A stretch of DNA of 64,000 bases, taken from the NCBI RefSeq assembly GCF_009363755.1, contig NZ_CP045417.1:2852001-2916000 (forward strand), read 5' to 3'. The DNA comes from Halomonas sp. THAF5a (GTDB taxonomy: Bacteria > Pseudomonadota > Gammaproteobacteria > Pseudomonadales > Halomonadaceae). The notes beneath the pieces are model-generated. The model was given only the letters and a program-made list of their open reading frames with translations, did no database searches and was not told where the DNA came from. Below, piece by piece: positions 1 through 64,000 of this stretch (the first letter of the stretch is position 1; every line of letters begins with the position of its first letter). Made by a program: the position numbers and the translations under genes.

Positions 1-347
1 GTGACCACTTCCTGGAACTTGCCGAAGCGCAGTACCACGCCGCGCTCGGACTGGTCGACCAGGTAGAAGCCCGAGGCCGCCCAGACGGCAAGGGCCACCA
101 CGATCAGCAGGCCCGGCAGGGTGAAGGCGTTGCGCGGCTTGCCGCCACCGCCCTTGCCTCCGGTCCCGCCGCGCTTGCCACCGCGGCCGCCCAGCATGCC
201 GTTGAGCTTGTCCTGAAACTTCTTCAGGGCCTCGTCGAGGTCGGGCGGTCCCTGGTTGCCGCCGCCCTTGCCGCCGCCGTTTCCACCACGACCGCCACCG
301 CTCCAGGGGTCGTGCTGGTTGCCACCACCAGGCTCATTCCAGGCCAT
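1..347 (-). CDS. hflK: HflK, N-terminal part (runs off the window)
   Basis: This is the 5' end of the membrane protease regulator HflK, which with HflC forms a complex around FtsH. About 115 residues are visible. The product starts MAWNEPGGG and has a Gly-rich, positively charged N-terminal segment (residues ~7-70). One membrane helix follows (about residues 75-92, AFTLPGLLIVVALAVWAASG), then the start of the SPFH domain with a typical DQSERGVVLRFGKF stretch. The start ATG reads on the minus strand at 347-345. hflX lies immediately upstream in transcription, so this is the conserved hfq-hflX-hflK order. The stop codon lies outside the window. Identification rests on family features and context. 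Confidence 0.93.
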   Translation of the reverse strand, partial: MAWNEPGGGNQHDPWSGGGRGGNGGGKGGGNQGPPDLDEALKKFQDKLNGMLGGRGGKRGGTGGKGGGGKPRNAFTLPGLLIVVALAVWAASGFYLVDQSERGVVLRFGKFQEVV

Positions 348-498
348 TCGTCGTCTCCACTCTGCGTTGCGTCCCGTCGATATGACACTGGCGACGGGCG
401 TCCGTTGCGATCCTTGGGGTACCGCCCGGCCGTACCCGGCGTCCCTGTTGTGATGTTGTGGTCGCGGCGAGGCGTCCCGCCCCGCTCGACGTGTTCCT

Positions 499-1815
499 CT
501 ACGCCTCCCAGACCGGCTTCTCCTGCAGGGTCGCCGGCAGGTAGTCGTCGGCGCGCTCACCCAGGCGCGCCATCAGCTGCAGGAAGTCGCGCCGCGGCAG
601 GCGCACCGCCAGCAGGCTGTGGCCCGCCTCGTCGAAGCGCTCCTCGCGCACCGCGTTCAGCTCGTGCAGGCCGGCACGCAGCTTGCCCTGGGCGGGCGCC
701 AGGGCCAGCTCGAAGTCGATGATGTCATCGGCCAGGCACTCGGAGAGCGCCTGCTCCAGGAGCGCGAGCCCCTTGCCCTCCTGGGCCGAGACCCACACCA
801 CCTCGGGCCGACCCTCGCCGTCGCGCTCGATGCGCGGGGCGCTGTCGAGCAGGTCGATCTTGTTCATCACCTTCAGCGTCGGCAGATCGCGGGCGCCGAT
901 CTCCTCGAGCACCGTCTCCACCTGGTCGACGTTGAGCTCGCGGTCGGGGTCGGCGGCATCGATCACGTGGACCAGCAGGCTCGCCTCCGCGGCCTCCTGC
1001 AGGGTCGCGCGGAAGGCCTCGACCAGCTTGTGGGGCAGGTGCCGGATGAAGCCCACGGTGTCGGCGAGCACCACCGGACCGACGTCCTCGATCTCCACGC
1101 GTCTGAGCGTCGGGTCGAGGGTAGCGAAGAGCTGGTCGGCCGCATAGACCTCGGACGATGTCAGGGCGTTGAAGAGCGTGGACTTGCCGGCGTTGGTGTA
1201 GCCGACCAGCGAGACACTGGGGATCTCGGCCCGGGAGCGGGCCCGACGGTTCTGGCTGCGCTGGCTGCGCACCTTGTCGAGCCGCTTGTGAATCGCCTTG
1301 ATGCGCGCCCTCAGCAGGCGGCGGTCGGTCTCGAGCTGGGTCTCGCCCGGCCCGCGCAGGCCGATGCCGCCCTTCTGGCGCTCCAGGTGGGTCCAGCCGC
1401 GCACCAGGCGCGTCGACATGTACTCGAGCTGGGCGAGCTCCACCTGCAGCTTGCCCTCATGGGTACGGGCACGCTGGGCGAAGATATCGAGGATCAGGCC
1501 GGTGCGATCGATCACCCGGCACTTGAGTTCGTGCTCGAGGTTGCGCTCCTGGGAGGGGCTGAGCGCGTGATTGAAGATCACCAGCTCGGCCTTGTGCACG
1601 TCCTTCGCTTCGCGCAGCTCCTCGAGCTTGCCCGAACCCAGGAAGGTGCGCGAGTCGGGGCGCTTGCGGCTGCCGGTCAGCAGCGTGGCGGACTCGGCGC
1701 CGGCCGAGCGCACCAGCTCGAGAAACTCTCCCGCGTCCTCGCGCTCCTGCTCGTCCTGGAAGTCCACATGGACGAGGACCGCCGTCTCACCGGCGTCGGG
1801 GCGTTCAAAAAACAA
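499..1815 (-). CDS. hflX: GTPase HflX
   Basis: HflX is a translation-factor GTPase that binds the 50S subunit and rescues or splits stalled ribosomes under stress. The 438-residue product has the HflX N-terminal domain with the glycine-rich HflX signature near residues 50-65 (RTFLGSGKLEEL). A helical linker and a G domain follow, with P-loop GYTNAGKS near residue 205, DTVGF (G3) near 252 and NKID (G4) near 318. Length matches the family. It lies 8 bases downstream of hfq and upstream of hflK, the usual operon. Nothing odd is seen. Confidence 0.96.
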   Translation of the reverse strand: MFFERPDAGETAVLVHVDFQDEQEREDAGEFLELVRSAGAESATLLTGSRKRPDSRTFLGSGKLEELREAKDVHKAELVIFNHALSPSQERNLEHELKCRVIDRTGLILDIFAQRARTHEGKLQVELAQLEYMSTRLVRGWTHLERQKGGIGLRGPGETQLETDRRLLRARIKAIHKRLDKVRSQRSQNRRARSRAEIPSVSLVGYTNAGKSTLFNALTSSEVYAADQLFATLDPTLRRVEIEDVGPVVLADTVGFIRHLPHKLVEAFRATLQEAAEASLLVHVIDAADPDRELNVDQVETVLEEIGARDLPTLKVMNKIDLLDSAPRIERDGEGRPEVVWVSAQEGKGLALLEQALSECLADDIIDFELALAPAQGKLRAGLHELNAVREERFDEAGHSLLAVRLPRRDFLQLMARLGERADDYLPATLQEKPVWEA

Positions 1816-1823
1816 TCAGTACC

Positions 1824-2075
1824 TCACGCATCAGAGTCCGACGGTGCGCCGGCATCCGGGGCCGGCAGGCGCACGTTGCGCGACGGCACCACGGTGGAAA
1901 TCGCATGCTTGTAGACCATCTGGCTGACCGTGTTGCGCAGCAGGATGACGAACTGATCGAAGGACTCGATCTGCCCCTGCAGCTTGATGCCGTTGACCAG
2001 GAAAATCGATACCGGAATGCGCTCCTTGCGCAGGATGTTCAGGTACGGGTCTTGAAGGGACTGCCCTTTGGACAT
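1824..2075 (-). CDS. hfq: RNA chaperone Hfq
   Basis: Hfq is a hexameric Sm-like protein that pairs small RNAs with mRNAs. The 83-residue product carries the Sm1 region ([20 protein letters not shown]), the conserved FDQFVILL segment and the Sm2 [12 protein letters not shown] motif. After about residue 68 there is only a short acidic tail, much shorter than the E. coli C-terminal extension and closer to the Pseudomonas type. The gene sits between miaA and hflX. Spacing to hflX is 8 bases, which suggests co-transcription. The 122 bases upstream, before miaA, may hold its own promoter; I cannot place it confidently. Confidence 0.98.
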
Positions 2076-2197
2076 GTTGCTCTCCCTGATGTGTCTCTGG
2101 GGGTTGATGTTATGTCGGTCATGGTCGCTCCGGCCAGGGGCGACGCCATATGCCCTGAGGGGCCTGTCTACCCGGCCACCGAGAGCGTCATCTTACG

Positions 2198-3136
2198 CTA
2201 AGTGCCGAATTCGCGCACCAGTTTCAGCACCTCGCCCAGCGGGTCGGTGCCCCGGCTGTCGACCCAATGGAGCCCCGGCCAGCTGCGCATCCAGGTCAGC
2301 TGGCGCTTGGCCAGCTGGCGGGTTGCGATGATGCCGAGCCGTTCGAGCTCGCAGCGGTCGATCTCGCCCTCGAGGTAGGACCACACCTGGCGGTAGCCCA
2401 CGCTCTTCATCGACGGCAGCGAGGGAGCGAGATCCCCCCGGGCCTTCAGGGCGGCCACCTCGTCGATCAGCCCGGCATCGAGCATGGCCCGGAAACGGCG
2501 GGCGATGCGCTCATGCAGCACGCCGCGATCGGCCGGCGCGAGGCCTATCGACAACGTGCGAAAGGGAAAGGTTTCCTGGCGCTGCTCATCCCACAACGCG
2601 CTGAGCGAGCGCCCCGCCAGGCGGTGCACCTCCAGCGCCCGGGTCAGGCGCTGGGGGTCGTTGGGGTGGATGCGCGCCGCCGAGGCGGGATCGACCCGGG
2701 CCAGCTCCTCGTGCAGGGAGGCCAGGCCGTGCTCGGCCACCTGGCGCTCGAGCTCGGCGCGCACCGCCGGGTCGGCGGCCGGCAGGTTGGCCACCCCCTC
2801 GAGCAGGCGCTTGAAGTACATCATGGTGCCACCGACCAGCAGCGGCACCCGCCCCGAGGCGCTGATGGCGAGCATCTCGCGCAGGGCGTCCTCGCGGAAA
2901 TCGGCCGCCGAGTAGGGCTCGGCCGGATCGCGGAGGTCGATCAGCCGGTGCGGGGCGCGGGCGAGCTCCTCGGGCTCGGGCTTGGCGCTGCCGATGTCGA
3001 GGCCGCGATAGACCATCGCCGAGTCGACGCTGATCAGCTCGCAGCCGAGCCGCTCATGGAGCTCGATGGCGAGGTCGGTCTTGCCGGCGGCGGTGGGCCC
3101 CATCAGCAGGATGGCGGGGGGGCGATCGTCAGGCAT
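2198..3136 (-). CDS. miaA: tRNA dimethylallyltransferase MiaA
   Basis: MiaA transfers a dimethylallyl group to A37 of tRNAs reading UNN codons, the first step to ms2i6A. The 312-residue product begins with a Walker A loop (GPTAAGKTD, residues ~13-21), then the [18 protein letters not shown] substrate segment and [13 protein letters not shown]. Near the C terminus it has the [14 protein letters not shown] tRNA-binding motif. Length is normal. It lies between mutL and hfq, as in E. coli. The 154-base gap to mutL upstream contains a dispersed repeat described separately. Confidence 0.97.
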
Positions 3137-3160
3137 TCAGGCTCCAGAGGAGACGCCCCC

Positions 3161-3253
3161 GGCGACAGGTCTGCGAGGAGGCGCTGTGAACCCATCCCTG
3201 GGCGCTACCGATTCCCTCCCTGGAATCGGACCTCCTCTTCGACCTGTCCCCGG
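3161..3253 (+). repeat. Dispersed intergenic repeat, copy 1
   Basis: This is one of three related ~92-bp elements in the window (others at 32982-33074 and 41478-41569). The shared core runs GGAGGCGCTGTGAACCC, then CCCTGGGCGCTACCGA, then a short inner palindrome around TCCCTGG, then GGACCTCC. The outer arms (GACAGGT and ACCTGTC in this copy) are complementary, so the element can fold as a long hairpin. It lies directly 3' of mutL and 5' of miaA. Confidence 0.85.
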
Positions 3254-3290
3254 TGTCTCCCATAAACAATCCAGTTCAGTACATCGAAGT

Positions 3291-5273
3291 TCACTGGCCC
3301 CGCAGAAACAGGCGGTCGAGTTCCTTCATGCTCATCTCGGTCCAGGTGGGGCGGCCGTGGTTGCACTGGCCACTGCGCTCGGTGCGCTCCATGTCGCGCA
3401 GCAGGGCGTTCATCTCCTCGAGGCCGAGCTGGCGATTGGCGCGCACGCTGCCGTGGCAGGCCATGGTCGCCAGCAGCTCGTTGATGCGCGCCTCGACCCG
3501 GTCGGAGCGCCCGTAGCGCTCCAGGTCGGCGAGCATGTCGCGCACCAGTGGCTCCACGTCGGCGTCGGCCAGCAGCGCCGGCACCTGACGCACCAGCAGC
3601 GTCTCGGGGCCGGCGGCGTCGAGCTCCACGCCGAGCCGCGAAAAGGCCTCCCGCTCGGCCTCGGCGGTGGCCACCTCGGCGGGACTCGCGGCCAGCGACA
3701 CCGGCACCAGCAGCGGCTGCGCCTGCAGGCCGGCGCCGTCGCCGGCCTCGCCGTGCACCTGGGCCTTCATGCGCTCGTAGACGATGCGCTCGTGGGCGGC
3801 GTGCATGTCCACCACGACGAGGCCCCGCTCGGTCTGGGAGAGGATGTAGACGCCGTGCAGCTGGGCCACGGCGTAGCCCAGGGGCGGGGCCCGCGTGGCG
3901 TCCTCCTCGGGCATCGCCGGGCGCGGGCCCCCCGCCCCCTGGGCGGCACGACGCTCGTCCAGGGCCACGCCGGCGGCGCGGCCGCCCGAGGCGGGTGCGG
4001 CGGGCTGCGGGGTCAGCAGCGTCTCCTCGTGCTCGGGGTGCAGCGCCCGGTAGCCCTCCATGAAGGCGCGGACCCGGTCGGGGGTCACGCCCTCGCGGCC
4101 GTCACCGCCTCCGCCCCCTGCCGAGCCATGGCCGGGCAGCGCCATGGGCTGCTGCTGCCAGGCGGGCGCGGCCTCGCGCACGCCGCCGGCCGTAGCGGCC
4201 TCGGCGCCCTGCGGGCCTTGCCGCTCCTGCTCGCCGGACGCCTCCTCGTGCTCGCCGGGGCGCGCCTCGGCCAGCGCCCGGTGCAGGCTCGAGAACAGGA
4301 AGTCATGGACCATGCGCCCGTCGCGGAAGCGCACCTCGTGCTTGGTGGGGTGGACATTGACGTCCACCACCCGCGGGTCGACCTCCAGGTAGAGCACGAA
4401 CACCGGATGGCGGCCGTGGAAGAGCACGTCGCGGTAGGCCTGGCGGATGGCGTGAGCGACCAGGCGGTCGCGCACCACGCGGCCGTTGACGAAGAAGTAC
4501 TGCTGGTCGGCCTGGGCCCGGGAGTGGGTGGGCAGGCCGACCCAGCCCCACAGCCGCAGGCCGCCGACCTCGAGGTCCAGGTGCAGGGCGTTCTCCAGGA
4601 AGCCCTTGCCGAGCAGGGCGGCGAGGCGCCGCTCCCGGGTGACCGGGTCGTCGCCCGGCGGCAGCTGGTGGAGGGTCTTCTGGTTGTGGCGCAGCGTCCA
4701 GCCGATGTCGAAGCGCGACAGCGCCTGGCGCCGGAAGGCCTCCTCGACGTGGCCGAACTCGGTCTTCTCGGTGCGCAGGAACTTGCGCCGGGCCGGGGTA
4801 TTGAAGAACAGGTCGCGCACCGTCACCGAGGTGCCGCGGGGGTGTGGGGCCGGCGTCACCCGCGGCTCCATGCGACGCCCCTCGGCGACCACGCGCCAGC
4901 CGCCCCGGGGGTCCTCGTCGACGTTGGACGTCAGCTCCAGGCGCGAGACCGAGCTGATGGAGGCCAGCGCCTCGCCGCGAAAGCCGAGGCTCGCCACCCC
5001 CTCGAGCTCCTCGAGGGAGAGGATCTTGCTGGTGGCGTGGCGCGACAGCGCCAGCGGCAGGTCCTCCTCGCCGATGCCGCTGCCGTCGTCTCGCACCCGA
5101 ATCAGCCGGGCGCCGCCGCTCTCGAGCTCGACCTCGATGCGGCGACTGCCGGCATCGATGGCGTTCTCCACCAGCTCCTTGACCACCGAGGCGGGGCGCT
5201 CGACCACCTCGCCGGCGGCGATCTGGTTGGCCAGGCGGGGGTCGAGGATCTGGATGTGTCGTTGCTCAGGCAT
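3291..5273 (-). CDS. mutL: DNA mismatch repair protein MutL
   Basis: MutL couples mismatch recognition by MutS to strand incision. I place the start at [10 protein letters not shown] (660 residues); the open frame continues upstream only as an overlap into amiB. The N-terminal GHKL ATPase motifs are clear: [16 protein letters not shown] and [11 protein letters not shown] long Pro/Ala/Gly-rich linker spans roughly residues 345-450. The C-terminal domain has [20 protein letters not shown] and CNHGRPT, which together match the metal-binding endonuclease motifs found in Pseudomonas-type MutL and absent from E. coli MutL. The protein therefore probably nicks DNA itself. The gene lies between amiB and miaA. 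Confidence 0.96.
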
Positions 5274-5305
5274 GTCGCTCCGGGCTTGGTCAGGCGAGTC
5301 GGGGG

Positions 5306-6766
5306 TCACGAACGAGGGATGCGCAGCACCTGCCCGACCCGGATCACGTCCCCGTTGAGCTCGTTGGCCTGGCGGATCTGGGCCACCGGCACGTCGTGCC
5401 GGGCGGCGATCTCCGAGAGGGTATCGCCGGGCTGGATACGGTACTCGTTGCTGGCGGTGCTGCGGCCATTGTCGCGCTGCCAGGCCAGCAGGCTGGCCGG
5501 CGGCGGGTTGCGCTGGAAGTGGCTGCGGATGCCGCCGAAGACGGCGTCCATCATCCGCTGCTGGTAGGCCCCGTCGCGCAGCCGGCGCTCCTCGTCCGGG
5601 TTCGAGATGAAGCCGGTCTCGACCAGCAGCGAGGGGATGTCCGGCGACTTGAGCACCACGAAGCCGGCCTGCTCCACCCGCGACTTGTGCAGCCGATTGA
5701 CCCGCCCCATGCGATCCAGCACCTGGCCGCCGATGGTCAGGGAGTCGTTGAGGGTGGCGGTCATGGTCAGGTCGAGCAGCACGCCGCGCAGCACCTCGTC
5801 CTTGTCGTCCAGCGACAGGTTGCCGTCGACGCCGCCGATCAGGTCGGCCTCGTTCTCGCTGGCGGCCAGCCACTGGGCGGTCTCGGAGGTGGCGCCGCGC
5901 TGGGAGAGGGCATAGACGGAGCTGCCGTTGGGCCGCGGGCTGTCGAAGGCGTCGGCGTGGATCGAGACGAAGAAGTCGGCCTTCTGCTCCCGGGCGATCC
6001 GGGTGCGCTGGCGCAGCCCGACGTAGTAGTCGCCGTCGCGGATCATCACCGCACGGAAGCCCTCGGCGGCGTTGACCTGCCGGGCCAGGCGCTTGGCCAT
6101 CTCCAGCACGATGTCCTTCTCGCGGGTGCCCGAGGGGCCGATCGCCCCGGGGTCCTCGCCGCCGTGGCCGGCGTCCACGGCGATGATGATGTCGCGCCGG
6201 GGATGGGGCGCGGCGGGCTCCATCACGTCGGGTGCGGCGACCTCGGCGGGGTTCTTGCCCTCGACCACGGCCTCGCTGCGGGCGCGCTGGGCGGCGATCT
6301 CCTGCTCGCGGATCATCGCCTCGATGGGGTCGATGGGATCCTCCACGGCGCTCTCGCCGGGATACTCCAGGTCGACCACCAGGCGATGGCCGTACTGATC
6401 GTTGGGGGCCAGGGTGAAGTGACGCGGCTCGATCTCCCGCTCGAGCTCGAGCACCACCCGCAGGCCATTGCCTTCGCGCACGCCGGTGCGCACGGTGCTG
6501 ATGGCGCTGCCCTCCAGATCCAGGGCGTCGACGCGGGCGTTGAGCCGGCTGTCGTCGAGGTCGATCACCAGGCGGCGCGGGTTGTCGAGGCTGAAGACGT
6601 TGGCCTCGGCCGGCGAGGACATGTCGAAGACCAGGCGCGCATGGTCGGGCGCCGCCCAGAGGCGCAGGTTGTCGACGCTGGCGGCCTGGGCCAGGCTCGC
6701 GGCCAGGCCGAGCCCCAGCAGGCCGAGGCCGGCCAGCAGCCGCCTTGCGGAGTTCCGGGGCTTCAT
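5306..6766 (-). CDS. amiB: N-acetylmuramoyl-L-alanine amidase (AmiB/AmiC type)
   Basis: This is a periplasmic cell-wall hydrolase that splits septal peptidoglycan during division. I choose the start [10 protein letters not shown] (486 residues) because it begins a clear signal peptide (cleavage likely after AQA, residue ~27) and overlaps tsaE by ATGA. An AMIN domain follows (about residues 30-130). The zinc amidase_3 domain (about 185-410) has [12 protein letters not shown] and SIHADAF. A single LysM repeat closes the protein (about 440-485, [14 protein letters not shown]). An upstream in-frame extension has no signal-peptide character and lies inside tsaE, so I reject it. Neighbours tsaE and mutL match the E. 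coli cluster. Confidence 0.95.
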
Positions 6767-7272
6767 GACGCCGCGCTGCCTTCCTCGTTGCTCCGCGCGC
6801 TCGACAGCTCGGCCATGCCGGCCAGCCGCGCGAGCACCACGCGGCCGTGGGGGCTGCGGGCCTCGAGGCGCGCCTCCCGCCCCGCCTCGGCCAGGCTCAG
6901 GCGGACTTCCAGGTCCGGCGCGGGCAGCCAGCCCTCGCCGCGCTCCGGCCACTCGATCACGCAGAGCGCGTCGTCGGCGAGCAGGTCGCGACCACCGATG
7001 AACTCCAGCTCCTCGGGGTCGCCCAGGCGATAGAGGTCGAAGTGGTGCACCAGCACGTCGTCGAGGGCGTAGGGTTCCACCAGGGTGTAGGTCGGGCTCT
7101 TGACCGCGCCGGCGTGGCCATAGGCGCGCAGGATGCCGCGCGTCAGGGTGGTCTTGCCGGCGCCCAGCTCGCCGGTCAGGTGCACCCGACCATGGCCCTC
7201 GAGGGCCCGCCCCAGGCAGGCGCCGAAGGCGACCTGGCGGTCTTCGTCATCGAGTCGCAGCAGCATCGTCAT
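6763..7272 (-). CDS. tsaE: tRNA threonylcarbamoyladenosine ATPase TsaE
   Basis: TsaE is the P-loop ATPase of the TsaBDE complex that makes t6A37 on ANN-decoding tRNAs. The 169-residue product starts [10 protein letters not shown]. It contains the Walker A loop GELGAGKTT (residues ~34-42), the family motif [10 protein letters not shown] and a [17 protein letters not shown] segment. It overlaps nnr upstream by 26 bases and amiB downstream by 4 (ATGA), so the three are translated from one message. The larger open frame extending to 7863 runs inside nnr in another frame and is not real. Confidence 0.94.
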
Positions 7273-8794
7273 CGCCCTTGCTATCACACACGGTCGGGTT
7301 GACCAGAATTCGTGCACAGGATGCCAGATCGCCGGCCAGCAGGCCACGCTCGCCGCCCTCCCGAGCCGCCCGGTCGGCGGCCAGGGCGTGCACCAGCACT
7401 CCCACCCGAGCCGCCGCCTCGGGCGCGAGCCCCTGGGCCAGCAGCGCGCCGAGGATGCCGGAGAGCGCATCGCCCATGCCGCCACTGGCCATGCCCGGGT
7501 TGCCGAAGGGGCAGACGGCGAGCCCCGAGGGCCCCGCGACCAGGGTGCCGGCGCCCTTGAGCACCACCACGCCGCCATAGCGGCGCCGCAGCTCCTGGGC
7601 CGCGGCGGGTCGGTCGGTTTCCACCTCGGCGGCGGTGGCGCCGAGCAGGCGCGCCGCCTCGCCGGGGTGCGGGGTGAGGATCCAGTCGTCGCGCCGCTCT
7701 CCTTTAAGTCGCGTGGCCAGCAGGTTGAGGGCGTCGGCGTCCACCACCAGCGGCTTCGAGGCCGCCAGCGCCGCCTGCAGCATGCCCTGCCCCCAGCTGC
7801 CCTGCCCCAGGCCCGGGCCGACCACCAGCACGTCGGCGGCCGCCGGCAGCGCGGGGAGATCACCGCTCCCGCGCACGCCGTGGACCATCACCTCGGGACG
7901 ACGCACCAGGCTCGCGGTGACGTGCTCGGGGGCGGTGGCGAGGCTCACCTTGCCGGCGCCCAGCCGTGCGCAGGCCTCGGCGGCGAGCAGCGCTGCCCCG
8001 CCAAAGCCCGGCGCCCCGCCGAGCACCAGGGCGTGGCCGCAGTCGCCCTTGTGGGCGTCGCGCGCCCGGGGCGGCAGCCCGGCCCCGATCAGCGCGGGCT
8101 CCAGGCGGCGGGCGGCGGGGACGAGATCGGCCTCGGCCGCCGCATCCACGCCGAGGGCACAGAGCAGCGCCTCGCCGACATGCGCCGGGGCCGCGCCGGT
8201 GTAGAGCCCCAGCTTGTCGGCGATGAAGGTCACGGTGCGCGTCGCCCGGATCGCGGCGCCGAGCACCGCCCCGGTATCGGCGTGGAGCCCCGAGGGGATG
8301 TCGATGGCCAGCACCGGCCGGCCGCTTGCATTGACCGCCTCGATCGCCTCCCGGGCCGCCCCGCGCACCTCCCCGCCGAGCCCGGTGCCGAGCAGGGCGT
8401 CGACCACCACGTCGCCCTCGAGGGGCAGCCCCGCTCGCCAGGGCACGGCCGCCACCCCGGCCGCCGCGGCCATGTCGGCGGCACGGCGGGCGTCGCCGGC
8501 CAGGTCATCGGCCGGCTTGAGCAGCACGCGCTGCACGGCGAGCCCCTCGGCGGCGGCCAGCGCCGCCAGCACGTGGCCGTCGCCGCCGTTGTTGCCGCCG
8601 CCGCACAGCACGGTGAGCGCGCGCGCCTCGGGCCAGCGCGCCCGCAGCGCCTGCCAGGCGGCCGCCGCCGCGCGCTGCATCAGGGCGAAGCCCGCGATGC
8701 CGCCGGCGATGGTGCGCCGGTCGAGCTCGCGGACCTGCTCGGCGCGATAGAGGGGGCGCAGCGTCGGCGTGGGAGAATCGGCGGGCCGGGTCAT
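7247..8794 (-). CDS. nnr: Bifunctional NAD(P)HX epimerase / ADP-dependent NAD(P)HX dehydratase
   Basis: Nnr repairs hydrated NADH and NADPH. The 515-residue product has an N-terminal YjeF_N epimerase domain (about 1-220) with CGGGNNGGDGHVLA. A C-terminal carbohydrate-kinase-like dehydratase domain (about 230-500) has KGDCGHALVLGG, GPGLGQG, TPHPGEAARLLG and GNPGMASGGMGDALSG. Length matches the fused family. It is the first gene of the nnr-tsaE-amiB-mutL string, with queG divergent upstream. The C-terminal tail overlaps tsaE. Confidence 0.95.
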   Translation of the reverse strand: MTRPADSPTPTLRPLYRAEQVRELDRRTIAGGIAGFALMQRAAAAAWQALRARWPEARALTVLCGGGNNGGDGHVLAALAAAEGLAVQRVLLKPADDLAGDARRAADMAAAAGVAAVPWRAGLPLEGDVVVDALLGTGLGGEVRGAAREAIEAVNASGRPVLAIDIPSGLHADTGAVLGAAIRATRTVTFIADKLGLYTGAAPAHVGEALLCALGVDAAAEADLVPAARRLEPALIGAGLPPRARDAHKGDCGHALVLGGAPGFGGAALLAAEACARLGAGKVSLATAPEHVTASLVRRPEVMVHGVRGSGDLPALPAAADVLVVGPGLGQGSWGQGMLQAALAASKPLVVDADALNLLATRLKGERRDDWILTPHPGEAARLLGATAAEVETDRPAAAQELRRRYGGVVVLKGAGTLVAGPSGLAVCPFGNPGMASGGMGDALSGILGALLAQGLAPEAAARVGVLVHALAADRAAREGGERGLLAGDLASCARILVNPTVCDSKGDDDAAATR

Positions 8795-8893
8795 GCGGTG
8801 TCTCCTGGGTCGGGATGCTTTACCATACCGAGTGTAAATTCTCTGCGCCCCACGCCAAGCCGCGGGGCCATTCTACATGGTGTTGTCTCGATC

Positions 8894-10000
8894 ATGAGCC
8901 CAGTGTCCCCCGCCGGTGACGCCCCCGACATGACCGCCCTCGCCGAGAGGATCAAGACCTGGGGCCGCGAGCTCGGCTTCCAGCAGCTGGGCATCACCGA
9001 CGTCGACATGGCCGAGGACGAGGCCCACCTCGAGGCCTGGCTGGCCGCCGGCCACCACGGCGAGATGGGCTTCATGGCCAAGCACGGCACCAAGCGCACC
9101 CGCCCGGAGGAGCTGGTCCCCGGCACCCGGCGGGTGATCAGCGTGCGCCTGGACTACCTGCCCGCCGAGGTGGAGACCACCAAGGTGCTGGGACGCCCGT
9201 CGCTCGCCTACGTCTCCCGCTACGCCACCGGGCGCGACTACCACAAGCTGATGCGCAAGCGGCTGGCGACGCTCGCCAAGTGGATCGAGGGCGAGGTGGG
9301 CAGCTTCGGCTATCGCGCCTTCGTCGACTCCGCCCCGGTGATGGAGCGCGCCCTGGCGCGCAAGGCGGGCCTCGGCTGGTTCGGCAAGAACGCCATGCTG
9401 CTCAACCCCAAGGCCGGCTCGCTGTTCTTCCTCGGTGAGCTCTATACCGACCTGCCGCTGCCGGTGGACGCCCCCTTCGAGACCGACCACTGCGGCAGCT
9501 GCAGCGCCTGTCGCACCGCCTGCCCCACCGGGGCGATCGTCGAGGACCGGGTGGTCGACGCCCGGGCCTGCATCTCGTACCTGACCATCGAGCTGTTCGG
9601 CGCCATCCCGGAGCGCTACCGCGCGGCCATGGGCAACCGAGTGTTCGGCTGTGACGACTGCCAGCTGGTCTGCCCCTTCACCCGCTTCGCCCGGGTCAGC
9701 CGGGAGCCCGACTTCGCGCCGCGCCACGACCTGGACCGGGCGAGCCTGGTCTCGCTGTTCGCCTGGGGCGAGGAGGAGTTCCTGGAGAAGACCGCCGGCA
9801 ACCCGATCCGGCGCATCGGCTACGAGCGCTGGCTGCGCAACCTCGCCGTGGGGCTCGGCAACGCGCCCTGGAGCGAGGCCGTGGAGGCCGCGCTGATGGC
9901 GCGGCTGGCCTACCCCTCCGACCTGGTGCGCGAGCACGTTCGCTGGGCGCTTTCCCGCCAGCGCGACAAGCGCGAGGCGCGCATCGCCAGCGCCGGCTAG
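8894..10000 (+). CDS. queG: Epoxyqueuosine reductase QueG
   Basis: QueG is a cobalamin and iron-sulfur enzyme that reduces epoxyqueuosine to queuosine in tRNA. From the ATG at 8894 it has 368 residues; an in-frame ATG at 8930 would give 356. The N-terminal half carries the family's RLDYL and SRYATGRDYHK segments and the conserved DSAPVMERALARKAGLGW. Two 4Fe-4S clusters are evident: CGSCSACRTACPTGAI and CDDCQLVCP. A C-terminal HEAT-like tail follows. It diverges from nnr, as in E. coli. The stop overlaps the end of the convergent transporter gene by four bases. Confidence 0.96.
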   Translation: MSPVSPAGDAPDMTALAERIKTWGRELGFQQLGITDVDMAEDEAHLEAWLAAGHHGEMGFMAKHGTKRTRPEELVPGTRRVISVRLDYLPAEVETTKVLGRPSLAYVSRYATGRDYHKLMRKRLATLAKWIEGEVGSFGYRAFVDSAPVMERALARKAGLGWFGKNAMLLNPKAGSLFFLGELYTDLPLPVDAPFETDHCGSCSACRTACPTGAIVEDRVVDARACISYLTIELFGAIPERYRAAMGNRVFGCDDCQLVCPFTRFARVSREPDFAPRHDLDRASLVSLFAWGEEEFLEKTAGNPIRRIGYERWLRNLAVGLGNAPWSEAVEAALMARLAYPSDLVREHVRWALSRQRDKREARIASAG

Positions 10001-11037
10001 CCCGCCTCCCCGTCGCCGCTCTCCGGCATGCGCCGCAGCCGCTTGGTCCAGCGCTGGCGCGCGTACTTGCGCAGGTTGGCCACGTTGTCGGTCTCGTCGA
10101 CGATGTCCTGGCCGAGGATCGCCTCGAGCATGTCCTCCAGGGTGACCAGCCCGACCCAGGTCCCGAGCTCGTCGTAGACCACGCAGAGGTGCTGGCGGTC
10201 GCGCAGCATGACCGCGAAGAGGTGCTCGACGTTCTCGTCCTCCTGGACGCTGCGCACCGGATGCATCAGCGACTTGAGGGTCGTCTCCGGCGCGGCGTGG
10301 TAGGTGTCGGCCTTGTGCACGTAGCCCAGCGCCTGCTCGCCGCCGTCCATCACCGGGAAGCGGGTGAAGGCCGAGCGTCCGAGCTGCTCGTCGAACTCCG
10401 CCACGCTCATCTGCGGCTTGACGGTGACCGAGACCGTGCGCGGCGTCATCACCTCCTTCACCCCGATCTCGTGCAGGTTGATGATGTTGGTGATCACCCG
10501 CACCTCGTCGGCGTCCAGGGCCCGCTCCTCCAGGCCGATCTGCGCCAGCGCCTTGATCTCGCCGCGCATGTCGGTGTCGTGCTCGTGGCGGCCGATGCGC
10601 CGGGTGATCGCCTCGGAGAGCCAGATGAACGGCTTCATCGCCCACACCATCGCCCCCAGCACCTTGACCAGGCTCCCCGCCAGCTGGCGCCAGTAGGTGG
10701 CGCCGATGGTCTTGGGAATGATCTCGGAAACGAACAGGATCAGCAGCGTCATCACCGCCGAGGCGATGCCGAGCCAGGCCTCGCCGAACACCACCGTGAC
10801 CTGGGCGCCCACGCCGGTGGCCCCCACGGTGTGGGCGATGGTGTTGAGGGTCAGGATGGCGGCCAGCGGCTGGTCGATATTCTGCTTGAGATGGGCCAGG
10901 CGGCGATGCAGCTCGGGGCGCGTCTCGCGCAGCCCGGCCACGTAGCTCGGCGTCATCGAGAGCAGCGCCGCCTCGAGCAGCGAGCAGATGAATGAGACGC
11001 CGATGGAGAGGGCGGCAAACGCGGCTAGCAGGAACAT
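9997..11037 (-). CDS. CNNM-family membrane protein with CBS pair (hemolysin-like)
   Basis: The 346-residue product has an N-terminal DUF21/CNNM transmembrane domain, with helices at about 3-23, 60-80, 90-112 and 125-145 and the family's FVSEIIPKTIG motif. A cytoplasmic CBS pair follows (about 200-325, with VMTPRTV and YDELGTWVGLVTLEDMLE). The family is linked to Mg2+ or Co2+ homeostasis. Unlike YtfL/CorB-type relatives it has no C-terminal CorC_HlyC domain, so it is a short member. It lies convergent to queG. Substrate is not determinable here. Confidence 0.85.
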   Translation of the reverse strand: MFLLAAFAALSIGVSFICSLLEAALLSMTPSYVAGLRETRPELHRRLAHLKQNIDQPLAAILTLNTIAHTVGATGVGAQVTVVFGEAWLGIASAVMTLLILFVSEIIPKTIGATYWRQLAGSLVKVLGAMVWAMKPFIWLSEAITRRIGRHEHDTDMRGEIKALAQIGLEERALDADEVRVITNIINLHEIGVKEVMTPRTVSVTVKPQMSVAEFDEQLGRSAFTRFPVMDGGEQALGYVHKADTYHAAPETTLKSLMHPVRSVQEDENVEHLFAVMLRDRQHLCVVYDELGTWVGLVTLEDMLEAILGQDIVDETDNVANLRKYARQRWTKRLRRMPESGDGEAG

Positions 11038-11117
11038 GAGGGCCTCGCGTCAGGAGTCAGGGACGCCGTCGGGCGGCGTCGGGGCGGGCGGCAGGGCTCG
11101 GGGCGGCGCTATCGGCC

Positions 11118-11717
11118 TCACTCCTCCTCGTCGCTACGCGCATCGGCCGTCTTGAGCAGGGTGGTGCGGTAGTGGGCGAGCTCGGCGATGGACTCGCGGA
11201 TATCGTCCATGGCGAGGTGCACGTTGCGCTTCTGGAAGCCCGCCAGGGCGCCCGGGTTCCAGCGCTTGGCGAGCTCCTTGAGGGTCGAGACGTCGAGGTT
11301 GCGGTAGTGGAAGAAGGCCAGCAGCTCGGGCATCTCCCGCTCCAGGAAGCGGCGATCCTGGTGGATGCTGTTGCCGCACATCGGCGAGGCGCCGGCCTCG
11401 ACGTGGGCGGCGAGGAACTCGAGGGTGCGCCGCTCGGCCTCGGCGGTGTCGACCCGGCTCTCCTTGACCCGCTCCACCAGCCCCGAGGCCCCGTGGGTCC
11501 GGGTGTTCCACTCGTCCATGGCGTCGAGCAGTGCGTCGGGCTGGTGCACCGCGATCACCGGGCCCTCGGCGATGATATTGAGATCGGCGTCGGTGACCAG
11601 GGTGGCGATCTCGATGATGCGCTCGCGGTTCGGGTCGAGCCCGGTCATCTCGAGGTCGATCCAGATCAGGCGCTGGCGTCGCGCATCGGCGGTGGCGGGC
11701 GTGGGGTGCTCGGTCAT
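11118..11717 (-). CDS. orn: Oligoribonuclease
   Basis: Orn degrades 2- to 5-nucleotide RNA remnants and pGpG, and is often essential in gammaproteobacteria. The 199-residue product shows the DEDDh exonuclease motifs: [13 protein letters not shown] at residues ~17-29, a middle aspartate segment, and the C-terminal [14 protein letters not shown]. Length is typical (E. coli 181). It diverges from rsgA, the conserved arrangement. The 86-base intergenic region contains TACAAT at 11769-11774, which could be the -10 of rsgA. Confidence 0.97.
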
Positions 11718-11803
11718 GGGGGCTTCCTTGGGGGCGCCGGCGGACGACAGCGGGCGCCTTGGGTGAGTACAATGCGCCCTATTGTAGCGAGCTTCGGGCC
11801 CCC

Positions 11804-12841
11804 ATGAGCAAACGCAAGTTGAGCCGCCAGCAGCGCTGGCGCATCGAGAAGGTCCAGGCCGAGCGCGCCCGCCGCGCCGATCGGCGCAAGGCCAAGGACA
11901 GCGACAAGCTGGCCGCCGGCGAGTACGGGCCGGAGCAGAACGGCCGCGTGATCGCCCACTTCGGGCGCACCCTGGACGTGCGCGCCGATGCGGGCGGCGA
12001 GACCGTGCGCTGCCACCTGCGCGCCAACCTCGAGGGGCTGGTCACCGGCGACCGGGTGATCTGGCGCGCCGCCCACGACGCCCGGGACGGCGTGGTGGTG
12101 GCCCGGGGCGAGCGCGCCAGCGTGCTGGAGCGCCCCGACCCCCGCGGCCAGCTGAAGCCGGTGGCCGCCAACATCGACCAGATCCTGATCGTCTTCGCGG
12201 TGGAGCCCGCGCCCCACGCCAACCTGATCGATCGCTACCTGGTGGCCGCCGAGGCCACCGGCATCGCGCCTGTGCTGGTGCTCAACAAGATCGACCTGCT
12301 GCCGGCCGAGGGCGGCGAGCTGCGCGCACTGCTGGCGCGCTACGAGGCGCTGGGCTATCCGGTGGTGACCACCACCACCGAGCGCGAGGGCGGCCTCTCG
12401 GCGCTCTACGCGCGGCTCGCCGGCCGCACCTCGGTGTTCGTCGGCCAGAGCGGCGTGGGCAAGTCGTCGCTGATTGACCGCCTGCTGCCAGACGAGGCGC
12501 TGCGCATCGGCGCGCTCTCCGAGGACTCCCGCAAGGGTCGCCACACCACCACCACCGCGCGGCTCTACCGCTTCGCGCCGGGCGAACCCGACGACGCCGA
12601 GGCCGGCGAGCTGATCGACTCTCCCGGGATCCGCGAGTTCGGCCTGACCCACCTGGACGAGCAGCAGGTCACCGAGGGCTTCATCGAGTTTCGCGAGGTG
12701 CTGGGGCGCTGTCGCTTCCGCGACTGTCGCCACCGCCAGGAACCGGGCTGCGCCCTGCTCGCCGCCGTGGAGCGCGGCGAGATCCACCCCGAGCGCTTCG
12801 CCAGCTACCGACGCATCGTCGAGAGTCTTGTGACAAGCTGA
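11804..12841 (+). CDS. rsgA: Ribosome small-subunit GTPase RsgA
   Basis: RsgA is a circularly permuted GTPase that checks late 30S subunit maturation. I start it at [10 protein letters not shown] (345 residues); the 15 residues upstream overlap the orn promoter. An OB fold comes first (about 40-110). The permuted G domain follows, with G4 NKID, then G1 GQSGVGKSS, then G3 DSPGIREFG. The C-terminal zinc knuckle has CRFRDCRH and EPGC. The basic N terminus is normal for gammaproteobacterial RsgA. It leads the rsgA-rhdA-psd string. Confidence 0.96.
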
Positions 12842-12945
12842 CAGGACACAGGCCCCGGGCGACCAACCCGAGGCGCGACTGTCCGCATCGCGGAGCCTAC
12901 CTCGAGGCGCCGAATTCAAGGAGCCGACTTTAAGGAGAGTGTGCC

Positions 12946-13776
12946 ATGAGTTCCGAAGACAACCTGCTGCCGCTGATCGTCGAGCCCGACCAGCTGGCCG
13001 CCCGGCTCGACGAGCCCTCGCTTTTGATCATCGACGTGCCGCTCAAGGCCGAGAGCCATGACGCGGGCCACGTGCCCGGCGCCCTCTTCCTCGATCATCG
13101 CCGGCTGCTGGCCGGCGAGGGTGAGGTGCCCAACGAGGTGCCCTCCGTCGAGGCGCTGTCGCGGCTCTTCTCGTCCCTCGGACTGACCCGCGACACCCAC
13201 GTGGTGGCCTACGATGACGAGGGCGGCGGCTGGGCCGGCCGCCTGCTGTGGACCCTGGAGCTGATCGGCCACACCCGCTACTCCTACCTCAACGGCGGCC
13301 TCCACGCCTGGCGCGAGGCCGGCCTGCCGCTCTCCACCGAGACGCACGCCCCCGCACCCAGCGACTACCAGGCCGAGCTGCTCCATCCCGAGGTCGCCAT
13401 CGATCGCCTCGAGCTCGAGGAGCGCCTGGGCGACAAGGGCTTCGCCATCTGGGACGCCCGCTCGCGGGCCGAGTACGACGGCGAGAAGGGCAACAACCGT
13501 CGCCTGGGCCACGTGCCCGGGGCGGTCAACCTGGAGTGGACCCGGGCCATGGACCCCGAGCGTGGACTGCGCCTGCGCGACTACGCCGAGCTCGTCACCG
13601 AGCTCGAGGCCATCGGCATCACGCCGGACATGGAGGTGGTCACCCACTGCCAGAGCCACCACCGCAGCGGCTTCACCTGGCTCGTGGGCCGCGCCCTGGG
13701 CTTCGAGAAGATCCGCGCCTACCCCGGCTCTTGGCAGGAGTGGGGCAACCGCGACGACACCCCCATCGAGACCTGA
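12946..13776 (+). CDS. rhdA: Thiosulfate sulfurtransferase (rhodanese, RhdA-like)
   Basis: This is a two-domain rhodanese of 276 residues. The first domain (about 10-130) is non-catalytic. The second (about 150-275) carries the active loop HCQSHHRSG, in which the cysteine forms the persulfide. The loop resembles the CQTHHRS loop of Azotobacter and Pseudomonas RhdA, whose gene also lies beside psd. A good ribosome binding site (AAGGAG, 12931-12936) precedes the ATG at 12946. It probably moves sulfane sulfur to cyanide or other acceptors; the physiological acceptor is not evident. A GC hairpin follows the gene. Confidence 0.92.
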
Positions 13777-13790
13777 TCGCCCGCTTCGAC

Positions 13791-13813
13791 GGCCACGCCC
13801 GGGCGTGGCCTTT
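13791..13813 (+). terminator. Rho-independent-like terminator after rhdA
   Basis: A perfect GC-rich inverted repeat, GGCCACG facing CGTGGCC around CCCGGG, is followed by TTT. It lies between rhdA and psd on the same strand. The T run is short, so termination may be partial. Confidence 0.6.
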
Positions 13814-13843
13814 CCTCCCCGCTTCCCTGATGGACGACCGCCC

Positions 13844-14683
13844 GTGTCATTCGCTCGACTCTTCGCCCTGATCCAGTACCCCCTGCCTCACCACCTGCTC
13901 TCGCGACTGGTGGGACGGCTCGCCAGCTGCCGCGTGCCCTGGCTGAAGAACGCCCTGATCCGGGCCTTCATCCGCCGGTTCGAGGTCGACATGGACGAGG
14001 CCGCCGAGCCCGACCCGACCGCCTACGCGACCTTCAACGACTTCTTCACCCGCGCCCTGGAGGAGGACGCCCGGCCGATCGGCGAGGGCATGGTCTCCCC
14101 CGCCGACGGCACCCTCTCGCAGTTCGGCCCCATCGAGGCCGGCCAGCTGATCCAGGCCAAGGGCCACCGCTTCTCGGCCATGGAGCTGCTCGGCGGCGAC
14201 GGCGAGGCGGCCCGGCGCTACCTGGGCGGCAGCTTCGCCACCGTCTACCTCTCGCCGAGCGACTACCACCGGGTGCACATGCCCGTCGGCGGCACCCTGA
14301 CCTCGATGGTCTACGTGCCGGGACGCCTCTTCTCGGTGAACGCCGCCACCACCCACCACGTGCCCAACCTCTTCGCCCGCAACGAGCGGCTGGTGTGCCA
14401 CTTCGACACCGAGCACGGCCCCATGGTGATGGTGCTGGTGGGGGCGATGATCGTCGCCGCCATCGAGACGGTGTGGGCCGGGCAGGTCACGCCGCTCTCC
14501 GGCGAGGTGCAGCGCATCCGATTCGACACCCCGGTGCGCCTGGAGAAGGGCGAGGAGATGGGCCGCTTCAAGCTCGGCTCCACCGTGGTGATGGCCTTCG
14601 CCGAGCCGGTGGACTTCGGCGACCTGGCGCCCGAGCAGGCGGTGCGCATGGGGCAGTCGCTGGGGCACGCCACGTCCACGTGA
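13844..14683 (+). CDS. psd: Phosphatidylserine decarboxylase proenzyme
   Basis: Psd makes phosphatidylethanolamine from phosphatidylserine at the inner membrane. The start is a GTG ([11 protein letters not shown]), because no in-frame ATG gives the conserved N terminus; this yields 279 residues. The family motifs FNDFFTR, SPADGT and YHRVHMP are present. The self-cleavage site is LGST near residue 242: cleavage between Gly and Ser turns the serine into the pyruvoyl cofactor. It lies downstream of rsgA and rhdA. Its 3' end faces cas6, with only 17 bases between stops, so this is the left edge of the CRISPR island. Confidence 0.95.
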
Positions 14684-14700
14684 CAGCGGCAGACGCCGCG

Positions 14701-15681
14701 CTAGACGGGCGAGCCAGCCTCGCCGCCATGCACCAACTGATACTGGCCGAGGCCATGGCTGACGTTCTTGCCAAGATGGGTGAACTGGCCCAGCCATAGC
14801 CAAGGCCACCAGGCCTTCAGGGCATCCCCCGTCAGGTGGATATCCCCCACCAGACCGTCCAGCCGGATGGCACGACCCTGCCGACTCGACTGGCGCTCCC
14901 AGCGATACAGGCGCATTTCGGTAGACAGCGCCAAGCCATCGCTGGTCGGCGGCGCCGGTCGCATTGCGGCGCCCGCCACCAGTTTCAGGCGCCGCACCAG
15001 AGCGGCGAGCAAGATAGGTGGTGTCACCTGTTCGGGGTGGCAGAGCCGACCACGATGCTGCAACCGCACCGGACTCATGAAGCGCAGCGTCAACGTGCTC
15101 AGGTCGTCTGGCACCCCTGCAGGCTGTAGCAGTCGGGCAAGGTGCGGTGACCATTCACTGTGAGCTTCCTGCCAGACCTCGTTCCAACGCTGCCCCTGAT
15201 AGTGCTGGACCGATACCAGCCGCGCCCGCCCCCGGCGCGTGCCCAGCCCCTTGTAGAGCGCGCGCTGCCAGGCCCGCACAAGCAGTTCGACATCGGCCGG
15301 GGAAAGGCCGAAGACGGCCATCTCGAACTGGAACTGCGCCCCGGGGCGCAACGTATGGGGGCGTGTCACCGGCGAGCGCAGGATATAGGGCGGCGGCGGT
15401 GTGGGATGGCCTGGACTGGCGGTGCCCAGCGCCTTGGGCTCGAATAAGGCAGGGTAGCGGCAGGAGCGCAGCAGCGGGCAGCCCTCGCAGCTCGCCATCC
15501 CGGTCATGCAGGAAAGCTCTCGCAGCGCATGGCCCAGGGCACCTCGCAGCGTGGCACCAGCAAAACCCGGCAAGTGAATCGGCTGCTCGGCCACCGTCTG
15601 CAGACGATAGAGCCCCATCGGCAGCCCGGCGCTCACGGCCGTATCGAGCTGCTGGCCGGCTGTCGCTTCCATCACCCTCAT
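14701..15681 (-). CDS. cas6: CRISPR pre-crRNA endoribonuclease Cas6
   Basis: Cas6 cuts the array transcript inside each repeat to leave an 8-nt 5' tag. The 326-residue product opens with a RAMP fold (GLYRLQTV, residues 23-30). It then has FAGATLRGALGHAL and a four-cysteine cluster at C58, C65, C68 and C74 in the form CEGCPLLRSC, typical of this Cas6 subfamily. The C terminus has the Gly-rich GQFTHLGKNVSHGLGQYQL loop. Which histidine is catalytic cannot be settled here. It is the last gene of the cmr operon, 4 bases after cmr6. It presumably recognises the 36-bp repeat of the adjacent array and would leave the tag AUUAAGAC. Confidence 0.88.
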   Translation of the reverse strand: MRVMEATAGQQLDTAVSAGLPMGLYRLQTVAEQPIHLPGFAGATLRGALGHALRELSCMTGMASCEGCPLLRSCRYPALFEPKALGTASPGHPTPPPPYILRSPVTRPHTLRPGAQFQFEMAVFGLSPADVELLVRAWQRALYKGLGTRRGRARLVSVQHYQGQRWNEVWQEAHSEWSPHLARLLQPAGVPDDLSTLTLRFMSPVRLQHRGRLCHPEQVTPPILLAALVRRLKLVAGAAMRPAPPTSDGLALSTEMRLYRWERQSSRQGRAIRLDGLVGDIHLTGDALKAWWPWLWLGQFTHLGKNVSHGLGQYQLVHGGEAGSPV

Positions 15682-15685
15682 CCGC

Positions 15686-16843
15686 CTAGTCTCCCCATAG
15701 CTCGCGCCTGAGCTGCTTGAACTCCTTGAGCTTGTTCTTGCTGCCGTGCGTCTTCAGGAAGGACTGGACCAGCGCCAGCAAGGCATCGCGATCCGCTTCC
15801 GGCCAGTGCACGGCGGCCTCCCTGACATCGGCCAGCAGCGCGTTGCGAAAGTCGCCACCGCTGCTGGGATTCTGGTTGACCGATTCCTGCACGGCCCGCT
15901 CCAGCCAGGCCAGCCGCTGCTGGCTCGGCGACAGGGCCGCCAGCGCCTGCCGCTCGCGCGCCTCCTCCCAGGCCTGCTCGATATCTCGTGTCCAGTCGTC
16001 AAGCTTCTTGACCACATCGTCATCACAGGCCGCGAAGCTGCCGTAGCCGGCCGCCGTCTTGGCACCGGCGCCGGCATGCCACAGGGCGCGCTCCAGCATT
16101 TCCTCCACCAGCGCCAGCAGCGCCGGCGTGTCGTCGCGCCGCACCCGCGGCGCGAAGGGAAACGCCAGGCTCGTCTGCTTGACGGCCAGGAACGGCACCG
16201 GGACCGGATCATGCCAGTCGGCGGGCAGGGTCTCGCGGATGCCAGGCTGCTCGGCCCCCTGCTCGTACCACTGGCCCATATGCGGCGTCATGGTATCGAT
16301 CACCAGCGAGACCGGCTCCACCGGCAAGGCGTCGAAGAACAGCACCTCGCCGGCAACGAACTCATCGCTTGCGGCCGGATCCTTGCTGCGGCTGCCGAAG
16401 ATCCGCTTGAGCGCCGCCTCAGGCTCGGCCAGGTGCTGCTCGATCCAGGCGCGTACCAGGCCCTTGACGCTGCTGCCGGGCAGGTAGGGCACCCCGAGGG
16501 TGGGATGAAACAGCAAGCCGTTCTCCACCGGGTGCGGAAGGCCAAGCCCGGTGGCAAAATGCCAGCGGGAGCTGAACGCGCACTGGCGCCCGCCGCGGTG
16601 CGCCATCAGTGCAGCCTGGCGCATCCAGTGTGCCTTGAGTGCATCGGGGTCACCCACTCTCAGCGCCCCGGGACCCGGGGCACACAGCGTCTTGAGGAAA
16701 TCGCTCTTGGCCTCGTTGCCCAGCGAAAAGTCGCGCGCATACTGGGCGAAGAAGCGCTCGAACCATAGCCCCGGGTGGCCCTGCCCCCTTGCGGGAAAGC
16801 TCGCCGGCGCCCGGTGCTCGGCATAGAGTGGCAGCCCGGTCAT
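15686..16843 (-). CDS. cmr6: Type III-B subunit Cmr6
   Basis: Cmr6 is a Cas7-like RAMP subunit at the head end of the Cmr effector. Starting at MTGLPLYAEH it has 385 residues. Features are the RAMP motif YLPGSSVKGLVRAW (residues ~133-146), the LVIDTMTPHMGQWY segment and a Gly-rich AGAKTAAGYG loop (~268-277). A long charged C-terminal extension (about 285-385) goes beyond the core Cmr6 fold and is helical in character. The start overlaps the cmr5 stop (ATGA), so the genes are translationally coupled. The larger frame upstream of this start is a shadow of cmr5. Confidence 0.9.
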   Translation of the reverse strand: MTGLPLYAEHRAPASFPARGQGHPGLWFERFFAQYARDFSLGNEAKSDFLKTLCAPGPGALRVGDPDALKAHWMRQAALMAHRGGRQCAFSSRWHFATGLGLPHPVENGLLFHPTLGVPYLPGSSVKGLVRAWIEQHLAEPEAALKRIFGSRSKDPAASDEFVAGEVLFFDALPVEPVSLVIDTMTPHMGQWYEQGAEQPGIRETLPADWHDPVPVPFLAVKQTSLAFPFAPRVRRDDTPALLALVEEMLERALWHAGAGAKTAAGYGSFAACDDDVVKKLDDWTRDIEQAWEEARERQALAALSPSQQRLAWLERAVQESVNQNPSSGGDFRNALLADVREAAVHWPEADRDALLALVQSFLKTHGSKNKLKEFKQLRRELWGD

Positions 16844-17412
16844 CGCGCCTCCTCCACGTCGTCCTTGACGATCAGCGCCTCGGCAAACTTCTTGGCCCAG
16901 GCCAGCATAGCCTGGGTCTCCGCCGTGGCGCGCCGGTAGTGATGCTGGTCCTGGCTCATCAACGCCTGCAGCAATACTGGCTCGGCGGGATGCAGCCCCG
17001 GAGTGACCGCCTGGCCGGCATACACGGCCCCGTCGCCGCACAGCCAGTCTTCCAGCAGCTTGTAGATCACCCCGTAGGCCGCATAGTTGGTGCGCTTGGC
17101 GAAATAAAACGCCATCGCCTGGCCAAAGCCGTTCATCTGGATCATGGCCGGCAGGCGGCGCAGGTAGCTCTTGAGCTGCGTGTGCTGGTACTGGCTGTTT
17201 TCCGACTCGGCCAGCGCCTCCTGCAGCCGCTGCAGCGCAAACTCGGCGCGGCGCTGCTCGACCAGGCGCAGCGACCGACCGCTGCTTGACGACATCCCAA
17301 CCGCCTTTGGCCGACAAGTCTCACGGGGTGGTGAGCGATCGCCTGACCTGGACACTCTGGCCTGCAGCACCCCCGAGGACGCGTTACCGGACTTCTGCTT
17401 TTTCTTGCTCAT
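16840..17412 (-). CDS. cmr5: Type III-B small subunit Cmr5
   Basis: Cmr5 is the helical small subunit (Cas11) forming the belly filament of the Cmr complex. The family core begins around RSLRLVEQRRAEFAL and includes YLRRLPAMIQMNGFGQAMAF. I choose the start MSKKKQKSGN at 17412 because it overlaps the cmr4 stop as ATGA, giving 190 residues. The alternative start MSSSSGRSLR (17295) gives 151 residues, closer to the usual size. If the longer form is made, it has a ~38-residue Lys/Arg/Ser-rich N-terminal tail. That tail is unusual and could touch RNA. Confidence 0.88.
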   Translation of the reverse strand: MSKKKQKSGNASSGVLQARVSRSGDRSPPRETCRPKAVGMSSSSGRSLRLVEQRRAEFALQRLQEALAESENSQYQHTQLKSYLRRLPAMIQMNGFGQAMAFYFAKRTNYAAYGVIYKLLEDWLCGDGAVYAGQAVTPGLHPAEPVLLQALMSQDQHHYRRATAETQAMLAWAKKFAEALIVKDDVEEAR

Positions 17413-18332
17413 GCCTCGCCCCCCTTTGCCTCGCTGCCCAGCCGGGCCACCCGGCACCAGCCCATGCCGGTGGTCTCGTTGCCGCCGACCTGCAGATAGG
17501 GTCCGTCGTCGAACAGCGCCTGCAGGGTCTGCTCAAGCAGCTCGGCGCTGCTCAGCTCGCGGTGGGTCTCGCTGCGCGGCGGCTGGGCCGCCAGCACGCA
17601 GTAGAGCAGGGTATCCGGCGGCAGGCTCTCTTCGTGCCAAAGCGCGCCACCCTCTACGGTCTTGGTGTCGCTGCTGATGCGCACGTGGGGCAGCACCGGG
17701 ATAGCGCTACGACAGAAGTGGCTGAAGCTGTCGTCGTCCACCAGGGTCAGCTGAGTGGTCAGCGCCTTTCGCGTGTCGTCTTCCGCCAGGCCGGCGACTG
17801 GCGCCACCAGGGCCAGTATCCGCTCCACCCAGGCCTCGACTTCCGGCCAGGCCGCCGGCGTGAAGGCGAACTCTTCCAGGAACAGAGTCTCCGACTGCTG
17901 CGACCCGGCCACCAGGGCGGTGCCCGCCGCCACATCGGGAATCGTCGATGCCTCACCCGCCAGACCGGCCCGGGCGCGATCGGCCAGCAGGCGACGCAGC
18001 AGCGCCGGGCAGGTGACCAGGCGGAAATGGCCGGTCAACGAGCGCACCGGCAGCAGCAGCAGACGGGCATCGCTGACCAGCAATGCACCGGCATGCTCGG
18101 AGGCATTCAACGTATCCGGCCCGAAGGCCGTCGTCTTGAGGTCTTTTTCCATGCCCAGCTGATCGGCGCGAGCACGCAGCGCGCCCTTCATCGCCGAACC
18201 GAAGACGCAGGGCCACTGGCTGTGGATCTCGCGCTGGATGGGCAGGTCGATCAGCTCTTCCTTGCCGCCCCCGCCGGCATGCAGCGGTGTCTCGGCGAAG
18301 AGTCCCAGCATCTGATGTGTCATGGCCGTCAT
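17409..18332 (-). CDS. cmr4: Type III-B backbone subunit Cmr4 (target-RNA slicer)
   Basis: Cmr4 is the Cas7 backbone subunit that cuts target RNA at 6-nt intervals. The 307-residue product has the conserved N terminus LFAETPLHAGGGGKEELIDL. Asp29 in this stretch matches the catalytic aspartate of the family. It is followed by PIQRE, and GSAMKGALRARA forms the RAMP motif. The Gly-rich GGNETTGMGWC lies near the C terminus. A strong Shine-Dalgarno AAGGAAGG lies 7 bases before the ATG at 18332. A 50-base gap separates it from cmr3, the only real break in the core operon. Confidence 0.92.
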   Translation of the reverse strand: MTAMTHQMLGLFAETPLHAGGGGKEELIDLPIQREIHSQWPCVFGSAMKGALRARADQLGMEKDLKTTAFGPDTLNASEHAGALLVSDARLLLLPVRSLTGHFRLVTCPALLRRLLADRARAGLAGEASTIPDVAAGTALVAGSQQSETLFLEEFAFTPAAWPEVEAWVERILALVAPVAGLAEDDTRKALTTQLTLVDDDSFSHFCRSAIPVLPHVRISSDTKTVEGGALWHEESLPPDTLLYCVLAAQPPRSETHRELSSAELLEQTLQALFDDGPYLQVGGNETTGMGWCRVARLGSEAKGGEA

Positions 18333-18382
18333 GTCTGCCTTCCTTGAATAAGCTGTTGTAAAGAGATGAGGGAACGTGCCGC

Positions 18383-19552
18383 TCAGCGCCAGCGGCCCAG
18401 GCAGAACCGCCCGAAGCCCCAGGCCTGCTCCTCGCCCAGAACGACCGACTGCAGCGCCGCGGCCAGGGCGGCGGGCTCGGCCTCGACCGGTTCGCAGCAG
18501 TAGACGCTGCCGGGTGCGACAAGGCTGCGCACGGCACGCGGCCGGCGCTGCTGCTGGTCCCAGCCGCCCAGGCGCTGGGCGCGGCCCATGGCTGCACTGA
18601 CCAGGCGCAGCTCGACGCCATTGATCCTGCCCTGCCAGTGGGTGGTGATGCCCTGGTCATCGCAGACCGGGGTAAACCCCGGCAGGCACCACTCGGCCTG
18701 GTCGTCGTGGCGAAAGGCGCCCGGCGTTTCCAGCATCAGCGCCACCCCGCGATCCCCCGCCTGCAGTGTGGGCCCATCGCCCATCGACGGTGCCTTCACG
18801 GCCTGGATCTCGACCTGCGCCTCGCGCCCTTCGCCGCCCAGCCGCACGCTGGTGTCGTCAGGCAGACGAGCGGCCAGGTCTTCCGGCACGCCATCGAGCT
18901 CCAGCCCGATCCGCAATGAACTATCCGGGCGAAAGCGAAGATGGCGCGTCTGGTAGAGCTGCCCGTCCTGCACAGTGGCCCGTTGCGTGTCTCGCCCGAT
19001 GCCCAGGCGCGGCTCGCTGTCGAGGTGCTCATGGCGCCAGACCAGGTCCTTGGCCTCGGGGCACTCGCCCGCCTGCCAGCGAGCCAGACCATTGGCGGTC
19101 AGCCAGGCGCCCTCCACCGGCTTGCTGCCGGCCGGCGCACCATCCAGCGCCGGCAGCGCCACCCGACCGAGGTCGCAGCGCACTGGCTCGCCGACGCGCA
19201 GTCGTGACAGTACCTTCTTGCCCTGGGCGTCCTCGCCGATCAGCAGATCGGCCGGCACCGGATAGAGGCGTTCATCGCCCTGGTAGAGGTGTGGGCCGGT
19301 CACCCGCAGCTCGCCAAGCTGCTGACCGTTGCCTAGCCAGGCGAAGTCGGCCTGCGCGGCGCGATCGGTGGCGAAACGGCGCCAATCGACGCCGGCGAGA
19401 TCCCCCAGATGCGTGCGAATGGCCCCCATCAAGGTGGTGACGGGGGGGGGAAACTGCGACTCCAGCTGGCCGACACCCACCGCATCGTGGGCACGCGCCT
19501 CGCGGAAGAACCAGCTGTCCACGGTCTGGAACAACCAACGCTGGCGACTCAT
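18383..19552 (-). CDS. cmr3: Type III-B subunit Cmr3
   Basis: Cmr3 is the Cas5-like subunit that holds the crRNA 5' tag next to Cas10. Starting at MSRQRWLFQT it has 389 residues. The N terminus DSWFFREARAHDAVG matches the family's DxxFFRDxRPxD-type motif. It is followed by PPPVTTLMGAIRTHL and a C-terminal Gly-rich LGEEQAWGFGRFCLG. The start overlaps the cas10 stop by four bases. The upstream extension of the open frame lies within cas10 and is rejected. Confidence 0.9.
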   Translation of the reverse strand: MSRQRWLFQTVDSWFFREARAHDAVGVGQLESQFPPPVTTLMGAIRTHLGDLAGVDWRRFATDRAAQADFAWLGNGQQLGELRVTGPHLYQGDERLYPVPADLLIGEDAQGKKVLSRLRVGEPVRCDLGRVALPALDGAPAGSKPVEGAWLTANGLARWQAGECPEAKDLVWRHEHLDSEPRLGIGRDTQRATVQDGQLYQTRHLRFRPDSSLRIGLELDGVPEDLAARLPDDTSVRLGGEGREAQVEIQAVKAPSMGDGPTLQAGDRGVALMLETPGAFRHDDQAEWCLPGFTPVCDDQGITTHWQGRINGVELRLVSAAMGRAQRLGGWDQQQRRPRAVRSLVAPGSVYCCEPVEAEPAALAAALQSVVLGEEQAWGFGRFCLGRWR

Positions 19553-21576
19553 GCCGTCACCTCCTTGTCTGCCGGTGTCTCGGCGCCGGTCGCCTCGCCA
19601 CGCTCGAGCCGCGACTCGGTGGCCAGAAAGCGCACCAGGCGCAGCGTATCGGGGCTGTAGCAACCGGTCGGCGCGATATGCGCCGACTGCTCAGCATCCA
19701 GCGTACGGCGCTGTTCGGCGAGCAGCGTCAGCAGCGGCTCGATCAGCTCGGCCACTTCCCGACGGCTCTGCTCGCCGCGCTTGAGCGCGATGCCCGAATG
19801 GCGCAGTTCGGCCTCCAGCAGGGTGCGCATCAGCTCCTTCGCCGAATCGGTCGGGCGTTCCGCCAGGTTCGCGGGCAGCCGGTCGAGCAGCGCCATGGCC
19901 TTGTAGAAGAAGCGGTGGGTGAAGGCCGATTCCTGCTCACGGCGCAGGAAACGTGTCACCAGCACGGTAAGCCGGTTCTCGCCGTCCGCCAGCAGGTACT
20001 CCCAGGGCTGGCTCCACTCCAGATGTCGGCCGCCCGGCTTCCACACCCGCACCGCCAGGGCATCGCGCCCGGTACGCTCCTTGGCCACGTCATCCAGAAG
20101 AGAGTGGGCATCGCCCAGCACGAAGGTCAGCGGCAGGCGCATATGCGCGAACTGGATGCCCGCCGACAGGCTGGTGGTGATGCGCTGCGCGTCGTTCAGC
20201 GACCGGTTCTGCTCGGCAAAGCAGGCGCTGTAGTGGGCGCGAATCTCGCTGGCCATGTCGATCGCGTGATCCACCGAGGCCAGCGCCAGCACGTCGTCGC
20301 CGCCGGCATACACCAGAAAGCCATCGTGGCGCGCCACGATCGCCGGCACCCCGCGCGTAAAGGCGTTCAGCCCCGTGGAGATGGCGGTCTGCTTGTCGGA
20401 GTCGCTCATCTGGCTGCCGAGGCGGTCGCCATCCATGATCACCACCGCATAGAAGCTCGATGCCTCGGCCATGCCTGCCGTGTGTCGCAGGCGCTGCAGC
20501 GCCTTGAGGGTCTGGGCGGCGGCATCCGGCGCATCGAAGCGCCGTCCACCCTGCTCCAGCTGGGAGGCGTGGAATACCACGCCGTCCAGCCCGGAATACT
20601 CGGGACGCTGCCCCAACCGCCTGGCGGCCGCATACACCCCGGCCAGCGGGGTCCGGCACTCGGGAAAGCCCACTAGCTGCTCGGCGCCGTCGAAGAACGC
20701 CCCCAACGCCTCGCTGACGGCGGCATCGCCGGCGGCCTTTTCCAGCACCCGCCGGTACCAGGGCGCCGCGGCCAGATAGGGCACGGACGGCACGTTGGGG
20801 TTGAGCGCCCAGCCCTTCAGCGTCACGTCGTTATCCAGCGTGGTGGTCCAGCCCTCAAAGTGGCGCACGAAGCGACGCTTGACGAAGCCCAGCGCCGACA
20901 GGCACTCCCCCTCGCGTAGATCGGTCCAGCCTTGCCTAGGCTTCAAGGCATCGCGCAACGACGTCCAGAAGGCCTCGAGCCGCTTCCGGTCGGGGCGCTC
21001 CAGCCCGGAGAGCTCCTGCCAGCCACTCATCATCATGCACTTCACGCCCGGCTCGTCCGGCGCCATGTCACAACGCCAGTTCTTGCGCCGATCCAGCAGG
21101 TCGCTGCGCTGTGGCTCGTCGGTCAAACACCAGCTGATCTCCCAGAACCGGCTGAGCTGGCGAAACCAGATCGCCCGGGTGGTCGCTAGCTGCTCATCGA
21201 GCAGGTGCGGTGCCAGATCCTGGTCCCAGACGGTCTTGCACAGCGCCAGCCAGGCCTGCTGCATGGCCCGGACCACCGCCTCGGGGTCGAAGTCCTCGCC
21301 GACCCGCGCGCCCAGTGCCTTGAAACGGTTCGGTACGCTGCCCTGGTGCGGAGCCTCCCCCTCCCCGGCCTGGCCCTGCATCGCCTTCAGGAAGGCATCG
21401 TCGGGGATCGGAAACTCGATCTCGCCGCCCTGCGCGCGAACGCTGAGCATCGCCACGCTGGACAACCAGGAGAGCAGGAAGGAGCCGGCCCAGAAGTCGC
21501 GGGTGCGCCGCGCCTGGGCGACGAAACCCTGCACCGGCCCCAGGGTGAGATGAAAATACTGATCGCGCTGGCTCAT
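19549..21576 (-). CDS. cas10: Type III-B Cas10 (Cmr2), no HD domain, cyclase motif intact
   Basis: Cas10 is the large subunit that makes cyclic oligoadenylates from ATP when target RNA binds. The 675-residue product starts directly with LTLGPVQGFVAQARRTRDFW, the usual start of the first palm-like domain. There is therefore no N-terminal HD ssDNA nuclease domain, and the protein is shorter than full-length Cas10. The second palm has MDGDRLG (381-387) and a complete GGDD (425-428), so cyclase activity is expected. C169 and C180 may be what is left of the zinc site. It overlaps cmr1 and cmr3 by ATGA on both sides. Confidence 0.93.
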   Translation of the reverse strand: MSQRDQYFHLTLGPVQGFVAQARRTRDFWAGSFLLSWLSSVAMLSVRAQGGEIEFPIPDDAFLKAMQGQAGEGEAPHQGSVPNRFKALGARVGEDFDPEAVVRAMQQAWLALCKTVWDQDLAPHLLDEQLATTRAIWFRQLSRFWEISWCLTDEPQRSDLLDRRKNWRCDMAPDEPGVKCMMMSGWQELSGLERPDRKRLEAFWTSLRDALKPRQGWTDLREGECLSALGFVKRRFVRHFEGWTTTLDNDVTLKGWALNPNVPSVPYLAAAPWYRRVLEKAAGDAAVSEALGAFFDGAEQLVGFPECRTPLAGVYAAARRLGQRPEYSGLDGVVFHASQLEQGGRRFDAPDAAAQTLKALQRLRHTAGMAEASSFYAVVIMDGDRLGSQMSDSDKQTAISTGLNAFTRGVPAIVARHDGFLVYAGGDDVLALASVDHAIDMASEIRAHYSACFAEQNRSLNDAQRITTSLSAGIQFAHMRLPLTFVLGDAHSLLDDVAKERTGRDALAVRVWKPGGRHLEWSQPWEYLLADGENRLTVLVTRFLRREQESAFTHRFFYKAMALLDRLPANLAERPTDSAKELMRTLLEAELRHSGIALKRGEQSRREVAELIEPLLTLLAEQRRTLDAEQSAHIAPTGCYSPDTLRLVRFLATESRLERGEATGAETPADKEVTA

Positions 21577-22604
21577 AGCAGCCGCTCCGTGGCCTGTGAG
21601 AAGTACAGCTTCAGCGGCTGGCCGAAGCCCTCGGGCTCGGTAACATCCGGGTGAAAGTCCGCCGGCAGCTCGGTCACCACCGGCAGGAAGGCGTCACCGA
21701 CCGGATGCACGTGCATAAGGAAGGGGCTGGCGCGGCGCCTGCGTGAATCGACCCCCACCAGAGGCAGGCCGAACACCACCTTGGTCTTTCCGCGCAGGCT
21801 CTTGCGCACTTCCTTATAGGGAGCTTCAAGCTTGCCGATGGCGGCCCGGCCACTGGGGGCCGTGGCGAAGGCATGACAGCGTGCCTGCTGCGACCAGGCG
21901 GTAAAGGGCGGGCGGCTATCGGGCCAGGAGCCATCGCCTAGCGCTGCCGACAGCCGGTCGCGATAGTCCGCCAGGCTCGTCACCGCCATCGGCTCACCGT
22001 CCAGCTCGGTGAGCGCCACACTGCCGAAGCCTCGCCGAGCCCGACTACCCAGGCCTCCCAGCAGTCCCCAAAGCGTCAACGCCTGGCGCAGCTGATGAAT
22101 GTCCCCGTCCTTCGTATCGGCCTTGAAGGCCAGCGAGAGGCGAAAGGATTGGTCTTCGGCCAGGGCGGTACGATGCGGCGCCTCCCTGGAGCCCCAGAGC
22201 CCATAGCCCAGGTAGCCGCCCTGACTATTGCCATCCCTGGGCCAGTCGCTGACCGTGGCCATGTCCGACGGCTGGCTGACGCCTAGTCGAAACAGCCCCT
22301 GACCGCCCTCCTCCTGCTGGTCGTTCGAGCGCCTCGCAGCGAGACCAAACAGACGCGCCTCCTCACGGTGCAAGCGCTGAAGCGCGGCGTCAGTGTTGCC
22401 CCGCTCAGCCTCCCGCATCCGCCCCCAGTTGAGTGCGCGCCACCAGAAGCGCAGCGCGCCCTTGATCGAGGGCGGGCGCACGCTCTCCGCCCGCTGGGTA
22501 CCATCACCGAGAAACATCGGCGTCACGATGCTGAATGTTGCCTCCAGGCGGCGCGGCGTGTGCGACGTCAGTTCGGCGCGCCACCGCTCAATCGTTTCAT
22601 CCAT
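21573..22604 (-). CDS. cmr1: Type III-B subunit Cmr1
   Basis: Cmr1 is a double-RAMP subunit at the 3' end of the crRNA. I start it at MDETIERWRAEL (343 residues), preceded by the ribosome binding site AGGAG at 6 bases. The conserved opening FSIVTPMFLGDG (25-36) and PPSIKGALRFWWRAL (44-58) are present. GLWGSREAPH and the Gly-rich GGLGSRARRGFGS of the second RAMP follow. It overlaps the cas10 start by four bases. An upstream in-frame ATG at 22664 would add 20 residues with no family similarity. Confidence 0.91.
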   Translation of the reverse strand: MDETIERWRAELTSHTPRRLEATFSIVTPMFLGDGTQRAESVRPPSIKGALRFWWRALNWGRMREAERGNTDAALQRLHREEARLFGLAARRSNDQQEEGGQGLFRLGVSQPSDMATVSDWPRDGNSQGGYLGYGLWGSREAPHRTALAEDQSFRLSLAFKADTKDGDIHQLRQALTLWGLLGGLGSRARRGFGSVALTELDGEPMAVTSLADYRDRLSAALGDGSWPDSRPPFTAWSQQARCHAFATAPSGRAAIGKLEAPYKEVRKSLRGKTKVVFGLPLVGVDSRRRRASPFLMHVHPVGDAFLPVVTELPADFHPDVTEPEGFGQPLKLYFSQATERLL

Positions 22605-22673
22605 GCCCTGCTCCTGAGCCAGGCCGTGCCGACCCCTGCCGACGTCGGTGGCCATAGGTTCCATATTCTGTCG

Positions 22674-23885
22674 TTATTCCGAGATAGCGACTTGCTCATC
22701 TCGCAGCAGCAGGCCATAGCCACCGCCGCGGGTTGTTCTGGTCAGATGCCGCCCCTGGGCATCGAACACCTGCTGGATCTTGAGGCAGCGTGCCAGCGCG
22801 TCGGGCAGTGCCTCGGCCAGGCGCCGGTTGATACGCGTGGTGGCCTGGGCCACATCGAGCCCCAGGCGCATGCTGGCCTCGAAATCCACCGGGCGGATAC
22901 CAGCATCTTCCAGCACGCCTTCGTAATGATCGAGCCACTGCGCCAACTGTTCGCGGTAGCCAAGCGCGGGCTCCAGCGGCAGCGGCAGGCTGCGCGCCAG
23001 CTGCATCATCAGGCAGCGGCCAAGGTGCTCGCTGCCGCCTTCGCTGCTGCGGCGCAGGCTGGCATCTCCGGCGCGCGTTGCCTCGGCCACTGCCTGATAC
23101 CAGCTCCAGTCGAAGCGGCTGGCAAACGTCACCCGGCCCAGGCAGCGCTGGGTATCGCGGAGCTCCAGGCACATCTCGGCCGCATGCCAGACCGCACGAA
23201 TGGTCTCGGGGCGCTGCCCCAGGTTGATCAGATCGACCAGCCGGCGAAAGCTCAGGTCACCCCCCGAGGCACGCAGTGCGCCGGGGAGATGCCCCCGCTG
23301 ACGAATGAAGGGAATGTCCGCCAGGTTGATCCGAGCGTCGCGCATATCGAGTACGGTGCCATCGCGCAGCGTGATGAGGTGGCTCTCGCGGGTGGGAAAG
23401 TAGAAATCGGGATGATTCTCGAAGCCCTCGCTGACCAGCACGTGGGACATGCGATCCTGGGGGCGGCCAAACAGGCTCATGGCATAGCCCAGGTAGAAGG
23501 TCATGGTCTTGCGGCCACCGGCTATGGAGGCATGCAGGGCGCAGTCGTCGTTGGCGGTCAGGTGCCGCACCCGCTCCATGATGTAGTCGGCCAGCGCCTC
23601 ATGATCATCCAGGGTGCGGGCATCATCTACCGGCACCCCGTCGGCGCCCGGCACCTGGTGGATCGTTACCTGCTCTGGCGTCAGCGACGGCTTGCCAAGC
23701 GCCTCGCACAGCCTGGCCAGATGCTCCTGGTCGAACAGGCCCGCCTTCACCCGCTCAGCGCCCTGGCGGGTGGTAATGATCTCCACGCGATCCGGCCAGG
23801 GCTCGCCCTTCTCCACCAGGCCGTAGAGCGTCTCGGTCACCACCTGGGGCGTCATGCCCGTTACCGCCAGCAGTATGGACTCCAT
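22674..23885 (-). CDS. CARF-domain CRISPR protein, NE0113 family
   Basis: The 403-residue product begins MESILLAVTGMTPQVVTETL and has ASIAGGRKTMTFYLGYAM (residues 119-136) and HPDFYFPT. These are hallmarks of the CRISPR-associated NE0113 family (TIGR02584), which contains a CARF-type cyclic-oligoadenylate sensor. GGRKTM corresponds to the ligand-binding loop of CARF domains. The C-terminal half (about 205-403) is helical and shows no convincing HEPN, PD-(D/E)XK or DNA-binding motif, so it could be a sensor, regulator or ring nuclease. The start is set by the family N terminus; an upstream ATG at 23918 is rejected. It is the second gene of the cmr operon. Confidence 0.85.
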   Translation of the reverse strand: MESILLAVTGMTPQVVTETLYGLVEKGEPWPDRVEIITTRQGAERVKAGLFDQEHLARLCEALGKPSLTPEQVTIHQVPGADGVPVDDARTLDDHEALADYIMERVRHLTANDDCALHASIAGGRKTMTFYLGYAMSLFGRPQDRMSHVLVSEGFENHPDFYFPTRESHLITLRDGTVLDMRDARINLADIPFIRQRGHLPGALRASGGDLSFRRLVDLINLGQRPETIRAVWHAAEMCLELRDTQRCLGRVTFASRFDWSWYQAVAEATRAGDASLRRSSEGGSEHLGRCLMMQLARSLPLPLEPALGYREQLAQWLDHYEGVLEDAGIRPVDFEASMRLGLDVAQATTRINRRLAEALPDALARCLKIQQVFDAQGRHLTRTTRGGGYGLLLRDEQVAISE

Positions 23886-23949
23886 GGCTCTCCTCCCTGA
23901 TGGCCAGTTGCGATTCAAACTCTACTTCATGAGCAGGTAATTCAACACG

Positions 23950-24183
23950 TCAATAGTCGTAGCCAGCCTGCCAGTCCTCATGCTCGGCGGTAGCCGTGAA
24001 AATATCGTCGGCACAGCCGGAGGCATTGACCAAGCTGGCGTTGGTGTCGTGTTCGAAGTTCTCGCTTCCTTCGTAGTCATAGCCGGTGTAATTCGTGATC
24101 ACCTGTTTCTCATCTGCCCACTCCGGCACATAGGGGAGCACGCTGGGGGCTTCGGGAAACGCATCATCGGAGAATCGACTCAT
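23950..24183 (-). CDS. Small, very acidic protein of unknown function
   Basis: I do not recognise this 77-residue protein. It has 17 Asp/Glu against one Arg, one Lys and two His, so its net charge is near -15. It is rich in Tyr, Trp and Phe, and a GYDY motif occurs twice: residues 34-37 and at the very C terminus. No signal peptide or membrane segment is seen. An AGGTG ribosome binding site lies 10 bases before the ATG, buried in an 11-bp hairpin (24188-24226). It is the first gene of the cmr operon, 64 bases before the NE0113 protein. Its charge pattern resembles nucleic-acid mimics, but that is speculation. Confidence 0.6.
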   Translation of the reverse strand: MSRFSDDAFPEAPSVLPYVPEWADEKQVITNYTGYDYEGSENFEHDTNASLVNASGCADDIFTATAEHEDWQAGYDY

Positions 24184-24187
24184 GGTG

Positions 24188-24226
24188 TGGCACCTCGTCG
24201 TGGCAACGCCTGATTACGAGGTGCCA
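24188..24226 (-). promoter_or_regulatory. Hairpin masking the ribosome binding site of the acidic gene
   Basis: Arms at 24188-24198 and 24216-24226 are perfectly complementary over 11 bp (on the minus strand TGGCACCTCGT and ACGAGGTGCCA) with a 17-base loop. The downstream arm holds the GAGGTG Shine-Dalgarno of the gene starting at 24183. Folding would block its translation. There is no T run, so it is not a terminator. Confidence 0.6.
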
Positions 24227-24325
24227 ATCCTGGCAGAAAGCCCGGGCGAGGCGGCCGGGGCAAATTTTCGGTGCTGATTCGCCCGCCATGCAGCCCGAAC
24301 CGTCATGGAAACTGGCCGGATGACC

Positions 24326-24408
24326 TTACTGCCGCAGTAATCGAGGGGGTAATTGCATGTGAGTCACATCGGCAATCTAACTCACGCCTTGGCTTACTAC
24401 CGTAGTAA
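24326..24408. promoter_or_regulatory. Three operator-like palindromes upstream of the cmr operon
   Basis: Palindromes with one central unpaired base lie at 24326-24340 (TTACTGC-C-GCAGTAA), 24357-24369 (ATGTGA-G-TCACAT) and 24394-24408 (TTACTAC-C-GTAGTAA). The outer two share TTACTRC-C-GYAGTAA, and the last extends to 10-bp arms (24391-24411). They sit between the first repeat of the array and the acidic gene, where the operon promoter should be. I could not fix a -35/-10 pair. Confidence 0.55.
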
Positions 24409-24414
24409 GCCTTG

Positions 24415-27333
24415 CACTTACTCCTTGGGAAGCCAGGGAAATAGTCGGACCTCTCTGGTCTACGTCAACATCACCCGCAACAAGTCTTAATCTCTTGGAA
24501 GTCAGGGAAGCGATCGGACGCATCATCGGCGAGGCGCCGAGCATGGAGAACGAGTCTTAACCCCTTGGAAGTCAGGGAAGCGATCGGACTGCAACCGCCC
24601 TTCAATCAAGCGTCCAGCGTGGCGTCTAAATCCCTTGGAAGTCAGGGAAGCGATCGGACAGAGCCGCAGGCCGCGCCCGACGATCTGCTGGGTCTTAATC
24701 CCTTGGAAGTCAGGGAAGCGATCGGACGTTTGTCCACTTCCCGGACACTACTGTGACCGTGTCTTAATCCCTTGGAAGTCAGGGAAGCGATCGGACCTAC
24801 CAGCAGGCGTTGGATGACAACTACTGGCCGTCTTAATCCCTTGGAAGTCAGGGAAGCGATCGGACCCCGCTGGATGGCTGAGCAGGGCCTCACCACCGGT
24901 CTTAATCCCTTGGAAGTCAGGGAAGCGATCGGACTCGCAAAAATGGGCGATTCGGTCACGGCGTCAGGTCTTAATCCCTTGGAAGTCAGGGAAGCGATCG
25001 GACTGTGCTCGTGTGCATTTTATGCACAAACAGGACTGTCTTAATCCCTTGGAAGTCAGGGAAGCGATCGGACCAAGGAGCCCTATCGACCCTTCAAGGC
25101 GCTGGGGTCTTAATCCCTTGGAAGTCAGGGAAGCGATCGGACAAAGCGTCTTCGTCACTTCCTGACAGCTTGCGCGTCTTAATCCCTTGGAAGTCAGGGA
25201 AGCGATCGGACCGACGACACCCTCAAGGTAGGCGTCAGAGACCGTCTTAATCCCTTGGAAGTCAGGGAAGCGATCGGACTGCCGCCACTGTACAGGCCGT
25301 GGCGTATGGTAAGTCTTAATCCCTTGGAAGTCAGGGAAGCGATCGGACCGTCAACCTGTGCCGGACGAACCGCATCGCCCGTCTTAATCCCTTGGAAGTC
25401 AGGGAAGCGATCGGACCTCTCGAATAGGCAAGCCGCCTCGCTCAGTCCGTCTTAATCCCTTGGAAGTCAGGGAAGCGATCGGACGGAGCTTCTGGTTCAG
25501 CAAGGACCGGAGGCGGAGTCTTAATCCCTTGGAAGTCAGGGAAGCGATCGGACCGAGGTCCAGGAGCACATGGACCCGATGCCGAGTCTTAATCCCTTGG
25601 AAGTCAGGGAAGCGATCGGACCGCCTGGAACGCGACGGCCTGCACTTGCGCTGGTCTTAATCCCTTGGAAGTCAGGGAAGCGATCGGACTCAAAAACTTT
25701 GCGAACACTCTCGGAGTCGTTGTCTTAATCCCTTGGAAGTCAGGGAAGCGATCGGACCTCGCACAATGTCAAGCGTTCGCGCATGACTTTGTCTTAATCC
25801 CTTGGAAGTCAGGGAAGCGATCGGACAAAGCGCCCAGCAAAGCCAAGCGGGGCCCCAAGTCTTAATCCCTTGGAAGTCAGGGAAGCGATCGGACGCATCA
25901 CCGGGGCGATGGTGCACTACGACCGTGTCTTAATCCCTTGGAAGTCAGGGAAGCGATCGGACTGACCCTCGATTCGAGATCACCGGCGTGGGGCGTCTTA
26001 ATCCCTTGGAAGTCAGGGAAGCGATCGGACCCCGCCGGCCGCTGGGATCGCCTCACCGACATCGTCTTAATCCCTTGGAAGTCAGGGAAGCGATCGGACC
26101 CGCTGACACGGTTGCGCAGCTTGGCCACGGTGGTCTTAATCCCTTGGAAGTCAGGGAAGCTATCGGACCCACCGGGAGGTTGGCGTCGGGCGGATCGGGG
26201 GGTCTTAATCCCTTGGAAGTCAGGGAAGCGATCGGACGGAGCATGGTTCACTCCACGGAGATGATGTTGGTCTTAATCCCTTGGAAGTCAGGGAAGCGAT
26301 CGGACACATCGCCATGTATGGTGAGGAGGCCAGCCAGGTCTTAATCCCTTGGAAGTCAGGGAAGCGATCGGACAGCCCAAGCACTCAAGCTGCTCGACCA
26401 GCAGCGTCTTAATCCCTTGGAAGTCAGGGAAGCGATCGGACACTGGGCGCGTGCAACGCCACCTTCAAAACCAGTCTTAATCCCTTGGAAGTCAGGGAAG
26501 CGATCGGACCTGTACCGCTCCACCATCACCCTGGCCTACCTGTCTTAATCCCTTGGAAGTCAGGGAAGCGATCGGACGTAGACCGTCTTGTAGGCCGCGG
26601 CCTGGACCGCGTCTTAATCCCTTGGAAGTCAGGGAAGCGATCGGACCCCGCCGGCCGCTGGGATCGCCTCACCGACATCGTCTTAATCCCTTGGAAGTCA
26701 GGGAAGCGATCGGACCGCATCGCCTGAGACCAGGGGCAACGGGCCTGCGTCTTAATCCCTTGGAAGTCAGGGAAGCGATCGGACGGAAGTCGCCCGCTGC
26801 CGGCATGGGCAGCACGGTCTTAATCCCTTGGAAGTCAGGGAAGCGATCGGACCACCCCCGGCGGGGTATGAGTGACACTCACTTGGTCTTAATCCCTTGG
26901 AAGTCAGGGAAGCGATCGGACCTACTAGGTTTTCATACACATCACCAAAGTTCGTCTTAATCCCTTGGAAGTCAGGGAAGCGATCGGACGTGAGAGAGAA
27001 GAGACTGAGGAAAGTGCCAACCGTCTTAATCCCTTGGAAGTCAGGGAAGCGATCGGACAGCTCTCGTAGACCAGTCGGATCGCCTCATCCGTCTTAATCC
27101 CTTGGAAGTCAGGGAAGCGATCGGACGCAGCTTCGATACGGGCCTGGCTGAGCGTGGCGTCTTAATCCCTTGGAAGTCAGGGAAGCGATCGGACGTCCAA
27201 GCTGGTGCGGGTCGATTGTTAAAGAGCGGTCTTAATCCCTTGGAAGTCAGGGAAGCGATCGGACCTTGGACGCACCCTTGCGGGTGATCACCTTGTCGTC
27301 TTAATCCCTTGGAAGTCAGGGAAGCGATCGGAC
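24415..27333 (-). CRISPR. CRISPR array, 43 repeats, type III-B
   Basis: There are 43 repeats of 36 bp and 42 spacers of 32-34 bp. On the plus strand the repeat starts GTCTTAATCCCTTGGAAG and ends GGGAAGCGATCGGAC. On the minus strand it ends in ATTAAGAC, close to the ATTGAAAC-type 5' tags of type III crRNAs, so transcription is on the minus strand. The leader is therefore at the high-coordinate end, next to cas2. The far end shows decay. The first repeat (24415-24450) is badly degenerate, and those at 24484, 24554 and 24624 each carry one change; one internal repeat (26133) also has one change. Spacer 26031-26063 is repeated exactly at 26647-26679. Confidence 0.98.
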
Positions 27334-27456
27334 CGCAGATTGAAAAACAATCCTTATCTATCAATAAGTTATTTCCTGCACGGCAACGATCGAAAAGCGA
27401 CCAACAGGTTGGCTAATTTTTGACCAACCACCGCACTGCCGAGGTTCTGACTGCGC
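27334..27456 (-). promoter_or_regulatory. CRISPR leader
   Basis: This is an AT-rich stretch between the leader-proximal repeat and the cas2 stop. It includes a CCAACAGGTTGG palindrome (27401-27412) and runs such as CTAATTTTTGACC. Its position at the non-degenerate end beside cas1-cas2 marks it as the integration-side leader. I cannot assign the promoter hexamers with confidence. Confidence 0.75.
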
Positions 27457-27468
27457 TATTAAAGAGCA
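27457..27468 (-). promoter_or_regulatory. boxA antitermination element upstream of the array
   Basis: The minus strand reads TGCTCTTTAATA, 11 of 12 bases identical to the E. coli rrn boxA TGCTCTTTAACA. It spans the cas2 stop codon and lies about 120 bases before the first repeat in the direction of array transcription. boxA elements ahead of CRISPR arrays are known to recruit Nus factors and block premature Rho termination. Confidence 0.65.
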
Positions 27469-27797
27469 TCTCCCTTGGAAGCATCATGCCGGACTGGCTG
27501 TTGGAGTTCAAACCGCGGGGCGGCCTCATCAATGACGCCGCTGGGCAACGGCAGATTCCCCCACCAGAGTATGCCCTGCCCCATCCTGACAGGATAACCA
27601 CGCACATCATCCACCTCTGCTTTGATCAGGGCGCGCAGGCGCCGCTGTAGTTCCCGCAGCTGTCGATGATCGCCCTGCCAGGCGAATACCGACTCCTGCA
27701 GCGCGTAGCCGCAGGTCCGAAGTAGACGCTGCACCTTGCGCAGCCGCCGTGGTTCTCGAATGTCGTAGGCGATGACATACCACTGTACCTCGCTCAT
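27459..27797 (-). CDS. cas2: Cas2, first copy (leader-side)
   Basis: Cas2 dimers bridge Cas1 dimers in the spacer integrase. The 112-residue product has the ferredoxin-like N terminus WYVIAYDI with Asp12 at the usual metal position. RLLRTCGYALQESVFAW, the canonical second segment, follows. The C-terminal ~25 residues extend past the normal Cas2 core. It is the last gene of the Toprim-cas2-cas1-cas2 operon, 15 bases after cas1. Its final codons overlap a boxA element. It is clearly diverged from the second cas2 at 28771. Confidence 0.92.
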   Translation of the reverse strand: MSEVQWYVIAYDIREPRRLRKVQRLLRTCGYALQESVFAWQGDHRQLRELQRRLRALIKAEVDDVRGYPVRMGQGILWWGNLPLPSGVIDEAAPRFELQQPVRHDASKGDAL

Positions 27798-27812
27798 CGC
27801 TTCTGCCCCCCA

Positions 27813-28751
27813 TTACTGCTGCATACCGGCAGTCGTGGCGTCCACGGCCCCGGCCAGCACTCGGGCATATCCGGTCAGCCGCTTGCGCCACAGTCGCTGC
27901 GGTGTCTCCAACGCTTCGTAGTAAGCGAGCCGCCCCTGCTTGCCCAGCAGACAGCCACCGCTCTTGGGCATCGAGAAATGCCGACGGTCCAGATACCCGT
28001 CAAGAAACAGCCCCATGACCCAGGCCTCGATCACTGGCCGCAGCGGCTCGATCAGATCGCAGGCCAGCGCTTGACGCCCGCTAACCAGGCGGTGGTACAG
28101 GCCCAGCTGAGGGTCAAGCCCCGCTACCTTGAGCTGACGCACGGCTTCGTCGTGAGCCAGCACATAGGAAAGCGATAGCACAGCATTCACCGGGTCCGGC
28201 GGGGGGCGCCTCTGTCGCTGCACAAAGCCCAGCGAACCGGGCAGGCGCTTGCGCCACCAGGCAAAGACGGCCTTCTGGGCCGCGCCTTCCATGCCTCTGA
28301 GCTCTGCCTCAGCCGTTACCCCCGCCAGGCGCTCGAGGCCCCGGCCCAGCGATTCCCGCAGCTGCTGGCTGTCCGCCTCATCGGTCTCCTTCAAGACCTG
28401 GCACCCTACCTTGAGCTTGTGGCGAACCCAGCGGGTCGACCATGCCAGGCGCGCTCGTTCGTCGCTCTGCCACTGGTACTGCAGACTGCGCCGTGAGGCA
28501 TCCCGCTGCTGGTCGGCGAACAGCGAGAAGCCGTGTTCCACATGGCGCTGGTTGACCACGATGAAGTCGATGCCACGCTTCATCAGCTGGCCGATCAGTT
28601 GCGTCGTCACCTGCACGCTGTGCAGACAGACCAGCTGCTTGATCCGCGAGAGCGGCAGCGTGCGCGGCGGCTGATCGGGACTGCGGATCAGCAGACAATC
28701 GGTCACATACTCCAGCGCCAGCTGGCGACGATCGAGTATCACTCGGCTCAT
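27813..28751 (-). CDS. cas1: CRISPR integrase Cas1
   Basis: Cas1 is the metal-dependent integrase that inserts spacers at the leader end. The 312-residue product has the N-terminal beta domain (about 1-80) and a helical domain with the expected catalytic residues. These are Glu155 in RGMEGAAQ, His220 in GLDPQLGLYHR and Asp232 in CDLIEPLRP, together with DPVNAVLSLSYVL (186-198). There is no fused reverse transcriptase or Cas6 domain. It is flanked on both sides by cas2 genes on the same strand, 19 bases from the upstream one. Full length and intact. Confidence 0.96.
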   Translation of the reverse strand: MSRVILDRRQLALEYVTDCLLIRSPDQPPRTLPLSRIKQLVCLHSVQVTTQLIGQLMKRGIDFIVVNQRHVEHGFSLFADQQRDASRRSLQYQWQSDERARLAWSTRWVRHKLKVGCQVLKETDEADSQQLRESLGRGLERLAGVTAEAELRGMEGAAQKAVFAWWRKRLPGSLGFVQRQRRPPPDPVNAVLSLSYVLAHDEAVRQLKVAGLDPQLGLYHRLVSGRQALACDLIEPLRPVIEAWVMGLFLDGYLDRRHFSMPKSGGCLLGKQGRLAYYEALETPQRLWRKRLTGYARVLAGAVDATTAGMQQ

Positions 28752-28770
28752 GGCGTCTCCTAGAACCCTT

Positions 28771-29043
28771 TCAACAGATGACGATCAGGTCGCCGGCAGG
28801 GCTCTGCGGCCCCCGCCCCAGCTGCCAGGCATGAGCGAAGGGCAACACGCGCGCGGCAAGCAGGCTGTCGCGTCCCTCCAGTGGTCGTGCCAGCTCGGCC
28901 AGAGCCGCCGTAAGCAATTCGCGCTGCGCCTGTAGCTCGAAGACTGATTTCTGATAGCCCTCGGCAAGGCCGCGCAGCTGTCGGCGGCAGCGCCGTCGAT
29001 GACGCTCATCGGCGATGTCATAGGCCACCACCCAGGGCTCCAT
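28771..29043 (-). CDS. cas2: Cas2, second copy
   Basis: This is a second, shorter Cas2-like protein of 90 residues. It starts MEPWVVAYDI (Asp9 at the metal position) and has GLAEGYQKSVFEL, matching the second Cas2 segment. Sequence identity with the other Cas2 is low beyond these motifs, so this is not a recent duplication. It begins 6 bases after the stop of the Toprim gene and ends 19 bases before cas1, so it belongs to the same operon. It may form a heterodimer with the first Cas2 or serve a separate role. Confidence 0.85.
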   Translation of the reverse strand: MEPWVVAYDIADERHRRRCRRQLRGLAEGYQKSVFELQAQRELLTAALAELARPLEGRDSLLAARVLPFAHAWQLGRGPQSPAGDLIVIC

Positions 29044-29049
29044 GCGCCA

Positions 29050-30162
29050 TCACGACGGCCACAGCATCCAGGCCCGACCGACCTGCTCGCACAGGGCATC
29101 GCGGCCCTCCAGCCACAGCAGGTCGTTATAGTCGGTCGGCCTCGATGCCAGGCTGCAAGGGTGGAATTCGGGACCGTGCAGCATATCCCCGCCTTGCATG
29201 GCGGCCAGTGCCTTGTCGCGGCCCACATTGCCGACATGGGGCTTCCAGAGGTCCTGGTCGCAGAAGAACACCGCCGGCCCCACGATTCCTCGGCGCACAC
29301 GAGCCAGATTGCCTGCCGTCAGCGCCATACGGATCTCGGCGGGCCACGCCAGCGCCAGACTCAGGCCGGTCGCCAGGCCTTCGCAGATTGCCACTGGTCG
29401 TTTGATCAGGCTGCCTGACTCACGAGAACGAAGACGCACGAAACTGCCTGCACTGGCGCCTTCTTCCGGCAGGCAGAAGCGCTTGACGCTCGGCTGGCCA
29501 GGAGTGGCATGCAGCAACTGATAGCCCGCCGGGTTACCCAATGCATTCTCCAGGGGCGCCATCAAGGTGTAGCCGTCGGCCCGTGGCCAGTACCGCAGGT
29601 CAAGATGCCCCAGCAGCGTCGCGTCGGCATGCCAGCCGAGACGCTCCTTCACCCATGGGTGCCAGCCTTGCAACGGCTCGGCCAGCTGCCAGCGTTGGTG
29701 CCAGCGCTGAAAGCGCTTGAGCCGCCAAGCCTGTTCCTGGCGATGGCGAAGCGCAGCGCGCGCCGGCGCCTCCGAGCTGCAGCGCGACAGAGAAGGCTCG
29801 AGGCCGCCGGCTAAGCGTGCGCCGATGTCGCGCCACCAACGCAAGCCGTTGAAGTCCCGCTGGAGGCCGCCGTGCTTGAAGGTGGTGAAACGCAGGAATG
29901 GCCACTCGTAGCCGCCGGGCAGGCGGTTAACATGGAACAGCACGCTGCAGGTGTGACGATACTTACGATCCAGCACCGGCACTTGGGCGCCCTTCATCAG
30001 GGTGCCAGGAGCGGGAAGCGCTCGGCGCAAGGCATCGAGGTCGATTCCCACCTCGTTGGCCGCCGTGGAGGCCTCGGACCAGGCCATCGACAGCAGTTCC
30101 ATCGGCGCCGGCATGGCACGGTAGTGACGCCGGCTGGCGAGCTGGTGAGAAGACGAGGACAT
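29050..30162 (-). CDS. Toprim-domain, primase-like protein linked to the adaptation genes
   Basis: The 370-residue product has a Toprim fold in its C-terminal third. Glu261 lies in PVAICEGLATGLSLALAW, Asp302 and Asp304 lie in FFCDQDLWKPHVGN, and TDYNDLLW (343-350) follows. The central part (about 165-245) resembles the pre-Toprim region of P4-type and plasmid primases (WPRADGYTLMAPLEN, VKRFCLPEEG, VRLRS). No zinc finger or helicase domain is present. A GGAG site lies 6 bases before the ATG. It is the first gene of a tight operon with cas2, cas1 and cas2. Involvement in processing or copying DNA for spacer acquisition is an inference; stray mobile-element cargo is the alternative. Confidence 0.78.
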   Translation of the reverse strand: MSSSSHQLASRRHYRAMPAPMELLSMAWSEASTAANEVGIDLDALRRALPAPGTLMKGAQVPVLDRKYRHTCSVLFHVNRLPGGYEWPFLRFTTFKHGGLQRDFNGLRWWRDIGARLAGGLEPSLSRCSSEAPARAALRHRQEQAWRLKRFQRWHQRWQLAEPLQGWHPWVKERLGWHADATLLGHLDLRYWPRADGYTLMAPLENALGNPAGYQLLHATPGQPSVKRFCLPEEGASAGSFVRLRSRESGSLIKRPVAICEGLATGLSLALAWPAEIRMALTAGNLARVRRGIVGPAVFFCDQDLWKPHVGNVGRDKALAAMQGGDMLHGPEFHPCSLASRPTDYNDLLWLEGRDALCEQVGRAWMLWPS

Positions 30163-30338
30163 GGCGACTCCGGCGGCGGATCTGCCCTCAGAGTGCCGAG
30201 CAAGTGCCCGTGGCGCCGGGAGCGAAAATTTGGCGTGCCGATGCCGCTCAAGGAAAATTTTTCACAGCCGTCGACTGCAACGCTCCGGGACAGACTGGGC
30301 GCCATCGACAGTACGCCCAACAGGCAAGGAGGCTTTCC
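30163..30338. promoter_or_regulatory. Divergent promoter region between Toprim gene and csx16
   Basis: These 176 bases separate two divergent transcription units. The plus strand holds CGAAAATTTG at 30223-30232. The same 10-mer is found in sense orientation upstream of the cmr operon (minus strand, 24261-24270). A second run, GGAAAATTTTTCAC, follows at 30276-30289. No clear -10/-35 pair could be fixed. Confidence 0.4.
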
Positions 30339-30629
30339 ATGACGCGACATTTCGTCAGCCGACACCCCGGCGCCGCCCGCTGGCTGGCCCGCCAGAAGAT
30401 TTCTGTGGATCGCTTTCACGGCCACCTGAAGCTCGAGCAGATCGCTCCGGGAGATGTGGTCTATGGCACCCTGCCGATCCATCTGGCCGCAGCGGTGTGC
30501 GCCCGCGGGGCAGAGTACTGGCATCTCAGCCTGACAATGCCCGCCAGCCTGCGCGGCCAGGAGTTGAGCGTCGACCAGCTTGAGCAGCTGGATGCCAGGC
30601 TGTGCCGCTTCGTGGTATACGAGCCATAA
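30339..30629 (+). CDS. csx16: Csx16 (VVA1548 family), ring-nuclease family
   Basis: Csx16 is a small type III accessory protein; members of the family degrade cyclic oligoadenylates and so switch off signalling. Starting at MTRHFVSRHPGA the product has 96 residues. It shows all family blocks: FVSRHPGA (5-12), GDVVYGTLPIHLAAAVCARG (38-57) and PASLRGQEL. A perfect AGGAGG lies 7 bases before the ATG, which decides against the longer frame starting at 30204. It is followed 27 bases later by the Card1-like nuclease, so messenger eraser and messenger-activated nuclease are made together. Confidence 0.9.
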   Translation: MTRHFVSRHPGAARWLARQKISVDRFHGHLKLEQIAPGDVVYGTLPIHLAAAVCARGAEYWHLSLTMPASLRGQELSVDQLEQLDARLCRFVVYEP

Positions 30630-30656
30630 CAACTCACGCTCATGGAGGAGATACGC

Positions 30657-31910
30657 ATGCCGCAACTGCATGTCACCCTGGTCACCGGCCGCCTGGAAGC
30701 CAACCTGATTCCCCTGCTGCAGCTTGAGCCCGAGCAGATCGTGCTGGTGGCCAGCCAGCGCATGGTCAAGGCGGGCGAACGCCTGGCGGCACTGCTGGAT
30801 ACCCAGCTTCCCCACACCCATGTCGAACTGAAGACCGGCCTGCCGGATACCGACCCCGCAGAGATCAGTCACTTTGCGTTCGAGTTGGCCGATCAGCTCG
30901 AGGCCCGGCGCGAGGCCGGCGAGGAGATGCGGATCACCTTCGACATGACCGGAGGCACCAAGCTGATGGGGCTGTTGTTCCAGGAGGCGATGCGCGTGTG
31001 TGACGCCACGATGCTCTATACCGACTCCGACGCCGGCGTTATCTATCAGCTCGGCTCGGAGCTGAGTCCCGCCAGTTTTCAGAACACTCCCATCGCGCCG
31101 GTGCTCGGCTGCGAGCTCTACCTGCGGGCCAATGGCAAGCGCCTGCGTCAGGCGCTCTCCGACGATCCAAGCTGGCGCGAGAGGGGAGAACAGCGCAAGG
31201 CGGTCACCAAGTATCTTGGCAAGCATGCCGATGCGCTCGAAGGACTGTTCGGCACGCTGAACTATCTGATCCTGGCGGACGAAAAGGGCAAGACGCCGGT
31301 GATCAACCAAGGCAATCGCCAGACCCCCGATAAACTCAATGAAGGGGCATGGGAGCAGTCGCTGAGCCAGCATCCGGCCAAGCCCTGGCGCGAAGCGCTG
31401 ACTCGGCTCAACGAGGCCTGCCTGATGGAGTGGTCCGCCAGTGATCCGCGACACCTGGGCTTTCCCAGCCTGGAGGGCGCCCAGTACCTGAGCGGCGGCT
31501 GGATCGAGGAATACGCCTGGCACTGTGCCCGCGATGCCGGCCTGGAGGATATCTACTGCGGTGCCCAGGTCACCGACGAGTCGGCCCCCAAGGACGATAT
31601 TCGCAACGAGTTCGACCTGGTCACGGTGCACCGCAATCGCATGCTGATCATCGAGTGCAAGACCAGTCGGCTGGCACCGGGTTCCGACCAGGAGGTGCTG
31701 CACAAGCTGCACAGCCTGGCCGATCAGTCCTCAGGGCTGTTCGGCACCAAGGTGCTGCTCTCGGCCCGGTCCTTTGGCGGTGGGGATCAGCACGACAGGA
31801 ACGTCAAGCGCGCCAGGAGCATGGGCATTAACGTGCTGGATGGCGCCGGGGTCAAGCAGTTCCCCGAGAAGATTCGCCACTGGATCGAAGCGGGCCGCTG
31901 GCCGGCCTGA
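30657..31910 (+). CDS. card1: Card1/Can2-like CARF-PD-(D/E)XK nuclease
   Basis: This is a cyclic-oligoadenylate-activated nuclease that cuts nucleic acids non-specifically during infection. The 417-residue product has an N-terminal CARF domain (about 1-150) with the ligand loop DMTGGTKLMG (96-105). A linker follows, then a C-terminal restriction-like domain (about 270-400) with Glu284, Glu318-Phe-Asp320 and the IIECKTS motif (Glu333, Lys335). Start MPQLHVTLV is chosen because GGAGGAG lies 7 bases upstream. It pairs with csx16. Its stop faces epmA 9 bases away, the right edge of the island. Type III Cas10 made here would supply the activator. Confidence 0.9.
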   Translation: MPQLHVTLVTGRLEANLIPLLQLEPEQIVLVASQRMVKAGERLAALLDTQLPHTHVELKTGLPDTDPAEISHFAFELADQLEARREAGEEMRITFDMTGGTKLMGLLFQEAMRVCDATMLYTDSDAGVIYQLGSELSPASFQNTPIAPVLGCELYLRANGKRLRQALSDDPSWRERGEQRKAVTKYLGKHADALEGLFGTLNYLILADEKGKTPVINQGNRQTPDKLNEGAWEQSLSQHPAKPWREALTRLNEACLMEWSASDPRHLGFPSLEGAQYLSGGWIEEYAWHCARDAGLEDIYCGAQVTDESAPKDDIRNEFDLVTVHRNRMLIIECKTSRLAPGSDQEVLHKLHSLADQSSGLFGTKVLLSARSFGGGDQHDRNVKRARSMGINVLDGAGVKQFPEKIRHWIEAGRWPA

Positions 31911-31919
31911 GCCGTATGT

Positions 31920-32906
31920 TCAGGCGCGGGGCGTGGCGAAGGCCATCACCTCGGCGACGCTCGCCTTGCCCAGAGCCAGCTGGATCAGCCGGTCGAGCCC
32001 CAGCGCCACGCCGCTGCCGGCGGGCAGGCCGCTCTCCAACGCCGCCAGCAGGCGCTCGTCGACATCCACCCCGGGAAGCCCCAGGGCGCGCCGGGAGGCG
32101 TTGTCCTCGGTGAAGCGCGCGCGCTGCTCCGCGGCGTCGGTGAGCTCGTCGTAGCCGTTGGCGAGCTCGAGCCCGCCGAGGTAGAGCTCGAAGCGCGAGG
32201 CAACCAAGGCGCCATCCTCGGGGTCGCGACGGTGGCGCGCCAGGGCGGCCTGGCTGGCGGGATAGTCGACCACCGCGTCGAGGCCGTCGCGCCCGAGCTC
32301 AGGCTCGATGACGAAGCTCATCAGCAGGTCCAGGCAGCCGTCGCGATCGCTGTCGGCCATCGAGAGCCCTCCCCGCTCGCCGGCCAGCCGGCGCAGCGTC
32401 TCCAGGCTCGCCGAGAAGGGATCGATGCCCAGCGCCTCACGGAAGAGCTCGCGGTAGCGGCGCCGGCGCAGCGGCCCCGGTTCATCCTCCGCCCCTCGCC
32501 CGAGGACCCGCATCACCAGGGCGGCGGTCTCCTCGATCAGCGCCTCGAGGCCGAGCCCCGGGCGGTACCACTCCAGCATGGTGAACTCGAGGTTGTGGCG
32601 CCGCCCCACCTCGCCGTCGCGGAAGCTGCGCGCCAGCTGGAAGATCGGCCCCGAGCCGGCGGCCAGCAGGCGCTTCATGTGAAATTCCGGCGAGGTCTGC
32701 AGCCACAGCCGTTCGCAGCCGGCCGGGGTGGTCGCCTCCGCCGAGAGGGAGGCCAGGTGCACCTCGGTGCTGCCGCCGTGGCCGAGCACCGGGGTCTCCA
32801 CCTCCCACACCTCGCGCTCGGCGAAGAAGGCCCGCACCTCGGCAATCAGTCGCGCGCGCTCGCGCAGGGTCGCGATCTCGGCGCTCGGGCGCCAGTCGAT
32901 GGTCAT
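31920..32906 (-). CDS. epmA: EF-P (R)-beta-lysine ligase EpmA
   Basis: EpmA is a lysyl-tRNA-synthetase-like enzyme that attaches (R)-beta-lysine to Lys34 of EF-P. Starting at MTIDWRPSAE it has 328 residues and consists of the class II aminoacyl synthetase core only, without the anticodon-binding domain. It has VWEVETPVLG (motif 1 area), RSFRDGEVGRRHNLEFTMLEW (motif 2) and GVALGLDRLIQ (motif 3). Its partners efp and epmB are adjacent, so the three-part lysylation pathway is complete here apart from a hydroxylase. Confidence 0.94.
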   Translation of the reverse strand: MTIDWRPSAEIATLRERARLIAEVRAFFAEREVWEVETPVLGHGGSTEVHLASLSAEATTPAGCERLWLQTSPEFHMKRLLAAGSGPIFQLARSFRDGEVGRRHNLEFTMLEWYRPGLGLEALIEETAALVMRVLGRGAEDEPGPLRRRRYRELFREALGIDPFSASLETLRRLAGERGGLSMADSDRDGCLDLLMSFVIEPELGRDGLDAVVDYPASQAALARHRRDPEDGALVASRFELYLGGLELANGYDELTDAAEQRARFTEDNASRRALGLPGVDVDERLLAALESGLPAGSGVALGLDRLIQLALGKASVAEVMAFATPRA

Positions 32907-32929
32907 CGAGGATTCCTCCAGGAACGACA

Positions 32930-32956
32930 AAGGCCACGCCGAATCAGCGTGGCCTT
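32930..32956 (-). terminator. Terminator downstream of efp
   Basis: Perfect arms AAGGCCACGC and GCGTGGCCTT with a 7-base loop are followed on the minus strand by TTTGTCGTT. It sits between efp and epmA, after dispersed repeat copy 2, and would end efp transcription. Confidence 0.65.
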
Positions 32957-32981
32957 CATAGTGCAGAGCTGCGGCTTATCC

Positions 32982-33074
32982 GGCGACAGGCCTGCGCGGA
33001 GGCGCTGTGAACCCATCCCTGGGCGCTACCGATGCCGTCCCTGGCATAGGACCTCCGCTCGGCCTGCCCCCGTC
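32982..33074 (+). repeat. Dispersed intergenic repeat, copy 2
   Basis: The core is the same as in copies at 3161 and 41478: GGAGGCGCTGTGAACCC, CCCTGGGCGCTACCGA, an inner palindrome (GATGCC facing GGCAT), then GGACCTCC. It lies immediately 3' of efp, in the same orientation relative to the gene as the other copies. Confidence 0.85.
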
Positions 33075-33095
33075 GCCGCTCATGCCTTGCAAGCC

Positions 33096-33662
33096 TTACG
33101 CGCGGGAGACGTATTCGCCGGTCCGAGTATCGACCTTCAGCACCTCGCCCTCGTTGATGAACAGCGGCACGCGAACCACGGCGCCGGAGGAGAGGGTCGC
33201 CGGCTTGGAGCCGCCCTGGGCGGTATCACCCTTGAGGCCCGGGTCGGTCTCGGTGACCTCGAGCTCGATGAAGTTCGGCGCGGTGACGCTGATGGCGTTG
33301 TCGTTCCACAGGGTCACGGTGTAGGGCACCTGCTCCTTGAGCCACTTCTCGGTGTCGCCCAGGGCACGCTTCTCCACCGCGTACTGCTCGAAGGAGCCGT
33401 CGGTCTTCATGAAGTACCACATGTCACCGTCGGTGTAGAGGTACTCCATCTCCAGTTCCATCACGTCGGCGGCCTCCAGGGAGTCGCCGGACTTGAAGGT
33501 GTGCTCCAGGACGCGACCGGTCATGAGGTTGCGCAGCTTGACGCGGTTGAAGGCCTGCCCCTTGCCCGGCTTGACGAGCTCGTTCTCGACGATGCTGCAG
33601 GGATCGCCGTCGAGCATCACCTTCAGACCGCCCTTGAATTCGTTGGTAGAATAGTTCGCCAT
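33096..33662 (-). CDS. efp: Elongation factor P
   Basis: EF-P relieves ribosome stalling at polyproline. From [12 protein letters not shown] the product has 188 residues, matching E. coli. Domain I carries the loop [11 protein letters not shown] with Lys34 at the tip, the residue modified by EpmA/EpmB. Two OB-fold domains follow, with the conserved C-terminal [18 protein letters not shown]. An upstream extension of the frame to 33716 is not family-like. It is divergent from epmB, with epmA downstream. Confidence 0.98.
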
Positions 33663-33771
33663 GATCGCTGATCCATATTCAAGCGTGCCACCGGCCGACG
33701 CCGGCGACACGCGCAAGCAGAGGAAGTGTCACGGGGGCTCGATCCCCCGTACGCATTGACTGGTGAACCGC

Positions 33772-34809
33772 ATGATAACCCGAAGCAGCGCCCTTTTGCA
33801 GCGCCCCGCCCCGGAGGCGCACCCCCTGTCCGTGCAGGCGCGCTGGCAGGCCCAGCTGGCCGGGGCGATCCGCGATCCCCGCGAGCTCTGCCGCCGCCTG
33901 GGCCTCGACGAGGCCTGGCACGATGGCGCCGAGCGCGGCCATGCGCTCTTCGAGGTACGGGTGCCCGAGGCCTACCTCGCCCGCATCCGCCCCGGTGACC
34001 CCACCGACCCCCTGTTGCGCCAGGTGCTGCCGCTCGTGGAGGAGGTTCGCCCGGTGGCCGGCTATGTGGCCGACCCCCTCGCCGAGGCCGAGCACACCCC
34101 GGCCAGGGGACTGATCCACAAGTACGCCGGCCGGGTGCTGTTGATCGCGAGCCCCGCCTGCGCGGTGAACTGCCGCTACTGCTTCCGCCGCCACTTCCCC
34201 TACGACGAGAACAGCCCCTCCCGAGCGCAGTGGGAGGAGACGCTCGCCTACCTGCGCGACGACGCGACGATCCGCGAGGCGATCCTCTCCGGTGGCGATC
34301 CCCTGGCGGCCAACGACCGTCGGCTTGCCTGGCTGGTCGAGCGGCTCGAGGCCATCCCCCACCTCAAGCGCCTGCGCCTCCACACGCGCCTGCCGGTGGT
34401 GATTCCCGACCGCATCGACGGGGCCCTGCTCGACTGGGTCTCCGCCACGCGGCTGCAGACGGTGATGGTGCTGCACATCAACCACGCCCAGGAGATCGAC
34501 GAGGCGGTGGTGGCGGCCTGCCGGCGACTGCGCGAGGCCGGGGTGACCCTGCTCAACCAGAGCGTGCTGCTGCGCGGCGTGAATGACAGCGTCGGCGCCC
34601 TGGCCGACCTTTCCGAGCGGCTCTTCGAGGCGGGCATCCTGCCCTACTACCTGCACGTGCTCGACCCGGTGGCCGGCGCCGCCCACTTCGACGTCGGCGA
34701 CGAGGAAGCCCGCGAGCTGGTCGCCGAGCTTCGCGACGTGCTGCCGGGCTTCCTGATGCCGCGACTGGTCCGGGAGATCCCCGGTGAGGCCAGCAAGACG
34801 CCGCTGTAA
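33772..34809 (+). CDS. epmB: EF-P lysine 2,3-aminomutase EpmB
   Basis: EpmB is a radical-SAM enzyme that converts alpha-lysine to (R)-beta-lysine for EF-P modification. From the ATG at 33772 it has 345 residues; a GTG at 33763 would add three. The radical SAM cluster is CAVNCRYCFRRHF (residues ~127-139). LSGGDPLAANDRR, HTRLPVVIPDRI and a C-terminal PYYLHVLDPVAGAAHF cofactor and substrate segment follow. It diverges from efp. Its stop is followed directly by an octanucleotide tandem repeat. Confidence 0.94.
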   Translation: MITRSSALLQRPAPEAHPLSVQARWQAQLAGAIRDPRELCRRLGLDEAWHDGAERGHALFEVRVPEAYLARIRPGDPTDPLLRQVLPLVEEVRPVAGYVADPLAEAEHTPARGLIHKYAGRVLLIASPACAVNCRYCFRRHFPYDENSPSRAQWEETLAYLRDDATIREAILSGGDPLAANDRRLAWLVERLEAIPHLKRLRLHTRLPVVIPDRIDGALLDWVSATRLQTVMVLHINHAQEIDEAVVAACRRLREAGVTLLNQSVLLRGVNDSVGALADLSERLFEAGILPYYLHVLDPVAGAAHFDVGDEEARELVAELRDVLPGFLMPRLVREIPGEASKTPL

Positions 34810-34873
34810 GCGGCCAAGCGGCCAAGCGGCCAAGCGGCCAAGCGGCCAAGCGGCCAAGCGGCCAAGCGGCCAA
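34810..34873 (+). repeat. Octanucleotide tandem repeat, eight perfect units
   Basis: Eight perfect head-to-tail copies of GCGGCCAA begin at the base after the epmB stop codon and end before the epmB-leuA terminator. Perfect short units like this usually vary in number between strains through slippage. It is in a non-coding position. Confidence 0.95.
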
Positions 34874-34894
34874 AACATACACCTATCCCAACAA

Positions 34895-34932
34895 AAGCGA
34901 ACCCCGAAGGTCGTGACCTTCGGGGTTCGCTT
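34895..34932. terminator. Bidirectional terminator between epmB and leuA
   Basis: Two perfectly complementary 18-base arms (34895-34912 and 34915-34932) form a strong hairpin; the arms begin AAGCGAACCCC and end GGTTCGCTT. On the minus strand the hairpin is followed by TTGTTGG, giving leuA the better U tract. It lies between convergent genes. Confidence 0.85.
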
Positions 34933-34967
34933 GTCGCTAGGCGCTAATCACTCGGCGCTCGGCGCTG

Positions 34968-36674
34968 TTACACCAGCGTCTCGGCGGTGACGTTGGCCGC
35001 CGGCGCCTCGGTGGAGAGCTTGCGATTGATCGCGCTCATCACGCCCTTGATCGAGGCGCTGGTGATGCTCTCGTCGGTGCCCACGCCGAATACCGCCTCG
35101 CCGCCGACGCGCACCTCCACGTAGGCGATCGCCTCGGCGTCGGCGCCCTGGCCGCGGGAGTGCTCGTGGTAGTCGATGATCTCGACGTCGTGGCCCTCGG
35201 CGGCCAGGGCCTTGACGAAGGCGGCCAGCGGGCCGTTGCCCTGCCCCTGGATGGTGCGGCGCTCGCCGCGCTCCTCGATGGTCGCCTCGAGGCTGACGGT
35301 GGGGCTGTCCGGCTCCGAGGACATGCGGTGGCTGATCAGGGCGAAGGGCTCGCGCTGCTCCAGGTACTCGTCGACGAAGGCCTGGTAGATCATCTGCGAG
35401 GTGATCTCGCGGCCCAGCCGGTCGGCGACCTCCTGGACCACCTGGCTGAACTCGATGGAGAGCCGGCGCGGCAGCTCGATGCCGTGCTCCTGCTCGAGCA
35501 GGTAGGAGATGCCGCCCTTGCCGGACTGGCTGTTGACGCGGATCACCGCCTCGTAGCTGCGGCCGACGTCCATCGGGTCGATGGGCAGGTAGGGCACCTC
35601 CCAGAAGTCGCTCTCGGCCTCGCGGCGCGCCGCCATGCCCTTCTTGATGGCGTCCTGGTGGGAGCCGGAGAAGGCGGTGAACACCAGGTCGCCAACGTAG
35701 GGGTGGCGCGGGTGCACCGGCAGCTGGTTGCAGTACTCCACCTCGCGCATGATCGGCGTGATGTTGGAAAAGTCGAGCCGCGGGTGCACGCCCTGGGTAT
35801 ACAGGTTCATGGCCAGGGTGACCAGATCGACGTTGCCGGTCCGCTCGCCGTTGCCGAACAGGCAGCCCTCGACGCGGTCGGCGCCGGCCATGACGGCGAG
35901 CTCTGCGGCCGCCACGCCGGTGCCGCGGTCGTTATGCGGATGCACGCTGACGATCAGGTGGTCGCGCTTGGCGACGTGGCGGCAGAACCACTCCACCTGG
36001 TCGGCGTAGTTGTTCGGCGTGGCGCACTCCACGGTGGCCGGCAGGTTGACGATCATCGGCGCCTCGGCGCTGGCGCCGAAGGTGGCCTCCACGGCGTCGA
36101 CGATCTCCACCGCAAAGTCCATCTCGGTGGTCGAGAAGAGCTCCGGCGAGTACTGGAAGGTCCAGTTCGTCTCCGGCGCCGCTGCCATGTGCTCACGAAT
36201 TCGGGTGGTGGCGTCCACCGCGATCTGGATGCACTCGGGCTTGTCGACGTTGAAGACCACGCGGCGGAACACCGGATCGGTGGCGTTGTAGACGTGGACG
36301 ATGGCGTTCTTCGCGCCCTTGAGCGACTCGAAGGTGCGATCGATCAGGTGCGGGCGGGCCTGGGTGAGCACCTGGATCTGGACGTCGTCCGGCACCCTGT
36401 CCTCCTCGATCAGGGTACGCACGAAGTCGAAGTCGGTCTGGGAGGCCGAGGGGAAGCCCACCTCGATCTGCTTGAAGCCGATCTTGACCAGCAGGTCGAA
36501 GAGGCGCTGCTTGCGCTCCTGGTCCATGGGGTCGATCAGCGCCTGGTTGCCGTCGCGCAGGTCGACGGCACACCACTGGGGCGGCGTCTCGATGCGCTGG
36601 CTCGGCCACTGGCGGTCGGGCAGGTCGACGGCCACGAAGGGGCGGTACTTGGTGGCAGGGTTATCGAGCATCAT
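34968..36674 (-). CDS. leuA: 2-isopropylmalate synthase LeuA
   Basis: LeuA condenses acetyl-CoA with 2-oxoisovalerate, the first committed step of leucine synthesis. Start [13 protein letters not shown] gives 568 residues, the long form typical of Pseudomonas and actinobacteria rather than E. coli. The DRE-TIM barrel has [35 protein letters not shown] and the metal motif [11 protein letters not shown]. The C-terminal LeuA dimer (allosteric) domain covers about 430-560 ([14 protein letters not shown]). A leucine-rich leader peptide and a hairpin lie upstream, consistent with attenuation on top of leucine feedback. Confidence 0.96.
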
Positions 36675-36741
36675 GGTGGCGTTCTCCCGGGATGAGGCGG
36701 CGTTGGGTAAGGGGTCGTCAACGACGATCGGACGGAAACAG

Positions 36742-36776
36742 CGACGCCCCGTCGGCCAGGGGCGGACGGGGCGTCG
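36742..36776 (-). terminator. Attenuator-like hairpin in the leuA leader
   Basis: Perfect 12-bp arms (CGACGCCCCGTC and GACGGGGCGTCG) with an 11-base loop lie about 70 bases before the leuA start. The T run after it on the minus strand is weak (TGTTTCC). Together with the leucine-rich leader peptide upstream it looks like the terminator stem of an attenuator. A conserved structured RNA called leuA-Halomonas has been described upstream of leuA in this family; I could not check the match. Confidence 0.55.
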
Positions 36777-36960
36777 AGCAGTCGGCGATTGTCGCGCACG
36801 CACGAGACGCCTGGCGGCACACGTGGACGACGGCGACAACGGCAATGTTCATGGTGCGGGTACTGCGGGTGGTGGACATGCTGCAACCTCGTTTCGACCG
36901 GGACGTACTGGCTAGCGGCGGGCGAGGCGACGGCGATGCGAACGGCACCGCCCGTCGCGC

Positions 36961-37020
36961 TCAGCGGCGGGCTAGGGGTAGTCGTAGGTCGAGAACGAGG
37001 TCGCGCGATGTCATGGTCAT
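36961..37020 (-). CDS. leuL: Leucine leader peptide (attenuator)
   Basis: A 19-codon frame encodes MTMTSRDLVLDLRLPLARR. Five of the nine residues from position 8 to 16 are leucine, and three of these use CTA, a rare codon in such GC-rich DNA. That is the classic design of a leucine-sensing leader: ribosomes stall when charged Leu-tRNA is short and let leuA be transcribed. The coding region pairs at its ends with flanking sequence: the arms CTAGGGGTA at 36972-36980 and TACCCCTAG at 37020-37028 are perfectly complementary. A TTGACA at 37050-37055 (minus) may be the -35. The 285 bases between this and leuA hold the attenuator hairpin and no clear other gene. Confidence 0.6.
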   Translation of the reverse strand: MTMTSRDLVLDLRLPLARR

Positions 37021-37032
37021 ACCCCTAGAAGA

Positions 37033-37890
37033 TCAGTCTTCGCCGCGCCTGTCAACTTCCCCCGGCGCCTGACGGGTGCCCAGCGCCGCCTCCATGCGAT
37101 CGAGCTGGTCGCGCAGCGAGCGCACGTCGTCGCGCAGCCCGTGCAGCTCCGCGGCCTCGCCCTCCCCGTTCTCGATCTCCATCTGCACGCTCTCCTTCTG
37201 CATCACGTCGAGCACGATGCCGATCATCATGTTGAGGAAGATGAAGGCGGTCAGGAAGATGAAGGTCAGGTAGTAAATCCAGCTCCAGGCGTGCAGCTCC
37301 TGGGTGGCGTACATCACGTCCGTCCAGTCCTCGAAGGTGGCGATCCGGAACAGGGTCAGCATGGCGATGGCGATGTTGCCCCAGAGCGCCTCGTCGACCT
37401 CGGCGAACAGGAAGCTGCCGAGCGCCGCGTAGATGTAGAAGATGATGAACATCAGCAGCGCCACGTAGCCCATGCGGGGGATCGACTTGACCAACGCCGC
37501 CATCAGCACGCGCAGTTCCGGGATCATCGACACCAGGCGCAGCACCCGGAAGATGCGCAAAAGCCGCGCCAGCAGCACCATCTCCGAGTCGTCCAGGGGG
37601 ATCAGGCTCGCGGTCACGATCAGGAAGTCAAAGATGTTCCAGCCCCGGCGGAAGAAGTCGCGCAGGCGCTTCTCGGCGGCCATGCGGATCAGGATCTCCA
37701 CCAGGAAGAACACCGTCACCGCCACGTCCATGGCCAGCAGCCACTGCTCGAAGCGTCCGGTCTCCTCGTAGGTCTTGGCGCCGATCAGCAGCGCCGAGAG
37801 GATGATGATGGTGATGACCGTCAGCTCGAAGGCCTTGTGGGCGCGCAGCCGCTCGAAGTGGCCCCGCCAGGTCTCGAAGGTCGTGCTCAC
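37033..37890 (-). CDS. Voltage-gated cation channel (BacNav/CatSper-like)
   Basis: This 285-residue, single-repeat, six-helix channel would act as a tetramer. S1 is about 20-38, S2 50-72, S3 84-100 and S4 105-130, with regularly spaced arginines (ARLLRIFRVLRLVSMIPELR). S5 is about 140-162, the pore loop 172-195 and S6 205-230. The selectivity filter is TFEDWTD (185-191), with more acidic residues than the usual sodium-channel TLESW. A cytoplasmic coiled coil follows (about 248-270). The start overlaps the serB stop by ATGA, so the channel is translated with serB. Sodium or calcium selectivity cannot be decided from sequence alone. Confidence 0.9.
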   Translation of the reverse strand: MSTTFETWRGHFERLRAHKAFELTVITIIILSALLIGAKTYEETGRFEQWLLAMDVAVTVFFLVEILIRMAAEKRLRDFFRRGWNIFDFLIVTASLIPLDDSEMVLLARLLRIFRVLRLVSMIPELRVLMAALVKSIPRMGYVALLMFIIFYIYAALGSFLFAEVDEALWGNIAIAMLTLFRIATFEDWTDVMYATQELHAWSWIYYLTFIFLTAFIFLNMMIGIVLDVMQKESVQMEIENGEGEAAELHGLRDDVRSLRDQLDRMEAALGTRQAPGEVDRRGED

Positions 37891-39116
37891 CGCGCCGGCT
37901 CCTCCAGGTCGCCCTGGCGATAGCCGATCAGGTAGAGCACCGCATCGAGCCCCAGGGTGGAGATCGAGTGGCTGGCCTGCTGGCGCACCAGCGGCTTGGC
38001 CCGGAAGGCGATGCCGAGCCCGGCGGCGGCGAGCATCTTCAGGTCGTTGGCGCCGTCGCCCACGGCGATGGTCTGCTCCATGGCGAGCCCCTCGCGCGCG
38101 GCGATCTCGGCCAGCAGCGTCGCCTTGCGATCGGCGTCGACGATCGGCTCGCGCACCTCGCCGGTGACCCGGCCGTTCTCGATCACCAGCTCGTTGGCGT
38201 GCACCTCGTCGAAGCCGAGCTTCTGCTGGAGGTGGCGGGCGAAGTAGGTGAAGCCGCCGGAGAGGATGGCGGTGCGGTACCCGAGCCGCTTGAGCTGGCG
38301 CATCAGCCGCTCGACGCCGTCCATCAGCGGTAGCGACTCGGCGATCTCGGCAAGCACCGCCTCGTCGAGGCCCTTGAGCTTGGCCATGCGCTCGCGAAAG
38401 CTCTGCTGGAAGTCCAGCTCGCCGCGCATGGCCCGCTCGGTGACCTCGGCCACCTCGTCATAGACGCCGTGGCGGCGCGCCAGCTCATCGATCACCTCGG
38501 CCTGGATCAGGGTCGAGTCCATGTCGAAGCAGACCAGGCGGCGATGACGACGCCAGATGGAGTCCTCCTGGAGGGCGATGTCGACGCCGTGCATGGCGCC
38601 GAGCGCCAGGGCCTTCTCGCGTAGGGCGTCGAGGTCGACCTCCTCGCCCCTGAGCCAGCACTCCACGCAGGCGCCCTGGATGGCGTCGTGATCGCCAGGC
38701 ACGCCGCCGTCCAGCGGCTCGCGGCCGGAGAGGCGGTGAATCAGCTCCACGGTCAGGCCGTGCTCGGCGGTCAGCGCGCCGACCTCGGCGAGGATCCCGG
38801 CGGGCAGGTGCGGCGCCAGCAGGGTCAGGATCAGCCGCGGCTGGCTGGCCTGACAGCTCCAGCGCTGGTACTCCTCGGCGCCGACCTGCAGCGCCTGGAC
38901 GTCGAGGCCCAGCTCGTCGCCCGCCGCGGCCAGCGCCGCCTCCAGGTCGCTCTCGTGGGCGAGGCCCACCAGGGCCTCCAGGGAGAGCATGCCGAAGGTC
39001 ACGCTCTGGTTGATGTCCAGCAGGCGCGCGCCGCTGGTGGCCAGCGCCTTGCCCAGGCCGGCCAGCTGCCCGGGGCGTGCCGGGCCGGTGGCACGGATCA
39101 GCAGTCGTCTCGTCAT
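37887..39116 (-). CDS. serB: Phosphoserine phosphatase SerB
   Basis: SerB dephosphorylates phosphoserine, the last step of serine synthesis. Start MTRRLLIRATGP gives 409 residues. Two ACT-like domains occupy about 1-170. The HAD phosphatase domain follows, with nucleophile Asp in FDMDSTLIQAEVIDE (~residues 197-211), LSGGFTYFA and AVGDGANDLKM. The long N-terminal ACT part is typical of Pseudomonas-type SerB. It begins one base after the parC stop and overlaps the channel gene downstream. Its pairing with parC is compact enough for one transcript. Confidence 0.95.
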   Translation of the reverse strand: MTRRLLIRATGPARPGQLAGLGKALATSGARLLDINQSVTFGMLSLEALVGLAHESDLEAALAAAGDELGLDVQALQVGAEEYQRWSCQASQPRLILTLLAPHLPAGILAEVGALTAEHGLTVELIHRLSGREPLDGGVPGDHDAIQGACVECWLRGEEVDLDALREKALALGAMHGVDIALQEDSIWRRHRRLVCFDMDSTLIQAEVIDELARRHGVYDEVAEVTERAMRGELDFQQSFRERMAKLKGLDEAVLAEIAESLPLMDGVERLMRQLKRLGYRTAILSGGFTYFARHLQQKLGFDEVHANELVIENGRVTGEVREPIVDADRKATLLAEIAAREGLAMEQTIAVGDGANDLKMLAAAGLGIAFRAKPLVRQQASHSISTLGLDAVLYLIGYRQGDLEEPAR

Positions 39117-39117
39117 G

Positions 39118-41370
39118 TCACTCTTCCACGTAGAGGCGGTCGACCTTCTGCAGGCCGCGCGGCAGCTTGCTGCCCCGCCGGCCGCGTTCACCGCGATAGT
39201 AGTCCAGGTCCGCCGCCTTGAGGGTCAGCTTGCGCTTGCCGGCATGCACCACCAGGGCGGCGCCGGCCGGCAGCACCACCAGGTCGCGCAGGAACTCCTC
39301 GCGACGGGCGGCCCGGGCGCCGGGGATGTCGATCATCTTGTTGCCCTTGCCCTTGGCCATCTCGGGCAGCGCCTCGAGGGGGAAGACCAGCAGCCGACCC
39401 TCGTTGGAGACCGCCGCGACGCTGGCGCCCTCGGCGGCCGGCACCGCCACCGGCGGCAACACGTTGCAGCCCTTGGGCACGGAGAGGATCGCCTTGCCGG
39501 ACTTGTTCTTGCCGGTGAGCTCCTCGAGGCGGGCGACGAAGCCGTAGCCGCCGTCCGAGGCGAGCAGGTAGCGGGTCTCGGGCGGCGCCAGCATCAGCCC
39601 CGCCATGTGCGCCCCGGCCACCACGTTGACCCGGCCGGTGACCGGCTCGCCCTGGCCGCGGGCGCTGGGCAGGTTGTGGGCCTGCAGGGTGTAGGCGCGG
39701 CCGGTGTCGTCGAGCAGCACCAGCGGCTGGTTGGTCTTGCCCCGGGTGGCGAGGTGGAAGCGATCGCCGGCCTTGTAGGAGAGCCCGGCGGGATCGATCT
39801 CGTGGCCCTTGGCGCTGCGGATCCAGCCCTTCTCGGAGAGCACCACGGTGACCGGGTCGGCGCCGACCAGCTCGACCTCGGAGAGCGCCTTGGCCTCCTG
39901 GCGCTCGACCAGCGGCGAGCGGCGCGCATCGCCATGCGCCTCGCCGGCCTCGCGCAGCTCGGTCTCGATCAGGTCGGTGAGCTTGGCCTCATTGCCCAGC
40001 AGCTCCTGCAGGCGCTGGCGCTCGGCCTCGAGGTCGTCCTGCTCGCCGCGGATCTTCATCTCCTCGAGCTTGGCGAGGTGGCGCAGGCGCAGCTCGAGGA
40101 TCGCCTCGGCCTGGCGGTCGCTGAGGCCGAAGGCCTCGATCAGCGCGGGCTTGGGCTCGTCCTCCTCGCGGATGATGCGGATCACCTCGTCGAGGTTGAG
40201 GTAGGCGGCCAGCAGGCCCTCGAGGATGTGCAGGCGGTCCTCGACCTTGCCCAGGCGATGCTCGAGGCGCCGGCGCACCGTGGCGCGGCGGAAGCGCAGC
40301 CACTCACCGAGCAGGTCGGGCAGCGGCATGACCCGCGGCCGGCCGTCGAGACCGATCACGTTCATGTTGACGCGGATGTTCTTCTCGAGGTCGGTGGTGG
40401 CGAACAGGTGCGCCATCAGCGCCTCGACGTCGACGCGGTTGGAGCGCGGCTCGATCACCAGCCGGGTCGGCTCCTCGTGGGTCGACTCGTCGCGCAGGTC
40501 GGCCACCATGGGCAGCTTCTTGGCCTGCATCTGGGCGGCGATCTGCTCGAGCACCTTGGCGCCGCTGACCTGGTAGGGCAGCGCGGTGACCACCACGTTG
40601 CCCTCCTCGCGCACGTAGCGCCCGCGCAGCTTCACCGAGCCGCGCCCGCTCTCGTAGAGCTTCCGCAGGTCGGCCCGGGAGGTGATGATCTCCGCCTCGG
40701 TGGGGAAGTCCGGGGCCGGCAGGTGCTCGAGCAGGTCGGCGGTGGTCGCCTCGGGATGGCGCAGCAGGTGGCAGGTGGCCTCGACCACCTCGCCCACGTT
40801 ATGGGGCGGGATGTCGGTGGCCATGCCCACGGCGATGCCGGTGCCGCCGTTGAGCAGCACGTGGGGCAGCCGCGCCGGCAGCACCACCGGCTCGTTCATG
40901 GTGCCGTCGAAGTTGGGGGTCCAATCGACGGTGCCCTGGCCGAGCTCGGCGAGCAGCACCTCGGAGAACTTCGCCAGACGCGCCTCGGTGTAGCGCATGG
41001 CGGCGAAGGACTTGGGATCGTCGGGGCTGCCCCAGTTGCCCTGGCCGTCGACCAGCGGGTAGCGGTAGCTGAACGGCTGGGCCATCAGCACCATCGCCTC
41101 GTAGCAGGCGCTGTCGCCGTGGGGATGGAACTTGCCCAGCACGTCGCCGACGGTGCGCGCCGACTTCTTGTACTTGGCGCTGGCCGACAGCGAGAGCTCG
41201 CGCATGGCGTAGACGATGCGCCGCTGCACCGGCTTCATGCCGTCGCCGATATGGGGCAGGGCCCGGTCGAGGATGACGTACATCGAGTAGTCGAGGTACG
41301 CCTTCTCGGTATATTCGCGCAGCGAGAGGCGCTCGACATCGCCCTCCGCCACCTGGATATCCATGGTCAT
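39118..41370 (-). CDS. parC: Topoisomerase IV subunit A ParC
   Basis: ParC is the DNA-cutting subunit of topoisomerase IV, which decatenates daughter chromosomes. The 750-residue product has the winged-helix and tower domains with active-site Tyr127 ([10 protein letters not shown]). The C-terminal beta-propeller has degenerate blades. The quinolone-resistance region reads [10 protein letters not shown], with Ser87 and Glu91 in the wild-type state, so no classic resistance change is present. An internal start at 41364 ([11 protein letters not shown]) is equally possible. parE lies 265 bases upstream in the same direction, separated by dispersed repeat copy 3. Confidence 0.97.
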
Positions 41371-41477
41371 ACGGTGTGCCCTAAGTCAGGGTGTCCAGAA
41401 ATCATTGGCTGCTGTACCTCGCGAACGGTCCGGGCAAGCGCTTTCGCCGATGGCGATTCCGCTCGAGGCTATTTCGG

Positions 41478-41569
41478 CAACCGGTTGTCGAGGAGGCGCT
41501 GTGAACCCTTCCCTGGGCGCTACCGACGCCATCCCTGGCGTAGGACCTCCTCTCTCAACCTGTTCCCGA
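41478..41569 (+). repeat. Dispersed intergenic repeat, copy 3
   Basis: This element shares the core GGAGGCGCTGTGAACCC, CCCTGGGCGCTACCGA and GGACCTCC with the copies at 3161 and 32982. The inner palindrome here is GACGCC facing GGCGT. The outer arms are GGTTGTCGAGG and CTCTCAACC. It occupies the 265-base gap between parE and parC, just 3' of parE. The rest of that gap shows nothing else I can support. Confidence 0.85.
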
Positions 41570-41635
41570 CGCCTCTCGCTCTGGTCCACGGCGCCTGTCC
41601 CCGGTGCCGCTCGCCTTGGTGCTTGTAGCTCGGCG

Positions 41636-43519
<1,884 letters not shown>

Positions 43520-44164
43520 TCACCCAAAGTGGTTACGATCGTTCTTGTCGCCCTGTCGCGCCGGTGCCAGGGCGTGGCCGCCGTGGGCCAGGATCGCCGG
43601 CAGGTAGTCCGCCAGGGCCGCGAAGCCGTGATCCCCCCGCGGGTGGAGGATGGCACGCGCCCCCCGGTAGAGGGCGAAGGCCCGCCGGGGATCCAGCGTC
43701 TCGTCGGCCGTGCCCAGCAGCAGCAGGTAGCGCCCGGGGGTGACCCGCGCGGGCGTCAGGGCCTCGAGCTCCTCGAGGTGCGCGGGCTCGATGGCGAAGC
43801 GCTCGCCGGTATAGGCGTTGTCGAAGCGCTGGCCGATCCAGTCGGCCACCAGCCCGGCCGGCGCGACCGCCGGATTGAGCAGCGCCGCCGGCAGGTCGTG
43901 GTGCTCGGCGACCAGGGTGGCCAGAAAACCGCCCATGGAGCTGCCCACCACCAGCGGCGCGGGCCCCAGCGCGGCGAGCTCCGCCTCGGCCAGGGCCAGG
44001 GCGGCCCGCGGCCGGTGCGGCAGCTGCGGCGTGGCACAGGGCAGCCCGAGTCGCGCGCAGGCCTCGCGCATCAGGCCCGCCTTGGGCGAGCCGCTGCCGC
44101 TGTTGAACCCGTGCAGGTAGAGCACCCCGCTGGCCGCCCGCGCCCTCGGTGCGGCGCTCAGCAT
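43520..44164 (-). CDS. yqiA: YqiA-like alpha/beta-hydrolase (esterase)
   Basis: This is a small alpha/beta-hydrolase of about 214 residues from MLSAAPRARA; an upstream ATG at 44182 would add six residues. It has YLHGFNSGSGSPKA near the N terminus, the nucleophile elbow GSSMGGFLAT (Ser near residue 81) and an HGDHGF-like final histidine region (GDHGF). E. coli YqiA has esterase activity and an unclear physiological role. It is placed directly before parE, as in E. coli, but is separated from its usual neighbours cpdA, yqiB and nudF, which lie 8 kb away at 52420-54307. Confidence 0.88.
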   Translation of the reverse strand: MLSAAPRARAASGVLYLHGFNSGSGSPKAGLMREACARLGLPCATPQLPHRPRAALALAEAELAALGPAPLVVGSSMGGFLATLVAEHHDLPAALLNPAVAPAGLVADWIGQRFDNAYTGERFAIEPAHLEELEALTPARVTPGRYLLLLGTADETLDPRRAFALYRGARAILHPRGDHGFAALADYLPAILAHGGHALAPARQGDKNDRNHFG

Positions 44165-44192
44165 ACCGTAACCCCTGTACATTCAGCCAGTG

Positions 44193-45875
44193 TCATCGCG
44201 AACCGCGTTCCGCCGCCCAGGCGGCCTCGATCAGGCCCCGGGTGGAGTCGTCCATGGTCGCGACGTCGGCGTGATGCTCGAGGATGCGCTGGGTCTCGCC
44301 GGCGATCTGCTTGCCGAGCTCCACGCCCCACTGGTCGAAGGGGTTGATGTCCCAGATGGTCGCCTGGACAAACACCTTGTGCTCGTAGAGGGCGATCAGC
44401 GCGCCCAGGGTCGCGGGAGTCAGCCGCTCGAGCAGCAGGGTGCTGGAAGGCTGGTTGCCGCGATAACGCTTGTGCACCGGGCGTGCGCCCTGCTCCTCGA
44501 TGGCCTGGTCGCCGAGCATCAGCGCCCGGGACTGGGCGAAGCAGTTGGCCAGCGTCAGGCGGTGCTGGCTCATCAGGTGGTCCCGGGTGGCCGGGTCCTC
44601 GACGTCCTCGTAGCGCACCAGCGGCGCGATGAAGTCGCACTCCACCGCCTGGGTGCCCTGGTGCAGCAGCTGGTAGAAGGCGTGCTGGGCGTTGGGGCCG
44701 AGCTGGCCCCAGAGCACCGGGCAGGTGGAGTAGCCGACGGGCTGGCCGTCGTGGGTCACCGACTTGCCGTTGGACTCCATCTCCAGCTGCTCGAGGTAGG
44801 CGGCGAAGTACTCCAGCCGGCCGTCGTAGGGCAGGATCGAGTGGGCGCGGACGTCGAGGAAGTTGACGTTCCAGATGCCCGCCAGGGCGAGCAGCACCGG
44901 CAGGTTGTCCTCGAGGGGCGCCTCGCGGAAGTGGGTGTCCAGGGCGTGGGCGCCGGCGAGCAGCTCGCGGAAGTTTGCCATGCCCACCGCCAGGGCGATG
45001 GGCAGGCCGATGCCGCCCCACAGCGAGTAGCGCCCGCCGACCCACTCCCAGAACTCGAGCTGATGCGCCTCGGCGATGCCCCACTCGCTCATCTTCTCGG
45101 GGCTCGCCGAGATGCCGATGAAGTGCTGCTGCAGGACCAGCTCGGCGTCGACGCCCTCCTCGCCGTCCTCGCCCAGCAGGCGCGCCATCAGCCAGTCCCG
45201 GGCGGTGCGCGCGTTGGAGAGGGTGTCGATGGTGGTGAAGGACTTCGAGGAGAGCACGAAGAGCGTGGTCTCGGGGTTGAGCCGGGCCAGGTAGTCGGCC
45301 AGCTGGGAACCGTCCATGGTGGAGGCGAAGTGCACATCGACGGTGTGCACGCCCTGGGGCCGGTAGTCGGCCAGGGCATGGGTCACCATCAGCGGCCCCA
45401 GGTCGGAGCCGCCGACGCCGAGGTTGACCACGTCGCAGATCGCCTTGCCGGTGGCGCCCCGCCACTGCCCGGCGTGGAAGCGCTCGACCATGGTCGCCAT
45501 GCGCTCCAGGGTGGCGTGCACCGAGGGCACCAGGTCCTCGCCCTCCACCACCAGGCTCGCCTCGGCCGGCAGTCGCAGGGCGGTGTGCAGGGCCGGACGA
45601 TCCTCGCTGCGGTTGACCCGCTCGCCGGCGAGCAGGGCGCGGATCGCCTCGGGGACCTCGGCCTCCCGGGCGAGATCGAGCAGCTTCGACAGGGTCTCGG
45701 CGTCCCAGCGCTGCTTGGAGAGGTCCAGGGTCAGGCCCGCCGCCTGACGGGTGAAGGCGGCATGGCGCCCCGACTCGACGGCGAAGAGCTCGCTCAGGTG
45801 CGTGGCGCGCATGCCCTCGGCATGGTCGGCCAGGGCCTGCCAGGCACCCTGCTGATCGATAGTGGTGTGGGTCAT
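44193..45875 (-). CDS. pgi: Glucose-6-phosphate isomerase
   Basis: Pgi interconverts glucose-6-phosphate and fructose-6-phosphate. From MTHTTIDQQGAWQAL it has 560 residues, close to E. coli (549). Signatures include NLGVGGSDLGPLM, SSKSFTTIDTLSNA, GGRYSLWGGIGLPIAL and the C-terminal NPFDQWGVELGKQIA. A larger upstream frame to 46001 reads into the cmoA promoter and is not family-like. It is divergent from cmoA and followed 28 bases later by yqiA. Confidence 0.96.
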   Translation of the reverse strand: MTHTTIDQQGAWQALADHAEGMRATHLSELFAVESGRHAAFTRQAAGLTLDLSKQRWDAETLSKLLDLAREAEVPEAIRALLAGERVNRSEDRPALHTALRLPAEASLVVEGEDLVPSVHATLERMATMVERFHAGQWRGATGKAICDVVNLGVGGSDLGPLMVTHALADYRPQGVHTVDVHFASTMDGSQLADYLARLNPETTLFVLSSKSFTTIDTLSNARTARDWLMARLLGEDGEEGVDAELVLQQHFIGISASPEKMSEWGIAEAHQLEFWEWVGGRYSLWGGIGLPIALAVGMANFRELLAGAHALDTHFREAPLEDNLPVLLALAGIWNVNFLDVRAHSILPYDGRLEYFAAYLEQLEMESNGKSVTHDGQPVGYSTCPVLWGQLGPNAQHAFYQLLHQGTQAVECDFIAPLVRYEDVEDPATRDHLMSQHRLTLANCFAQSRALMLGDQAIEEQGARPVHKRYRGNQPSSTLLLERLTPATLGALIALYEHKVFVQATIWDINPFDQWGVELGKQIAGETQRILEHHADVATMDDSTRGLIEAAWAAERGSR

Positions 45876-45961
45876 GGGAGTCTCCTTGACGTCCTGTCGT
45901 GCAGCCGATGCGGGCGAAGCGTAGAATAGCGCCCCTTTCCCCACGACATCCGGCCTGTTCC

Positions 45962-46705
45962 ATGAGTGACGCATCTTACCGTGACGCGATCTATTCGACA
46001 CCCCTGGACCGGGTGGCGCGCTTTTCGTTCGACGAGCAGGTCGTCGCCTGCTTTCCCGACATGATTCGCCGCTCGGTGCCGGGATACGGCCAGATTCTCG
46101 GCATGCTGGGCCTGATCGCCGGCCGCCACCTGCGCCACGGCGCCCAGGTCTACGACCTCGGCTGCTCGCTGGGCGCCGCCGGCCTGGCGCTGGCCGGCAG
46201 CCTGCCGCCGGAGGCCTTCCGTTACACCGGGGTCGACCTCTCGCCGGCCATGGTCGCCCGTGCCCGGGAGACCCTGGCCGCGGAATGCCCCGACCATGCC
46301 ATGGAGGTGCTCGAGGGCGATATCCGCCGGCTGGAGTACGCCCCCGCCGGCATGATCGTGCTCAACTTCACCCTGCAGTTCCTCGCCCCCGAGGACCGCG
46401 AGGCGGTGATCGCCCGCCTCTACGCCGCCCTGGAGCCCGGCGGCGTGCTGGTGCTCTCCGAGAAGGTCCAGGCCGCCGACGAGCAGGAGAATGCCTGGCT
46501 CGTCGAGCGCTACCACGACTTCAAGCGCGCCAACGGCTACAGCGAGATGGAGATCAGCCAGAAGCGCACGGCGCTCGAGAACGTGCTGGTGCCGGACACC
46601 CTGGAGAGCCATCACGCCCGCCTGGCCCGGGCCGGCTTCCCGCGCAGCCAGACCTGGTTCCAGTTCCTCAACTTCGCCTCGCTGATCGCCTTCAAGGACA
46701 CCTGA
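45962..46705 (+). CDS. cmoA: Carboxy-SAM synthase CmoA
   Basis: CmoA converts prephenate and SAM to carboxy-SAM for cmo5U34 modification of tRNA wobble uridines. Start [12 protein letters not shown] gives 247 residues, exactly the E. coli length. It has [17 protein letters not shown], the SAM motif [13 protein letters not shown] and [12 protein letters not shown]. It is followed one base later by cmoB. The later pathway enzyme cmoM is also in the window (57696-58505). Confidence 0.96.
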
Positions 46706-46706
46706 C

Positions 46707-47699
46707 ATGCCGATCGCGCCGGAACACCGCGACCTCTATCGCGCCTTCCTCGACCAGGGCCTGGAGACCTGGCTGGCCCGCCTGCCGGAGCAGCTGGCCC
46801 GGGGGCTGGACCGCCAGCGCTACGGCGACCTGCCGGCCTGGGAGAAGGCCGTGGCCAAGCTCCCCGCGCTGCCCGACACCCGGGAGGTACGCCTGGACGC
46901 CGACACGGTGACGGTCGAGGCGGCGCTGACCGACAGCCAGCGCCGCCAGGCCGAGAACCTGCTGCGTAAGCTCATGCCCTGGCGCAAGGGCCCCTATGAC
47001 CTCGGCGGGGTGACCATCGACACCGAGTGGCGCTCGGACTGGAAGTGGCAGCGGGTGGCGCCGCACCTGGCACCGCTCGCCGGCCGTCGGGTGCTCGACG
47101 TGGGGGGCGGCAGCGGCTATCACGCCTGGCGCATGGCCGGGGCCGGGGCCGCCTTCGCGCTGGTGATCGATCCCTCGCCGCGCTTCTTCTGGCAGTTCCG
47201 GGCGGTGCGCCACTTCGTCGGCGACGCCGACGGCCACCGCACCCACTTCCTGCCGGTGGGCATCGAGGACGTGCCCGAACGGCTCGCCTTCTTCGACACG
47301 GTGTTCTCCATGGGCGTGCTCTATCACCGCCCCTCGCCGCTGGAGCATCTCGTGCAGCTCAAGGAGGCCCTGCGCCCGGGCGGCGAGCTGGTACTGGAGA
47401 CCCTGGTGGTCGAGGGCGACGCCACCACGGTGCTGCTGCCCGGGGAGCGCTACGCCGCCATGCCCAACGTCTACTTCCTGCCCTCCTCCGCCGCGCTCTG
47501 CCAGTGGCTCGAGCGCGGCGGGTTCGAGCACGTGCGGGTGGTCGACGAGGCGGTGACCACCACCGACGAGCAGCGCGCCACCGACTGGATGACCTTCCAG
47601 TCGCTGGCCGACTTCCTGGATCCCGACGATCCGACCCGCACCCGGGAGGGCTACCCCGCCCCGCGCCGCGCGGTGGTGATCGCCAATCGGCCGCACTGA
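46707..47699 (+). CDS. cmoB: tRNA U34 carboxymethyltransferase CmoB
   Basis: CmoB transfers the carboxymethyl group from carboxy-SAM to 5-hydroxyuridine 34 of tRNA. The 330-residue product has an N-terminal helical extension. KLMPWRKGPYDLGGVTIDTE and a Rossmann fold follow, with VLDVGGGSGYHAWRM (near residues 131-145) and FSMGVLYHRPSPLEHL. Length matches the family. It lies one base after the cmoA stop, so the two are translated from one message. Confidence 0.96.
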   Translation: MPIAPEHRDLYRAFLDQGLETWLARLPEQLARGLDRQRYGDLPAWEKAVAKLPALPDTREVRLDADTVTVEAALTDSQRRQAENLLRKLMPWRKGPYDLGGVTIDTEWRSDWKWQRVAPHLAPLAGRRVLDVGGGSGYHAWRMAGAGAAFALVIDPSPRFFWQFRAVRHFVGDADGHRTHFLPVGIEDVPERLAFFDTVFSMGVLYHRPSPLEHLVQLKEALRPGGELVLETLVVEGDATTVLLPGERYAAMPNVYFLPSSAALCQWLERGGFEHVRVVDEAVTTTDEQRATDWMTFQSLADFLDPDDPTRTREGYPAPRRAVVIANRPH

Positions 47700-47743
47700 C
47701 CCGGGCGTGGCGATCGGCGGGGCATCATGGACGGCCCCGGGCC

Positions 47744-48904
47744 TCAGCCGGCATCGCCCGGCCCCGACTCCTCGGGCCCGTCATCCCCAGGTGCGGTGGC
47801 CGCCTCGCGGCGCACGGCCGCCAGGCCGTGCTCGGAGATGAAACCCTGGGCCTCGGCATGTTCGGCGATCAGCACGCTGTCGGCGGCCAGCACCAGGTCG
47901 CAGCGGGTGTTGCGCAGCTGGTCGCAGAGCCCCTGGATGGCGCGCTGGCGATCCTCCCGCTTATCCACGCGTCGAATGTAGATGGCCTGGACGCGTCCGG
48001 GGTGGGCCTCGACGATGCGGGTGTAGACCTCGGGGTCGTGCTGCCCGCTGTCGCCGATCAGCACGCAGGGCACCCCCTCGAAGGTCGCCAGCATGCGGCC
48101 GATCAGCTGCTCCTTGTGCGCCTCGGCCCGACGCGGCCAGGGGTGGCGCAGGGAGAGGCCCCATTCGCGCAGGAACAGGATCGGCCCGACCGGAATGCGA
48201 TTGAGCTGGAAGAAGGTCTCCAGCATCTCGTAGATCGCCCAGGGGCCCCGCGACACGTAGAGGATGGGGCGCTCGCCCTGGTCGTCGGCGCCGCGGTGCA
48301 GGGCCTGGTAGAGCGCCGCCACGCCGGGAAAGGCCATGCGCTGATGGGGCTGCTCGATGAACAGCCGATAGAGCATGCGCAGCTTGTCGGCCACGCCGGT
48401 GTAGACCACGGTATCGTCGATGTCGCTGATCACCAGCAGGTCGGGTTCGGACACGGGGATGAAGACCTCCACGTCGTCACGCACCGCCCCCTCCTCGGCC
48501 GCGGTGACCCACAGCTCGGCGAGGTGCCAGACCCGATCGCGGGGCAGTGACGAGGCGAGCGGCAGGCGGGCCTCGAAGTAGCCGTCGCGGTCGGTGGTCA
48601 CGGTCGCGTGATTGTCGCCCAGGCGGATGTCGACGCTGGCCTCGGCCACGCCACGTCGGGCGATGCGTCGGCCCACGTCGACCAGGTCGCGCAGGAAGCC
48701 GCGACGCGGTATGCCTCGGACGAGCGGCGCCTGGTGAAACACGCGGCCGGTGAGGAAGGCCTCTCGCCGCGAGCCGAAGCCCCGATAGGGGGTCACGGTC
48801 AGGCCGCTGCTGGCCTGGGGGTGCTTCATCGGCCGGGCCAGGCCTCCCGTCAGCCGCTTCACGAACAGGGCGGTGCGACGCAGCGTCGGCATCATGCCGG
48901 CCAC
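47744..48904 (-). CDS. App1-type phosphatase-domain protein (DUF2183)
   Basis: The 386-residue product carries the catalytic domain of yeast App1-like phosphatidate phosphatases. VISDIDDTVVYTG (residues ~158-170) gives the DxDxT HAD motif, VSRGPWAIYEMLETFF follows, and LIGDSGQHDPEVY is the C-terminal acidic motif. The N-terminal ~140 residues form a beta-rich region with GYFEARL, as in bacterial relatives. No signal peptide is obvious. It may act on phosphatidate or another phospholipid. It is convergent with cmoB and sits alone. Confidence 0.8.
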   Translation of the reverse strand: MAGMMPTLRRTALFVKRLTGGLARPMKHPQASSGLTVTPYRGFGSRREAFLTGRVFHQAPLVRGIPRRGFLRDLVDVGRRIARRGVAEASVDIRLGDNHATVTTDRDGYFEARLPLASSLPRDRVWHLAELWVTAAEEGAVRDDVEVFIPVSEPDLLVISDIDDTVVYTGVADKLRMLYRLFIEQPHQRMAFPGVAALYQALHRGADDQGERPILYVSRGPWAIYEMLETFFQLNRIPVGPILFLREWGLSLRHPWPRRAEAHKEQLIGRMLATFEGVPCVLIGDSGQHDPEVYTRIVEAHPGRVQAIYIRRVDKREDRQRAIQGLCDQLRNTRCDLVLAADSVLIAEHAEAQGFISEHGLAAVRREAATAPGDDGPEESGPGDAG

Positions 48905-49060
48905 CCTGTCGCGAGATCGGATCGCATCCTGTCGCCCATGGCCGGCTCTCCGGGTGATGACGATGTCTTCAGCTTACTCGGTGCCCGGCAGATGTCGCCC
49001 CTTCATCCTTAAACACAACGAGACGTCACCGCTGACGGTCGCCCTTCGGACGCGCCAGGC

Positions 49061-49735
49061 CTAGCGCCGCAGGATCACCAGCCAGCGCCCCAGGTTGAGG
49101 ACGCTGGCCAGCGAGGCGGCCACATAGGTGAAGGCGCAGGCGGTGAGCACGTGGCGGGCGCCGGCCATGTCACGGGCGGGGATGTACTCGGCGAGCAGCG
49201 GCAGGGCCCGCCCGAAGCTCGCATCGAACTCCACCGGCAGGGTCACCAGGTGCACCAGCGCCGCGGTACCGAAGCTGATCACCGCCAGGGCCACCACCAC
49301 CGCCAGGCCGCCGGGCAGGCGCGTCAGCACGAAGAGGAAGGGGGCGGCCATCATCAACAGCGCCCCGACCTTCTCGGCCTTCTGGGCCACGGCCACCAGC
49401 CGCGAGCGAGCCATCAGCGGCGCATAACCGTCCCGATGCTGGATGGCATGGCCCACCTCGTGGGCCGCCACCGTCACCGCCGTGAGCGAGCGGCCCGTGT
49501 AGTGCTCCTGGGAGAGCCGCACCCGGCGCGCCTCGGGGTCGTAGTGATCGCCCTGCTCGGTTACCTCCACCCGCACGCCTTCGAGTCCCAGCCGGCGGAT
49601 CAGGTGCTCGGCGAGCTCGCCGCCAGTGCCGGGATACTCCTCGCGCCCGCGGGAGTGGCGCGACAGCACCCACTTCGCCCAGACGTTGGGCAGCAGGAAG
49701 AGGGCCAGCAGCAGGGCGATTGCCAGGACGATCAT
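49061..49735 (-). CDS. Membrane zinc metallopeptidase, YugP-like (Zn_peptidase_2)
   Basis: The 224-residue product has an N-terminal membrane helix (about 1-20), the zinc motif HEVGHAIQH (near residues 96-104) and further helices at about 125-145 and 150-175. SFGRALPLLAEYI and a C-terminal membrane segment complete the family pattern. Start MIVLAIALLL is chosen because GGAG lies 10 bases upstream; longer frames run into the cysN terminator. The substrate is unknown. It is monocistronic, with 125 bases of non-coding DNA downstream and a terminator upstream. Confidence 0.85.
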   Translation of the reverse strand: MIVLAIALLLALFLLPNVWAKWVLSRHSRGREEYPGTGGELAEHLIRRLGLEGVRVEVTEQGDHYDPEARRVRLSQEHYTGRSLTAVTVAAHEVGHAIQHRDGYAPLMARSRLVAVAQKAEKVGALLMMAAPFLFVLTRLPGGLAVVVALAVISFGTAALVHLVTLPVEFDASFGRALPLLAEYIPARDMAGARHVLTACAFTYVAASLASVLNLGRWLVILRR

Positions 49736-49813
49736 CGGTGGGGCTCCGTGGCGGGGGCAGATCATTGGACCCAGCCTACCAGAGGCGGTTTCCGAACCGC
49801 CTGTTCTAAACGA

Positions 49814-49850
49814 CAACGAGCCCGACGACACGGGGTCGCCGGGCTCGTTG
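49814..49850 (-). terminator. Terminator after cysN
   Basis: Perfect arms CAACGAGCCCG and CGGGCTCGTTG lie 19 bases beyond the cysN stop. On the minus strand the hairpin is followed by TCGTTTAG, a modest T run. Confidence 0.7.
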
Positions 49851-49868
49851 TGGGCCGGAGTCATCGGC

Positions 49869-51293
49869 CTATTTGAGCAGCTCGCGAAGGTCCTTCGCCT
49901 CCCAGTGCGGGAAGTACTTGCGTACCAGGGCGTTGAGCTCCAGCTCGAAGCCGGCCCAGTCCACCTCGCCGGCCGGGCGAGCGGAGGACTGCGCGACGCC
50001 GCGGATCATCCCGGCGCCCACCGTCACGTTGGTGAGCCGGTCGATGACGATGAAGCTGCCGGTGCCCGGGCTGCGGTCGTAGTCGTCCAGCGCCACCTCG
50101 GCGGTCAGCTCGACCCGGCAGCGGGCGATGGCGTTGAGCTCGAGTCGCTCGGAGGGATGGCGCGCCTGGCTGTTGACGTCGACCTGGTGGAGGATCTCGC
50201 CGACCCGGCCCGCCACGGAGCGTCCGGCCAGGCGGATGTCGACCGGCCGCCCGGGGACGAGGGGCTCGTCGTGCATCCACACGAGGTCGGCCTCGAAGGC
50301 ATCGGCCTGGGTGACCTCGGCATCCTCGGCGACGATCCAGTCGCCCCGGGAGATATCGAGCTCGTCCGCCAGGGTAACGGTGATCGCCTGGCCCGGCCAG
50401 GCGATGTCCAGGTCGCCGTCGAAGGTGACGATGCGCTCCACCGTCGAGGTCTTGCCGGAGGGCAGCACCCGGATCGCCTGACCCGGGCGCAGGATACCCG
50501 CCTCCAGGGTGCCGGCGTAGCCGCGGAAGTCCAGATCCGGGCGGTTGACGTATTGCACCGGCAGGCGCAGGTCGGTCAGGTTGCGGTCGCGGCTCACCTC
50601 CACGCTCTCCAGCAGCTCGAGCAGCGGGGGGCCGGCGTACCAGGGCGTGCGCTCGCTGCGGTTGACGACGTTGTCGCCCTCCAGCGCCGAGAGCGGCACG
50701 AAGCGGATGTCGGGGGCATTGAGCTCGTCGGCGAAGGCGCGGTACTCGGCGACGATCTCCTCGAAGCGCGCCTCGTCGAAGCCGACCAGGTCCATCTTGT
50801 TGACCGCGATCACCAGGTGCTGGATGCCCAGCAGGTCGGCGATGAAGCTGTGCCGGCGGGTCTGGGTCTGCACGCCGTAGCGGGCGTCGATCAGGATGAT
50901 CGCCAGGCTCGCCGTGGAGGCGCCGGTGGCCATGTTGCGGGTGTACTGCTCGTGGCCCGGGGTGTCGGCGATGATGAACTTGCGCTTGTCGGTGGAGAAG
51001 AAGCGGTAGGCCACGTCGATGGTGATGCCCTGCTCCCGCTCGGACTGCAGGCCGTCCACCAGCAGCGCCAGGTCCACCGCCTCGCCGGTGGTGCCGCTCT
51101 TCTTCGAGGCCTGGGTGATCGCCGCCAGCTGGTCGTCGAAGATCATCTTGGAGTCGTGGAGCAGCCGGCCGATCAGGGTCGACTTGCCGTCATCGACGCT
51201 GCCGCAGGTGATGAAGCGCAGCAGGTCCTTGTTCTCGTGCTCGTGCAGGTACTGATCGATGTTGTCGGCGATCAGGTTCGATTGATGTGACAT
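49869..51293 (-). CDS. cysN: Sulfate adenylyltransferase GTPase subunit CysN
   Basis: CysN is the regulatory GTPase of ATP sulfurylase, driving sulfate activation to APS. The 474-residue product has an EF-Tu-like G domain with [14 protein letters not shown] (~31-44), [18 protein letters not shown] and VNKMDLVG. Two beta-barrel domains follow. It ends normally and has no fused APS kinase (CysC), so PAPS synthesis must use a gene elsewhere or the APS route. It starts one base after the cysD stop. Confidence 0.96.
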
Positions 51294-52265
51294 TTAGAAG
51301 TACCCCTCGCGCTTCTTCTTCTCCATGGAGCCGGCCTGGTCGTGGTCGATGGCACGGCCGCTGCGCTCGCTGGTGCGGGTCAGCAGCATCTCCTGGATGA
51401 TCTCGGGCAGGGTGGCCGCCCGGGACTCCACGGCCCCGGTCAGCGGGTAGCAGCCCAGGGTGCGAAAACGCACCCACTTCTCCTCGGGCACCTCGCCGGG
51501 CGCCAGCGGCAGGCGGTCGTCGTCGACCATGATCTGCATGCCGTCGCGTTCCACTACCGGCCGCGGCGCGGAGAAGTAGAGCGGCACGATGGGGATGCCC
51601 TCGAGGTGGATGTACTGCCAGATGTCCAGCTCGGTCCAGTTGGAGAGCGGGAAGGCGCGGATCGACTCGCCCTTGTTGACCCGGGCGTTGTAGAGGTTCC
51701 AGAGCTCCGGGCGCTGGTTCTTGGGATCCCAGCGATGGTGGCGGTCGCGGAAGGAGAACACCCGCTCCTTGGCGCGGCTGGCCTCCTCGTCGCGGCGCGC
51801 CCCGCCGAAGGCGGCGTCGAAGCCGTAGTGGTCCAGCGCCTGCTTGAGGGCCTGGGTCTTCATCACGTCGGTGTAGCCGCTGGAGCCGTGCTCGAAGGGA
51901 TTGATGCCGGCGGCGCGCCCCTCCTCGTTGATGTGCTCGATCAGCTCCATGCCGGATTCCGCGGCCATGCGATCGCGGAACTCGATCATCTCGCGGAACT
52001 TCCAGGTGGTGTTGACGTGCATCAGCGGGAACGGCGGCGGGCCGGGATAGAAGGCCTTGCGCGCCAGGTGCAGCATCACCGAGGAGTCCTTGCCGATGGA
52101 GTAGAGCATCACCGGGTTGGCGAACTCCGCCACCACCTCGCGGATGATGTGGATCGACTCGGCCTCGAGCTGCTTGAGGTGGGTGAGGCGCTGGCGCGAC
52201 GCCGTGGGGTCGCCAGCGGCGGCCTGGACGGCGCGCTCGCGGGACGGTGCGGAAAGATGGCTCAT
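51294..52265 (-). CDS. cysD: Sulfate adenylyltransferase subunit CysD
   Basis: CysD is the catalytic subunit of ATP sulfurylase. From [12 protein letters not shown] it has 323 residues; an alternative ATG at 52283 adds six. It carries the PP-loop [18 protein letters not shown] (near residues 55-72), [17 protein letters not shown] and [20 protein letters not shown]. The N-terminal ~20 residues exceed the E. coli protein. It leads the cysDN operon. An AT-rich 154-base region with a perfect palindrome lies upstream, the expected place for CysB control. Confidence 0.95.
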
Positions 52266-52348
52266 GGCCCGGCTACCTCGCATGACATTGAGCGGGAGAG
52301 ATCATGCAGGACAGGGTAACGCCGGGCCGATAATAACCCAAAAGAATC

Positions 52349-52372
52349 AATAACTATCTTTTTATAGTTATT
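52349..52372. promoter_or_regulatory. AT-rich inverted repeat upstream of cysD
   Basis: Perfect 9-bp arms AATAACTAT and ATAGTTATT flank CTTTTT. This is the most AT-rich spot in the surrounding DNA, lying 84 bases upstream of cysD and just 3' of cpdA. It could be a CysB-type activator site for cysDN or the terminator of cpdA; both are inferences. Confidence 0.45.
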
Positions 52373-52419
52373 TTAACTACTCGAACGCCACTCGCCGGTC
52401 CCGGCGCGGCGCCCCGACC

Positions 52420-53154
52420 TCAGGGCGCGACGCGCCCCACCCGGGTCTCGATCCCGCCGGGCGCGAGGTCGAGGACGCGATAGCCCGGACGGGCGGCCTC
52501 GTCGAGGGCGAAGGTCGCGGCGCCGGGCAGGAACTGGTCGCTGGCGGCGGGGCAGCCATAGACCGCCACCCGGCGGCCGGCCAGGGCCTGGGCGCCCTCG
52601 AAGGCCTGGTGGACGTGGCCGAAGCACACCGCTCGCACCTGGCCATAAGGGGCGAGGCAGCGCCAGAAGGCCTCGGCGTCGGCCAGGCCGATCGCGTCGA
52701 GCCAGGCGGTGCCGATGGACAGCGGCGGATGGTGCATGACCAGAAGCGTCGGGCGATCGTCACCGGCCAGGCGCGCGTCCAGGGCGGTGAGCCGCTGGGG
52801 GCCCAGCTCGCCGCCCTCGCGGCCGGGGACCCGGGTATCCAGCAGCAGCGCGCGCCAGTCACCCAGGTCGAGCTCGGCGGGCAGCGATTGATGCTCGACC
52901 ATCAGCTCGGGACTGTCGTGGTTGCCCGGCAGCCAGGCCCAGGGGGCCTCGAGCTTCGACAGGGTGCGCGTCGCCAGCGCGTAGGAGGCCGCCGTCTCGT
53001 CCTGGCTGATGTCGCCGCTGACCACCACCCGATCCGGCTTCTCGCGGTTGACCGCCGCGATCACGGCCTCGAGCTGGCCAAGCGGCACGCCGATCCGGCC
53101 GCGCGCGGCGGGATCGGCGTGGAGGTGGCAGTCGGTGATCTGGACCAGGCGCAT
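52420..53154 (-). CDS. cpdA: 3',5'-cyclic AMP phosphodiesterase CpdA
   Basis: CpdA is a class III metallophosphoesterase that hydrolyses cAMP. The 244-residue product shows the metal-binding motifs in order: ITDCHLHADP (D-x-H), VVSGDISQDE, LPGNHDSPE, VMHHPPLSIG and CFGHVHQAF. Length is normal. It lies downstream of yqiB (57 bases) and nudF, the conserved nudF-yqiB-cpdA order. Confidence 0.92.
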   Translation of the reverse strand: MRLVQITDCHLHADPAARGRIGVPLGQLEAVIAAVNREKPDRVVVSGDISQDETAASYALATRTLSKLEAPWAWLPGNHDSPELMVEHQSLPAELDLGDWRALLLDTRVPGREGGELGPQRLTALDARLAGDDRPTLLVMHHPPLSIGTAWLDAIGLADAEAFWRCLAPYGQVRAVCFGHVHQAFEGAQALAGRRVAVYGCPAASDQFLPGAATFALDEAARPGYRVLDLAPGGIETRVGRVAP

Positions 53155-53211
53155 CGCAGGGGCTCTCGTTCCGTGAGACTAGGGTAAGGAAGGCGGCTCG
53201 CCGAGCGGCCG

Positions 53212-53655
53212 TCAGGGCAGTTCCGGCAGGTCGGAGTGACCGTGGGCGAGGCCATGCTCCAGCCACTCGCCAAGGAAGCGGTTGAGCTGCAGCTTCTCGT
53301 CGGGCTGGTGCATGCGGGCGTTGGGGTAGCGATAGCGGCCGTGGAAGTGGCGATGACGCTGGAAGTCGGTCACCTCGGCCATGCGCACGTCGTGGTAGAG
53401 GTGCACGCGCATGCGCGGCGACTCGATCAGCGTATCGAGCATGCCGCGCTGGGAGACCCGCACGATGCTGGTGTAGGGCGCACGCTCCTGGAGCTCGAGA
53501 CAGAGCGCCCCCAACCGGCGTTCTCCGTTGACCAGCGCCACCTCGCGGGTCTCGCCGGCCTCCAGGTCGCCCAGCAGCCGGGTCAGGCGGATGAAGTTGG
53601 CCGCGCATTCGCCCTGCAGGGTCTTCAGGTCGGTGACATAGGCGTTTCTCGGCAC
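53212..53655 (-). CDS. yqiB: DUF1249 family protein YqiB
   Basis: This is a conserved protein of unknown function found between nudF and cpdA in gammaproteobacteria. A GTG start at 53655 is chosen because AGGAGG stands 4 bases before it, giving 147 residues. The longer ATG frame would overlap nudF. Family features include the YTSIVRVSQ stretch, RMRVHLYHDVRMAEV and NARMHQPDEKLQLNRFLGEW. The stop lies 57 bases before cpdA. No catalytic motif is evident. Confidence 0.88.
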   Translation of the reverse strand: MPRNAYVTDLKTLQGECAANFIRLTRLLGDLEAGETREVALVNGERRLGALCLELQERAPYTSIVRVSQRGMLDTLIESPRMRVHLYHDVRMAEVTDFQRHRHFHGRYRYPNARMHQPDEKLQLNRFLGEWLEHGLAHGHSDLPELP

Positions 53656-53656
53656 G

Positions 53657-54307
53657 CTACCTCCTTGCTCGCAACGATGCACGCTCACCGACCAGCCACT
53701 GGAAGGCGATCAGGCACATGGCATTGTCGAGTCGTCCGGCCTGCAGGAGTTCCCAGGCACGCAGGAACGGTAGCACATGCACGCGGATATCCTCGTGCTC
53801 CTCGTCCAGGCCGTGCACGCCGCCGAGGCCTCGGCTGTCGACCAGGCCGCAGAACAGGGTGACCCGCTCGTCGCAGGCGCCGGGGCTCGGGTAGTAGGCG
53901 TGCAGCTCGATCAGCTCGCCCACCTCGCAGCCGGCTTCCTCCATGGCCTCGCGGCGGGCCACCTCGGCGGCGCTCTCGCCCCGCTCGACCAGACCGGCGA
54001 CCACCTCGAGCTTCCAGGGCGAGGCTGGATCGTCGAGGGCCCCGGCGCGAAACTGCTCGACCAGCACCACGGCGTCGCGCTCCACGTCGTAGAGCAGCAC
54101 GCCGACCGCGTCGTGGCGATGGTGCACCTCGCGCACCATGGGCGCGCTCCAGCCGCCCTCGAAGAGGCGGTGGCGCAGGTGCAGCGCCTCCAGCCGGAAG
54201 AAGCCGTCGTGCAGGCAGCGCCGCTCCTCCAGCACCACGTCGGCCGCCGTGAAGGGCAGCTCGCGGGTGAGGTCCTGATCGTCCGCGGGCGGGCGCGTGT
54301 CGCTCAT
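53657..54307 (-). CDS. nudF: ADP-ribose pyrophosphatase NudF
   Basis: NudF is a Nudix hydrolase that cleaves ADP-ribose to AMP and ribose-5-phosphate. Start MSDTRPPADDQD gives 216 residues, close to E. coli (209). The Nudix box is GLVERGESAAEVARREAMEE followed by AGCEVGE, matching GX5EX7REUXEEXGU. EQFRAGALDDPASPWKLEVVAG upstream is typical of the ADP-ribose subfamily. It heads the nudF-yqiB-cpdA string, one base before yqiB. Confidence 0.94.
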   Translation of the reverse strand: MSDTRPPADDQDLTRELPFTAADVVLEERRCLHDGFFRLEALHLRHRLFEGGWSAPMVREVHHRHDAVGVLLYDVERDAVVLVEQFRAGALDDPASPWKLEVVAGLVERGESAAEVARREAMEEAGCEVGELIELHAYYPSPGACDERVTLFCGLVDSRGLGGVHGLDEEHEDIRVHVLPFLRAWELLQAGRLDNAMCLIAFQWLVGERASLRARR

Positions 54308-54387
54308 GGCGGTCTCCCGGTCATGCAAAGGGCCCATTATCGGGACCGCGGACCGGAATGCCAACCACCCGGCCCCGACGCGCGCCC

Positions 54388-55041
54388 TCAGAGACCGGCG
54401 AGCAGCGCCCTGGCGGCGTCGCGCAGCGCCTCGTCGGAGCGCGACCGGGTCGCCCGCGCCGTGCCGGCGACGGCGCGGCGGGCGTGCTCGCGGGCCTCGG
54501 CGTCTCGGCCCTCCTCCGCGAGGAAGGCGGCGTAGTAGTAGTGAACGTCGATCCCCTCGGGGCGGATCGAGAGGGCCCGTCGGAACATTCGCTCGGCGGT
54601 CTCGGCGTCGCCGAAGGCCACCGGCCAGCCCGGCGCGCGGTCGTAGAGGGCCCCCAGGGTCACCCAGGCGGAGCCGCGGTGCCCCTCGGGGTCGAGCGCG
54701 ACGGCGCGCTCCAGCACCTCACGCGCCCGCTTGGCCGAGCCCAGGGCACTGAGCCCGCCGGCCGCCCGGGCATGGGAGGCCAGCACGATGCCCCGCCAGA
54801 CCAGCACCGGGCCCTGCCGGGGATGGGCGTCGAGCAGCGCCGCGCTCCGCTCGGCCAGCGCCTCGAGGGCGGCCTCGCGGCGGGCCTCGGGCATCGCGGT
54901 GATGATCGCCTCCCAGCGCTGGCGCAGGTCGGCCACGCCCGCCTCCCAGGCCTGGGGCGCGGCCTGGGCCAGGGAGGCGGCGCTGCCCCCCAGGCCGATC
55001 GCGGCGACGAGGACGGTGGCGAGGAGCGGGTGACGGGACAT
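54388..55041 (-). CDS. Exported tetratricopeptide-like protein
   Basis: The 217-residue product starts with a Sec signal peptide (MSRHPLLATVLVAAIGLGG, cleavage near AQA, residue 27). The rest is helical with TPR-like repeats: SAKRAREVLERAVALDPEGH, AERMFRRALSIRPEGIDVHY and EGRDAEAREHARRAV. It loosely resembles TPR proteins of the TatT type associated with periplasmic transporters. No specific partner is seen; neighbours are nudF (downstream) and greB (divergent). Function unknown. Confidence 0.75.
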   Translation of the reverse strand: MSRHPLLATVLVAAIGLGGSAASLAQAAPQAWEAGVADLRQRWEAIITAMPEARREAALEALAERSAALLDAHPRQGPVLVWRGIVLASHARAAGGLSALGSAKRAREVLERAVALDPEGHRGSAWVTLGALYDRAPGWPVAFGDAETAERMFRRALSIRPEGIDVHYYYAAFLAEEGRDAEAREHARRAVAGTARATRSRSDEALRDAARALLAGL

Positions 55042-55218
55042 GGCAAGACTCCGTGGCGGGTTATTGTTGTGATCGCATCACCCGCAATGTAACGAACGTT
55101 CGAATGAACCGCCAGGCAAGCGTGGACACCGTGGCGTGCGCCGGTGCGATGGCGTATCTTGCCCCTCTCGTTCGACAGACTCGCGATAGACGGACCCGAC
55201 AGCCGAAGGAGGGAAGCG

Positions 55219-55752
55219 ATGAAGGGCCGCAACATGACGCGCTGGCGCGATCCCGCCAAGGACCCGCGTCAGGAACCCAAGAGCAACCTGATCACCGCCG
55301 AGGGGGCCGAGCGGCTGCGCGGCATCCTCGACCACCTCTCGCGGGTCAAGCGCCCCGCCCTCTCCACCAAGGTGGGCGAGGCGGCGGCGCTGGGCGATCG
55401 CAGCGAGAACGCCGACTACACCTACAACAAGAAGGAGCTCAACCGGGTCATTGCCCGGATCCGCTACCTGACCAAGCGGCTCGATGAGCTGACGGTGGTG
55501 GACCGGCTCCCCGCGGATACCGAGCGCGTCTTCTTCGGCGCCTTCGTGACCCTGGAAGACGAGGAGGGCGAGGAGCTCGCCATTCGCATCGTCGGCCACG
55601 ACGAGACCGACACGACAAGGCACTGGATCAGCGTGGACGCTCCCCTGGCGAAGGCGCTGCTGGGCAAGGGGCTCGACGACGAGGCCACAGTGACCGCGCC
55701 GGGCGGCGAGACCACCTACCTGATCACCGATATCGTTTATCGACAGCCCTAG
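55219..55752 (+). CDS. greB: Transcription elongation factor GreB
   Basis: GreB stimulates transcript cleavage by backtracked RNA polymerase. I start it at MKGRNMTRWRDP (177 residues) because AGGAGG lies 6 bases upstream; an ATG at 55234 is also possible. The N-terminal coiled coil includes NLITAEGAERLRGILDHLSR and the acidic tip GDRSENADYTYNKKELNR. The C-terminal FKBP-like domain ends with LITDIVY. The N terminus before the coiled coil is slightly longer than in E. coli GreB, giving the GreB rather than GreA pattern. Confidence 0.93.
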   Translation: MKGRNMTRWRDPAKDPRQEPKSNLITAEGAERLRGILDHLSRVKRPALSTKVGEAAALGDRSENADYTYNKKELNRVIARIRYLTKRLDELTVVDRLPADTERVFFGAFVTLEDEEGEELAIRIVGHDETDTTRHWISVDAPLAKALLGKGLDDEATVTAPGGETTYLITDIVYRQP

Positions 55753-56193
55753 CAACGCCCCTTGCAGGGGCCCGTGGTGATCGCTCCAGGGCGCAGTCGA
55801 GGGTGATCATCGCACGCACGCGCTTGATGACCGGGGTGTCGCCGCCCGGCCCCGCGATCGAGAAAGCCCCCCGGATAGGCCAGCCGGATGGGGCCCACCT
55901 TCCTGCCGGAACCCTCGGCGCGCCGCCCGGAGGAGTGACGCTGTAGTCCGGCGGCGACAGCGAGGAAGCGCGCATAGGGCGTGATTCGGCGTGGGGCGCC
56001 CCGACGCGTTGTCTTCCGCCGACGGTATTGGCCGCATGAGCGATGCATCACCGCCCCCCACTTTCCACCCGATGGCTCCAATATACTGTTAAAAAAGAGA
56101 AAATCTTTATCCCGGCATGGCGCTCGCTGGGTGCATGGCAAGCGAGCCATCCGGCTCGTGGCCTGCAAAGTGCGATAGCACAGGAGGAACATC
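55753..56193. other. Intergenic region without a supportable gene
   Basis: These 441 bases separate greB from the EF-hand gene. Open frames on the minus strand exist (for example 55724-55975) but show no recognisable family, no good ribosome binding site and overlapping alternatives in all frames. This may be decayed coding DNA. The last ~110 bases turn AT-rich (AATATACTGTTAAAAAAG near 56079-56096) and probably hold the promoter of the EF-hand gene. A CAGGAGGAA ribosome binding site ends 6 bases before that ATG. Confidence 0.5.
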
Positions 56194-56613
56194 ATGCGGA
56201 AGGTACTGCTGAAGACCACCTTGCTTCCCCTCACCCTGCTGTTCGGCGCCAGCGCCGTGGCTGCGGACACCCCCACCTTCGATGACCTGGACCGCAACGG
56301 CGATGGCATGCTGAGCGCCGAGGAAACCCTCACCGTGGAAGGCCTGAACCTTGAAACGGCGGATACCGATGGCGACAGCGCCCTCAGTCGGAAGGAGTTC
56401 GAGGCCGCCAACACCGGCATGCCGGGAGGCGCCGACGGCGCATCAGGCATGGACGGCGCATCAGGCATGGACGGCGCAGCGAGCATGGACGGTGCATCGA
56501 GCATGGAAGGCTCGGCCAATATGGGAGGCACAGCCAACATGGAGGGTTCATCGACCATGGATAGCTCGACCATGGGCGGAACGCGTCAGGAAAGCAGCAC
56601 CACCCACGAGTGA
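56194..56613 (+). CDS. Exported EF-hand protein with Met/Gly/Ala/Ser repeats
   Basis: The 139-residue product has a signal peptide (1-24, cleavage after AVAA). Two EF-hand loops follow at 33-44 (DRNGDGMLSAEE) and 57-68 (DTDGDSALSRKE), with all calcium ligands in place. Residues 75-130 are a low-complexity tail of about seven-residue units such as GASGMDG, with a methionine in nearly every unit. Many bacteria have small secreted EF-hand proteins of unknown role. The Met-rich tail could bind copper or silver, but that is inference. A strong AGGAGG-type site sets the start. Confidence 0.85.
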   Translation: MRKVLLKTTLLPLTLLFGASAVAADTPTFDDLDRNGDGMLSAEETLTVEGLNLETADTDGDSALSRKEFEAANTGMPGGADGASGMDGASGMDGAASMDGASSMEGSANMGGTANMEGSSTMDSSTMGGTRQESSTTHE

Positions 56614-56647
56614 TCTCTCCCCCGTGCAGCCGGCATGCCCGGCTGCC

Positions 56648-56679
56648 CCGCGCCCGCCGGCCATGCCCGGCGGGCGCGG
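56648..56679. terminator. Bidirectional hairpin between the EF-hand gene and rsmC
   Basis: Perfect 13-bp GC arms (CCGCGCCCGCCGG and CCGGCGGGCGCGG) with a 6-base loop lie between convergent genes. A smaller hairpin (GCAGCCGG facing CCGGCTGC) precedes it. T runs are short. Confidence 0.6.
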
Positions 56680-56685
56680 CCGCGT

Positions 56686-57699
56686 TTACGACCTTCCGTC
56701 ACGAGTCGCGGCATAGACCCGGAAGCGGCGATCGTCGGCGAGGATCTCGAAACCGCCGAAGGCGGCCTCCAGCAGGTCCGGATAGGGCAGGAAGGCGTTG
56801 GCCACCAGCAGCAGGCAGCCGCCGGGCTTGAGGTGCGCCGGCGCCTCGCGGATCAGCCGGCCCGCCGGACCGTAGTCGATGGCTCGCTCGTGATGGAAGG
56901 GGGGATTGCTGACGATGGCGTCGAAGGTGCGGTCGCCAAGCGCCGAGTAGACGTCGCTCGCCAGCGCCTCGCCGGCCAGGCCGTTGGCCGCGAGGGTGCG
57001 CCGGGTCGCCTCCACCGCGAAGCCGTTGACGTCCACGGCCGTGACCCGGGCGCCGCGACGGGCCAGCCAGGCGGCGAGGATGCCGTCGCCGCAGCCCATG
57101 TCCAGGATATCGCCTCGCCCCTTATCGGCGCGCCCTTCCAGCGTCCCGGGCAGCTCGCCCAGCAGCAGGCGGGTGCCGTCGTCCAGCTTGCCGTGGCCGA
57201 AGACGCCGGGGTGGCTGACCAGGGTCATACCCTCGGCCTCGAAGCGCGTCCAGGCCGCGTCGGGGTCGATACCCACCCGGTCCAGGCGGGTCGCGTAGAG
57301 GCCGCAGCGCCGGGCGGTGTCGAGCTTGCGACAGCCGAGCCCCAGCGCCGCCAGCACCTTGAGCACGCGCTTGATACCGCCCTGGTTCTCGCCGACCAGC
57401 TGCAGCGGGGTGCCCGGCGGCAGGTGGGCGCAGAGCCACAGCAGCCACCACTCGCCCTGGGCGTGGCTCTTCGGCCAGAAGAGCACCGCCCCGGGAGGCG
57501 CCGCGTCGAGGGCCTCGAAGGGCGAGGCCCTCGGGACCCCCTTGGCCTGCCAGGCCGCGCACAGCGCCGCATCGGCGCTGAGCAGTCGGCCCTGCCCCGC
57601 CTCGAGCCAGGCGTCCTGGGGCGGCGCCACCCAGAGCCAGCCGCGATAGTCGAACGCTTGTCGCTCCAGCAGCTGGCAGACGGGGGTCTCGGCACTCAT
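56686..57699 (-). CDS. rsmC: 16S rRNA guanine-N2-methyltransferase RsmC
   Basis: RsmC methylates G1207 of 16S rRNA in the 30S subunit. From MSAETPVCQLLERQ it has 337 residues, matching the family. A degenerate N-terminal methyltransferase domain (about 1-165) is followed by the active domain with ILDMGCGDGILAAWLA and the catalytic VSNPPFHHERAIDYG. The start overlaps the cmoM stop by ATGA. The larger frame upstream is a shadow of cmoM. Confidence 0.94.
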   Translation of the reverse strand: MSAETPVCQLLERQAFDYRGWLWVAPPQDAWLEAGQGRLLSADAALCAAWQAKGVPRASPFEALDAAPPGAVLFWPKSHAQGEWWLLWLCAHLPPGTPLQLVGENQGGIKRVLKVLAALGLGCRKLDTARRCGLYATRLDRVGIDPDAAWTRFEAEGMTLVSHPGVFGHGKLDDGTRLLLGELPGTLEGRADKGRGDILDMGCGDGILAAWLARRGARVTAVDVNGFAVEATRRTLAANGLAGEALASDVYSALGDRTFDAIVSNPPFHHERAIDYGPAGRLIREAPAHLKPGGCLLLVANAFLPYPDLLEAAFGGFEILADDRRFRVYAATRDGRS

Positions 57700-58505
57700 G
57701 GGGTGGCCTCCTGTGGGGATTGCATGGGGCGCTCCAGGGTGTAGAGCAGGTAGCGGCCGAGCCGCCAGTGGGGGTCGACCCGGGCGTAGCGGTGCTCGAG
57801 CGCCAGCAGGCGCTCCCGCTCGGCCTCGCTCTCCGGCGGCTGGCGCAGGTAGTCGGCGAACACCCGGATGCCCGCCACCTCGCGGATGACCAGGTCGCTC
57901 TCGGCGCTCCAGGCCTCGATCTGTGCGTGGGTCAGCGGCGAGATCGGGGTCAGCCGCTTGCGCAGCCCCTTGCCCTCCAGGCGATCCGTCAGGGCCTTCT
58001 CCAGGTTGCCCTTGACCACGTTGGAGAGCCTGAGCGCATCGCGATTGAACACCATCAGCGAGAGCTGGCCGCCCGGCGCGAGCAGGCCGGCCAGGGTGGC
58101 CAGCGCCGCGCGCGGGTCGGCCAGCCATTCGAGGACGGCATGGCAGGCGATCAGCGGCCAGGGACCCTGAGCCTGCTCGGGCAGGGCCTGCAGCGGGGCC
58201 TCGAGGAAGCGCACGCCCTGCCCTGCCAGGTGTTCCCGGGCCCGCGCCAGCATCTCGCCGGAGGGCTCGGCCAGCGTCACCGGGTGGCCGCGCTCGGCGA
58301 ACCAGCCGGCCAGCTGGCCGAGGCCGCCGCCGACGTCGAGCAGCGGCTGCCCCTCGAGCGCGAGCATCTCGGGCAGCAGGCGGTCGAGCAGCGCCAGGCG
58401 CAGCTCGCCCCGGGCCCCGCCGTAGAGGCTCGCGGCGAACTTGTCGGCCAGGCCGTCGAAGTAACGGTCACCGGCCGGCGAAAGAGGAGAAACGGGTGCG
58501 GTCAT
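57696..58505 (-). CDS. cmoM: tRNA cmo5U methyltransferase CmoM
   Basis: CmoM methylates 5-carboxymethoxyuridine at tRNA position 34 to its methyl ester. Start MTAPVSPLSPAGDRYFDG gives 269 residues. It has the class I motif PLLDVGGGLGQLAGWFA, LIACHAVLEWLADPRAAL and VFNRDALRLSNVVKGN, which match CmoM (formerly SmtA). It finishes the pathway begun by CmoA and CmoB in this window. It overlaps rsmC and ends near the tRNA-Arg gene on the other strand. Confidence 0.9.
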   Translation of the reverse strand: MTAPVSPLSPAGDRYFDGLADKFAASLYGGARGELRLALLDRLLPEMLALEGQPLLDVGGGLGQLAGWFAERGHPVTLAEPSGEMLARAREHLAGQGVRFLEAPLQALPEQAQGPWPLIACHAVLEWLADPRAALATLAGLLAPGGQLSLMVFNRDALRLSNVVKGNLEKALTDRLEGKGLRKRLTPISPLTHAQIEAWSAESDLVIREVAGIRVFADYLRQPPESEAERERLLALEHRYARVDPHWRLGRYLLYTLERPMQSPQEATP

Positions 58506-58593
58506 GCCGGCCACCGGAAGCGAAGATGGGCGCATTCTACCCGGGAATCGCGCCGGACTCATCGCCGGCGCTGCCACCCCGGGCAGGCGCGGG

Positions 58594-58622
58594 TTTATCT
58601 CGGCGGGTCAGGCGCTTATAAT
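58594..58622 (+). promoter_or_regulatory. Sigma-70 promoter of tRNA-Arg
   Basis: A perfect -10 TATAAT (58617-58622) has a partial -35 TTTATC (58594-58599) at 17 bases spacing. The mature tRNA starts 13 bases after the -10. A GC-rich discriminator GCGCTGCG follows, as expected for a stringently controlled stable-RNA promoter. Confidence 0.8.
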
Positions 58623-58634
58623 GCGCTGCGTTGC

Positions 58635-58711
58635 GCCCCCATAGCTCAGCTGGATAGAGCGTCCCCCTCCTAAGGGGAAGGTCTCAGGTTCGAATCCTGA
58701 TGGGGGTGCCA
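58635..58711 (+). tRNA. tRNA-Arg (anticodon CCT)
   Basis: This 77-base cloverleaf encodes its own CCA. The acceptor stem is GCCCCCA/TGGGGGT (first pair G-T) with discriminator G. The D arm is GCTCAGCTGGATAGAGC. The anticodon loop is CTCCTAA, giving CCT, which reads AGG arginine codons. The T arm TCAGGTTCGAATCCTGA is perfect. It stands alone; no integrase or duplicated 3' end is seen next to it. Confidence 0.97.
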
Positions 58712-58932
58712 GCCCTTCGCATCGTCTGCCCACTCCCCATCATCGCCTCCTGCCCCCGCAGGGCCGCGTTGTCGCCTTTCAGGACACGACGCTCCATGGG
58801 CCCCGTCACGCGCCTTCGGCGCCGAGCAGCAAACAGCCCCCTCTGATCCGCCGACTCAACGAGGAGAGTGCGTCTTGATCATGGCCGCGTGATCTACCCT
58901 GATCGAAGAGCCTCCGAACAGACGGCCCCTCC

Positions 58933-60336
58933 ATGCGCCGACTCGTCCTGATGCGCCACGCCAAGGCGAAGCGTGGCGGCAAGAACATGTCCGACCGCGA
59001 CCGCCCCCTGAGCAAGCGGGGCAGGCGACAGGCGGCTGCCATGGCAAGGGCCATGCGGCACGGGAAGGACCTCGCCGGCGAGGTGCATGTCAGCGGGGCG
59101 AGGCGGGCGCGAGAGACCCTCGACGAGATGGCGAGGCACCTGCCCCAACCGGCCTTGAACGAACGGGCCTTGAGCGAGCGGGCCGTGAAGGATGAGGCGC
59201 TCTACACCTTCGACGCCGACGCCCTGCTGGCCTGGCTACGAGGGCTGCCCGATACCACGGAGAGCGTGCTGGTGATCGGCCACAATCCCGCCCTGCTGGC
59301 GCTGGGACGCTGGCTCTGTCCGGCGGCGCCGGACGCCCTGTCCACCGGTAGCGTGCTGCGTCTTACGCTGCCCGATACCCCCTGGCCGTCACTGACCGCC
59401 GACAGCGCCGTCGCCATGGAGCGCCTGAGCCCGGAACAGGCAAGCCATGCGCTCTTTGCGCGCCGCGCGCCCGCCGCGCCAAGGCTGGGCAAGCGGGGCA
59501 CCCGGCGACGCATCCTGGCCATGCTGGCCCATCAATACCGCGGCGTGCGCGCCCTGGAACCGGGCGTGGTGGCCGGGGTCGATGCGGAGTTCCTGCACCA
59601 GTATCGCGTCAACCTGCGCCGCAGCCGCGCCATCGGCGAAGCCGTGCGGGCCACGATCAGGGTCCCCGGCTTGAAGAAGCGGCTGGCACGGCTCAAGGCG
59701 CATGCCAGGGCCACCAGCGACCTGCGCGACCTGGACGTCTTCCTGGCAAGCCTGGCCGAGACCCCGGCGCCGCTGACGACGCGCTCGCGTCAGGCACTGA
59801 CGCGCTGGCTGCTGGCCCGGCGCCAGGAAGCGCACGCCGCGCTGTGCCGGCGGCTCGCCCGGCCCGACTACGGCGAGGCGCTGGAGGACTGGAGGCGCTT
59901 TATCGCCTCCCGGGCGTTCAGGCAGGCGCTGGCCGCGATCTCCCACCGGCGCATCGCCTCGGTGCTGATCGAGCGCCTCGACCGGCACGATCGGGCGCAT
60001 GCCGGGCTCTCCCCGCAGCGCGATGACGCCGCCTTTCACGACCTGCGCAAGGCGGTGAAACGCCTACGCTATCTCGCCGAGCTGGACCCCAAGCGCCATC
60101 GCGAGCTGCTGTCGGGCCTGAAGCGTCGCCAGCGCCTGCTGGGTGACCTCCAGGATCTCTGCACCCGCCAGGCCTGGATCGCGGCCTTCGTCGCCAGCGC
60201 CCGCCACGCCCCCAGGCGAGAGCGGGAGTGCGACGCCTGGCAGGCGGCGCTCGAGCAGGCCAAGCAGGCGTTACGGGCAGAGATCATGGCCCTGCCGCCC
60301 CTGGCGGAGAGTTGCCGCACGACTCGCGCGCGCTGA
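58933..60336 (+). CDS. SixA-type histidine phosphatase fused to a CHAD domain
   Basis: The 467-residue product joins two domains. The N-terminal part (about 1-155) is a phosphohistidine phosphatase of the SixA branch, with LMRHAKAK (catalytic His9) and VLVIGHNPAL. The C-terminal part (about 185-460) is a CHAD domain, with FLHQYRVNLRRSRAI and FHDLRKAVKRLRYLAEL supplying conserved basic helices. CHAD domains bind polyphosphate. SixA removes phosphate from histidine-phosphorylated carriers. The fusion suggests control of a phosphocarrier by polyphosphate, which is inference. No polyphosphate kinase gene is nearby. The 221 bases upstream, after the tRNA, hold nothing I recognise. Confidence 0.85.
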   Translation: MRRLVLMRHAKAKRGGKNMSDRDRPLSKRGRRQAAAMARAMRHGKDLAGEVHVSGARRARETLDEMARHLPQPALNERALSERAVKDEALYTFDADALLAWLRGLPDTTESVLVIGHNPALLALGRWLCPAAPDALSTGSVLRLTLPDTPWPSLTADSAVAMERLSPEQASHALFARRAPAAPRLGKRGTRRRILAMLAHQYRGVRALEPGVVAGVDAEFLHQYRVNLRRSRAIGEAVRATIRVPGLKKRLARLKAHARATSDLRDLDVFLASLAETPAPLTTRSRQALTRWLLARRQEAHAALCRRLARPDYGEALEDWRRFIASRAFRQALAAISHRRIASVLIERLDRHDRAHAGLSPQRDDAAFHDLRKAVKRLRYLAELDPKRHRELLSGLKRRQRLLGDLQDLCTRQAWIAAFVASARHAPRRERECDAWQAALEQAKQALRAEIMALPPLAESCRTTRAR

Positions 60337-60372
60337 TCACGCTGGATCGCCCCCGCTCTCGGCGCCGCTCGC

Positions 60373-62394
60373 TCAGAAGACGTAGTCGACGCCCACCCAG
60401 AGGCTTCGGCCGGGCTCGTTCAGCGGCAGGGCCAGGCTGTCCGGATCCTCGGCGAGGAAGGGGTCGCTGGCGCTGCGGTTGCGATTGAGGAAGTCGCTGT
60501 AGGTCTTGTCGAGCAGGTTGCTGACGCCCGCGCGCAGGGTCATGGCCTGCCAGCGCCAGGCCGACTCGGCGTCCAGCACCACATAGCCGGCCGTGGCCTC
60601 CTCGTCCGGCCCCAGCCGGTCCTGGGCGTCGGAGAAGCGCGCGGTGAGCCCGGCCTCCCAGGCCTCGCGCACGTGGAACTGCGCGAGCCGGCCGCGCAGC
60701 GGGGCGATATCGGCCAGCGCCCCGCCGTCGTCCAGGTTATCGCCGCGCACCCAGCTCAGCTGGCCACGGGTCTCCCAGTGGTGACCCCAACGCAGGTCGC
60801 CGGAGAGCTCCAGGCCATAGAGGGTGGCATCGATATTGCGGTAGACGCTGATGCCGTCCACCGTCTCGCGGAAGATGTAGTCGTCGACGCGATCGGCGAA
60901 GGCCGTCAGCTCGATGCCGGCATCGGCCAGCCGACGCTCGATGCCCACGTCGAGCTGGTGGTGCACCTCGGGGTCGAGGCCGGGGTTGCCCACCCAGTCG
61001 TTCTTGGCGAAGTAGCGCTCGGTGGCATCGGCGTCACGCTCCGCGCGGCTCAGGCTGGCGTAGAGGGTGTCGGTATCGTTCGGGCGCCACTCCCCGCGCA
61101 GGAAGCCGCCCACCAGCCAGGCGTCGTGGTCCAGGTCGTCCGCCACGCCGTACTCGCGACGGTAGAGATCGGCCGCCACCACGCCGGTATCGCTGGCCTG
61201 GTCGGCGGCATCGGCACTGGCCTCGGAATAATCGAGCCGCAGGCCACCGCTGACGGTGGTGCGCTCGCCCAGGTAGTGATCCATCTCGGCGAACACCCCC
61301 GACTGGCGGGTGGTCACGTCCGGCCAGGAGAGAAACGCCACCACGCCCTTCGAGTCATTGATGATCCGCGCGTCGCGCTCGTTTTGCAGCACGTTGACCC
61401 CGAGCCGCAGGTCGCTGTTCTCGCGCTGCTGCACGACCATGCTCTTCCAGGTGAAGGTGTCGGACTCGGTGGGCGAGCGCATCTTCATGGCCATCCCCAT
61501 TTTCACGGGTGGCTCGCGCAGCGAGAAGTTGTCCATCACGTGGTCGATAGTGGTGAACTGCAGGCGATGCTCCATTCGCAGGGCGTCGGATAAGGCATGG
61601 TCCAGGCGAAGCCGAAAGGTATCGTTGTCGCTCTCCGGCGAGTCCATGCCGGCGCCGGCGAAGGCGACGTCGCGCTCGCGGATGCCCTCGTAGCCGAACG
61701 CCACCTCGGTGTCGGCCGTGGGCGTGAACCCCAGGGTCACGCCGCCGCTGGTGGTCTCGTAACCGCTGTGGATGCGCCGGCCGTCGCCGTCCTCGTAGTC
61801 GTTGGCCTGCCGGCGCTCGGCGTCCAGCCGCCAGTAGCCGTTCTCGTTGCCGGCCACCAGGTGGGCATAGACGCCGGCTCGCTCGCCGTTGTCGTCGAAG
61901 CTCGCCCCCACGCTGCCCTGCTGCTGCACCTCACCGCCCTCGAAGTCCGGCGGCAGGCGCTCGAAGAGCACGGTGCCTCCGCTGCCGCCGGCCCCGTGCT
62001 GCAGGGTCGTCACGCCCTTGCTCACGGTCACCCGGTCGAAGCTCTGCAGCGGCGCATAGGCGGTGGGCGGATCCATGCGGTTGGGACAGGCGCCGAAGAC
62101 ATAGCCGCCATCCACCAGGATGTTCAGCGCATTGCCCTGCTGGCCGCGAATCACCGGGTCGAGCCCATGACCGCCCATGCGGATCGCCTCCACCCCGTTG
62201 ATGCGCCGCAGCCACTCCCCGGCATCGGCCGCCGGTGCCGACGACTGTTGGGGCGTGATCGTCGACTCGCCGGGCACGGCGGCTCGCCCTACGATGATCA
62301 GGGGTTCAAGGTCGTGGGTCTCAGCGTGGGCGGCACCGGCCAAGGCGGCGATGCAGGCCGCAAGCGGCAGGCGGCGAAGGAGTGGCGTGGTCAT
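60373..62394 (-). CDS. oprC: TonB-dependent copper receptor (OprC/NosA family)
   Basis: This is an outer-membrane receptor that imports copper. The 673-residue product has a signal peptide (1-24), a plug domain (about 40-150) and a 22-strand barrel ending in WVGVDYVF with a terminal Phe. The plug contains FGACPNRMDPPTAY: Cys103 and Met107 match the CxxxM half of the copper site described for OprC. His285-Val-Met287 (IDHVMDNF) supplies the HxM half. A Met-rich loop MGMAMKM follows (299-305). Upstream is an AT-rich promoter region with the palindrome ATAATATTAT (62413-62422). Gene assignment is by family motif. Confidence 0.88.
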   Translation of the reverse strand: MTTPLLRRLPLAACIAALAGAAHAETHDLEPLIIVGRAAVPGESTITPQQSSAPAADAGEWLRRINGVEAIRMGGHGLDPVIRGQQGNALNILVDGGYVFGACPNRMDPPTAYAPLQSFDRVTVSKGVTTLQHGAGGSGGTVLFERLPPDFEGGEVQQQGSVGASFDDNGERAGVYAHLVAGNENGYWRLDAERRQANDYEDGDGRRIHSGYETTSGGVTLGFTPTADTEVAFGYEGIRERDVAFAGAGMDSPESDNDTFRLRLDHALSDALRMEHRLQFTTIDHVMDNFSLREPPVKMGMAMKMRSPTESDTFTWKSMVVQQRENSDLRLGVNVLQNERDARIINDSKGVVAFLSWPDVTTRQSGVFAEMDHYLGERTTVSGGLRLDYSEASADAADQASDTGVVAADLYRREYGVADDLDHDAWLVGGFLRGEWRPNDTDTLYASLSRAERDADATERYFAKNDWVGNPGLDPEVHHQLDVGIERRLADAGIELTAFADRVDDYIFRETVDGISVYRNIDATLYGLELSGDLRWGHHWETRGQLSWVRGDNLDDGGALADIAPLRGRLAQFHVREAWEAGLTARFSDAQDRLGPDEEATAGYVVLDAESAWRWQAMTLRAGVSNLLDKTYSDFLNRNRSASDPFLAEDPDSLALPLNEPGRSLWVGVDYVF

Positions 62395-62647
62395 GTTCCC
62401 GTGCTCTCTGGAATAATATTATAAGGCACGAGAATATTAAATCGGGGTGAAATGAGCGGGAATGGGTCAGGTTGCCGCATCCGTGCCCGGCCTGCCGGCG
62501 TCACCCGAACCAGGGCATCGGCGTGAAGGAGACCGCCCCGGGCGAGAGAACATCGCGATGGGCTGTAAGGCAGCCCGCCCGGGAGACACGAAAGAAGCAG
62601 GACCCGCTCACGGGTCCCGTTCGACTCCCTTACACCCGAGGTGCCCC

Positions 62648-62866
62648 ATGAAGATCAAGACACTGACCGCCGCCTGCCTGACCCTGCTGCTGATGGGCGG
62701 CGCCGCCCACGCCATGGACTCCGTCGCCATCGAAGAGCACATGGCCAAGATCAACGAGCAATACGTCCAGACGGCCGAGGAGCAGGGCGAGGTCGAGGCG
62801 CTCGAGGAGAAGGTCGAGGCGCTGGAGGAGATGATCCAGATGCTGCTGGAAGACCAGGATTCGTAA
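62648..62866 (+). CDS. Small exported coiled-coil protein
   Basis: The 72-residue product has a signal peptide (MKIKTLTAACLTLLLMGGAA, cleavage after AHA at residue 22). A mature part of about 50 residues follows, largely an acidic amphipathic helix (VEALEEKVEALEEMIQMLL) with heptad-spaced leucines. It lies next to the copper receptor, divergent from it, and ends at a strong terminator. I do not recognise a family. It could be a trimeric periplasmic coiled coil or a metal-responsive small protein. Confidence 0.7.
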   Translation: MKIKTLTAACLTLLLMGGAAHAMDSVAIEEHMAKINEQYVQTAEEQGEVEALEEKVEALEEMIQMLLEDQDS

Positions 62867-62887
62867 CCCCTCCCCGCGTCATCAGCG

Positions 62888-62925
62888 AAAGGCCCCGACG
62901 ACCTGAACGGAACGCCGGGGCCTTT
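62888..62925. terminator. Bidirectional terminator
   Basis: Perfect arms AAAGGCCCCG and CGGGGCCTTT enclose an 18-base loop between two convergent genes. The A and T runs at the base make it usable in both directions. Confidence 0.8.
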
Positions 62926-62960
62926 ATCTCGCCGGGAATCATCGCCTCGACGCTTGAGCG

Positions 62961-63995
62961 TTAGCGCTTCTGCACCTTGAGCTCGTAGTTGTTGACGCCC
63001 GTCATGGACGAGCCGAACTTCTGGCCCTGCACGCGGATGCGGTAGCGGCCCGGAGCGAGCTCGGTCTGCATGTCCACGTCGCCATCGAAGCCCTCGCCGG
63101 CCCCCTCGGCGACCACGCGGCCGTTGGCGTCCAGCACCTCCAGCTCGAGGCGGTAGGTATCCTCGTAGCCGGTCGGATAGGTCGAGGTGGTGATGGCCAC
63201 GGCGCCGCGCTCGGCCATGTCGAAGGTCAGCACCTCGCCCCGGGCGCGGATCTTCACGTCGGTGACGATGGTCCGCACGCCGTTCGCCGGCTGGGCCTCC
63301 GGCTGGGGCCGGGCTTCCTCGGCGGAGGATGCCTGGGCCTCGGCCTGCGAGGCGGCAGCGGCCGCTGCGCCAGCGGATGCCTCGGCGGCCGCATCGGCAC
63401 TCGCCTCAGGCGTTGGGGCGGCGATGGTCGCCACGTCGTCCCGGCCGCGCACGAAGACGCTGCGGTTGCCCTCGCGGGCGCTGCCGCTGAACACCAGACC
63501 GCTACCGTCGCTGACGGCCTCCTCGAGGCGGCGCCCGTTATCGTCCAGGCCGGCCACGGTGATATAGAAGCTCTGGCCCGCCGTGCCGCGGGTGCCGAAC
63601 TTCTGGCCCTCGACGCGCAGCACGTAGTCGCCCGGCGCCAGGCGCTGGCGCATGGCGAGCCCGCCGTTCTGGCCCAGCGCCTCGCCCCGGGCGATCACCT
63701 GCCCCTGGTCGTCCAGCAGCGCCGCGGCCACCCGGTAGTCCTCGGATTCCCCGCCCGGCACCGAGCTCTCGAAGAGGTACTGCCCCTCCGTCTTGACGGT
63801 GAAGTCGTGCTCCTGGGGGCTGCCATAGAGGAAGCTGCGGCTGCGGGCGTCGTTGTCGGCCTGGAAGAAGCCGGTCAGGTCGAGCTGCTTGCCCTGCTCC
63901 CGGAAGCGCTCTTCCCTTTCGCTGGAGAGCGCCGGAGTGCTGACCAGCGCTAGGCCGAGCGCGATTAGACCGGCGGTGATGATCGGCTGTTTCAT
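62961..63995 (-). CDS. Exported protein with duplicated beta-domain, function unknown
   Basis: The 344-residue product has a signal peptide (1-24). It contains two copies of a beta-rich domain. The first (about 45-150) contains LAPGDYVLRVEGQKFGT; the second (about 240-342) contains LAPGRYRIRVQGQKFGS. An Ala/Glu/Gln-rich flexible linker joins them (about 196-238). The fold resembles pre-peptidase C-terminal or jelly-roll binding domains, which often bind polysaccharide or other proteins. No catalytic motif is evident. The start is 5 bases from the window end, so its promoter is not visible. Confidence 0.75.
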   Translation of the reverse strand: MKQPIITAGLIALGLALVSTPALSSEREERFREQGKQLDLTGFFQADNDARSRSFLYGSPQEHDFTVKTEGQYLFESSVPGGESEDYRVAAALLDDQGQVIARGEALGQNGGLAMRQRLAPGDYVLRVEGQKFGTRGTAGQSFYITVAGLDDNGRRLEEAVSDGSGLVFSGSAREGNRSVFVRGRDDVATIAAPTPEASADAAAEASAGAAAAAASQAEAQASSAEEARPQPEAQPANGVRTIVTDVKIRARGEVLTFDMAERGAVAITTSTYPTGYEDTYRLELEVLDANGRVVAEGAGEGFDGDVDMQTELAPGRYRIRVQGQKFGSSMTGVNNYELKVQKR

Positions 63996-64000
63996 GAAAC

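Follow-up and report, generated by a model that had tools for sequence, protein, structure and literature searches.

A stand-alone RepA-type Toprim primase module encoded with cas1 and two cas2 genes in a type III-B CRISPR locus of Halomonas

A stand-alone Toprim protein of 370 aa (toprim; 29050..30162, minus strand) is encoded in one operon with two cas2 genes and cas1 in the window, the whole 64,000-nucleotide stretch of Halomonas DNA analysed here. Sequence families, homology, fold and tree assign it to the primase module of RepA/P4-alpha-type replication proteins. The explanation to which we give about an even chance is that toprim is a small primase derived from an N15/VP882-like phage or plasmid replication protein, without its helicase, that became fixed in gammaproteobacterial type III-B spacer acquisition, where it would prime captured single-stranded DNA (ssDNA). 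This explanation builds on the homology, the intact catalytic residues, the primase fold of the model, the operon, the linkage with cas1, the single clade formed by the family and the presence/absence pattern of a Cas1-like companion, Cas1'; it would predict that toprim makes primers, binds Cas1-Cas2, acts on ssDNA and serves the step proposed. The pairing of a primase with Cas1-Cas2 is kept in distant relatives and suggests that the enzyme helps to convert invader DNA into CRISPR memory. Little is understood of how type III systems produce prespacers; a Toprim primase dedicated to an acquisition operon would represent a third, independent priming activity joined to Cas1-Cas2 and would point to ssDNA as a spacer source, in a small system each part of which is removable.

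The earlier note had described four minus-strand genes separated by 6, 19 and 15 bases, and the operon proved to be as described, with Pfam identifying the three partners as Cas2, Cas1 and Cas2. The product of cas2S (28771..29043, 90 aa; Pfam Cas2, 2.3e-8) has counterparts in loci L003 and L078, and that of cas2L (27459..27797) has 112 aa (Pfam Cas2, 6.1e-16). Between them, cas1 (27813..28751, 312 aa; Pfam Cas1, 5.5e-57) is the sole PF01867 match in the genome, a single 3.8 Mb contig, and keeps an intact triad at E155/H220/D232, the positions corresponding to the triad of other Cas1 proteins; the triad is present in all 32 Cas1 rows of the alignment. By sequence, the intact Cas1 triad and the two Cas2 proteins make up a Cas1-Cas2 adaptation module. 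The probable translation start of toprim is Met17 (position 30114). No promoter was found by scanning 27300-30700, and terminator-like sites in the same region numbered 2, compared with 2.0 in shuffles.

A type III-B locus with a full set of Cmr genes surrounds the operon. It comprises, on the minus strand and in this order, a weakly matching cas6 (14701..15681; TIGR01877, 0.0031, under the cut-off), cmr6 (15686..16798; TIGR01898, 5.9e-32), cmr5 (16840..17397; TIGR01881, 6.3e-15), cmr4 (17409..18332; TIGR02580, 5.9e-60), cmr3 (18383..19555; TIGR01888, 1.8e-26, its 93.1 bits being slightly below the cut-off of 100.4), cas10/cmr2 (19549..21576; TIGR02577, 3.7e-35), cmr1 (21573..22664; TIGR01894, 4e-11; RAMP, 2.4e-18) and a CARF protein gene of the NE0113 family (22674..23918; PF09623, 3.2e-42; TIGR02584, 3.1e-68). 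These are followed by the CRISPR array, cas2L, cas1, cas2S and toprim, and by two plus-strand genes, namely csx16 (30339..30629; TIGR02620, 3.2e-32), divergent from toprim, and the gene for a Card1-like CARF-PDDEXK nuclease of 422 aa (30642..31910; PF09002, 1.8e-23). An acidic 77-aa ORF lies between the array and the CARF gene (window 23950-24183; about 12744-12978 in L002 of Halomonas lysinitropha), and looks alike by eye in both Halomonas loci.

The match of toprim to the Pfam Toprim family PF13362 (0.033) was rejected as proof of a primase, being too weak by itself; PHROG primase families are matched at 6.2e-16 and 1.6e-9. By hhalign, residues 17-365 align with VP882 RepA (E 2.2e-26) and residues 18-364 with N15 RepA (E 1.5e-13), the N-terminal domain being common to all three. 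Homology to these RepA proteins thus covers nearly the whole Toprim protein, and that to P4 alpha covers the Toprim part. All three relatives are primase-helicases for origin replication, proteins of 777-1324 aa, whereas the window protein is the primase module alone, within a cas1 operon, and ends at residue 370 with no fused helicase part. Glu261, Asp302 and Asp304, noted earlier as intact, are indeed so, and together with D344, N346 and D347 they are invariant in all 36 family rows. The toprim segment CEGLATG aligns with AEGYATA of P4 alpha (EGxAT motif), the motif from which RepA of N15/VP882 and P4 alpha are called EGYATA-type primases. The predicted model has the primase polymerase-domain fold of the DnaG/T7 gp4 type; the N-terminal domain modelled alone reached low confidence (pLDDT 62.5), and the 36-row alignment contains no conserved Cys/His set for a zinc ribbon at the N-terminus, C72 and C260 being the only invariant residues of this kind. 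A direct sequence search against solved structures gave no useful match. Pfam at E<=1 detected no archaeo-eukaryotic prim-pol (AEP) family in toprim and no reverse transcriptase (RT) family in the toprim or cas1 ORF. Toprim would be expected to synthesise primers on ssDNA.

Protein searches returned at least 18 matches with the single sequence and at least 32 with a profile, adding up to at least 35 distinct proteins including the window's own; both searches scored about 8000 candidates sharing most words, making this family size a lower bound, and three proteins from the single-sequence search (P0011, P0012, P0014) are not among the profile matches listed. Thirty-three of the 35 database proteins measure 336-384 aa, the others being one of 528 aa and a 269-aa fragment; the profile search admitted 0.55-1.75 times the query length, a range that shuts out long fused proteins. 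Named hosts are Halomonas, Vreelandella, Vibrio alfacsensis, Vibrio breoganii, Aliivibrio fischeri and Paraferrimonas haliotis. A peptide-pattern scan of 84,980 species genomes yielded 21 loci, of which those of H. lysinitropha and Nitrincola are near full-length, and the same scan of viral contigs yielded 36 loci with identities of at most 35%, except one with 36% over a short stretch. Within Halomonadaceae, two of 275 genomes exceed 500 bits (the own genome and H. lysinitropha) and 16 others reach at most 62 bits; in a sample of 369 genomes of the class, the own genome alone scores high, and 14 others reach at most 76 bits. All 36 stand-alone rows form one clade (100/100) in a 54-row tree, with N15/VP882 RepA and similar Halomonadaceae proteins as nearest neighbours. 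Two Halomonadaceae loci (L067, L072; genomes G057, G094) encode long RepA-like proteins close to VP882 RepA, and are perhaps N15-like prophages.

Genomic context is readable for four family members, the others being bare protein records. The earlier note had asked how often the family neighbours cas1, and had considered that homologues might be confined to plasmids or phages without any connection to cas1. This is not the case: toprim stands with cas1 in the window, Nitrincola and Aeromonas, that is, in three families of Gammaproteobacteria, H. lysinitropha being the exception among the four contexts, and one member that is on a plasmid sits inside a type III-B locus. The window order toprim-cas2S-cas1-cas2L recurs in Nitrincola tapanii (L003) as csx16-toprim-cas2S-cas1-cas2L with an array, and the Aeromonas media plasmid pMC64A carries cas2S-cas1-cas2L-toprim-cmr1-cas10 onward. 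This contiguity, kept despite a changed gene order, argues for a functional link between toprim and cas2-cas1. The same Aeromonas plasmid carries blaKPC-2 as well (L204, 3841-4722), about 58 kb from its toprim-type locus. In H. lysinitropha (L002, genome G072; L180 is the same locus and was counted once), csx16 and an intact toprim are accompanied by a truncated cas2S stump and an array with varied repeats, and a three-row Cas1 profile found no match in the genome at E<=0.001; the intact toprim may here be a recent relic or have a Cas1-independent role. Among more distant toprim relatives, none of 91 loci (overlapping stretches included, 904 kb in total, many with flanks of about 1.5 kb) matches any Cas profile at E below 0.01, each profile resting on 1 to 3 type III-B sequences, with the Cas1' profile in addition; the 54-row tree took in 16 of these loci. 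Nitrincola, Aeromonas and the window occupy separate parts of the toprim clade, and the association with cas1 may therefore date to the origin of the family. The Cas1 tree pairs the window with Nitrincola (100/100), and the toprim tree places Nitrincola outside window plus Aeromonas (87/61 and 92/99); given this disagreement, both genes may not have travelled together throughout.

The relatives of the window cas1 reveal a second regularity. Of the 369 genomes in the class sample, 77 contain a Cas1 match with an E-value of 1e-15 or lower, and 20 loci besides the own one (Cas1 230-276 bits) were read with their flanks. All 20 contain cas2S and 19 contain cas2L (L132 ends before it), and toprim matches none of them; both Cas2 types being present in 19 of 20 toprim-less relatives, two cas2 genes were rejected as a toprim-specific mark. 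Nineteen of the 20 encode Cas1', a Cas1-like protein of about 250 aa, between cas1 and cas2L or, in L132, right after cas1; 14 of these genes built the Cas1' profile and five were found independently. Pfam Cas1 matches the N-terminal part of all six Cas1' proteins tested (four above cut-off), which are also matched by PADLOC PDLC01185 ("Cas1, diverged variant, second in the loci"). At the triad positions of 14 rows, E and H are absent (three gaps at E) and D occurs in nine, as read from a weak Cas1'/Cas1 alignment that is reliable only in its N-terminal 61 columns; Cas1' is apparently inactive. The position between cas1 and cas2L is seen in L128-L136, L138-L146, L108 and L177, most of the dual-cas2 type III-B gammaproteobacterial modules read here. 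Cas1' is missing in L137 and, within Halomonadaceae, present in L177 and missing in L178, which gives 20 of 22 in total; L137 and L178 contain neither Cas1' nor toprim, and neither gene can therefore be strictly needed.

No locus among those read contains toprim and Cas1' together. Cas1' is absent from all six loci of the toprim lineage (window, L002, L003, L078, L176 and L179), where L176 and L179 were placed because their Cas1 is 54-68% identical to that of the window, rather than by tree, and H. lysinitropha offers no Cas1 for placement. The three toprim rows of the Cas1 tree fall together (94/90, slightly below the strong-support mark) within a Cas1'-bearing clade (96/97), so that the simplest account is that the lineage lost Cas1' at its base. 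The two toprim-less members have damaged cas1 genes: a deletion in L176 (G229) has joined the beginning of cas2S to cas1, which continues from about residue 62, while the L179 (G241) cas1 lies in two overlapping frames (9718-10628), which may reflect a frameshift, a sequencing error or a programmed shift. Intact cas1 of this lineage thus adjoins toprim in the three cases seen. Because the Cas1 and toprim trees conflict on Nitrincola, we do not regard replacement of Cas1' by toprim in one event as proven, and the conflict slightly lowers the odds of the broader reading that follows. We consider it doubtful that toprim assumed the role of an inactive Cas1', in which case de novo priming would have entered type III adaptation three times or more, each time through an unrelated fold (prim-pol, reverse transcriptase and Toprim). 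If it were true, the Toprim primase and Cas1' would serve one step, e.g., holding or filling single-stranded prespacers beside a complex with two different Cas2 proteins. The alternation itself offers a handle on what Cas1' does.

RepA-type primases such as P4 alpha synthesise short primers on ssDNA. Cas1-Cas2 would require duplex or partly duplex prespacers; toprim, acting with Cas1 and the two Cas2 proteins, could lay such primers on captured single-stranded foreign DNA, possibly phage replication intermediates or conjugating strands. A host DNA polymerase would extend them into a second strand, and Cas1-Cas2 would trim the resulting duplex for integration, with toprim holding the place in the module where the nearest relatives carry Cas1'. 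Filling of gaps once integration has occurred is less convincing, because 3' ends would be present there already.

Some precedents are described in type III systems. CAPP prim-pols are primer-making enzymes that bind Cas1 and, along with it, Cas2, and their relatives occur in mobile elements and phages too (PMC8211822). A primase-type enzyme is likewise encoded with cas1-cas2 in the window; CAPP is an archaeo-eukaryotic prim-pol, whereas the window protein, with its Toprim fold, is probably limited to making primers. CRISPR-associated reverse transcriptases prime DNA synthesis and are proposed to turn foreign nucleic acid into prespacers (PMC10415136). CART/RT-Cas1 would share with toprim a nucleotide-polymerising partnership with Cas1-Cas2 and de novo priming, but Pfam detects no RT in toprim or cas1 and nothing suggests an RNA template here. 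Cas1' (PDLC01185) resembles toprim as an extra gene in a dual-cas2 type III-B adaptation module, and differs in being a Cas1 paralogue in which triad E and H were not found. The Fig. 6B legend of PMC10910872 includes "Toprim" in its associations of adaptation modules, with no family, subtype or mechanism given; section 14 of that paper does not mention it. Priority for the bare association may belong to that paper, and the earlier statement that Toprim primases are not standard adaptation partners has to be softened, given that legend and the CAPP and RT partners. Beyond it, the accessible open-access literature yielded no description of the toprim family with cas1, and the available portions of PMC9048733, PMC8987985 and PMC12935923 contain nothing on it. 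An adaptation module with its own primase is of a known kind; the Toprim fold was not found described in that role in the open-access literature searched.

An intact Toprim protein in a cas2-cas1-cas2 operon, linked to cas1 in three families, makes a role in adaptation the simplest reading. It is unlikely that toprim works outside adaptation, in interference, phage or plasmid replication or type III signalling, merely sharing the operon: its persistence in H. lysinitropha and the adjoining csx16 and Card1 genes would fit, but toprim stays by cas2-cas1 in the rearranged Aeromonas locus while the csx16 side varies, and two loci of the lineage that lack toprim have damaged cas1. Less likely again is a Toprim nuclease trimming or nicking prespacers in place of Cas4 or host exonucleases; the earlier proposal of a DNA-copying or end-processing enzyme survives in its association with adaptation, and homology and fold make end-processing less probable than a primase.

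Lower still we place a non-catalytic scaffold or clamp that replaces Cas1' in the Cas1-Cas2 complex, the primase fold being incidental. Toprim does occur where a Cas1 paralogue without triad E and H is absent, but invariance of all six acidic and asparagine residues across the family would be unusual in a pure scaffold. A functionless passenger or phage remnant is very improbable: phage RepA is the closest outside group and the gene is rare in its family and class, but the intact frame, the invariant active site and the linkage conserved across families all speak against it. Priming of captured ssDNA is the reading that we prefer.

The array (24484..27333) has 42 repeats of 36 nt, 38 identical to the consensus and four with one mismatch, and 41 spacers of 32-34 nt. 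A worn repeat lies beyond 24484 and the repeats are uniform towards cas2L, from which we infer that the leader end is on the cas2L side; the stretch between array and cas2L (27334..27458) is the probable leader. Neither phages nor plasmids contained a convincing protospacer in the searches made (best E 0.006 and 0.8, respectively), and spacer strand bias is therefore of no use in telling DNA from RNA acquisition. In the own genome, an old spacer (window 24660-24691) matches 31 of 32 bases at C1:615234-615265, in a helicase-like gene as judged by eye. The spacer at 27195-27228, near the leader end, is absent from the own-genome matches, and its reverse complement resembles the boxA element of rRNA operons. 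One spacer with its repeat occurs twice in the array (25995-26063 and 26611-26679). Elsewhere in the window, an 88-base dispersed repeat (83% identity) is found at 32973-33060 and 41467-41554, and the 8-base unit AAGCGGCC is present in eight head-to-tail copies at 34808-34871.
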